39,089 bases of DNA, taken from Coriobacteriia bacterium. Its GTDB lineage: Bacteria; Actinomycetota; Coriobacteriia; Coriobacteriales; UBA8131. A program made the position numbers and the translations under genes. The notes under the pieces are model-generated. The model did no database searches and was not told the origin of the DNA. It saw only the letters and a program-made list of their open reading frames with translations. Of this stretch, positions 1 through 39,089 are shown one piece after another (within the stretch, counting starts at the first letter, position 1; every line of letters starts with the position of its first letter). The DNA is taken from assembly GCA_009784425.1 (NCBI GenBank), contig WRBR01000006.1, positions 1-39,089 of the forward strand, given 5' to 3'.

Positions 1-67
1 CTTCAAAATCTTTTTTGGGTAAGAAAGGCGGGTGCACCAGCACTTCTGCTTGAAAAGTATAAAGTGA

Positions 68-328
68 GGGCGGCTTCGCCGCCCAAAGAGTGTCGCACGC
101 TTGCGCGTGCGCGCGGCGGAATACTAAGGTTCCGCCGCATGACTTGATAGGGTCGCGCTTAGCGCGACGGCTGAGCTGCAAATCTCCGTGCCAGACCTAT
201 TGCAAGGTAACTTGTGCTGGCGGTGGCTTTGTGCAAACACGCGGGGAGCGAAGTGGGCTTATTTCTAATTGACGCTTTACTAAGATAAGCGGTGTCTAGT
301 AAAGGTACTATCGCGCTGTATTTAGTAC
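68..328. repeat. Tract of six short perfect-stem hairpins
   Basis: GGGCGGC-TTC-GCCGCCC (68-84); CGCACGC-TTGC-GCGTGCG (94-111); GCGGCGGAA-N8-TTCCGCCGC (113-138); GTCGCGC-TTA-GCGCGAC (152-168); CTTTACTA-N14-TAGTAAAG (275-304); GTACTA-N12-TAGTAC (305-328). Confidence 0.7.
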
Positions 329-347
329 TTTTTTGTGCTGTAGTGAG

Positions 348-653
348 TCACGGGTTTGGCACGGGCTTTCTGTTGAGGATCTTCAGTTTTGAGAATCCAA
401 AGAGTTTACTGAGCCCCACTTGGATTTCTTCGCCTTTCAGGAGTGCGTGGCTATGTACGCTGATGTTTTCATCAGAGTAAGAGTCATAGTCATCGGGTTG
501 GCCACTCGCGCCGATGATGATTTTGGGTACAAGGACCTGCACCCCAGGCTTACCTCAACAACCGCCCAGGGTCTCATAACCAGCCGTCAGGCTCACCACA
601 CCACCCTTTTTGACGATGTAATCCTTGGCTTCTTCAGAAAAAGTAATACCCAT
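348..653 (-). CDS. Candidate selenoprotein (resembles CC/Se-motif small (seleno)proteins); Sec at codon 33 (TGA at 557..555)
   Basis: Reverse strand reads MGITFSEEAKDYIVKKGGVVSLTAGYETLGGC-U-GKPGVQVLVPKIIIGASGQPDDYDSYSDENISVHSHALLKGEEIQVGLSKLFGFSKLKILNRKPVPNP. ATG at 653 is in frame with the 348..542 ORF; the only interruption is TGA, followed by a SECIS-like hairpin. Confidence 0.75.
524..554 (-). promoter_or_regulatory. Bacterial SECIS-like hairpin downstream of in-frame UGA
   Basis: After UGA: GGUAAGCCUG-GGGUGCA-GGUCCU-UGUACCC; 7-bp stem (one G-U), 6-nt loop beginning GGU, loop about 17 nt after UGA. The GCAGGUC loop region resembles the E. coli fdhF SECIS apex as I recall it. Confidence 0.7.
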
Positions 654-663
654 CCTTGCCTCC

Positions 664-1440
664 TTACTCCGCAATAGTGATGATGTCCTCGCGGTAGCTT
701 GCTTCTACCTTCTTGCCGGGTGGCACCACCAAAAAACGCTCGTTGTCCCAATTGCCCGCAATAAAGCTGCGGAGCAGAGAGCTGTCTCCTTCAAACTCTT
801 CCAGCGTCCACCCCAGCTCTTCAGCGCACTTTCTGGAGAGCTCGTCGTGAAAACGTGTGAACTCCTCGCCGGCAAACTCAGGCCAGTTTATCTTGCCTAA
901 ACGCGTGTAGTTCTCTTGCCACTCCTCATAAATGCTAACCAACTCTTCTGCGGTCTCCAGATCAAACTTCTCCGCATACTGGGCAACCATCATGTCGTGG
1001 CGCTTTTTGCCCGGCATGGGTGAGTTCTCAATCCAGCCGGCGCTGAACCAAAACGTACCGCCGTTTTCAAGGAAGAGTTTTTGATAGCGTTCCTTGGAGC
1101 CAAGATACAAGGTGATGCAGTCATGCGCCCGCGGAATAACCAGAGGGTATTTTGAAGAGGACAGACCTTCAACGCCGTTTGAACAAAGGCCGTATCCCAG
1201 CAAGATGGCATCAAACGGCTGGTCAAAGGGCGGATAACTGGTGTGTAGGTCTTCGCCGGAGTCTATGGCGTTGATCTCGTTTTGCAGGGCAACGGACAAG
1301 CCCCCAATGACATCATGCAAACCCCAGGAGAGCCAGGTGAAGTCGACGATATTCGTTGAGTGCGTAGCGAGCAAACTCAGCTCACGGAATAAAGCCTTGC
1401 AGGCAATAATTTTCAGACGAAGCATCGTGTGCGCTCGCAA
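664..1440 (-). CDS. DUF1638-like protein
   Basis: 258-aa ORF with GLHDVIGGL..LLGYGLCSNGVEGLSS..YPLVIPRAHDCITLYLGSKERY; clear paralog of 24011..24766. Real start may be MLRLK at 1425. Confidence 0.8.
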   Translation of the reverse strand: MRAHTMLRLKIIACKALFRELSLLATHSTNIVDFTWLSWGLHDVIGGLSVALQNEINAIDSGEDLHTSYPPFDQPFDAILLGYGLCSNGVEGLSSSKYPLVIPRAHDCITLYLGSKERYQKLFLENGGTFWFSAGWIENSPMPGKKRHDMMVAQYAEKFDLETAEELVSIYEEWQENYTRLGKINWPEFAGEEFTRFHDELSRKCAEELGWTLEEFEGDSSLLRSFIAGNWDNERFLVVPPGKKVEASYREDIITIAE

Positions 1441-1449
1441 TCTCTCATT

Positions 1450-2982
1450 TCACTCAAGCGACATGTTGCCGAGGAATTGCTCCTGGAACAACTCGTGCCC
1501 ACCAAGATTGATCTCTGTGGCGTTACGCGCTAAATCAACCAGCGGGTCCATCAAAGACGGGTTGAGGCAGATCTTGACAGCCCCAGAAAGCGAGCTGTTG
1601 CCAATGGAATACGTGCTTTCAGCAAGGTTTTTGGGCAGCAGGCCAACACTCACCGCACTGGCAACATCAAGGTTTTGCCCAAATCCACCTGCCAAAAACA
1701 CCTTAGAGGGGACCACACCGCCCATCTCACGCATCAAAATCTCAAAGCCGGAGCGCACAGCACTTTTTGCCAATTGAAACTGGCGGATATCCATCTGTGA
1801 CACATAGACCTCTTCAGTCAAATCAACCCTTCTTGACTCAATGTCCAAATCCAGACAGCCGCTTATGTCAACAATACCCTCACTCACCAACACCGCCATC
1901 AGATCAAGGAGTCCTGAGCCGCAGATACTCTTAGGTTTAGCAGCACCAATGGTATTAAGGGCAAAATCTTCCGGTGTTTTACGCACCTTAGTGATAGCCC
2001 CTCTTACGCTCCCTGATCCACATTCGATACAGCCGCCCTCAAACGCAGGGCCGGCGGCTGAGGCAGTGCAGATAATTCTCCCTTTGTGATTGAAGACCAG
2101 CTCACCATTGGTGCCCATGTCCATGAGCATGTAATCATCTTCATTGCCGAGGGCACAAATACCCGCGCTGAGGTCGCCGCCGATGTAGGCAGACAAAAAG
2201 GGAAGTATCAAACACTCGCAATCCAGGGTATTTGTATGGAAAACATCCCTGTAGGAGTAGCTCTTTTCATAGGTATACGCAGGCACAAAGGGGGCAAAGC
2301 CGAGAGAGCGGCAGGGCAGGCCGAGCAGGAGATAGGTCATGGTGGTATTACCGGCAATCACTATCCGCGTTATGAGAGAGGCATCAAAATCAAGCGCTTT
2401 GAGCATCCCCTTTATGGCACTATCGATCTGGGTGGTAATGACCCTTGAGAGCTCTCCCGCGTCGTCGAGGCTTGCGCTGATGCGCGAGATCACGTCAGCA
2501 CCGTAGGATAGTTGATTGTTGAGTTCTGCAAATGAGGCAGGGCTGTTGCCACTGCCAAGCTCAAGAAGCTTACCTACAACGGTAGTAGTTCCAATATCTA
2601 TGGCAATGCCAAATTCCCTTGACCCCTGACTTGCCGTGGCAACGGGGATTTCCAAATGGGAGTCCAACAGAATCTCGTATTCCTCAGCAGTGTCAGCATC
2701 ACAAATGACCACCTCAATGTCTTCTGTGATATGACTGGTGCAGGCAAGACGGCGCTGACCATTAATCTCAACCAGACACTTGCCACATTGCTTGACCCCG
2801 CCGCAATCTGCATTAATGGGAAGCTCCGCCTTGCGGATGACATCCAGTAGGTTGTCCCCCACCTCAACCTCACAGGTCTTTTCGTGTTGAGGAAATATCA
2901 CACGTTTTTTTGTGTTGGACACTGGGTCACCTCGTTCACTCCCAGAAGGGCACTGCTTTTTGGAGCTAGTATACCTCACCAA
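1450..2982 (-). CDS. Reductive activator of corrinoid proteins (RACo/RamA-like; 2Fe-2S ferredoxin domain plus ASKHA/DUF4445 domain)
   Basis: N-terminal INADCGGVKQCGKCLVEINGQRRLAC 2Fe-2S motif; IAIDIGTTTVVGKL and MLMDMGTNGELVF ASKHA motifs. A GTG at about 2922 preceded by CGAGGTGA is a likelier start. Confidence 0.88.
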   Translation of the reverse strand: MVRYTSSKKQCPSGSERGDPVSNTKKRVIFPQHEKTCEVEVGDNLLDVIRKAELPINADCGGVKQCGKCLVEINGQRRLACTSHITEDIEVVICDADTAEEYEILLDSHLEIPVATASQGSREFGIAIDIGTTTVVGKLLELGSGNSPASFAELNNQLSYGADVISRISASLDDAGELSRVITTQIDSAIKGMLKALDFDASLITRIVIAGNTTMTYLLLGLPCRSLGFAPFVPAYTYEKSYSYRDVFHTNTLDCECLILPFLSAYIGGDLSAGICALGNEDDYMLMDMGTNGELVFNHKGRIICTASAAGPAFEGGCIECGSGSVRGAITKVRKTPEDFALNTIGAAKPKSICGSGLLDLMAVLVSEGIVDISGCLDLDIESRRVDLTEEVYVSQMDIRQFQLAKSAVRSGFEILMREMGGVVPSKVFLAGGFGQNLDVASAVSVGLLPKNLAESTYSIGNSSLSGAVKICLNPSLMDPLVDLARNATEINLGGHELFQEQFLGNMSLE

Positions 2983-3042
2983 GTGTGTAAAATGTGAGAA
3001 TCTCCCGAGTGTTGGAGAGGTGTGACTTGCTGGAGGTGTTTT

Positions 3043-5052
3043 GTGAAGATTGGGATTGGAATTGATACCGGGGGGACCTACACGGATGCGGTTATCTATG
3101 ATTTTGAGAGTAAAGAAATCTTGGGGAGTTCAAAGGCTTTAACCACGAGGGAAAATCTTACCGTAGGAATCCTGGCAGCACTTGATGCCCTTGACCATGA
3201 CTTGGTTAAGGATGCCTCAAATGTCTCACTCTCCACAACGCTTGCTACCAACGCCTGCGTTGAAGACAGGGGTGGAAATGCCAAACTCATCTTCCTTGGC
3301 ATCGATGCCAGGGTCATAGACGAATACGGCGGCGCCTACGGGCTGCCACCTTCAAGCGAGATGTACCTACAGGAGAGCTTTACCAAATTCTCAGGCGAGA
3401 TGGAGCGCGAGCCCAACTGGGACCTGTTCCGCCAGAGCATCAAAAGTGGCTTTGAGGGCCTGGACGGTGTTGGCATCATTGAGAACAATGGCGTAAGAAA
3501 CGGTGGGATCATCGAGAAAAAAGCACGTAACATCTTTCAAGAGGAGCACAGGATTCCCGTTGTCTGTGCCCATGAACTCTTTGGTGAGCTCAACTGCTTG
3601 CAGCGGGGCGCCAGCACACTATTGAATGCCCGCTTGTTTCCTATAATCCACGAGTTTTTGCAAGCCATAAAGCTGGCTATGACGCTCCGCGGCATCAATG
3701 CAACTATCAGCATCGTCAGAAGCGACGGCAGCCTCATGACGGATAGCCTTGCCTATTCGCGCCCTGTTGAGACATTGCTCTGTGGTCCTGCTGCCAGTGT
3801 GATAGGCAGCGCCTATCTTGCAACAACGCAAAACTCCCTTATCATCGACATGGGTGGAACAACAAGCGACATAGCCCTGATACAAAACAAAGTGCCGGTT
3901 AAGGTCACCAACGGAATCGACATAGGAAGGTGGAAAACCTTTGTTGATGGTCTCTACATCAAAACCATTGGCCTCGGCGGTGACACTGCCGTTCATTATG
4001 ATGCCAAGGGTGTGTATCTGGAGGAGTATCGGATTGTCCCCCTCTCGGTGGCTGCTGATAAGCATCCCTGCATCATAGAAAACCTCAAGCGGCTGCCCAT
4101 CAGCAAAAAGAAGTTCAAGAGCTTTGCCTATGAGCACTACACTTTGATAAAAGACATCAAGGAGAGCGTGCGCCACTCAGCGAGAGCAAAAGAGCTTTGC
4201 GCCTCCTTAATAGAGGAGCCAGTCAGTCAAAGAGAGTTGACTATCAGAGCACACAAGCTGGGAGTCTCTACGGCAGAACTCTCTCAGTTGATTAAAGAAG
4301 GCATTATCCAGGTAATTGGACTCACCCCTACCGACATCATGCACATCAAGGGTGATTTCAGTGGATTCTCCACACAGGCCGCTAGCTTGGCGGCAGAGTA
4401 CGTAGCGCAGGAGTTGAATGAGTCCGTTGACGAGCTCTGCTACCACGTGTATGACAGGGTCAAACAGAGGATGTACGCCAGCATCGTTAACGCCCTGCTG
4501 GAGAACAAGAGTGGCTCAGCCTTTAGCATAGACCTACAAGAGAGCATAAGCAGCATGATCTCTGAAAGCTACAAAGAGGTGAGTTCTCCTGAGCCTGATG
4601 TGCCGATTACCCTGACCTATCAGACAGATTACTCGCTCATGGGAGTTGGTGCCCCTACGCACATCTTCTTAAGTGACGTTGCCAGTCTGCTCAACACAAA
4701 GGCAATGCTGCCAAAACACCACGAGGTGGCTAATGCCCTGGGTGCTATCGTCAGCAATGTGCAAGCAAGCTGCGTGGTGGAGATTCGCCCAAGCGCCAAG
4801 CCGGATGGAAGCGTTTACTATACCGTGTTTGGCCCCGGAGAAAACAAGAGTTTTGGCGGACTCCCCAAAGCCGAGGAATATGCACTGGCTCAGGCGGAGT
4901 TGGGAGCACAGAATGAGGTTTACAAACGTGGAGCTGCCGGCAAGGTCTTGATAAGCAGCAAAGTGGAGCGCAGTGAGTTTAAAGAAGATGGTCTAGAAGT
5001 ATTCTTAGGCTCAAAGGTTAGAGCCCAGGGAGTTGGTTCAATAGGTCTCTGA
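3043..5052 (+). CDS. Hydantoinase/oxoprolinase (HyuA-like) family protein, no HyuB partner alongside
   Basis: KIGIGIDTGGTYTDAVIYD, STTLATNACVEDRGG, LIIDMGGTTSDIALI motifs. ORF is open from 3022; GTG at 3043 has GGAGG upstream. Confidence 0.8.
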   Translation: MKIGIGIDTGGTYTDAVIYDFESKEILGSSKALTTRENLTVGILAALDALDHDLVKDASNVSLSTTLATNACVEDRGGNAKLIFLGIDARVIDEYGGAYGLPPSSEMYLQESFTKFSGEMEREPNWDLFRQSIKSGFEGLDGVGIIENNGVRNGGIIEKKARNIFQEEHRIPVVCAHELFGELNCLQRGASTLLNARLFPIIHEFLQAIKLAMTLRGINATISIVRSDGSLMTDSLAYSRPVETLLCGPAASVIGSAYLATTQNSLIIDMGGTTSDIALIQNKVPVKVTNGIDIGRWKTFVDGLYIKTIGLGGDTAVHYDAKGVYLEEYRIVPLSVAADKHPCIIENLKRLPISKKKFKSFAYEHYTLIKDIKESVRHSARAKELCASLIEEPVSQRELTIRAHKLGVSTAELSQLIKEGIIQVIGLTPTDIMHIKGDFSGFSTQAASLAAEYVAQELNESVDELCYHVYDRVKQRMYASIVNALLENKSGSAFSIDLQESISSMISESYKEVSSPEPDVPITLTYQTDYSLMGVGAPTHIFLSDVASLLNTKAMLPKHHEVANALGAIVSNVQASCVVEIRPSAKPDGSVYYTVFGPGENKSFGGLPKAEEYALAQAELGAQNEVYKRGAAGKVLISSKVERSEFKEDGLEVFLGSKVRAQGVGSIGL

Positions 5053-5064
5053 ACAACCAATCTG

Positions 5065-5208
5065 TCCCAAAATAATCAAATTAGTCATAGTGGCAAACGC
5101 GTCAAGATAGGCGCTCAACCAATGTGGCTGATAAGTCCTATATTTTCATACAAACAACCAGAGACGTTTTTAGCCTGCGTTTGTATCCTCTTTAATGAGG
5201 AATTGTAG
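5065..5208 (+). promoter_or_regulatory. Copy A of a 144-nt conserved intergenic element
   Basis: TCCCAAAATAATCAAATTAGTCATAGTGG..ATGTGGCTGATAAGTCC..ATACAAACAACCAGAGACGTTT..GCGTTTGTATCCTCTTTAATGAGGAATTGTAG; same length and gapless against 27167..27310 and 38573..38716. Confidence 0.8.
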
Positions 5209-5278
5209 CGTGTGGAAAGGTGTGCGCCCTGCAACTCATTTAAATATTTGAAGCAAGTTCGTAGTAAGGAGGCCGCTT

Positions 5279-5920
5279 ATGACAAGGACCGAAGAAATCT
5301 TTGAGTTAATACTCAGAGGCAAAGCAAAGGATATCTCTGACAAAGTTACTGAGGCAATCAATGCCGGAGATGACCCAAAGGAGTTGATGAATGCTGGGAT
5401 GATTGCCGCAATGGATGAGATTGGAGAAAGGTTTGCGCAAGGCGAGATCTTTGTCCCGGAGATGATGGTATCGGCTAAAGCCATGCAAAAGGGCCTTGAG
5501 ACACTTAAACCTTTTCTGTCTGAAGATGACAGCGTAGGTATCGGCACCCTGGTCATTGCCACCGTTGCCGGCGACCTGCACGACATTGGCAAAAATCTCG
5601 TAGCCATGATGCTTGAGAGTGCCGGATTTGAAGTAATCGACCTTGGCTGCGATGTTCCTGTTGATAGCTTCATCAACGCAGTTAAAGAAAACCCCAAAGT
5701 ATCGATAGTGTGCTGCTCTGCTCTGCTCACCACCACCATGCCTGCCATGAAGGAGGTCATCAACGGTCTCATTGAAGCCGGTGTGAGGGAGCAGGTCAAG
5801 GTGCTCATAGGCGGCGCTCCCGTTTCACAGAGTTTCTGTGACGAGATTGGTGCCGACGGCTACGGTGAAGATGCCGCAGCTGCCATCAAGCTCGCAAAGG
5901 CAATAGTAGCCGCTGCGTGA
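5279..5920 (+). CDS. Methyltransferase-cognate corrinoid protein (MttC/MtbC-like)
   Basis: B12-binding motif DLHDIGKNLVAMMLESAGFEVIDLGCDVP, then SALLTTTM and GGAP; N-terminal cap domain. Confidence 0.93.
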   Translation: MTRTEEIFELILRGKAKDISDKVTEAINAGDDPKELMNAGMIAAMDEIGERFAQGEIFVPEMMVSAKAMQKGLETLKPFLSEDDSVGIGTLVIATVAGDLHDIGKNLVAMMLESAGFEVIDLGCDVPVDSFINAVKENPKVSIVCCSALLTTTMPAMKEVINGLIEAGVREQVKVLIGGAPVSQSFCDEIGADGYGEDAAAAIKLAKAIVAAA

Positions 5921-5998
5921 CACTTAAACAAAAATGATGAGATTTGAGTTTATTCAGAAGAACAATAATCATGATTCTTCATCAGGAAGGGATTTATT

Positions 5999-6907
5999 AT
6001 GGAGATAACACCTTTGTTTGTTTTTCAGATTTTGGTTGTGGTAATGGGTGCGGTTTTTCTCGTAATTCTATTTGTTGACTTAAGAAAGAACAGAGACGAA
6101 CTCAAAGGAAAGAAGGGGTGGCTTAATCTGAGTATTGCCGGTGTTATTACCCAGTTCTTTGATACTTTGGGTATTGGTTCTTATGGACCTCTCACCGCAT
6201 GGTTCAAGATAACAAAGGCAATGCCGGACAAACTGATTCCGGGAACTCTTAATACCTGTACTGTTGTTACCTGCCTCTTTATGACCTTGGCGTATACAAC
6301 AGTCATAGAAGTTGAAGTTGTCACTCTCTTTACCCTGGTTGCAGCCGCCACCCTGGGCGCCGTCATAGGCGCGGGCATTGTCAGTAAGCTGAATCAAACA
6401 TTCATCAGAATTGGCATGGGCGTAGCACTGATCATCGTGGTATGCGTTATGCTGGCCGGCATCTTTGGCTTAATGCCCGTTGGTGGCGAGGCCATAGGTT
6501 TGGCTCTTCCGCAATTGATTATCTCTGCCGTAATCTGTTTTGCTCTCGGCGCGCTAATGACGATCGGCGTTGGCTGCTACGCACCGATGATGGCCCTGGT
6601 CTTTGCCATGGGACTCAGCCCTGCAGTGGCCTTTCCCATCATGATGGGATCCTGCGCCTTTTTGATTCCTGCCGCCGGCATGAGATTCATCAGAGAAAAC
6701 AAGAAGGACAACCCCACGTATAACAAAAAAGCGTCTCTCTGTGTCAACTTTGTTGGCTGTATAGGCGTGGCTGTAGCCGTTTTCATCGTGGTATCCATAC
6801 CGCTTACGGCACTGAAGTGGCTCGTCTGCGCAGTACTTATCTATACCTCCATAATGTTGCTCAGAGACGGCTTTAAGGGCAGAAAAGCTGCCAAAGAAGC
6901 TGCTTAA
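5999..6907 (+). CDS. TauE/SafE-family permease-like membrane protein
   Basis: 302 aa, multiple hydrophobic helices, LGIGSYGPLTAWFK and TIGVGCYAPMMALVFAMGLSP repeats typical of the family. Confidence 0.75.
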   Translation: MEITPLFVFQILVVVMGAVFLVILFVDLRKNRDELKGKKGWLNLSIAGVITQFFDTLGIGSYGPLTAWFKITKAMPDKLIPGTLNTCTVVTCLFMTLAYTTVIEVEVVTLFTLVAAATLGAVIGAGIVSKLNQTFIRIGMGVALIIVVCVMLAGIFGLMPVGGEAIGLALPQLIISAVICFALGALMTIGVGCYAPMMALVFAMGLSPAVAFPIMMGSCAFLIPAAGMRFIRENKKDNPTYNKKASLCVNFVGCIGVAVAVFIVVSIPLTALKWLVCAVLIYTSIMLLRDGFKGRKAAKEAA

Positions 6908-6956
6908 TGCTCACTAAACGATAAGAAAGAAAACCATCAGGAAAGGAGGCGACCAT

Positions 6957-8426
6957 ATGAGAACGAACGTAAGGGCTGGTTTTAAGCAGTCCGGAGGCTT
7001 TGGCATCAACATGTTCACAGATGATGAGCTCTACGCCCTCCATCTCTCTACTATGGAAGTCATGAACGACGTGGGCATCGGGATCAAGGATCCAGTTGCT
7101 CAAGAGGCATTGTATTCCGTTGGCTGTAGAGTCGACAAAGCAAAGGGGGTAGTACGCTTCCCAGCTTATGTGGTGGAAGACGCCATTCGTAAGGCACCGG
7201 CTTCTGTCACCTTTGCGGCAAGAAACCCCGAAAAAGACCACGTGCTCGAGGACAACCGTGTAGGATTCACCAATTTTGGTGAAGGCATCATGATCAATGA
7301 CATCTACACAGGTGAACACCGTCAAACGGTGAAGAAGGATGTTGCCCAGGCTGCCCTCATGGCTGACTGGTGTAGCGCCATCGACATCCATGAGCGCGCG
7401 ATTGCCGCCCAGGATACACCGGCCATCATCGCTCCTCTACATGAGTCACAGGTCAACATCACCAACACTTCCAAGCATTTGACGCAGGGCTGCGGAAACG
7501 TCCGTAATCTGCGGAGAATCCACAAGATGATGAGCTACATCGCCGGGTCTGAAGAGGCTTTCAGGGCTCGCCCAATCTATAGCACCATCACCTGCCCCAT
7601 CAGCCCCCTGCAAATAGCTCCTGAGTCGAGTGAGTTGATTATGGAATGTGCCCACTTGGGTATTCCCATCACCATTATCTCCATGGCGCTGGCAGGCGGC
7701 ACCACTCCCGTGACCCTGGCAGGCACCTTGATAACCCATAACGCAGAGGTGCTGGCTGCCATAACCTTGTCGCAGGCAACGGTTCCCGGCGCTCCCATAG
7801 TCTATGGTAGCTCCACCACCATCATGGACCTGAGGTACACCACCTCACCGGTAGGCTGTCCAGACTTGGCCATTATCAATGCAGCAGTAGCTAAACTGTC
7901 CCAATTCTATCGTTTGCCGAGCTGGGTTGCCGGTGGATAGGGGGATAGCAAAGTCGCCGACGGTCAAGCTGCTCACGAGAAGACACTCACCGCCTTATTA
8001 CCCGCCTTGGCAGGTGCCAATGTGATTTATGGTCTGGGAATGTTGGAAATGGGCATCACATTTGACTTCGCACAGCTCGTGATAGACAACGAGATCGCCG
8101 AAATGGTCAAGTACATAGTTAAGGGTATTGATATCAGCGATTACAACATGGCAACCAATGTGATCAAGGAGGTCGGCATTGGTGGCGAATTTGTAACGCA
8201 TGAGCATACCTATGACAACTTCAGAACCGCTCAGTCTCACTCTACCCTCTTTAATCGCGCCATGCGCGAAAGCTGGATGGCAGCAGGAGGAAAAGATCTG
8301 CTGGAGGCGGCAACTGAAAAGGCAAAATGGGTTCTGGAGAACCACAAGCCCGACCCACTACCCAGTGGCGCTGCTGAGCTGATGGAAGATATCATCGCCG
8401 AAGCCGCTGCTGAAGAAGGCGTTTAA
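6957..8426 (+). CDS. mttB: Trimethylamine methyltransferase MttB-like, pyrrolysine-containing (TAG 7938..7940, residue 328)
   Basis: ORFs 6957..7940 and 8007..8426 share a frame; read-through gives ..[47 protein letters not shown].., continuous MttB family sequence. RBS aaaggaggcgaccatATG. Confidence 0.93.
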
Positions 8427-8481
8427 CCGTCTGAATGCAAGAAACCTATCCTTACGCACTTGAAAGAGGAAGGAAAAAAAT

Positions 8482-9870
8482 ATGACCAAAAAGTATCTAA
8501 CCAGATACGGAGATAACTACGTAGGAGAGCTCACCGAGGCTGAAATTCGCCAGGACATCGAAGACGGCACCCTGGATGCAGCTGATCGTGGACAAATCCC
8601 TGCCATGAGCCAAGACGAGATGGACTATCTCTACGAGATCATCACGAGTCCCCAAAAGATTGTCTCGGTTGAGCCCGGCAAGGAAGTGGTTGTTTCCTTT
8701 GATGCAGGAACCTTGAAGTTGCCAACCAGAAACGGCATCCCTATGGATCGCCTGCAGGCAGTCATCACGCAGGAGCGTGCCCTGGCTTCGGACAGCACTG
8801 AGCTCTGTCATGTTGACTACAGCTACAAGCCCATTAAACCCATCATCTCTGAAGAGCGCCAAGCCATGGAGCAGATTCAGCTGATGACGACGATTCCGGT
8901 GCTCTACGGTGCCATGCCCAATCTGGGGCTTTATACCAAGCCCGATGGACCCTGCGACAACTGGGCTGAACTCTTGCCTGCTGGCAAGATAACCGAGGCA
9001 ATGGAAGCCCAGGAAGAAGCGGTTGAACACGCAATCAAGGACATCGTCTTTGTGGCTTCTTCCATGATTGAAAGTGGAGCTGACGGCATCAATCTCGACA
9101 CCGTTGGTGCTTCCGGAGACGCCGATGTCAAGGCCAGCCTTGAGGCGGTTAGGATTCTGAGCAAGAAGTATCCCACCACCGGTTTTGAGGTGGGCATGGC
9201 CGGCGAGTTCAACCTTGGCATGCACGGTGAGCTCACCTTTGATGGCGAAGTACTTGCCGGTATGTACCCCCACAAGCAGGTGTTAATGGCCCAGCAGGCA
9301 GGTGTGGGCATTTTTGGCATGGCTGTTAACACCAACAGCAGTCAATCCCTTGCCTGGAACCTTGCCCGAGTGGTTACCTTTGCCAAAGAGACCGCAAAAG
9401 TTGCGACGATTCCCGTCCACGCCAATGTGGGCATGGGAGTGGGAGGCATTCCGCTTTCTATCATTCCTGCAGCAGACGCAGTCTCACGCGTGGACAAGGC
9501 ACTGGTAGAGATTGCAGGCCTTGACGGCCTCTAGGTAGGTGCCGGAGATACCTTCGGCATGGCAGTGACCCACGAGAGCACCGCTGGAATGGGCGGCATA
9601 AGAAGTGCCGGCGATCTGGTGTTCAGGATGGAACTGCAAAAGATGAAAATCAACGAAGCCAAGAAATATGTGGCTGAAAAACTACGCGTAAGCGTTATGG
9701 ATCTGGCTGACTGCGCCGTAATGAAAGACCTCCGTGAGGAGCTCAACATAGGCACCGTTCAGTCACGACCTGATGCAGGCGTGGGTATCCAAACAAAGTT
9801 CCGCATTGCAGAGCTGTTGGGTGTTCCTATTAACAGCGTTGATATGTTCAAAAGACAAGCTGGTCTTTGA
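8482..9870 (+). CDS. mtbB: Dimethylamine methyltransferase MtbB-like, pyrrolysine-containing, copy 1 (TAG 9532..9534, residue 351)
   Basis: Read-through gives ..[46 protein letters not shown]..; matches the methanogen MtbB context ..EIAGVDGI-O-IGVGDPLGMP... Confidence 0.93.
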
Positions 9871-9896
9871 TTTACTGATATGAATGGAGGAAGAAA

Positions 9897-10547
9897 GTGA
9901 GTAAAGAAGATATCATCCGCGATGCGATAGAGTCCATGCACAAGGGCAACGAAAAACTTGCCATAGAGGCCATGGAGCGCGCTATTGCCGAGGGATTGGA
10001 TCCAGTAGAAATTTTGGCCGATGGGTTTTCTGCCGGCATACGCGAGGTTGGAGATCTCTTCAGTAGGGGCACGGTTTTTTTGCCACAGCTGATGATGACC
10101 GCCGACGTGATGCAAAAGGTCTCAGCACTGGTTGACAAGGAAATTGCCAGCAGAGGGCTCACAGCAGAGAAGAAAGGTGTCATGGTCATTGCCACGGTGC
10201 AGGCTGATGTGCACGACATTGGCAAGGGCATAGTGGCATCGCTCGTCAAAACCCAGGGTATTGAGGTAATCGACTTGGGCCGCGACGTACCGGTAGAAAC
10301 CATCATAGAAAGGGCCGAAGAACACAAAGCTGACATCATCGGCACTTCTGCTCTGCTCACCACAACCTTGAACGAACAAAAGAAGCTTGAAGAGATGCTC
10401 AAAAGCGAGGGCCTGAGAGATAAGTACAAAACGATGGTGGGAGGCGCTCCTGCCACACAGCGTTGGGCTGATCGCATTGGCGCTGATGCTTATGCTGAAG
10501 ATGCCGGCGAGGCCGTAGTCAAGGCTCTTGCTCTCCTTGGGCACTAA
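9897..10547 (+). CDS. Methyltransferase-cognate corrinoid protein (MtbC-like)
   Basis: DVHDIGKGIVASLVKTQGIEVIDLGRDVPVE, GTSALLTTTL, VGGAPATQ. Confidence 0.93.
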   Translation: MSKEDIIRDAIESMHKGNEKLAIEAMERAIAEGLDPVEILADGFSAGIREVGDLFSRGTVFLPQLMMTADVMQKVSALVDKEIASRGLTAEKKGVMVIATVQADVHDIGKGIVASLVKTQGIEVIDLGRDVPVETIIERAEEHKADIIGTSALLTTTLNEQKKLEEMLKSEGLRDKYKTMVGGAPATQRWADRIGADAYAEDAGEAVVKALALLGH

Positions 10548-10588
10548 TTGAGGTTTAACAGACCAATCGAATCAGAAACGGCGTTCAC

Positions 10589-10692
10589 GGGCCTGTTGAT
10601 ATGAAGAGACTGAAGACAGCTTCGGCACTATCAACAGGCCCTGCTCGAGGCAAGGGTGCTCCAGAGCCTGAAGCCACCTTTGCCCCGAGCAG
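10589..10692. other. Two back-to-back strong hairpins between corrinoid gene and hyuB-like gene
   Basis: GGGCCTGTTGATA/TATCAACAGGCCC (10589-10601/10629-10641) with inner CTGAAG/CTTCGG; then CTGCTCG/CGAGCAG (10641-10647/10686-10692) with inner GGCAAGGGTG/CACCTTTGCC. Confidence 0.75.
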
Positions 10693-10730
10693 AATCTGAA
10701 CACCAAGAGGAGGAATAGGAGGGGTGCACT

Positions 10731-12524
10731 ATGACTAAACAGATGGAACCTTACCTCATGTCCGTCATTTCAAGTCGCCTGCAAAGCATCTGCCTCGAAA
10801 TGACCAACACCTTGATGCGCACGGCACGCTCTCAACTGATGAGTGTTTGCCACGACCTTTCAACCGCTATATGTGATCGCAATGGCGATGTGCTTGCCCT
10901 GGCTGAAAGCATACCGGTACATTGCGCAAACATGGGGTTAACCGTTAAGTACTGCTTTAATCACCCTGAGGGCATTAAAGCCGGTGATATGTTCTTGAAC
11001 AACTCTCCTTATCATGGCAATACCCACCATGCTGACTTCACCTATATTGCTCCCGTGTTCTCAAACGGAGAACTTCTGTTTTTTGCGGTAGCCAAGGGAC
11101 ATCAGGCAGACGTGGGTAATTCTATTCCCAGCACCTATCATGCCAACGCTAAGGACCTCTACGAAGAGGGTGCTATCAGCTGGCCTTGTGTAAAGGTTGA
11201 GAAGGATTACAAAGAGGTCCCCGATATTATCTCCATTGCAAAGGCCCGTATCAGGGTGCCGGAGATTTGGTACGGCGATCATCAAGCTTGTGTGGGCTCA
11301 GCCAGAACAGGCGAAAAGCGGCTCCAAGACCTGTGCTCTGAATACGGCAACAACCTCATGAAGGACTTTTGCGACGCCTACCATGCCTACGGCAGCAGGC
11401 GCATTCAAGAAGAGATTGCAACCTTGCCGGCTGGCACCTGGCACTATGACATAAAAAGTGACGCTATCAAAGGGCTCACTCCGGAGATAAACATCCACAT
11501 CAGTTGTGAGATAAAGCCGGATGAAGGCCGCATGATTATTGATTTAACTGACAACATAGATTCATTGCCCTGTGGCTTGAATATGTGTGAGGCTACGGTG
11601 CGTGGCAGCGCCGTGACCGGTATATTGAACCGCCTACCCAACGACATCCCCAGCAATGAAGGCTCTATGAAGCATATTGAGGTATTGATGCGCGAGGGGT
11701 GCATGATAGGAAAGGCGGTGGCTCCCTACTCATCATCTCTTGCAACCACAAATCTGGCTGACAGGCTTATCTCCGGGGTACAGGCTCTCATGAACCAGGT
11801 CACCGAAGAACGCGGTGTGGCTGAAGGCGGCGCAGTGCAGTGCCCTGCCGTATCGGTCATCTCGGGCAAGGACTGGCGCAGAAACAACCATCCCTTTGTC
11901 AACCAGATGTTTTGCGGCATGACCGGTGGCCCGGGTGTAAATGGCTTTGATGGGTGGGTTACATATCAGTATCCTTGCACCGGCGGAGCCTTGAACTGGA
12001 ACTCCGTTGAGACCTTGGAGCAACAGTATCCCATTCTCATTCTTGAAGAAGAGATTATCCCTGACTCCGTTGGACCCGGAAAGTTTGACTCTGCGCCCGC
12101 CTGCAAATTTGTACTGGCTCCGCGAGGGCACCCGGTAACCTGTGCCTATTCCTGCGACGGAATAGACAATCCGCCTATGGGAGCAGTTGGTGGCGGCAGA
12201 GGACGCGCCTCTGCAGCGTGGAAGTACACGGTGGCCGAAGGAGAGGCTTCGGCGCAGATCCTGCCGCCCTTTGCTGAGCCGACCATTGAGCTGGGTGACG
12301 CTATTGTCTCTGAGAGCTCCAGTGGCGGCGGTTATGGCGACCCTCTCACACGCGATCCTGCCCTGGTATGTCATCGTGTGAGAGAGGGCTGGATTACCGA
12401 GGAGTTTGCGCAACGGACCTACGGCGTAGTGGTTGATACCAGCGCTGAGAAATATCTCGTGGATGAGGAAGCAACCGCACGTCTACGCAAGGAACTTGCA
12501 GCTGAGAGGGGGGATGCTTTATGA
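10731..12524 (+). CDS. Hydantoinase B/oxoprolinase-family protein (N-methylhydantoinase HyuB-like)
   Basis: GDMFLNNSPYHGNTHHADFTYIAPVF, GHQADVG, GGGRGRASAAW, SSSGGGYGDPLTRDPALV motifs. Confidence 0.9.
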   Translation: MTKQMEPYLMSVISSRLQSICLEMTNTLMRTARSQLMSVCHDLSTAICDRNGDVLALAESIPVHCANMGLTVKYCFNHPEGIKAGDMFLNNSPYHGNTHHADFTYIAPVFSNGELLFFAVAKGHQADVGNSIPSTYHANAKDLYEEGAISWPCVKVEKDYKEVPDIISIAKARIRVPEIWYGDHQACVGSARTGEKRLQDLCSEYGNNLMKDFCDAYHAYGSRRIQEEIATLPAGTWHYDIKSDAIKGLTPEINIHISCEIKPDEGRMIIDLTDNIDSLPCGLNMCEATVRGSAVTGILNRLPNDIPSNEGSMKHIEVLMREGCMIGKAVAPYSSSLATTNLADRLISGVQALMNQVTEERGVAEGGAVQCPAVSVISGKDWRRNNHPFVNQMFCGMTGGPGVNGFDGWVTYQYPCTGGALNWNSVETLEQQYPILILEEEIIPDSVGPGKFDSAPACKFVLAPRGHPVTCAYSCDGIDNPPMGAVGGGRGRASAAWKYTVAEGEASAQILPPFAEPTIELGDAIVSESSSGGGYGDPLTRDPALVCHRVREGWITEEFAQRTYGVVVDTSAEKYLVDEEATARLRKELAAERGDAL

Positions 12525-14644
12525 GCAAGCACGTATGTGTTGATGTGGGTGGCACCTTTACCGACGCCGCAGTCTTAGATGCACGAGGGGTAGTACGCGT
12601 GTTTAAGGCTCCCACCACTCCCCATGATTGGACTGAGGGCATCATCGGATCCCTCAAAACTGCTGCTGAGTATTATCAGGAGGAGTTCTCTGACTTTTTA
12701 GCGAGTGCCAGCGTTGAGCTAGGCGGCCACCTCACCCACGGATCCACTATTGCCTCAAACGCAATCGTGGAGAAAAAAACCGGCAAGGTGGGCGTGCTGT
12801 GCACCAAGGGTTTTAGAGACGTATTCCTCTTTAGAGAAGGACCTAACAAGGGCCCCTTTGATATAGAGATTGCGTATCCTGAGCCGTTTGTGCCGCGTTA
12901 TCTTACTTTGCCCGTAGAAGAGCGCGTCAACAGCGAAGGCGGCGTTGAGACCCCTTTAAACGAGGATGATGTACGCAAGGCAGTAGAAACGCTTAAGGGT
13001 TACGAGGTAGAAGCTCTCTGTGTCTGCTTTCTCTGGTCTACCGTAAACGACAGCCATGAGCAAAGAACGGCAGCACTCATCAAGGAACTTTGGCCCGAGG
13101 TGGATGTGGTACTGAGCTCAGAGGTCAATCCGAGCGACCGGGAATACCGCCGCTGGGTTTCTGCTGTTATGGATGCCTCCCTCAGAAGGCTGATTTCTAC
13201 CTATGTAAGAACATTGAATGAGCGGCTGAGAGCATGTGGTTTTCTTGGCGAGATAGGCATGCTCAACACCTCCGGCGGAATCATCAGTGCCAGTGAAGTT
13301 GTGAAGAAGCCTTTGTACTCCCTGGATTCCGGGCCGTCAATGGCTCCGGTTGCGGGCAAGGTTTATGCAGAGCTGGAGTACAAGGATAAGAACGCAGTAG
13401 TCTGTGACATGGGTGGCACCACGTTTGACGTCAGCTGTGTCATCAACAGTCATATCTCTGTTTCTCGCGAGGCCCTGATAGGTGATGAGATTCCCGGCAT
13501 CTCGCGAGTCAGTGTACACAGTATTGGTGCCGGCGGCGGCTCCATTGCCTGGGTAGATAACGGCGGGATGATACGGGTTGGCCCTGTCAGTGCCGGATCC
13601 ATGCCCGGGCCGGCCTGTTACAATCGCGGCAGCGACCTGCCAACGGTTACCGACGCCAATCTGGTGCTTGGTTATCTGAACCCCAATAACTTCAATGACG
13701 GCAAAATGGAGCTGGCACCTGAGCGCTCGTACCGTGCCATTGAAGAACACATAGCCAAGAAGCTGGGCATCAACACACTTGAGGCGGCCTATGCCATATG
13801 GGCAACGGTCAATGCCAACATGATTACTGCCATTAAAGACATCACCATTTGGCAGGGAATCGATCCGCGTGGTTATACGATGATAGCGGGCGGAGGCGCC
13901 TGTGGCCTGCATGCCATCCCGCTGGCTGAGGGTTTGGAGATGCAGCGGCTGCTTATTCCACGTGTAGCCGGAGGCCTGAGCGCCTCTGGTGGTGTGCTCT
14001 CGGATACGGTCTGGGAAGACAGCTCGCGCTCTTTGACCTCAACGCGCAACTTTGACACCGAATCCGTCAACAAAACGCTCAAACACCTGAGAGAGGAAAG
14101 TCTCGACTTCTTTGAGCGCAACGGCATTGCCGAAGAGGATCGGCAAATTGAGTTCTACATGGAAGGGCGCTATCCCTTCCAGGTATGGGACCTGTCCATT
14201 GACATCACCGAATTGCTCAACAACGAACAGCTCTTTGATGAAGGCGGGTCTTTGGCCTTAGAAGAAACCTTCCATAGAGAATATGAACGCACCTTTACCA
14301 TCCGCTCGGATTCTGCAGTTGAGTGCGTATACTGGCGGGTCAAGGCCATTGGCAAAAATCACGCTGCTGATTTAATCAACACCAATCCCTGGCCTGAGGA
14401 TTCTCCTGATGACCCCTTGATTCCCTGCGGAGAGCGCAAGGTGTACTTTAAGCACTGGGGCTGGAACGAGGCAGTCTCCACCCCTATTTACACAGGATTC
14501 GACCTCAGCCGCGGACACAAGATAAAAGGACCGGCCATAATCGAAGAACCTACAACCACCATCGTTGTTCTTCCGGAATATACCCTGCGCGTTACCGACG
14601 CTCACAACTACCTGATAGAAGGGCTAAAGCAATCGCGAAGATAG
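12521..14644 (+). CDS. Hydantoinase A/oxoprolinase-family protein (N-methylhydantoinase HyuA-like)
   Basis: CVDVGGTFTDAAVLD, HGSTIASNAIVEKKTGKVGVLCTKGFRD, VVCDMGGTTFDVS, GPACY; ATGA overlap with the hyuB-like gene. Confidence 0.9.
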   Translation: MSKHVCVDVGGTFTDAAVLDARGVVRVFKAPTTPHDWTEGIIGSLKTAAEYYQEEFSDFLASASVELGGHLTHGSTIASNAIVEKKTGKVGVLCTKGFRDVFLFREGPNKGPFDIEIAYPEPFVPRYLTLPVEERVNSEGGVETPLNEDDVRKAVETLKGYEVEALCVCFLWSTVNDSHEQRTAALIKELWPEVDVVLSSEVNPSDREYRRWVSAVMDASLRRLISTYVRTLNERLRACGFLGEIGMLNTSGGIISASEVVKKPLYSLDSGPSMAPVAGKVYAELEYKDKNAVVCDMGGTTFDVSCVINSHISVSREALIGDEIPGISRVSVHSIGAGGGSIAWVDNGGMIRVGPVSAGSMPGPACYNRGSDLPTVTDANLVLGYLNPNNFNDGKMELAPERSYRAIEEHIAKKLGINTLEAAYAIWATVNANMITAIKDITIWQGIDPRGYTMIAGGGACGLHAIPLAEGLEMQRLLIPRVAGGLSASGGVLSDTVWEDSSRSLTSTRNFDTESVNKTLKHLREESLDFFERNGIAEEDRQIEFYMEGRYPFQVWDLSIDITELLNNEQLFDEGGSLALEETFHREYERTFTIRSDSAVECVYWRVKAIGKNHAADLINTNPWPEDSPDDPLIPCGERKVYFKHWGWNEAVSTPIYTGFDLSRGHKIKGPAIIEEPTTTIVVLPEYTLRVTDAHNYLIEGLKQSRR

Positions 14645-14671
14645 CGATCCCTGTACTAATTCCTATCCGTC

Positions 14672-14693
14672 ATTCCGGCCCCCGAGCCGGAAT
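14672..14693. other. Hairpin, possible terminator or palindromic repeat
   Basis: ATTCCGGC-CCCCGA-GCCGGAAT between hyuA-like gene and second mtbB; no clear T-tract. Confidence 0.45.
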
Positions 14694-14741
14694 CTTGAGA
14701 GCTACAGTTAGCAAGCATTATGTGAAAGAAGGTTATGAGAA

Positions 14742-16130
14742 ATGAGTAAAAAGTATCTCACCAGATACGGAGACAACTACCTCGAAGAGATGACAGAAGC
14801 AGAGATTCGCCAAGACATCGAGGACGGCACCTTAGATGCAGCAGATCGTGCGCAGATTCCTGCCATGACCTCGGACGACATGGATCACCTCTTTGAGATC
14901 ATCTCTAATCCCCAGAAGATTGTTTCGGTTGAACCGGGCAACGAAGTAGTGGTGACCTTTGACGCAGGAACCTTGAAGCTCTGCGTAAGAAGCGACATCC
15001 CCATGGACCGCCTGACAGCATGTGTGACCCAGGAGCGTGCGCTGGGCTCAGACAGCATTGAGCTCTGTCATGTTGACTACAGCTACAAACCCATCAAGCC
15101 CATCATTTCCGAAGAGCGCCAGACCATGGAGCAAGTACAGCTGATGACCACCATACCCGTGCTCTACGGCGCCATGCCCAACCTGGGGCTTTACACCAAA
15201 CCCGACGGCCCTTGCGGAAACTGGGCGGAGCTTTTGCCTGCCGGCAAGATAGCTGAGGCCAAGGAAGCCCAGGAAGAAGCAGTGCAGCATTCAATCAAGG
15301 ATATAGTCTTTGTGGCCTCTTCCATGATAGAAAGCGGAGCAGACGGCATCAATCTTGACACCGTGGGCGCTTCAGGTGATGCCGACGTTAAGGCAAGCCT
15401 TGAGGCGGTACGTATCATCAAGCAAAAGTACCCCACAACCGGCATTGAAATGGGCATGGCCGGCGAGTTCAACCTCGGCATGCACGGCGAGCTCACCTTT
15501 GACGGTGAGATACTTGCCGGCATGTATCCCCATCAACAGGTGAGAATGGCAGAACAGGCCGGCGTGGACATCTTTGGCCTGGTAGTCAACACCAACAGCA
15601 GCCAATCCCTCGCCTGGAACCTTGCGCGCTCCGTCACCTTAGCCAAGGAAACGGTTAAGGTGGCCAAAATACCCGTACACGCCAACGTTGGCATGGGAGT
15701 GGGCGGCATTCCGCTTTCCATCATTCCGGCAGCTGATGCCGTCTCGCGCGTAGACAAGGCACTGGTAGAGATTGCAGGCCTTGACGGCCTCTAGGTAGGC
15801 GCCGGAGATATCTTCGGCATGACAGTGACCCACGTGAGCACCGCTGGGATGGGCGGCATAAGAAGTGCCGGTGATCTGGTGTTAAGGATGGAACTGCAAA
15901 AAATGAAAATCAACGAAGCCAAGAAATTTGTGGCCGACAAACTGCGCGTGAGCGTCTCTGATTTAGCAGACTGCGCTGTTATGAAGGACCTCCGCGAGGA
16001 GCTCAACATCGGCACCGTTCAGTCAAGACCTGACGCAGGCGTAGGCATACAGACTAAGTTCCGCATTGCAGAGCTTTTGGGAATTCCTATCAACAGCGTT
16101 GACTTGTTTAAAAAGCACGCCGGCTTGTAA
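14742..16130 (+). CDS. mtbB: Dimethylamine methyltransferase MtbB-like, pyrrolysine-containing, copy 2 (TAG 15792..15794, residue 351)
   Basis: Close paralog of 8482..9870; read-through gives ..[46 protein letters not shown]... Confidence 0.93.
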
Positions 16131-16188
16131 GCAATACTCAGGCTGAAACGCTGTATATCTCAGTTGTTACCTGCAGAGGAGGTAGTGA

Positions 16189-16749
16189 GTGCCACAGAAG
16201 ATACTACTGGTAACCGGATCTCCCAGAAAATCCGGAAACACCCATCTGCTGGCAGATGCTTTTGAGAACGGAGCTCTGGCCTCTGGCAATCAGGTGTTTC
16301 GTTTTGATGCGGGAAAGGCACAGATCAACGGATGCATCGGATGCAGCTATTGCCTTTCCCATAAGGGCAAGTGCACACAAGAAGACGACATGCAACAGGC
16401 ATACCAGTACCTGCGCACCTGCGATGTACTTGTTTTAGCAGCGCCTGTCTACTTCTTTGACTTCTCGGCACAGATGAAGGTCTTTATAGACCGACTGTAC
16501 TGTGGCCTGAGCATACACAGCAGCTCTGAGAATCCCTTTACCATTAAGGCGGCGGCACTCCTGCTTGTGCAGGAGCTAACAGATCCTGCAGTTGCCGAAA
16601 GCGCGATCAAGGTGTACCAGAAAACCGCTGCATACGCTTCATGGAAAGACCTCGGAATAATCCTGGTACCCGGAGTAGCCAGAGCGGGAGCCATAGCCAA
16701 CAATCCCCTCTTGACCACAGCATATGAACTGGGAGCCAGTAGCTCCTAA
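16189..16749 (+). CDS. Flavodoxin-like / NADPH-dependent FMN reductase family protein
   Basis: ILLVTGSPRKSGNTHLLADAF, CIGCSYCLSHKGKCTQEDDM, VLAAPVYFFDFSAQMKVFIDRLY. Confidence 0.85.
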   Translation: MPQKILLVTGSPRKSGNTHLLADAFENGALASGNQVFRFDAGKAQINGCIGCSYCLSHKGKCTQEDDMQQAYQYLRTCDVLVLAAPVYFFDFSAQMKVFIDRLYCGLSIHSSSENPFTIKAAALLLVQELTDPAVAESAIKVYQKTAAYASWKDLGIILVPGVARAGAIANNPLLTTAYELGASSS

Positions 16750-17072
16750 TACGTCCCCAGTGACTCATTATTCTCTCGACGAAGTATACAAGGAGCCCTG
16801 CTTGGGCAACAGAGGCAGGATTGACGCTGTGTGTCAATATGTCACCAGGGGATTTAACAACACAAATCCGACAAAATTGGCACGATATTTATAACAAATT
16901 TGACACAAACTTGTTATCCTGCCCTTCTTGGCAATCCTGAATAAAGAGCTTGTCAGAAAAGTAAAAACAGTCAGAAAAACCAGCTTTCTTACACAGGGTT
17001 GACAACTAAGCCTGGAATCATTCTCAAGTCAAAACAGTATAGGTAACCAAAGGAGCAAGGAGGGCGCAGACG

Positions 17073-18068
17073 ATGAGTATCAATTTAGAAGGCAAGGTGG
17101 CTATTGTCACGGGTTCTGGACAGGGCATAGGTAAGGGCATTGCCGTTTACCTGGCGCGCCAGGGAGTCAAGGTTGTCACCAACAATCGAAAGCCGGGAGC
17201 AGGGTATCTGAGGCAGTACAAGAAGGAGGACATGCCCGAAAGCGACTGGAACCAGATGATAGCTCTGGCCGGTGACGCAGAGGACACCGCAGCCCTGATC
17301 AGAGCAGAGGGAGGAGAAGCAACCGCCTGTTTTGCTGACATATCACAGTGGTCGGAAGCAGAAAAGCTGGTCAATTGTGCCGTTGAAACCTATGGCTCAA
17401 TAGACATTCTTATCAACAATGCTGCCGGCATGGGTGGCGGCACCATCGAAGGCTGCACTGAGGAAATCTGGCTGGCACACATTGCACCCAAGCTGAACGG
17501 CTCGTTTTTCCTTATGCACTTTGCAGTGCCTCATATGATCAAGCAGGGCTCGGGGCGTATTCTCAACGCCAGCTCGGAGGCCTGGCTTGGGCTCATAGGC
17601 CAGGACGCCTACAGTGCAGCCAATGCCGGTGTGGTGGGACTTTCCTGGGCAGCAGCCAAGGAACTCTGGCGCCACGGTATCACCGTTAATGTCTTTTGTC
17701 CCCAGGGTGCCTCTCCGGCACATGCGGTTGAGTATAACGCCATGCTCCGCAAGGTCAAGGAAATGACAGGCAAGGATCCCGACCCCAACATACTCAGGGT
17801 TGTAGAGCACAATCATGGCGACCCGGTGGGCATAGGGCCAGCCATAGCCTACCTCTGCACAGAGGATGCAGCGCACATAAGCGGCGCCGTATTCTGCATT
17901 TATGCGTCCGGTATCGTCAAGTACTACAGCGATCCCGCGCCAGTTTCGCAGATTGCCCTGGAAGAAGGGCAAGCCCTCTGGACAATCGAGGATCTCAAGG
18001 TGGCCTTCCACCAGCAACTGCTGGGCGAGGACTATGTTGCTCCCGCCAGCAAGCCGCAATGGGGGTGA
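17073..18068 (+). CDS. Short-chain dehydrogenase/reductase
   Basis: VAIVTGSGQGIGKGIA, DILINNAAG, DAYSAANAG; RBS aaggaggg. Confidence 0.9.
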   Translation: MSINLEGKVAIVTGSGQGIGKGIAVYLARQGVKVVTNNRKPGAGYLRQYKKEDMPESDWNQMIALAGDAEDTAALIRAEGGEATACFADISQWSEAEKLVNCAVETYGSIDILINNAAGMGGGTIEGCTEEIWLAHIAPKLNGSFFLMHFAVPHMIKQGSGRILNASSEAWLGLIGQDAYSAANAGVVGLSWAAAKELWRHGITVNVFCPQGASPAHAVEYNAMLRKVKEMTGKDPDPNILRVVEHNHGDPVGIGPAIAYLCTEDAAHISGAVFCIYASGIVKYYSDPAPVSQIALEEGQALWTIEDLKVAFHQQLLGEDYVAPASKPQWG

Positions 18069-19367
18069 ATGCAGATGATGCTGGGTAGACACCCCTTACA
18101 CCAGGCTGCAGACAGGCTGAAGAGAGCATTCCGGCAGCTGGATTTTGAGTTGATAGACAACGGCGAGGGCCTCGAAATCGAGAGCTTTGATTTGACGTAT
18201 GCTACCTGGGCAGAACCCGGAGAGCTCTTTGACTGGCAGAGCAGTCCTCTCAAGCTGAGGCACGGGTATTCGGTTTTGCGTACCCGGATTTTGCCAGTAA
18301 GACTTAAATCTGTGGCATCTCTGGCACAGGCTACCGGTTCGCGGTTTTTGGCCTTTGGGCGCGTGTACAAAGACGATGAGCAGCAGCCCATGCATTTTCA
18401 GATCGAAGGACTGGTGCTGAACGAATCCCAGACGCTAGAGGAGTTCCAGGCACTTTGGCAAAAGTTGGCATGCCAGCTCTTTGGCGCTGATGCAGATGCC
18501 CAGGTGGTGCCGCTAAACGAGCAGTCGCACCACATCAGTATCATCGATAAGCAGGAAAACAAGACCTACAGCCTCGGCTATGCAGGCCCGGCTTCTGCGC
18601 AAGCGCTCAAGGCATGTGGAGCCGAGGATGGATACGGCTGGGTCTTTGTCATCAATGTAGACCAGTATGCTCTGCAGTACTTTTCTCTCGAAGAAATATC
18701 GCAGTTCTACGCTAACGACCTTGCGTTGCTTAGTCAGTTCACGAATGAGGAGGCATCAGATGGTGACTCCCCGGCCCACAAGGCCATCGATGCGCTCAGG
18801 GCTATGGGCTATCAGGAAACCTGCGGAGCTGTATTGTACGAGGATGAGGCCTACCGCAAGATGAACATGATTCAAGAAGCCTGGGATAGAAACAACCAGG
18901 GTTATCCTCTGGTCAAGCCGTTGGGAGCGCTTACGGCGCCTCGCACGGTGCTGACTCCGGCACTCGAAGAAACGCTGGGGTTCAACTACAAGCAGGGAGC
19001 TACCGATGTCAAGGTGTTTGAGGTTGGTCACATCTACCTGCCCCAGGACACAGAAATCCTTCCCAAGGAGCACTTTGCCGTTTCAATGGGTGCCTACGGT
19101 CCGGACATGACGATTGAGTCGTTCAAAAAAGAAGTGGAAGCCTTCTTAGGCGCTATGGGCATAGGCAGACTCAAATATATTCCCACCGGCATGGCCACTG
19201 CCTACAAATGGAACGAGTGTCTGATAGTTATGAGCGCAGGTCAGTACCTGCACTGTAACTTTGGACGCATCCATGAGCTGGCTGCCGAGAACTACGGAAT
19301 AGGCTGCCCGGCCTATATGGCCAACTTTGAACTGACCGCCCTGGCAAACGCCCGCACCAACAAGTAA
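18069..19367 (+). CDS. Single-chain PheS-PheT-like catalytic core protein (class II aaRS paralog), function unknown
   Basis: N-half PheS-like: HPLHQAADRLKRAFRQLDFEL, SVLRTRILPVRL, FLAFGRVYKDDEQQPMHFQIEGLVL, ISQFYANDLALLSQF. C-half PheT-core-like: TAPRTVLTPALEETLGFNYKQGATDVKVFEVGHIY, FGRIHELAAENYGI. Confidence 0.65.
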   Translation: MQMMLGRHPLHQAADRLKRAFRQLDFELIDNGEGLEIESFDLTYATWAEPGELFDWQSSPLKLRHGYSVLRTRILPVRLKSVASLAQATGSRFLAFGRVYKDDEQQPMHFQIEGLVLNESQTLEEFQALWQKLACQLFGADADAQVVPLNEQSHHISIIDKQENKTYSLGYAGPASAQALKACGAEDGYGWVFVINVDQYALQYFSLEEISQFYANDLALLSQFTNEEASDGDSPAHKAIDALRAMGYQETCGAVLYEDEAYRKMNMIQEAWDRNNQGYPLVKPLGALTAPRTVLTPALEETLGFNYKQGATDVKVFEVGHIYLPQDTEILPKEHFAVSMGAYGPDMTIESFKKEVEAFLGAMGIGRLKYIPTGMATAYKWNECLIVMSAGQYLHCNFGRIHELAAENYGIGCPAYMANFELTALANARTNK

Positions 19368-19416
19368 CCGTGGCTGACCATCCGCGTAGAGATATGCCAC
19401 AAGAGAGGATATTCAT

Positions 19417-21411
19417 ATGTCAGAACAATTTCCACATCTGCTAAAACCTGGCAAGATTGGTAAATGGGAGCTGCCCAACCGGGTTGTTGCCTCACCCATG
19501 GGTACACTTAACGGCGATTCGGGCGGCTTTGTCACCGATAGAGCTACCACGTATTACACCGAGTTGGCCAAGGGTGGCATGGGTCTGCTTGTTGTTGAGG
19601 CAACCCATATAGACACGCATCTCAGCAAAGCAGAAGACAACCAGCTTGGCATCTGGAGTAACGAGCACGTAACAGGAATGGCCAGGCTCGCGTCCTGCAT
19701 ACAGGATCAGGGTGTCAAGGCGGTGCTGCAGCTCTGTCACATTGGTCGACAGATTAGCCTGGCAGACCGCTGTGAGTCGCTCGGGCCGTCCGAGATGGTG
19801 GAAATGATGGGAGGCGTGTATCCTTTTCCCATCAGAGGCATCACCAGAGACGAGATTGCCCAGATGATTGAAGACTTTGCCACCTGCGCCTGGCGGGCAA
19901 AGATGGCGGGCTTTGACGGCGTGCAGGTTCATGGCGCGATCGGACATCTAATCAATATGTTCTGTACGCCTTTTTACAACCGTCGAACCGATGAATATGG
20001 TGGCACACCAGAAAACAGAATCCGCTTCTTTGTTGAGATCGTGGAGGCCATTCACAAAAAATGTGGTAAGGATTTTCCGGTTCTTGCGCGTATCACCGGC
20101 TGCGATTTTGACAGCGACCGCGGCTTGACGCTCGAAGAGGGCATTCTGCACGCAAAAATGCTGGAAGAAGCCGGCTGCGTGGCCATGCACATAGTGGGAG
20201 GCTCTCAGCGTAATATCCGGGTAATTAATTGTCAGTATGATCCCCGAGGCGACTTTGTCTGCATTGCCGAGTCATTGAAAAAGGCTGGAATCAAGGTGCC
20301 GGTTATCATAGACGGCGGGCTCTCTACTCCTGACATAGCAGAAAAGGCCCTGTCTGAAGGCAGGACGGACTTTGTTGGCCTGGGTAGGCCCCTGCTTGCC
20401 GACACGGAATGGGCCAAGAAGGCAAAGGAGGGCAGGCCAGAAGACATCATCCCCTGCATTCGTTGCGTTGTTGGCTGCGTAGGGCCGCTTGAAAAGTTCA
20501 ATGCCGCACACGGTCTGCGTTGCTCCGTCAACCCGCGCTGTAATATGGCAGGCCACCGCGAGGTAGCGCCCATCGATAGAAAAAAGAAGATCTGCGTCGT
20601 CGGCGGTGGACCGGCGGGTATGGAAGCAGCACGGCTGGCAGCGGTTCGCGGCCACGAAGTAACTCTTTACGAAAAGCGCAAGCTCGGCGGCATGATGCAT
20701 GAGGCAGCCTTTGACCTCAGCGTAAAGGAGGACATTCAGCTGCTGATTGACTACTACGTCATACAGATGGGCAAGTTGGGTGTCAAGGTAATTACCACAG
20801 AGGTCACCGCCAACGAGGTGGTTGCGGGGGGCTATGACGCCGTCATTGTTGCTACTGGCGCAAAGCCTGTTAGTTCCTATATTCCGGGATCCGATAATCC
20901 CAAGGTCATACCCCTTGTTGAGTATGCAGGAAACAGAGACTGCGAAGTGGGTGAGACCGTTTTGGTAGTGGGCGGTTGTTTTCCTAATGTGGAGATGGCC
21001 TATGCCCTGGCAAAAAAGGGAAAGCGCGTCATCATCACCACCCGTCGAGGCAAGAAGGGCTTTTTCCTGGAACTCGGCGAGGATAACAGTGGCCCCATGC
21101 AGCAGAGGCTCCTTGCTTTGATTATGCAATACAAAGTAGACGTAAGAATGGGCAAAAACGTAACGGAGATAACCGAGCAGGGTGTCATTCTTACCGATGT
21201 TGATACCAATGACAGTTATGAGCTTGCCTGCGATAGCATAGTGCTTTGCAGGGGCTACTCAGGAGGCGGCCCCAAGCTGTACAAGGAATTGCAGGGCAAG
21301 GTTGCAGAACTCTACAAGGCTGGCGACTGTCAGATGAAATCACGCTGCCTCGAGTACCGGGTCATCGATCACGCCATACTCGAAGGTTGGCAAGTAGGAA
21401 ACCGTGTTTAG
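19417..21411 (+). CDS. Old yellow enzyme-type NADH:flavin oxidoreductase / 2-enoate reductase-like (FMN, 4Fe-4S, FAD/NAD domains)
   Basis: PNRVVASPMGT, VQVHGAIGHLINMFCTPFYNRRTDEYGG, CIRCVVGCVG, CVVGGGPAGMEAARLAAVRGHEVTLYE. Confidence 0.9.
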   Translation: MSEQFPHLLKPGKIGKWELPNRVVASPMGTLNGDSGGFVTDRATTYYTELAKGGMGLLVVEATHIDTHLSKAEDNQLGIWSNEHVTGMARLASCIQDQGVKAVLQLCHIGRQISLADRCESLGPSEMVEMMGGVYPFPIRGITRDEIAQMIEDFATCAWRAKMAGFDGVQVHGAIGHLINMFCTPFYNRRTDEYGGTPENRIRFFVEIVEAIHKKCGKDFPVLARITGCDFDSDRGLTLEEGILHAKMLEEAGCVAMHIVGGSQRNIRVINCQYDPRGDFVCIAESLKKAGIKVPVIIDGGLSTPDIAEKALSEGRTDFVGLGRPLLADTEWAKKAKEGRPEDIIPCIRCVVGCVGPLEKFNAAHGLRCSVNPRCNMAGHREVAPIDRKKKICVVGGGPAGMEAARLAAVRGHEVTLYEKRKLGGMMHEAAFDLSVKEDIQLLIDYYVIQMGKLGVKVITTEVTANEVVAGGYDAVIVATGAKPVSSYIPGSDNPKVIPLVEYAGNRDCEVGETVLVVGGCFPNVEMAYALAKKGKRVIITTRRGKKGFFLELGEDNSGPMQQRLLALIMQYKVDVRMGKNVTEITEQGVILTDVDTNDSYELACDSIVLCRGYSGGGPKLYKELQGKVAELYKAGDCQMKSRCLEYRVIDHAILEGWQVGNRV

Positions 21412-21550
21412 GAGAGCAGTTGTGTGAACTTTGAGATTTTGAAAGGCCTCCGGTAATCGTTTGTTCTATTAGTGCCGAGAGTCGTTGCCGGTAGCACCGG
21501 AAAAGAGCACGTAGTAATGAACTGGATGGGATCGAATGAAAGGAGTTTAG

Positions 21551-23029
21551 ATGAGTGATACAGCAAGTAATCTGAATGCATTTCAAAGATGCTCTACTAC
21601 CAAGAAAATGCTGACCCTTGTTGGTATTTACGTCTGCACGGTGTTTTCTATCATGCAGTCTTCGGGCGTTTCGATGGTATTGCCTATGGCGGCAGCTGAG
21701 TTTGATTTGGCTGCAGGTATCAATATTGCTGCTGGAGAGATCGGCCCGGCCACGAGCCTTTATTCATTGGCAGCCTCTTTGGCTGGTCCGGTGGGCTTGG
21801 TCCTCATGCCAATCTGGGGATATCTAGCAGCCCGCAGCCCCCACCTCAGGATACCGCTGCTTGCGTTTTCTGTGTTAATGGGTGCCGTAGCGCTTTTGAC
21901 TCGCGCTCTTGCAACCAACATCTTCATAGTAATAGCAACTGGTGCGCTGTACGGTTTTGTATCCGCTGGTGTGTTTGTCATAGGCTTCATGCTTATCAAG
22001 GACATGTTTCCCGCACAAAAGATCGGCATATACATGGGGCTCATTGGCACCATGATGGCCATAGGCTCTTTAGCAAGTCCGGTAATCACCGGCATGGTGA
22101 TTGCCTTTTTTGACTGGCGCGCTGCTTGCCACATGCTGTGGCCCTTCTTTCTTGTAGGCGCGCTATTGTTCTTCTTTGGTGCCAATATCAAGAAGGAGGA
22201 TGGCAAAGAACTTGTTTTTGTTTCAGGTAAGATCGATCTTGCCGGCATTGTTGCAGCAACCATCTTCCTAGCTACCCTTATCTGCGGCATTTCCTTTGGG
22301 TCTACCTTTATTCCCTTTGGAACCATGCAGAGCTTTGCCTGTTTTGGAGTTTCCCTTGTTTCTCTCGTCGTATTAATCTTTATCGTGATGAAGAAGGGCG
22401 CTGGCGCAGTTATTCCTTTGCCCGCCCTGAAGAATCGAAACACGGTTTCGTTCAGTCTGGCCAACTTCATTATGAATTTTGCTAATATGTTTGTGTTTTT
22501 CTTCCTGCCTGCCTATATCATGAACGTCATGCAACCAACTGACTTTGGCCTTGATCCTGCGGCGTGGGCAGGACTCGTCATGGCCTGTTTTGCAGTCTTT
22601 GGCCTATTCCTTGGCCCTATATTTGGCAATATGATCTCAAAATCAGGTAGTGCCCGTACCGTATTGCTCCTGGGCGCTGTTGCCCGGCTGCTTTTCCTGG
22701 TTTGCATGATATTCTTCCTTACCCCAGGATTCAGCATCTTTATTCTCATGGGCTTGGCTCTTGTTCTGGGCGGCGTGTACAGCGTCATGACTACCGCCTT
22801 TACTACCGGGGTGGCCATCATGACCCCCGACACTATTCGCCAACAATCCAATGCCGTGGTTCAGATGGGCCAAAATCTCGGCGGTGCCCTGGGTATTGCG
22901 GTTGGCGGTATCATAGTTGCGTCCTTTGGTTTTGTTGCCGGCATGCCGATAGCCTTTGTCGTGGCTGCAATTGCCGTTATCATCATGTTTGTGCCCATCG
23001 CTCTTTTGAAGAAGAGGCAACAGGGCTAG
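21551..23029 (+). CDS. MFS transporter
   Basis: 492-aa polytopic protein with duplicated MFS topology (GYLAARSPHLR; DMFPAQKIGIYMGLIGT; PDTIRQQSNAVVQMGQNLGGALGIAVGG). Confidence 0.88.
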   Translation: MSDTASNLNAFQRCSTTKKMLTLVGIYVCTVFSIMQSSGVSMVLPMAAAEFDLAAGINIAAGEIGPATSLYSLAASLAGPVGLVLMPIWGYLAARSPHLRIPLLAFSVLMGAVALLTRALATNIFIVIATGALYGFVSAGVFVIGFMLIKDMFPAQKIGIYMGLIGTMMAIGSLASPVITGMVIAFFDWRAACHMLWPFFLVGALLFFFGANIKKEDGKELVFVSGKIDLAGIVAATIFLATLICGISFGSTFIPFGTMQSFACFGVSLVSLVVLIFIVMKKGAGAVIPLPALKNRNTVSFSLANFIMNFANMFVFFFLPAYIMNVMQPTDFGLDPAAWAGLVMACFAVFGLFLGPIFGNMISKSGSARTVLLLGAVARLLFLVCMIFFLTPGFSIFILMGLALVLGGVYSVMTTAFTTGVAIMTPDTIRQQSNAVVQMGQNLGGALGIAVGGIIVASFGFVAGMPIAFVVAAIAVIIMFVPIALLKKRQQG

Positions 23030-23037
23030 TCATCAAC

Positions 23038-23069
23038 TACACCGCAGGCAGCTTTCTGCCTGCGGTGTA
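23038..23069 (+). terminator. Strong hairpin terminator candidate after the MFS gene
   Basis: TACACCGCAGGCAG-CTTT-CTGCCTGCGGTGTA, 14-bp perfect stem just after the stop; no long U-tract. Confidence 0.6.
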
Positions 23070-23188
23070 TCTACAACAGAGGTTCTTTGTCTTCAATTAA
23101 AGTATGCGGTCTCTCTTTTCAGCTCAAGCTTATATAATATTCTGAGTAAGTGCTGGCGCTGGCCAAGCTGACCAGAAGAGGAGCATGT

Positions 23189-23893
23189 GTGATTAACGAG
23201 GCATACACTCTGGATCAAAGCGCACTGAAAAAAGGTGCGGAGCTCCTCACACATTTGTTAAATTGCGTCACGCAGGGCAAAGTCGATGACATCGAGGAGA
23301 GGTTTTCCAAGCCAGACTACTCGGAGCTGGCAGAGCTGACCATAGGAAACGACCTGATTCTCGCGCGTGCTACCCTCGAATTCATTCTTCCGCAGCTGGT
23401 GCGCGCTGCCATAAACGGGGGATTGTCCTGGTCGATTTCCAACGACATCTATTTCAGCTACAAAAAAGAACTGGTTCGCGCCGTGTCAGTGCAGAGAGTT
23501 CTTGAACTGCATGACCAGATATTTATGGAGTTTGCCAAAAAGACAGCGCAGCTCAGAGAGGACTACGGGTTCTCGCCTTTGGTGCGCAAATGCCGTGTCT
23601 ATGTGAGCGAACACATCTATGCGCCAATTACCGTATGCGAGATAGCGCAGGCACACAGCGTAAGCCCAAGCTATCTCTCAAGGACTTACAAAAAGGAGAC
23701 CTCAGAATCCATATCGGACTATATCCGTCGAAAAAAGATCACCGAGGCTCAGTGGCTGTTAACGCATACCTCACTGACGTTGACCCAGGTTTACATTAAG
23801 CTGGGATACTGTTCCCAAAGCTATTTTACCGAAGTCTTTCGCAAGGAAACCGGCATGACCCCCCGCTTCTACAGAACCCTCGGGCGCTCATAG
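23189..23893 (+). CDS. AraC-family transcriptional regulator
   Basis: C-terminal double HTH: ITVCEIAQAHSVSPSYLSRTYKKETSESISDYIRRKKITEAQWLL..VYIKLGYCSQSYFTEVFRKETGMTPRFYR. GTG at 23189 after AGAGGAG is the likely start. Confidence 0.88.
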   Translation: MINEAYTLDQSALKKGAELLTHLLNCVTQGKVDDIEERFSKPDYSELAELTIGNDLILARATLEFILPQLVRAAINGGLSWSISNDIYFSYKKELVRAVSVQRVLELHDQIFMEFAKKTAQLREDYGFSPLVRKCRVYVSEHIYAPITVCEIAQAHSVSPSYLSRTYKKETSESISDYIRRKKITEAQWLLTHTSLTLTQVYIKLGYCSQSYFTEVFRKETGMTPRFYRTLGRS

Positions 23894-24010
23894 CTAAGTC
23901 ACTCCCCTCTTGTTGTCTTGCGCGTTCGCCGCAAGAGTCACTGACTGGATCCTTCGACTCGCTACGCTCGCTCATGATGACAGAGGGGTAGTTGTAACGA
24001 CGGGAGTAGC

Positions 24011-24766
24011 TTAGTAGGTGATGACACCTTCGTCGTAGCTGGCTTTGACGGTTTTGCCGGGTGGTACTACCAAGAAGTGCTCCTCGTCCCAGTTGCCGCT
24101 TAGGAAGTCCTGTAAGAGCTTGCTGTTGCCTTTAAGCTCCTCGTAGGCAAGAGAAGAGTACTCTGCGCTCTCGCGTGCGAGCTTCTTTGTTGCTTCGGCA
24201 AATCCGCTGCCGGCAAACTCTGGCCATTCGATTACTGCCAAGCGGGTATAGGCTTTAATCCACTCCTCGCCCATGTCGGCCAGCATTTCGGCGGTTTCTT
24301 CGTCGTACTTGTCGGCGTAGCGCCTGAGGAAGAACTCGCGCTCCTTGGTGCCGGGTATCCTCTCGCATTCAACCCAGCCGGGGCTGAGCCAATAGGTGCC
24401 CGGTTGATCATGGAACAAGGTGTCGTAGCGCTCTTTTGATCCCAGGAGCAGGGTAATACAGTCGTGCGCGCGCGGGATGACAAGTGGGTAGTGTTGAGAG
24501 GAAAGGCCCACTACCCCATTAGAGCACAAACCGTATCCAATGAGGATTCCCTCAAAGGGCAAACCATAGGGTGGATAGCTGGTATGAAGGTCTTCTCCTG
24601 AGTCTATGAGCTCGATTTCTTTTTTCAGAACCTCATTCAAGGCGCCTACCCTGTTGTGGAGACCATACTCAAAGAAGGAGATGTCGATGATATTTTCTGA
24701 AAGGGCTGCAAAATGGGAGAATTCGCGAAAAAGTGCCTTACACACAAGTGCTTTTAAGTATGCCAT
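24011..24766 (-). CDS. DUF1638-like protein, paralog of 664..1440
   Basis: Shares ALFRE(L/F)S, LIDSGEDLHTSYPP, GYGLCSNGVVGLSS.HYPLVIPRAHDCITLLLGSKERY, GNWDEEHFLVVPPGK. Confidence 0.8.
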   Translation of the reverse strand: MAYLKALVCKALFREFSHFAALSENIIDISFFEYGLHNRVGALNEVLKKEIELIDSGEDLHTSYPPYGLPFEGILIGYGLCSNGVVGLSSQHYPLVIPRAHDCITLLLGSKERYDTLFHDQPGTYWLSPGWVECERIPGTKEREFFLRRYADKYDEETAEMLADMGEEWIKAYTRLAVIEWPEFAGSGFAEATKKLARESAEYSSLAYEELKGNSKLLQDFLSGNWDEEHFLVVPPGKTVKASYDEGVITY

Positions 24767-24796
24767 GATTACTTCCTTATTATCCGGCTGACAAGT

Positions 24797-25489
24797 TTAA
24801 AGGGCGTATTGGCTTATGCGATGTTTTATGAGTTCTTCGGCGGCTTCGCCTGCTTCAAAGAGGGTTTCTGCGTAGATGTCGGCTTTGATTTCTCGGGCAA
24901 AGGCTTCTGAGACCGGGGCACCGCCGATCATGATGGTTACTTGGGATCTGAGGCCTTCTTTGACTATCAGCTCGATGATGGTTCTCATCTCGGTCATCGT
25001 GGTGGTGAGCATGGCGGAGATGCCCAGGATTTCTGGATTGAAGCGATGGATGGCATCTACAAAAACCTCGGCGGTTACGTCATTGCCCAGGTCAATGACG
25101 GTAAAGCCCTTGGCCTGCAGTATCATTGCTACCAGATTTTTGCCGATATCGTGAAAGTCGCCGGCAACTGTTCCTATCACCACTGTTCCCAGTACTGAGC
25201 TTTGTCCATAGGTCATGAAGGGTTTAAGGGCATACATGGCCCCTTGCATGGCGCGAGCCGACATGAGGACATCAGGGATGTATATCTTGCCATCACGGAG
25301 CTGTTTTCCCAAGGCTCGCATAGGCGGCAGCAAGGCATTCTTTACAATCACTTCGGTGCTGTAGCCTTGCTGTAAAACGTATTCGGTGCATTCCTTTGCT
25401 TTTTGTGCATCACCGTGAAAGATTGCGCCCCAAAGACCGGCAAGCTCATCATGTGATTCGATGGTTTCGTTGTTGAGGGGGTCCTTCAT
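24797..25489 (-). CDS. Corrinoid (B12-binding) protein, third copy
   Basis: DFHDIGKNLVAMILQAKGFTVIDLGNDVTAE, SAMLTTTM, MIGGAPVSEAFA. Confidence 0.93.
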   Translation of the reverse strand: MKDPLNNETIESHDELAGLWGAIFHGDAQKAKECTEYVLQQGYSTEVIVKNALLPPMRALGKQLRDGKIYIPDVLMSARAMQGAMYALKPFMTYGQSSVLGTVVIGTVAGDFHDIGKNLVAMILQAKGFTVIDLGNDVTAEVFVDAIHRFNPEILGISAMLTTTMTEMRTIIELIVKEGLRSQVTIMIGGAPVSEAFAREIKADIYAETLFEAGEAAEELIKHRISQYAL

Positions 25490-25513
25490 GGGTAATCCTG
25501 TGAGCCTTCTCTT

Positions 25514-26833
25514 CTAGTGGCGCTGCAAGTTGCGGTATTGAGTGGGAGTAATCCCCTCTTCTCTTCTAAAGACCTTGGTAAAGTAGCTGGCATCCGAGTA
25601 CCCCACATTTGAGGCTATCTCGTCAATGAGATACATGGGGTTGCGCAGCAGCCTCTTTGCATCTTCAAGGCGCACTGCGGTGAGATATTCCATGATGGTG
25701 CAATCCTGCACCGTTTTAAAGAGCCTGCTCGCATAGCTGGGGCTCAAATACACCGCTCCTGCTATCATCTCGAGAGTCAGATTCTCCCGATGGTTTTCCA
25801 TGATAAAGCGCTTTATTTCGCTGACCTTGCCATTTGTTGGGCGCTCGTTTAAGGTGGCGATGCTCTCAAGATAGTGATCAAGAAGCTTTTGCACTTGGTG
25901 ACAAATCCCCTCACTGGTCTTTTGTCGGTAGATCTCATCAAAGAAAACCCTGTTGGTTGCGATAGTCTGGTCCATACTGACACCAGCATCAACGGCACAG
26001 CGAGAGACGAGAACACACACGGCAATGACGCCGGTGCGCATAAGGTCTATATCCTTGTCACTGGAGACCATGATGTCTGCCAGGAGCTTTTGCAGGAGCC
26101 CTCGTGCGCCTTCTGCATCCCCCAGGGTAATCTTCGTCATCATTTTTTGTTCGTTGGTGAGTGAATACCCTGCTGCCCTGTCGGCAAGCCCCATCTCGAG
26201 CATGTTGCGGTTTTTTATCTCCTCATGCAGCAGCGCCTGTTGATAGGCGATTTCTTTTATCTGGGTAAAATTGTTCCAACCCGCCTTCATGATGTAGTTG
26301 GCGATGATGTGCATCAGGTACGAGGCACTTTGCACCACCTCGGGTGAGATGACCGGTAATTCCTTGACGCAGGCAAATAACTCAGCAAAGTCGGTGGTTA
26401 AGTCTTTATTGAACTCGCGGAGTTCAACCCAGAAAAAGTCCTCGGGCTCCCACATGAGCACTTGCCCACAGATAACTGAACCCAGGTGCTCGCCTTCAAC
26501 GATGATAGGGGCAGCCCACTCCACAAGACCGGAGGGGCATCTAAAAATGCTGGGCTCACCTATGAGAGCCGCCTGTTTGCCATAGCGTTTGTACGCACCG
26601 CGACACCGCTCAAGGCCGCCCTCTAAACTATAGATGTGCTTGCAAAACGAGCAGCTCTTATTAAAATTGGCGCGGGAGAATATAGATCTACCCTCCACGT
26701 CTACGATATTAGCCATGAGATTGGTAGTTCCGGAGAAGGCCTCAAGTATGCCCTTCATAACCTCTATGTCAACAAAGTTGAGGAGCTTCTCACGTTTGTT
26801 TTTCTCGGGGGTGTTTACCGTGTCAACTATCAT
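25514..26833 (-). CDS. PocR-type sensory domain plus AraC HTH regulator; terminates at TAG in frame with downstream corrinoid protein
   Basis: N-terminal CSFCKHIYSLEGGLERCRGAYKRYGKQA..FRCPSGLVEWAAPIIVEGEHLGSVICGQV (PocR-like); C-terminal AraC HTH ITPTQYRNLQRH. Stop 25516..25514 = TAG. Confidence 0.88.
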   Translation of the reverse strand: MIVDTVNTPEKNKREKLLNFVDIEVMKGILEAFSGTTNLMANIVDVEGRSIFSRANFNKSCSFCKHIYSLEGGLERCRGAYKRYGKQAALIGEPSIFRCPSGLVEWAAPIIVEGEHLGSVICGQVLMWEPEDFFWVELREFNKDLTTDFAELFACVKELPVISPEVVQSASYLMHIIANYIMKAGWNNFTQIKEIAYQQALLHEEIKNRNMLEMGLADRAAGYSLTNEQKMMTKITLGDAEGARGLLQKLLADIMVSSDKDIDLMRTGVIAVCVLVSRCAVDAGVSMDQTIATNRVFFDEIYRQKTSEGICHQVQKLLDHYLESIATLNERPTNGKVSEIKRFIMENHRENLTLEMIAGAVYLSPSYASRLFKTVQDCTIMEYLTAVRLEDAKRLLRNPMYLIDEIASNVGYSDASYFTKVFRREEGITPTQYRNLQRH

Positions 26834-27166
26834 GAGTTCCTTCTTTGTACCTGGCTTGAAGGCTGAGCGCTTAGCTCATTCTACGCTGGAAGACCGTGAG
26901 GGGTAAATGTAATATCTTGCCCATATTAGCGTTATCTTGACCTGAGCAGCAGTTTAGCACCTAAAAAAGCATGCGTAAAGCGCCTGAGCCACATACTATA
27001 AGGTTACTTTATAGTAATTTTTACGCTTGCTCTCTTGTCCCAACACCTCACGTTTCAATGAAAATAATTGAAAAATTGCACTGGTTTTTTCATCTCGCAC
27101 TGGCTGGCGGGAGGCTTTCGCATACACTTTTTCTGTAGACGAAAGAGACTCTCAATAAGTATTCAG

Positions 27167-27310
27167 TCCTAAAATAATCAAATAAGTCATAATGGCTTCT
27201 GAGCAAGGATTGGAATGAAAGCAATGCGGCTGATAAATCCTATAAATTCATGCAAACAACCAGAGACGTTTTTGGCCTGCGTTTGTATTCTTTTTCATGA
27301 AGAACTGTTG
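27167..27310 (+). promoter_or_regulatory. Copy B of the 144-nt conserved intergenic element
   Basis: TCCTAAAATAATCAAATAAGTCATAATGG..ATGCGGCTGATAAATCC..ATGCAAACAACCAGAGACGTTTTTGGCCTGCGTTTGTATTCTTTTTCATGAAGAACTGTTG. Confidence 0.8.
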
Positions 27311-27399
27311 GGATTTGCAGCTGTTTCAACGAGCCCAAGCAACAGCAGCTACACAGTCCTCAACTAAGATTTACGCACGATACCCTCTCGGAAAGAAAG

Positions 27400-29016
27400 G
27401 TGGCTTACGTGGCTAATAAACTGAAAGAGGTTCTCGATAGCGGAGAGTTTGCTGTCACCGTAGAGATGATACCGGGACGAGGAGCTCGAGAGGACGCACA
27501 GATTCACGAGCATGAGGCGATGGAGCAGATCTATGCAACAGGACGCGTGCATGCCATTTCCATCACCGATAACCCGGGGGGTAACCCAGCCATTTTGGCA
27601 GACCAGATAGCCCGTGACTTTGCCAAGAGCAACATCTGCTCACTGGTGCATTTTACCTGTAAGGACAGAAGTCGCAATCAAATGCAGGCGCAACTCTATG
27701 CTTTGGATAGAGAAGGCCTGGATAATGTACTGATGATGTCTGGCGACTACCAAATATCGGGCTTTATGGGCAGAGCACGACCGGTCTTTGACTTGGATCC
27801 GGTGCAGGCTCTTATGCTCGCAAGCGAGATGAACAAGGGGCTGATAGTTGAAGGACCGCGCGGCTCCTCGCAGGAAAAGCCCTCGAGCTTTTTTCCGGGC
27901 GCTGTAGTTAACCCCTTCAAATACACCGAGGGAGAGGCTATCCCCCAGTATCTTAAGCTTGAGCGCAAGATACTCGCAGGAGCTCAGTTCATCATCACCC
28001 AGCTTGGGTACGATGCACGCAAAATGGAAGAACTCATCATGTACACACGCGAGAGAGGCTACAACGTTCCTCTCATTGCAAACGTCTTTTTGCTTACCAG
28101 AGGCGCTGCCAAGCTCATGCAGAAGGGTGCCATAGCGGGATGCTACATCAGCGATGAACTGATGGAGAAACTCGAGGAGGAGTTTTTGGCAGAAGACAAG
28201 GGAAAGGCTGCCCGCATAGAGCGCGCCGCTGTTATCACTGCCATAGCCAAGGGGCTCGGCTATGCCGGAGTACATATTGGAGGATTTGGCCTTGATGCCG
28301 CTATGGTTACCAAGATCTTAGATCGCGCTGAAGAGCTTGCAGGTGAGTGGAGGCAGCTGGTTCCTCTTTTGAGCTTTGGCGATGATAAGGGTTACTTTAT
28401 CTATGAGGCCAAGCGAGATGCCGAGGGCAACCCTACCGGCCTCAACGCCTCCACAAAAGCCCCCGGAAAAGAAGCGCCCAAGAAAAGAAAGATCTATAAG
28501 CGCTACCGCCTCTCACGTTTCTTCCACCACATGGTTCTCACCAAGGATAAGGCCTTCTATGGCATACTTGCGGGCTCAATGGACAGACGAGACAAGAAGA
28601 AGGGTCTTAACCGCCACCACGCACTTGAGCACACCGGCAAGGCCTTTCTCTATGGCTGTATCGACTGCGGAGACTGTGGGCTTGAGGCCTGTGTGTATAC
28701 CTGCCCCATGTCACAATGCCCCAAGTGCCAGAGAAACGGTCCTTGCGGAGGCTCTAACCCCGGTGGATGGTGTGAGGTATATCCTAACGAGCGTTACTGC
28801 ATCCATTACATGGCGTATTATCGCCTGAGGAAGTATAACGAGCTGCAGAAGATGTCCTCTTATACCACCCCGCCTAACAACTGGGATTACTTTGAAACCA
28901 GCGGTTGGTCCAACTATACGCATGAGCGCGATAACGCTGCCAACCGTATTCCCCTGTCCATTGGACTGGATGCACCAAAAGCACAAAGCCTATCATCAGA
29001 TAGTGAAAGCGCATAA
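27400..29016 (+). CDS. metF: Methylenetetrahydrofolate reductase (MetF) fused to MTHFR C-terminal/MetV-like Cys-rich domain
   Basis: N-terminal VTVEMIPGRGARED, HAISITDNPGGNPA; C-terminal GCIDCGDCGLEACVYTCPMSQCPKCQRNGPCGGSNPGGWCEVYPNERYCIHYMAYYRL. Confidence 0.88.
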   Translation: MAYVANKLKEVLDSGEFAVTVEMIPGRGAREDAQIHEHEAMEQIYATGRVHAISITDNPGGNPAILADQIARDFAKSNICSLVHFTCKDRSRNQMQAQLYALDREGLDNVLMMSGDYQISGFMGRARPVFDLDPVQALMLASEMNKGLIVEGPRGSSQEKPSSFFPGAVVNPFKYTEGEAIPQYLKLERKILAGAQFIITQLGYDARKMEELIMYTRERGYNVPLIANVFLLTRGAAKLMQKGAIAGCYISDELMEKLEEEFLAEDKGKAARIERAAVITAIAKGLGYAGVHIGGFGLDAAMVTKILDRAEELAGEWRQLVPLLSFGDDKGYFIYEAKRDAEGNPTGLNASTKAPGKEAPKKRKIYKRYRLSRFFHHMVLTKDKAFYGILAGSMDRRDKKKGLNRHHALEHTGKAFLYGCIDCGDCGLEACVYTCPMSQCPKCQRNGPCGGSNPGGWCEVYPNERYCIHYMAYYRLRKYNELQKMSSYTTPPNNWDYFETSGWSNYTHERDNAANRIPLSIGLDAPKAQSLSSDSESA

Positions 29017-29052
29017 GGAATAATTCATAGAAAAAAAGGAAGAGGTAGACAC

Positions 29053-29859
29053 ATGATCATCATTGGAGAAAAAATTAACGGGTTCATCAAAAAAACCAGG
29101 GAAGCGATTGAAGCAAAAGATGCTGCCTACATCAAAGAGCTTGCCATCAAGCAACAGGAATGCCGGTCATCTTACATCGACATCTGCGCCGGAACGGCAC
29201 AAGAGATTGAGATGGAGACCATGGAGTGGCTCATAGGGCTGGTCCAAGAAGTCTCAGACCTTCCCATCAGCTTGGACAGCTCTGATCCGCAGATCCTGAT
29301 TGACTGTATCCCGCTCTGCAATAAACCGGGCATGATCAACTCAGTGTCAATGGAGGAGGGCAAGGTTGAGAAGATCTTCCCCATCATCGCAGACACCGAC
29401 TGGAACGTTGTGGCACTCACGTGCAACCAGGATGGCATCCCCAACGATGCAGAAACCAAGTTTGCCATCGCAAAGGACATCATCGCTGCAGCCCACAAAT
29501 ACGGCATTGCCGAAAACAGGGTCTACATCGATCCTCTCGTCACCACCCTTGGCACCAGCTCGGACTCCATGCTGAACTTTGTTGGCGCCTTAAAATTGAT
29601 TAAAGCTGAGCTGCCCGGCGCCTTTACCACCTCGGGGCTCTCAAATATCAGCTATGGACTCCCCTACCGCAAAAGCATTAACATGCAGTTCTTGTGCCTC
29701 TGCATGGATGCAGGGCTCGACAGCGCCATTTTGGATCCGCTGGATCCCTACATGCAGTCAGTGATCTATGCCACAAACGCACTTTTGGGCAAGGATGATT
29801 ACTGCATGGAATACCTTGACGCCTACCGAGAGGGCCTCCTGCCGGTTAAGCCTGAGTAA
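29053..29859 (+). CDS. Methyltetrahydrofolate:corrinoid methyltransferase (MtgA/AcsE-like, pterin-binding family)
   Basis: IIIGEKINGFIKKTREAI, YIDICAGTAQ, PISLDSSDPQIL, NSVSMEEGK, TSGLSNISYGLPYRKSIN. Confidence 0.9.
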   Translation: MIIIGEKINGFIKKTREAIEAKDAAYIKELAIKQQECRSSYIDICAGTAQEIEMETMEWLIGLVQEVSDLPISLDSSDPQILIDCIPLCNKPGMINSVSMEEGKVEKIFPIIADTDWNVVALTCNQDGIPNDAETKFAIAKDIIAAAHKYGIAENRVYIDPLVTTLGTSSDSMLNFVGALKLIKAELPGAFTTSGLSNISYGLPYRKSINMQFLCLCMDAGLDSAILDPLDPYMQSVIYATNALLGKDDYCMEYLDAYREGLLPVKPE

Positions 29860-29929
29860 ACAGCATACTGAACAGTACACTGTACCTATGACAAGTTAGT
29901 AAGATTTGCGCACCAGAAAGGAAGACTCC

Positions 29930-31597
29930 ATGCCAACTGACATTGAGATTGCACAATCGGTAACCCCCCGTAAAATAACCGAGGTAGCAGAGGACTTGAA
30001 CCTCAACATGGACTACTTTGAGCCCTATGGCTACTACAAGGCCAAGATTGACTACAACATCCTTGACAAGATTGACCGCCCAGAGGGCAAGCTCATCTTA
30101 GTCACCGCCATTACCCCAACGCCTGCCGGAGAAGGAAAGACCACTACTCTCGTGGGTCTAACCGATGGCCTTGCCAAGCTGGGCAAAAACGCCATAGTGG
30201 CACTCAGGGAGCCTTCTCTTGGCCCGGTCTTTGGGGTCAAGGGTGGAGCTGCCGGAGGCGGCTGGGCACAGATCATACCCATGGAAGACATCAATCTGCA
30301 CTTTACGGGTGACTTTCATGCTATTGGGGCAGCCAACAATCTGCTTGCAGCACTCATTGATAACCACATTTATCAGGGCAACGCTCTTGACATCGATACC
30401 AAAAATGTCACCTGGAGGCGCTGCGTTGACATGAACGACCGCCAACTGCGCTTTGTTGTTGACGGCCTTGGCGGAAAAACCAACGGAACCCCCCGCGAGG
30501 ACGGCTACGACATCACGGTGGCTTCAGAGATTATGGCAATTTTCTGCCTTGCCACCTCTATCACCGACCTCAAGGAGCGCATAGCTCGTATCATCATTGG
30601 CTACAATCGTTCAGGCAAGCCGGTAACGGCAGGAGAGCTCAAGGCTGAAGGTGCCATGGCGGCACTTCTGAAAGATGCACTCAAGCCCAATCTCGTTCAG
30701 ACCCTGGAAGGTACGCCGGCCATTGTGCACGGCGGGCCCTTTGCCAACATCGCCCACGGCTGCAACTCCATCATAGCCACTCGTATGGCCATGAAGCTCG
30801 GTGACTTTGCCGTAACCGAGGCAGGTTTTGGAGCAGACCTGGGTGCTGAGAAATTCCTCGACATCAAATGCCGCGTTGCCGGACTCAAACCCTCTGCAAC
30901 CGTCATCGTCGCCACTGTGCGCGCGCTCAAAATGCATGGCGGAAAACCCAAGGATCAACTGATGAACGAAGATCTTGAGGCCTTGAAGGCGGGGCTTCCC
31001 AACCTACTCCAACACGTCTCCAATATCACCGAGGTCTTTGGGATACCGGCAGTGGTAGCCATCAATGCCTTCCCCACCGACACGGCCGCAGAGCTGCAGC
31101 TTGTAGAAGACGAATGCAAAAAGCTTGGTGTTAACGCTGTTTTGTCTGAGCACTGGGCCAAGGGCGGCGAAGGCGCACGTAAGCTTGCCGAAGAAGTGGT
31201 AAAAATCACTGAAAGCGAGCATGAGCTTACCTATAGTTATGATGAGGATTTATCCATCGAAGATAAGCTCAACGCCATCGCAACTAAGATCTATCGTGCA
31301 GACGGCGTAGACCTCACCCCGCTGGCTAAGCAGCAGGCAGCAATGCTTGAAGACCTTGGTTTTGGCAAGTTACCCATCTGCGTTGCCAAGACACAGTATT
31401 CCTTCTCGGATAACCCGGCTCTCATTGGTGCCCCTAAAGGCTTCAGGGTTGCGGTGCGCAGCCTCAAGGTAAGCGCAGGTGCCGGATTCATCGTTGCCCT
31501 CACCGGCGAGATTATGACCATGCCCGGCCTGCCCAAGGCTCCCGCAGCCGAGAAGATCGATGTGGATGCCACTGGCAAGATTACCGGTCTCTTCTAA
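29930..31597 (+). CDS. fhs: Formate-tetrahydrofolate ligase
   Basis: [66 protein letters not shown] 29930 preceded by AGAAAGGAAG. Confidence 0.96.
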
Positions 31598-31613
31598 TAG
31601 TTAAGAGGTAGCT

Positions 31614-32243
31614 ATGGACTACACAAAGATGAGTTGCGAGGACTTTGTAGAAGTCCTCGCGTCCAAGGCACCGGTGCCGGGTGGCGGCGGGGCTGCAGCC
31701 CTTGTGGGTGCTCTAGGCATGGCTTTGGGAAGCATGGTGGGCTCACTCACCGTAGGCAAGCCCAAATTTGCAGACGTTGAGGCGGATGTAGCTGAGCTCA
31801 TGAGGCAAGCTGCTGAGCTGCAGTCAAAGCTCCTGGAACTTGTCAAGCGGGATGCAGAGGTGTTTGAACCTCTTTCAAGAGCCTATGGCATGCCCACAGA
31901 AACCGAGGAGCAAAAGGCCGAGAAAGCACGCGTCATGGAAGAATGTCTGCAGGAATGCTGTGCTGTTCCTTTAGAGATCATGAAACGATGTGCAGAGGCA
32001 ATCGACCTGCACGAGCAATTTGGTGAAAAGGGCACTGCCATTGCCATAAGTGATGTAGGATGCGGGGTCATCTGCTGCAAGGCGGCCCTGCAGTCAGCAA
32101 GTCTGAATGTTTTCATCAATACCAAATGGATGGAAGACAAACGCAATGCAGAAGCAATAAACGCTGAGGCAGATCAGATACTCCAAACCTACCTTGCCAA
32201 GGCAGACGCAATCTTTGCCGATGTTGAAAAGCGTTTCAGATAA
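31614..32243 (+). CDS. fchA: Cyclodeaminase/cyclohydrolase family protein (FchA-like)
   Basis: FVEVLASKAPVPGGGGAAALVGALGMALGSMVGSLTVGK. Confidence 0.9.
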   Translation: MDYTKMSCEDFVEVLASKAPVPGGGGAAALVGALGMALGSMVGSLTVGKPKFADVEADVAELMRQAAELQSKLLELVKRDAEVFEPLSRAYGMPTETEEQKAEKARVMEECLQECCAVPLEIMKRCAEAIDLHEQFGEKGTAIAISDVGCGVICCKAALQSASLNVFINTKWMEDKRNAEAINAEADQILQTYLAKADAIFADVEKRFR

Positions 32244-32258
32244 GAGAGGAGAGTTACC

Positions 32259-33152
32259 TTGATGACTGATTCAAATCTTGATACAAGCGCAGAGACCGTC
32301 CTTTTGAAGGGTGCAGACGTTGTTGCCGCCCTTGACGAAAAAACCTCTCAGAGGATAGAAGCCTTACGCCTCAAAGACATCAGACCAACTCTCGCAATCT
32401 TGAGAGTTGGCGAGCGAGGCGAGGATATCTCATACGAAAGAGGCGCAAGCAAGAGGGCCGAGAAAGTGGGGGTTGAGGTGCATTCGGTTGTGCTGCCAGA
32501 AGACGTATCCCAAGCCGAACTCCTCAACACCGTTGAAAAGCTCAACGCGGATGCCTCGGTGCACGCCGTGCTCATGTTTCGCCCCCTGCCAAAGCATATT
32601 GATGAGGGGCTTGTCCGCAACGCCCTCTCGCCTGATAAAGACATTGACAGTATCACCGACCTTTCACTTGCCGGGGTCTTCTCGGACAGCGCAGTAGGGT
32701 TTGCCCCCTGCACCGCGCAGGCCTGCATGGAGATACTCAGTCACTTTGGCATAGAGACCAAAGGCAAGAAGACTGTGGTGGTGGGAAGGAGCCTCGTTAT
32801 TGGCAAGCCGGTAGCCATGATGCTCTTGAAAGAACATGCCACCGTGACCATCGCTCACTCGCGCACCATAGACCTGGCAGATGTTGTTGCCTCTGCGGAT
32901 ATCGTCATCGCGTGCGTAGGGCGGGCACAGATGATTGGACGAGAGTTTTTGAGCCCCGGCCAAGTGGTCATCGACGTAGGAATAAACGTAGCAGAGGATG
33001 GCTCATTGGTGGGCGATGTAGATACTAACGCGGCTCTCACCTGTGTCTCGGCCATCACTCCGGTACCCGGAGGAGTAGGCACGGTAACTACCTCGGTGCT
33101 CATGAAGCATGTGGTAGAAGCAGCAGAGCGCAGTGTGGAAGAGGCGGTTTAA
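32259..33152 (+). CDS. folD: Methylene-THF dehydrogenase/cyclohydrolase
   Basis: [81 protein letters not shown]. Confidence 0.95.
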
Positions 33153-33724
33153 TGCAAGAAGACAACCGCACACGTGTTGAACATGCGGTGAGGGAGATTC
33201 TCTTTGCCATTGGCGAAGACCCCTCCAGAGAGGGCCTGGTGGAGACACCTGCCCGTATTGCACGAATGTACGAGGAGCTTCTCTCAGGACAAGAGGTAGA
33301 CCCCAGGGAGCACCTCAAACGTTTCTTTGTTGACGATGGGCATGAGGAGATGGTGTTGGTTAAAGACATCCCTTTCTCGTCGATTTGCGAGCATCATCTC
33401 ATGCCCTTTGTAGGTAGGGCACATATTGCTTACATACCTAAGAACGGACGAGTAGTTGGTCTCTCAAAGCTGGCGCGGGTGCTGGAGAGCTATTCCAGAA
33501 GGCTCCAGCTGCAAGAAAGGCTGACGACTCAGGTAGCAGATACCATCATGGAGATGCTCATGCCGCAAGGAGTGATGGTTGTGATTAATGCTGAGCATCT
33601 CTGTATGACTGTAAGGGGTGTGAGAACCCCCGGATCCACCACAACGACCTCCGCGGTGAGAGGCCTGTTTAAGAATGACCAGCGCACACGCTTGGAAGCG
33701 TTGGAGTTTCTGACTATCAAATAG
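33152..33724 (+). CDS. folE: GTP cyclohydrolase I; ends at TAG
   Basis: [63 protein letters not shown]. Confidence 0.96.
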
Positions 33725-33767
33725 CAGTGGCCAAGTGAAAGACTTGGTAGGAAAATGCTGAATGAAC

Positions 33768-33839
33768 GGAGAGTGAATCGAAGTGATTATGCGGACTCTA
33801 AATCCGCCCAGCCGGGTGCAACTCCCGGACTCTCCGCCA
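33768..33839 (+). tRNA. pylT: tRNA-Pyl (anticodon CTA at 33798..33800), CCA encoded
   Basis: GGAGAGT-GAATCGAAGTGATTAT-GCGGA-CTCTAAA-TCCGC-CCAG-CCGGG-TGCAACT-CCCGG-ACTCTCC-GCCA; 7-bp acceptor, AATC/GATT D stem with 5-nt loop, 5-bp anticodon and T stems; close to Desulfitobacterium tRNA-Pyl from memory. Confidence 0.96.
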
Positions 33840-33876
33840 ATTAACTAGAAGGCTGTGCCTGGATTGGGAACTCGAT

Positions 33877-34710
33877 TTGATGCAATTCACGAAGAACCAG
33901 ATTCAAAGGTTAAGCGAGCTCGGTTGTGATTTTGACGCTGAGCACTCCTTTGCATCCGCAGATGCGAGGGAGCTGGCCTTCAAGGAGATGGAGCGCAGGA
34001 GCGTTGAGAAAAACCGGGCTGCCCTTCGTGATTTGAGGAAGGCCAAAGACGCGCCCTTTGTAAGTGCTCTGAGTGAGAGCATCTCGGCATTCTTGAGGGG
34101 TCTGGGCTTTCTGGAAGTTTCCACGCCCATCATCATTTCAAAGAGTTTTCTTTTGCGCATGACCATCGAAGATGACCATGCCTTGTTCAAGCAGGTGTTT
34201 TGGCTTGATGACAAAAGCTGCCTCAGGCCCATGCTGGCGCCAAATCTCTACGACATCTCCAAGCGGCTGCTTAACGTCTACGAAGCACCTCTCGGCGTTT
34301 TTGAGATAGGCCCTTGCTTTCGCAGGGAATCCCAAGGCAACAAGCACCTTGAAAGCTTCACGATGGTGAACTTTGTGGAATGGGGTGTTCTGGAGTCTCA
34401 GAAGACCGAGCGCCTCAAAGAGCTCATCTCCCTCTTTATGGAGCACGTAGGGCTGAGTGAATACTCCCTTGAAGAAGAAGACTCCGTAGTCTACGGCGAT
34501 ACAATAGACGTTGTTGTTGACGGCGTTGAGATTGCCTCGGGGGCTTTTGGTCCCCATCCACTGGACAGTAATTGGGATTACGCGGGCACCTGGATTGGTC
34601 TTGGCGCCGGCTTGGAGCGCATTGTTCTGATGCAAGAAAACCTGGATAGCATTCAAAAGACAGGGAGAAGCCTGCTCTATCTGGGAGGAATAAGTTTAAA
34701 ACTCAAGTAA
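33877..34710 (+). CDS. pylSc: Pyrrolysyl-tRNA synthetase catalytic domain (PylSc)
   Basis: STPIIISKSFLLRMTIEDDHALFKQVFWLDDKSCLRPMLAPNLY, IFEIGPCFRRESQGNKHLESFTMVNF-type motif, SVVYGDTIDVVVDGVEIASGAFGPHPLD, WIGLGAGLER. Confidence 0.96.
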   Translation: MMQFTKNQIQRLSELGCDFDAEHSFASADARELAFKEMERRSVEKNRAALRDLRKAKDAPFVSALSESISAFLRGLGFLEVSTPIIISKSFLLRMTIEDDHALFKQVFWLDDKSCLRPMLAPNLYDISKRLLNVYEAPLGVFEIGPCFRRESQGNKHLESFTMVNFVEWGVLESQKTERLKELISLFMEHVGLSEYSLEEEDSVVYGDTIDVVVDGVEIASGAFGPHPLDSNWDYAGTWIGLGAGLERIVLMQENLDSIQKTGRSLLYLGGISLKLK

Positions 34711-34717
34711 AAGTGAG

Positions 34718-35800
34718 ATGAAGAACATGGACGTCAGTTTAGCGGGCATCAGCTCGCTGTTGAGCACAAATCTGAATAAAGACGAGTTATTCGCAAAAGC
34801 CCGGCAGGCCAGGTTTGAGCATTTTGGCAACGAAGTCTTTGCCTATGGCTTCAACTACTTTTCTACCTATTGCTCAAACCACTGCAGCTTTTGTTACTAC
34901 CAAAGTGATAATGCCCATACCATTCGCTATCGCAACAGCACCGAGCAGGTGGTTGAGGATGCAAGACGCTTGGCGGATTCCGGTGTTCACCTGATAGATT
35001 TGACTATGGGAGAAGATCCCTACTACCAGCAGCACATCGAGAGGCTCGCTGACCTGATCCAGAGCGTTAAAAGCGCCACCGGTCTTCCTGTCATGATATC
35101 ACCGGGTGTTTTGGAGGCTTGGCAATTACGTCTCCTTAAGGAGGCAGGCGCTACCTGGCTTGCTCTCTACCAGGAAACCTTTGACAAGGCTGCATTTGAG
35201 AGACTTCGTATCTGCCAGTCCTTTGAGGCTCGGCTGCGAGTCAAAGAAGAAGCGATAAAAGCTGGGCTCTTGGTTGAAGAGGGCCTTTTGACCGGCTGGG
35301 GCGACAGTTGCGAAGACGCGGCTGCCTCCATCCTTGCTATAAACAGCACTCACCCAACGCAGGTGCGCGCTATGTCTTTTGTTCCTCAGCCAGGTACGCC
35401 ACTTGAGAGCTGGCCTGCAGCTGACAGTGAGCGGGAGCTCTTGATAATCGCTCTTCTCAGGCTGCTGTATCCCCACAAGCTTATCCCGGCATCCCTGGAT
35501 GTTGAGGGACCAAAAGGTCTTGAAGACCGCTTAAATGCCGGAGCAAACGTCATCACTTCACTGATTCCGCCGCAATCAGGCCTTGTGGGGGTAGCGAGCA
35601 GGGATGACATCAAAGACGGAGGGCGGAGCCTGCCTCAGATTCAGACGATACTTGACAATGCCGGGCTCAAGCTGGCTTCAAGCGCTGGTTATCAGGCATA
35701 TATCCAGGCGGCCTTGGACGAGCATGTTCGTTTTGGACGTGCGGACACAGAGACTTCACCTACTGATTTTTGTGCGCGTGAACACGCCAAGGTGTGGTGA
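34718..35800 (+). CDS. pylB: Methylornithine synthase PylB (radical SAM)
   Basis: FSTYCSNHCSFCYYQSDN radical SAM CxxxCxxC; adjacent to pylSc and pylC. Confidence 0.95.
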   Translation: MKNMDVSLAGISSLLSTNLNKDELFAKARQARFEHFGNEVFAYGFNYFSTYCSNHCSFCYYQSDNAHTIRYRNSTEQVVEDARRLADSGVHLIDLTMGEDPYYQQHIERLADLIQSVKSATGLPVMISPGVLEAWQLRLLKEAGATWLALYQETFDKAAFERLRICQSFEARLRVKEEAIKAGLLVEEGLLTGWGDSCEDAAASILAINSTHPTQVRAMSFVPQPGTPLESWPAADSERELLIIALLRLLYPHKLIPASLDVEGPKGLEDRLNAGANVITSLIPPQSGLVGVASRDDIKDGGRSLPQIQTILDNAGLKLASSAGYQAYIQAALDEHVRFGRADTETSPTDFCAREHAKVW

Positions 35801-35807
35801 GAGTGCC

Positions 35808-37061
35808 ATGAGATTACTGGTATTAGGCGGACAACTCCAAGGAACCGAGATCACCTATTTGGCAAAAGAAGCCGGGTGGACAGTTAGCGTTGTCGATAAA
35901 AGAGAAGGTGTCTTGGCTTCAAGACTCTGTGACCACTTCATTTGCCTGGATATCCTTCAGGCCAGCCCTGACCTATTTTGCGGCTTTGACCTTGTTTTGC
36001 CGGCGCTTGAGGATTTGAGCGTCCTCAAACGTGTCCTGGAGCTGACTCAGGAAGCAGAAGTTCCCTTTGCCTTTGATTGGCAGGCATTTGTTCTCTCCCG
36101 TTCAAAGATACGGTCAAATATTTTTCTAGAAGACCTTGGGGTCAGAGTCCCTCTACCCATTGAAGAGTGTGTCCTGGAGAATCAGAAAACCTCAGCTGAA
36201 CTATCTGGCAACAGCAAACTTGAGCAGTGCTATATCGTTAAGCCAAATTGCAGCAGCGGCAGTAAGGGTGTTGAGCGTTACCGTGATATTAATGCAGCAT
36301 ATGCCAGAATCTGCGCTGACCCAAGCGAGGGTCTTTTTGGTCAGGTCTTTTTAGAGGGCCCGATTTATTCGATTGAAGTCATATGCAACTACCAGCTGGT
36401 AAAGCCCTATATGGTTACGGAGGTAGTGGTAGACGATGAATATCACAGCCACCGCATACTTGCGCCGGCACCTATCTCAATTGAGTTGATAGAAAAGATC
36501 GAAGATCTCGGCATGAAAATCGGAAGCGCTCTTAACATGAAGGGCATCTTTGACATCGAGATGGTATACAACGAAGGAAACCTCTCTGTGCTTGAGATAG
36601 ATGCCCGCATGCCAAGCCAGACTCCTATTGCGGTTTACCACGCAAGCGGCATCAACCTAGTTGAGGAACTCGCGAGAGTTTTTCTTGAGATTCCCTCTGC
36701 ATCAAGCCTCACCTTGCCTCCTTTCAGCAAGACCGGCGCAGAGTATTCTCGCCACGTTGTTCTCCAGCATGTTCTTGCTCAGAAAAAGAAGGTGTCAAGC
36801 GCCCACAGTTCTACTGAGCAGCAGCTCACAGCTGAGGAATCTGTTGTACACTTTATTGGTGAGGGGGAGCTGACTCGCGCACCGGCGCTCAATCGGCAGA
36901 ATGGCTTTTGTGGTGCTGATGTAGCGTTAATCGGCAATGACGCAATGCAGAGCTGCTTATTCGCTACCCTCGTGGCTATTGACGAATCAAGCAATTTGGC
37001 GGTTTGTAAAATGGACAGAATAGTAGAAGAGCTCGCTTTAAAGGTGGCTGCAGATGACTAG
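35808..37061 (+). CDS. pylC: 3-methylornithine-L-lysine ligase PylC (ATP-grasp); ends at TAG
   Basis: MRLLVLGGQLQGTEITYLAKEAGWTVSVVDKRE, IVKPNCSSGSKGVERY, FDIEMVYNEGNLSVLEIDARMPSQTP. ORF is open from 35604 but ATG 35808 fits. Confidence 0.94.
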   Translation: MRLLVLGGQLQGTEITYLAKEAGWTVSVVDKREGVLASRLCDHFICLDILQASPDLFCGFDLVLPALEDLSVLKRVLELTQEAEVPFAFDWQAFVLSRSKIRSNIFLEDLGVRVPLPIEECVLENQKTSAELSGNSKLEQCYIVKPNCSSGSKGVERYRDINAAYARICADPSEGLFGQVFLEGPIYSIEVICNYQLVKPYMVTEVVVDDEYHSHRILAPAPISIELIEKIEDLGMKIGSALNMKGIFDIEMVYNEGNLSVLEIDARMPSQTPIAVYHASGINLVEELARVFLEIPSASSLTLPPFSKTGAEYSRHVVLQHVLAQKKKVSSAHSSTEQQLTAEESVVHFIGEGELTRAPALNRQNGFCGADVALIGNDAMQSCLFATLVAIDESSNLAVCKMDRIVEELALKVAADD

Positions 37062-37854
37062 ACTCTCTTCAGACCATATCAACTTGATAAACCAACGCCT
37101 GCCCAAGCTCGAAGAGCATTATCAGTCGATCACCGGCAAAAGCGTTCTTGAGATAGCACACTTTGCCTCCGGCACTGATTTTTTGCCTCTTGAGCAACGC
37201 AGTAAGCTTACCGTTGCCAGTATCCCTATTTCTTGTGGCGACGGAATCATCGGTGATTTTTCTGAGACCGTAGCGTTGGTCTTGAAAGAGTTTGCCGGTG
37301 TGAATACCTTTGTAACCGAATGCACGGATGTGGCCGGCTTCAATGAGGCTCTCGTCAAAAAAGCGGACATGGTCTTTATGGCAGATGACAAAGTTTGCCT
37401 CTGCTTAAACCTCCGCACCGGCGCACATTCCGACAACGGCTTTGCCACGGGTCGCGGCTTTGCCGCACTTCTCTACCTGAGTGCCCACGAGAATATCACC
37501 GAAGAAGTGCTCGTTCTTGGGGCCGGTAAGGTTGGTGCCGGCGCGTATCATTTTCTTCAAGCCAAACATGTCCCGGTTCGCTGGTATGATCTAAAGGAAT
37601 CATCGCCCCACGGTTTAGATGCACAGCTCCTGGCCGGCGACTGGAAAAAGCGGGAGTGGAACTACATCATCGACGCCACTACCAGCCCCTCCTTCATTGG
37701 CGCAGACCAAATCAAGGCGGGCGGGATAATCTCTGCCCCCGGCATCCCCTTTGGCGTGAGCAATGCGGCTTACAAAAAAGCCGGACTGGTAATCCGTGAT
37801 GAGCTGGAGACAGGCATCATGTCAATGTTTTGCGAGGCATCAAAACATGCGTAA
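37054..37854 (+). CDS. pylD: Pyrrolysine dehydrogenase PylD
   Basis: MTRLSSDHINLINQRLPKLEEHYQSITGKS, TGRGFAALLYLSAHENITEEVLVLGAGKVGAGAYHFL; overlaps pylC (ATGACTAG). Confidence 0.95.
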   Translation: MTRLSSDHINLINQRLPKLEEHYQSITGKSVLEIAHFASGTDFLPLEQRSKLTVASIPISCGDGIIGDFSETVALVLKEFAGVNTFVTECTDVAGFNEALVKKADMVFMADDKVCLCLNLRTGAHSDNGFATGRGFAALLYLSAHENITEEVLVLGAGKVGAGAYHFLQAKHVPVRWYDLKESSPHGLDAQLLAGDWKKREWNYIIDATTSPSFIGADQIKAGGIISAPGIPFGVSNAAYKKAGLVIRDELETGIMSMFCEASKHA

Positions 37855-38137
37855 CACCAGCAACATCGGAGCAAAATATCGCGAGAAAAATGCCGGTCTC
37901 CTCAAAACCGTTTTGAAAATCAAGCTCTGGCGCTCCCGCACCGGCATCCTCCACGGCATCAAAGAGGTAGAGAGCAGCGGAGAATGGCTCCTCCTCTCAA
38001 CCCACTGCGGCATAAACTTCAAAGTCAGAAACAGCAAAAACGGCCGTGGCCTCCGACAACTAAAAAACAAAAGCTTCAACAAACCCTGCAAAAAATGCGC
38101 CGTCCCTGGGTGGAAACTGGAGAAATTTGGCGCGTGA
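37847..38137 (+). CDS. pylSn: PylSn (N-terminal tRNA-binding domain of split PylRS)
   Basis: 96 aa: IKLWRSRTGILHGIKEVESSGEWLLLSTHCGINFKVRNSKNGRGLRQLKNKSFNKPCKKCAVPG aligns to M. mazei PylRS [50 protein letters not shown]; overlaps the pylD stop. Confidence 0.9.
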   Translation: MRNTSNIGAKYREKNAGLLKTVLKIKLWRSRTGILHGIKEVESSGEWLLLSTHCGINFKVRNSKNGRGLRQLKNKSFNKPCKKCAVPGWKLEKFGA

Positions 38138-38246
38138 AAAAGGGGCGTGTTTTGGTTGCAACACTCGACTTCTTGTGACCCTGGGCTGCAACAGACGTCA
38201 CTCCTCCACATCAATACAGTCTAAAGCTACTTCAAAAGCCCAATAT

Positions 38247-38426
38247 AAGATTTTGGTGGCTACTTTTGCTACAAATTTCCACTTGTGCGCGAAATATGAC
38301 TCTTTTTTAAACTGAAAGTGGCAGATTTCATTGCAAAACCACCATTTAGGGGTGTTTAACCTCTTTAAAGCGGCAAATCATCGCGCACAAGTGGAAATTT
38401 GTAGCAAAAGTAGCCACCAAAATCTT
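38247..38426. repeat. 46-bp perfect inverted repeat with 88-nt spacer
   Basis: 38247..38292 AAGATTTTGGTGGCTACTTTTGCTACAAATTTCCACTTGTGCGCGA is the reverse complement of 38381..38426. Confidence 0.9.
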
Positions 38427-38491
38427 GTGAGAGCCTTATCGAAAGCTTTTTTACTCCTCAAAACACCCTTTCATCCGGGTGGGTGACTAAA

Positions 38492-38519
38492 GAGAAGTGC
38501 GACGGGAGAAGTGCGACGG
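38492..38519 (+). repeat. 14-bp perfect tandem duplication (GAGAAGTGCGACGG x2)
   Basis: Direct reading. Confidence 0.85.
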
Positions 38520-38572
38520 CAAGTCAAGCGCATGAAGGAGCTTTGGAAAAGGAGAGGCTTGGCGCATAGCAG

Positions 38573-38716
38573 TCCCGAAAAACGCAAATATGTCATAGTG
38601 TTGACTGTAACAACTTGGGCAAAAAACCAGTGTGGTTGATAAATCCAATTATTTAATGCAAACAACCAGAGACGTTTGGCGGATGCGCTTGTATCCTTTT
38701 TGATGAGGAACTGTAG
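38573..38716 (+). promoter_or_regulatory. Copy C of the 144-nt conserved intergenic element
   Basis: TCCCGAAAAACGCAAATATGTCATAGTG..GTGTGGTTGATAAATCC..ATGCAAACAACCAGAGACGTTTGGCGGATGCGCTTGTATCCTTTTTGATGAGGAACTGTAG. Confidence 0.78.
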
Positions 38717-38769
38717 AATGGTGTCTATAACATTTTGATTGTCATCATTGCTTTTAGAAGAGGACTCGT

Positions 38770-39089
38770 ATGGTTAGAAAGTACGTGCTGGGTAAGTCAA
38801 AGACCTGTGTTGGTTGTAAAACCTGTATGACTGCCTGCCTGACTAAACATTTTGAGGATGATGACATACCACTTTTCCGGATAAATGTGGTTAAGCTGGG
38901 AGATGAGACTATTGCCCTTGCCTGCCGCCACTGTGAAAAGGCGCCCTGTGTAAATGCCTGCCCGGTTGGTGCTCTTTATTACGATTTAGACCGCGTTGCG
39001 GTTAACATGCATAGATGCATTGGGTGTTCAGGTTGTATCAATAACTGCCCCTATGGCTCGCTGGTCCTTGCTAATCGACCTCAAAGCAA
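38770..39089 (+). CDS. 4Fe-4S polyferredoxin-like electron transfer protein (HycB/CooF-like), truncated by window end
   Basis: MVRKYVLGKSKTCVGCKTCMTACLTKHF..ACRHCEKAPCVNACPVGALYYDLDRVAVNMHRCIGCSGCINNCPYGSLVLANRPQS; no stop before window end, so absent from the ORF track. Confidence 0.85.
   Translation, partial: MVRKYVLGKSKTCVGCKTCMTACLTKHFEDDDIPLFRINVVKLGDETIALACRHCEKAPCVNACPVGALYYDLDRVAVNMHRCIGCSGCINNCPYGSLVLANRPQS

Follow-up and report, generated by a model that had tools for sequence, protein, structure and literature searches.

A repeated 144-nt cis-regulatory element in front of pyrrolysine and one-carbon genes of a Coriobacteriales bacterium, probably an activator-dependent promoter-operator

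The closest described counterpart of the element reported here is the PocR-activated Pcob promoter of Salmonella, where the PocR boxes have lengths of 20 and 48 bp and lie 52 bp apart, the second being only 9 bp away from the -35 (PMC11264322). In PMC9768040, a passage that cites Anantharaman and Aravind 2005 discusses a role of PocR domains in sensing small hydrocarbons. The locus studied here resembles Pcob in several respects: the regulator encoded by a linked gene is of the AraC type and contains a PocR sensory domain, there are two putative upstream boxes of about 28 and 54 bp, the second of which is close to the putative core promoter with its -10-like region, the control region spans 150-170 bp, and the pathway is linked to corrinoids. 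It differs in organism and pathway and also in the spacer between the boxes, which comprises about 23 instead of 52 bp, and the likeness meant here is one of layout. In addition, the regulator scores 166.6 bits against the NCBIfam PocR equivalog model and thus falls below its cut-off of 500 bits. A second point of comparison is provided by the multi-site operators of the AraC family (araBAD type), with which the element putatively shares sites that keep a fixed helical spacing and precede a promoter whose -35 is weak. Unlike those operators, the element did not reveal a clear half-site repeat: none that was convincing was found within it, and its best inverted 8-mer only equals the maximum of 60 shuffles. 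Finally, the element is located upstream of folate and corrinoid genes just as are the THF, cobalamin, SAM and other one-carbon riboswitches collected in Rfam, but it matches none of these families, has no conserved fold and possesses a promoter-like 3' end.

The window, i.e., the complete stretch of 39,089 nucleotides that was analyzed, is an entire contig (C6) of a metagenome-assembled genome (MAG) with a size of 2.0 Mb and a completeness of 86%. It carries three copies of exactly 144 nt that align without gaps, as had been claimed in the original prediction. Copy A (5065..5208) precedes the gene group for a corrinoid protein, MttB and MtbB, copy B (27167..27310) is situated between a divergently oriented gene for a PocR regulator and the MTHFR operon, and copy C (38573..38716) resides in front of a gene for a 4Fe-4S electron carrier. 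All three are intergenic, lie on the + strand and have the same orientation. Pairwise identities over the 144 nt amount to 114 (A-B), 106 (A-C) and 104 (B-C), while the copies reach at best 59/144 on the + and 60/144 on the - strand of the window when placed, without gaps, at unrelated sites. The placement shortly before the start codons of the corrinoid protein, MTHFR and 4Fe-4S genes was also borne out, with measured gaps of 70 nt (start codon at 5279), 89 nt (27400) and 53 nt (38770), respectively. A diverging middle part is indeed present, albeit at about element positions 29-52 and not at about 30-58 as proposed earlier. Note that an independent repeat finder assigned a length of 160 nt to the copy family, so that conservation starts a few bases upstream of the element as delimited here.

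The genes behind the copies belong to one metabolic context. Downstream of copy A, all on the + strand, follow the gene for the corrinoid protein (5279..5920), which contains B12-binding domains, mttB (6957..8426), which is read through an in-frame TAG and encodes an MTTB domain together with a pyrrolysine insertion element, and the first mtbB copy (8482..9870) for a dimethylamine methyltransferase with one in-frame TAG. In-frame TAG occurs in mttB and in two mtbB genes of the contig, which also encodes RACo-like protein(s). Rfam PYLIS elements at 7938-8037, 9532-9631 and 15792-15891 coincide with the in-frame TAG sites of mttB and both mtbB genes, and mtbB was absent from every other genome in a sample of 301 from the class. 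The first genes after copy B encode MTHFR, a methyl-THF methyltransferase, FTHFS, cyclodeaminase, FolD and FolE (27400..33724, + strand) and are followed on the same strand by pylSc, pylB, pylC, pylD and pylSn (33877..38137). The last of these is a small open reading frame (37796-38137) without a Pfam match that was identified as pylSn via TIGR03912 (2e-25), such that both halves of PylS flank pylB-C-D. A gene for tRNA-Pyl was not found in the window with ARAGORN. Behind copy C lies a HydN-like 4Fe-4S electron-carrier gene (38770..39087, + strand) that is cut by the end of the contig.

Several further features of the region deserve mention. A hydantoinase-A-like gene (3022-5052) ends just upstream of copy A, and a hydantoinase B/A pair (10731-14644) sits amid the methyltransferase genes. 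The methylamine gene cluster also contains a gene (18069-19367) for a protein of 432 amino acids that resembles a short phenylalanyl-tRNA synthetase alpha/beta fusion, with scores far below the family cut-offs. Upstream of copy C, a perfect 46-bp inverted repeat (38247-38292 / 38381-38426, 88 nt between the arms) represents a MITE-like family of 180 nt, which recurs in at least eight more places on other MAG contigs. The sharing of this family with several other contigs argues against a binning error.

A sequence-only covariance model was built from the three copies and run on the MAG and on 33 genomes of the family, a search proposed in the original prediction. It found no further copy in the 2.0-Mb, 86% complete MAG and one more copy above noise among the family genomes, which is diverged and stems from the congeneric genome G002, with an E-value of 5.9e-4 when calculated per genome and of 5e-5 over the retrieved loci. 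This fourth copy is located 96 nt before a corrinoid-protein gene whose product is 82% identical to its ortholog encoded immediately behind copy A. The gene that comes next encodes the ortholog of the PocR-AraC regulator from the window. Its overall length is within 2 nt of that of the 144-nt copies. Four model matches, including this one, were inspected by alignment; matches that scored low in other genomes of the family (E 0.04-0.22) were rejected. Searching the same genome and its relatives with an exact-core pattern returned three extra matches that are due to chance, the one in the same genome lying inside a dnaJ gene. A candidate for a second element before the MTHFR gene of G002 was no better than shuffles. 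When a four-copy model was applied with stricter filters to 401 genomes sampled from the class, no other match was obtained, nor was the element matched in viral contigs and plasmids.

The distribution of the element was compared with that of two genes. Among the 33 family genomes, an ortholog of the PocR gene is present in three (G000, G002 and G009), pylD in six and the element in two, and the latter are exactly the two genomes with both the PocR ortholog and pylD. These numbers refer throughout to incomplete MAGs, as all family genomes with pyl genes, PocR or the element belong to this category and all four copies originate from two of them, with G002 being 71% complete. G009 and four further pyl clusters of the family yielded no copy. 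Pyl clusters with neither the element nor a PocR ortholog are G012:C73, G014:C117, G015:C20 and G023:C201 (L079, L083, L081 and L082), and in G015 a different AraC-type HTH gene adjoins pylD. Target coherence, fixed orientation, the diverged ortholog in the same place, the promoter-like 3' end described below and the co-occurrence with a regulator all support a role of the element in control of the adjacent genes. We thus state that it is real, conserved and cis-regulatory.

Conservation within the element is confined to blocks. In copy A, block I (CAAAWNNGTCATARTG, 5065..5092, + strand) constitutes a putative upstream regulator box, with 20 of 30 columns invariant in the three copies. Block II consists of a first half (RTGYGGYTGATAARTCC, 5116..5139, + strand; 17/24 columns invariant) and a core (ATRCAAACAACCAGAGACGTTT, 5148..5169, + strand; 21/22), the latter forming a putative box that overlaps or abuts the -35. 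The promoter-like 3' region (5179..5201, + strand) is invariant in 18 of 23 columns. In columns that are invariant in copies A to C, the G002 copy agrees in 15/18 (block I), 13/17 (block II, first half), 15/21 (block II core) and 13/14 cases (3' region), values that are somewhat inflated because the four-copy alignment was fitted by the model. Between the blocks, the G002 copy keeps the length and not the sequence, with agreements of 2/5, 0/4 and 0/4.

Two candidate -10 hexamers that come close to TATAAT are present on the + strand in the 3' region of each copy from the window. In copy A, these are TATCCT (5184-5189) and TTTAAT (5191-5196), while the candidate positions are 27286-27291 or 27293-27298 in copy B and 38692-38697 or 38699-38704 in copy C. 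The first hexamer is in register in all four copies (TATCCT, TATTCT and TATCCT in A, B and C, TATACT in G002) and follows the pattern TATNCT. The second, five to seven bases later, reads TTTAAT, TTTCAT and TTTGAT in A, B and C (TTTNAT) and TATAAT in G002, a match with a chance probability of about 0.02 for that copy. The register of the -10 is ambiguous by 7 nt, and TTTNAT and TATAAT are displaced by 2 nt between the species. Identity between the copies ends some 12-19 nt past the candidate hexamers, about where transcripts would start; the 53-96 nt left between there and the genes differ and terminate in ordinary ribosome-binding regions. A promoter scan revealed no consensus sigma-70 pair on the + strand, meaning that the promoter would have a poor -35. 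Two conserved blocks, a variable spacer of fixed length, a conserved -10-like region and an end of conservation near the expected start together convey the appearance of an activator-dependent promoter, which would imply activation rather than repression.

The best candidate for the cognate regulator is the PocR-AraC protein encoded on the - strand at 25514..26833 (PF10114, 4e-42; HTH_18, 1e-21). Its gene adjoins copy B and is divergent from the operon behind it. Within the family, orthologs occur only in G002 (73%) and G009 (59%), and a search of the GTDB genome collection retrieved only these two already known proteins. The PocR-AraC protein probably binds the element. Whether it is the sole determinant is doubtful given that the ortholog in G009 has HTH residues nearly identical to those of the protein from the window in a genome without a detectable element. 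This observation is also in favor of the notion that the same promoter-operator responds to another regulator, be it the second AraC-type protein in the window (23150-23893) or a factor encoded elsewhere. We regard this alternative as conceivable but rather doubtful, because the second AraC-type protein finds only paralogue-level matches and has no ortholog in the element-bearing G002 (71% complete), while the PocR gene neighbors copy B and its ortholog lies beside the fourth copy.

The original prediction had left two options, a riboswitch or other cis-regulatory RNA on the one hand and a complex operator on the other. The cis-regulatory role and the operator are supported by the analysis; the RNA part lacks support, since Rfam matches above noise, a folding signal over controls, compensatory changes and a terminator are all missing. 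According to this second reading, the element would be a riboswitch or a protein-binding leader in a 5' untranslated region, transcribed from an upstream promoter and sensing methyl-THF, a corrinoid or a methylamine. A conserved sequence before one-carbon genes is compatible with such a leader. As predicted, the 3' part can pair, the arms doing so in 95% and 92% of cells and the named helices in 90.5% (three copies), though not fully in every copy, as the second hairpin is broken in register in copy B. The statement that some changes keep pairing holds for one-sided G-U changes only, because in the named helices no pair was changed on both sides, be it in three or in four copies. Covariation had been suggested as a check for a structured RNA, and compensatory changes were absent; with just four sequences the power is low, and the result represents absence of support rather than disproof. 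Folding of copy A alone is better than that of shuffled sequences (z -2.9), but for copies B, C and that from G002 there is no such gain over shuffles (z +0.7, -0.1 and -0.3), and folding of the alignment with RNAalifold showed no excess over column-shuffled alignments on either strand (z -0.32 and +0.67). No terminator was found between copy A and its gene. In the Rfam scan, none of the families reached its gathering score within the element, and relaxing the thresholds brought up only noise; in the original prediction, too, the element had not been recognized as a cobalamin, SAM, TPP or THF riboswitch. Taken together, we consider a riboswitch unlikely and give the broader class of cis-regulatory RNA little credence. 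The more specific idea that a new structured RNA, perhaps with tertiary contacts which nested folding misses, acts as sensor of a methyl carrier and governs the genes for pyrrolysine and one-carbon metabolism in Coriobacteriales appears still less probable.

Insertion of a mobile repeat or MITE that came to lie near these genes by chance is hardly credible. Several near-identical copies in one genome and the true MITE family nearby might suggest it, but there are only three copies, all before genes of the pathway and in one orientation, terminal inverted repeats are missing, a diverged copy occupies the orthologous site in another species, and viral contigs, plasmids and the 401 sampled genomes of the class contain no match. 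Nor does the element occur at many unrelated loci, which the original prediction had named as the mark of a mobile repeat. A leader peptide encoded inside the element is just as hard to credit, because, even though 144 nt equal 48 codons, an open frame spans the 3' half in copies A and B and 15 of 39 codon differences in frame 1 are synonymous at positions 58-144, the variable columns are spread evenly over the codon positions (16, 16, 18), copy C contains an in-frame TAA and the G002 copy an in-frame TAG and TAA, and the copies share no common start or stop codon.

The reading we favor, and consider probable, is that the element is an activator-dependent promoter-operator, most likely bound by the PocR-AraC protein (25514-26833), that coordinates one pathway in a gut bacterium. 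Each copy would then be a double-stranded DNA control region reaching from about -130 to just past +1. Blocks I and II would be the binding sites of one regulator, kept at a fixed helical distance by a spacer that is free in sequence but not in length, and the 3' part (TTGTATYCTYTTTNAT) would serve as a core promoter with a weak -35. The signal sensed by PocR-AraC may be a methylated amine or a different small metabolite from the pathway, and the protein would recruit RNA polymerase. In this way, three like promoters could jointly switch on the methylamine methyltransferases, the tetrahydrofolate branch together with pyrrolysine biosynthesis, and the iron-sulfur electron carrier.

The literature searched contains little on how bacteria switch on pyrrolysine use. 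If the proposed regulon is true, the pyrrolysine machinery, its client methyltransferases and the downstream folate pathway would rise and fall together in a bacterium, and the element and its linked regulator offer a concrete, testable pair.
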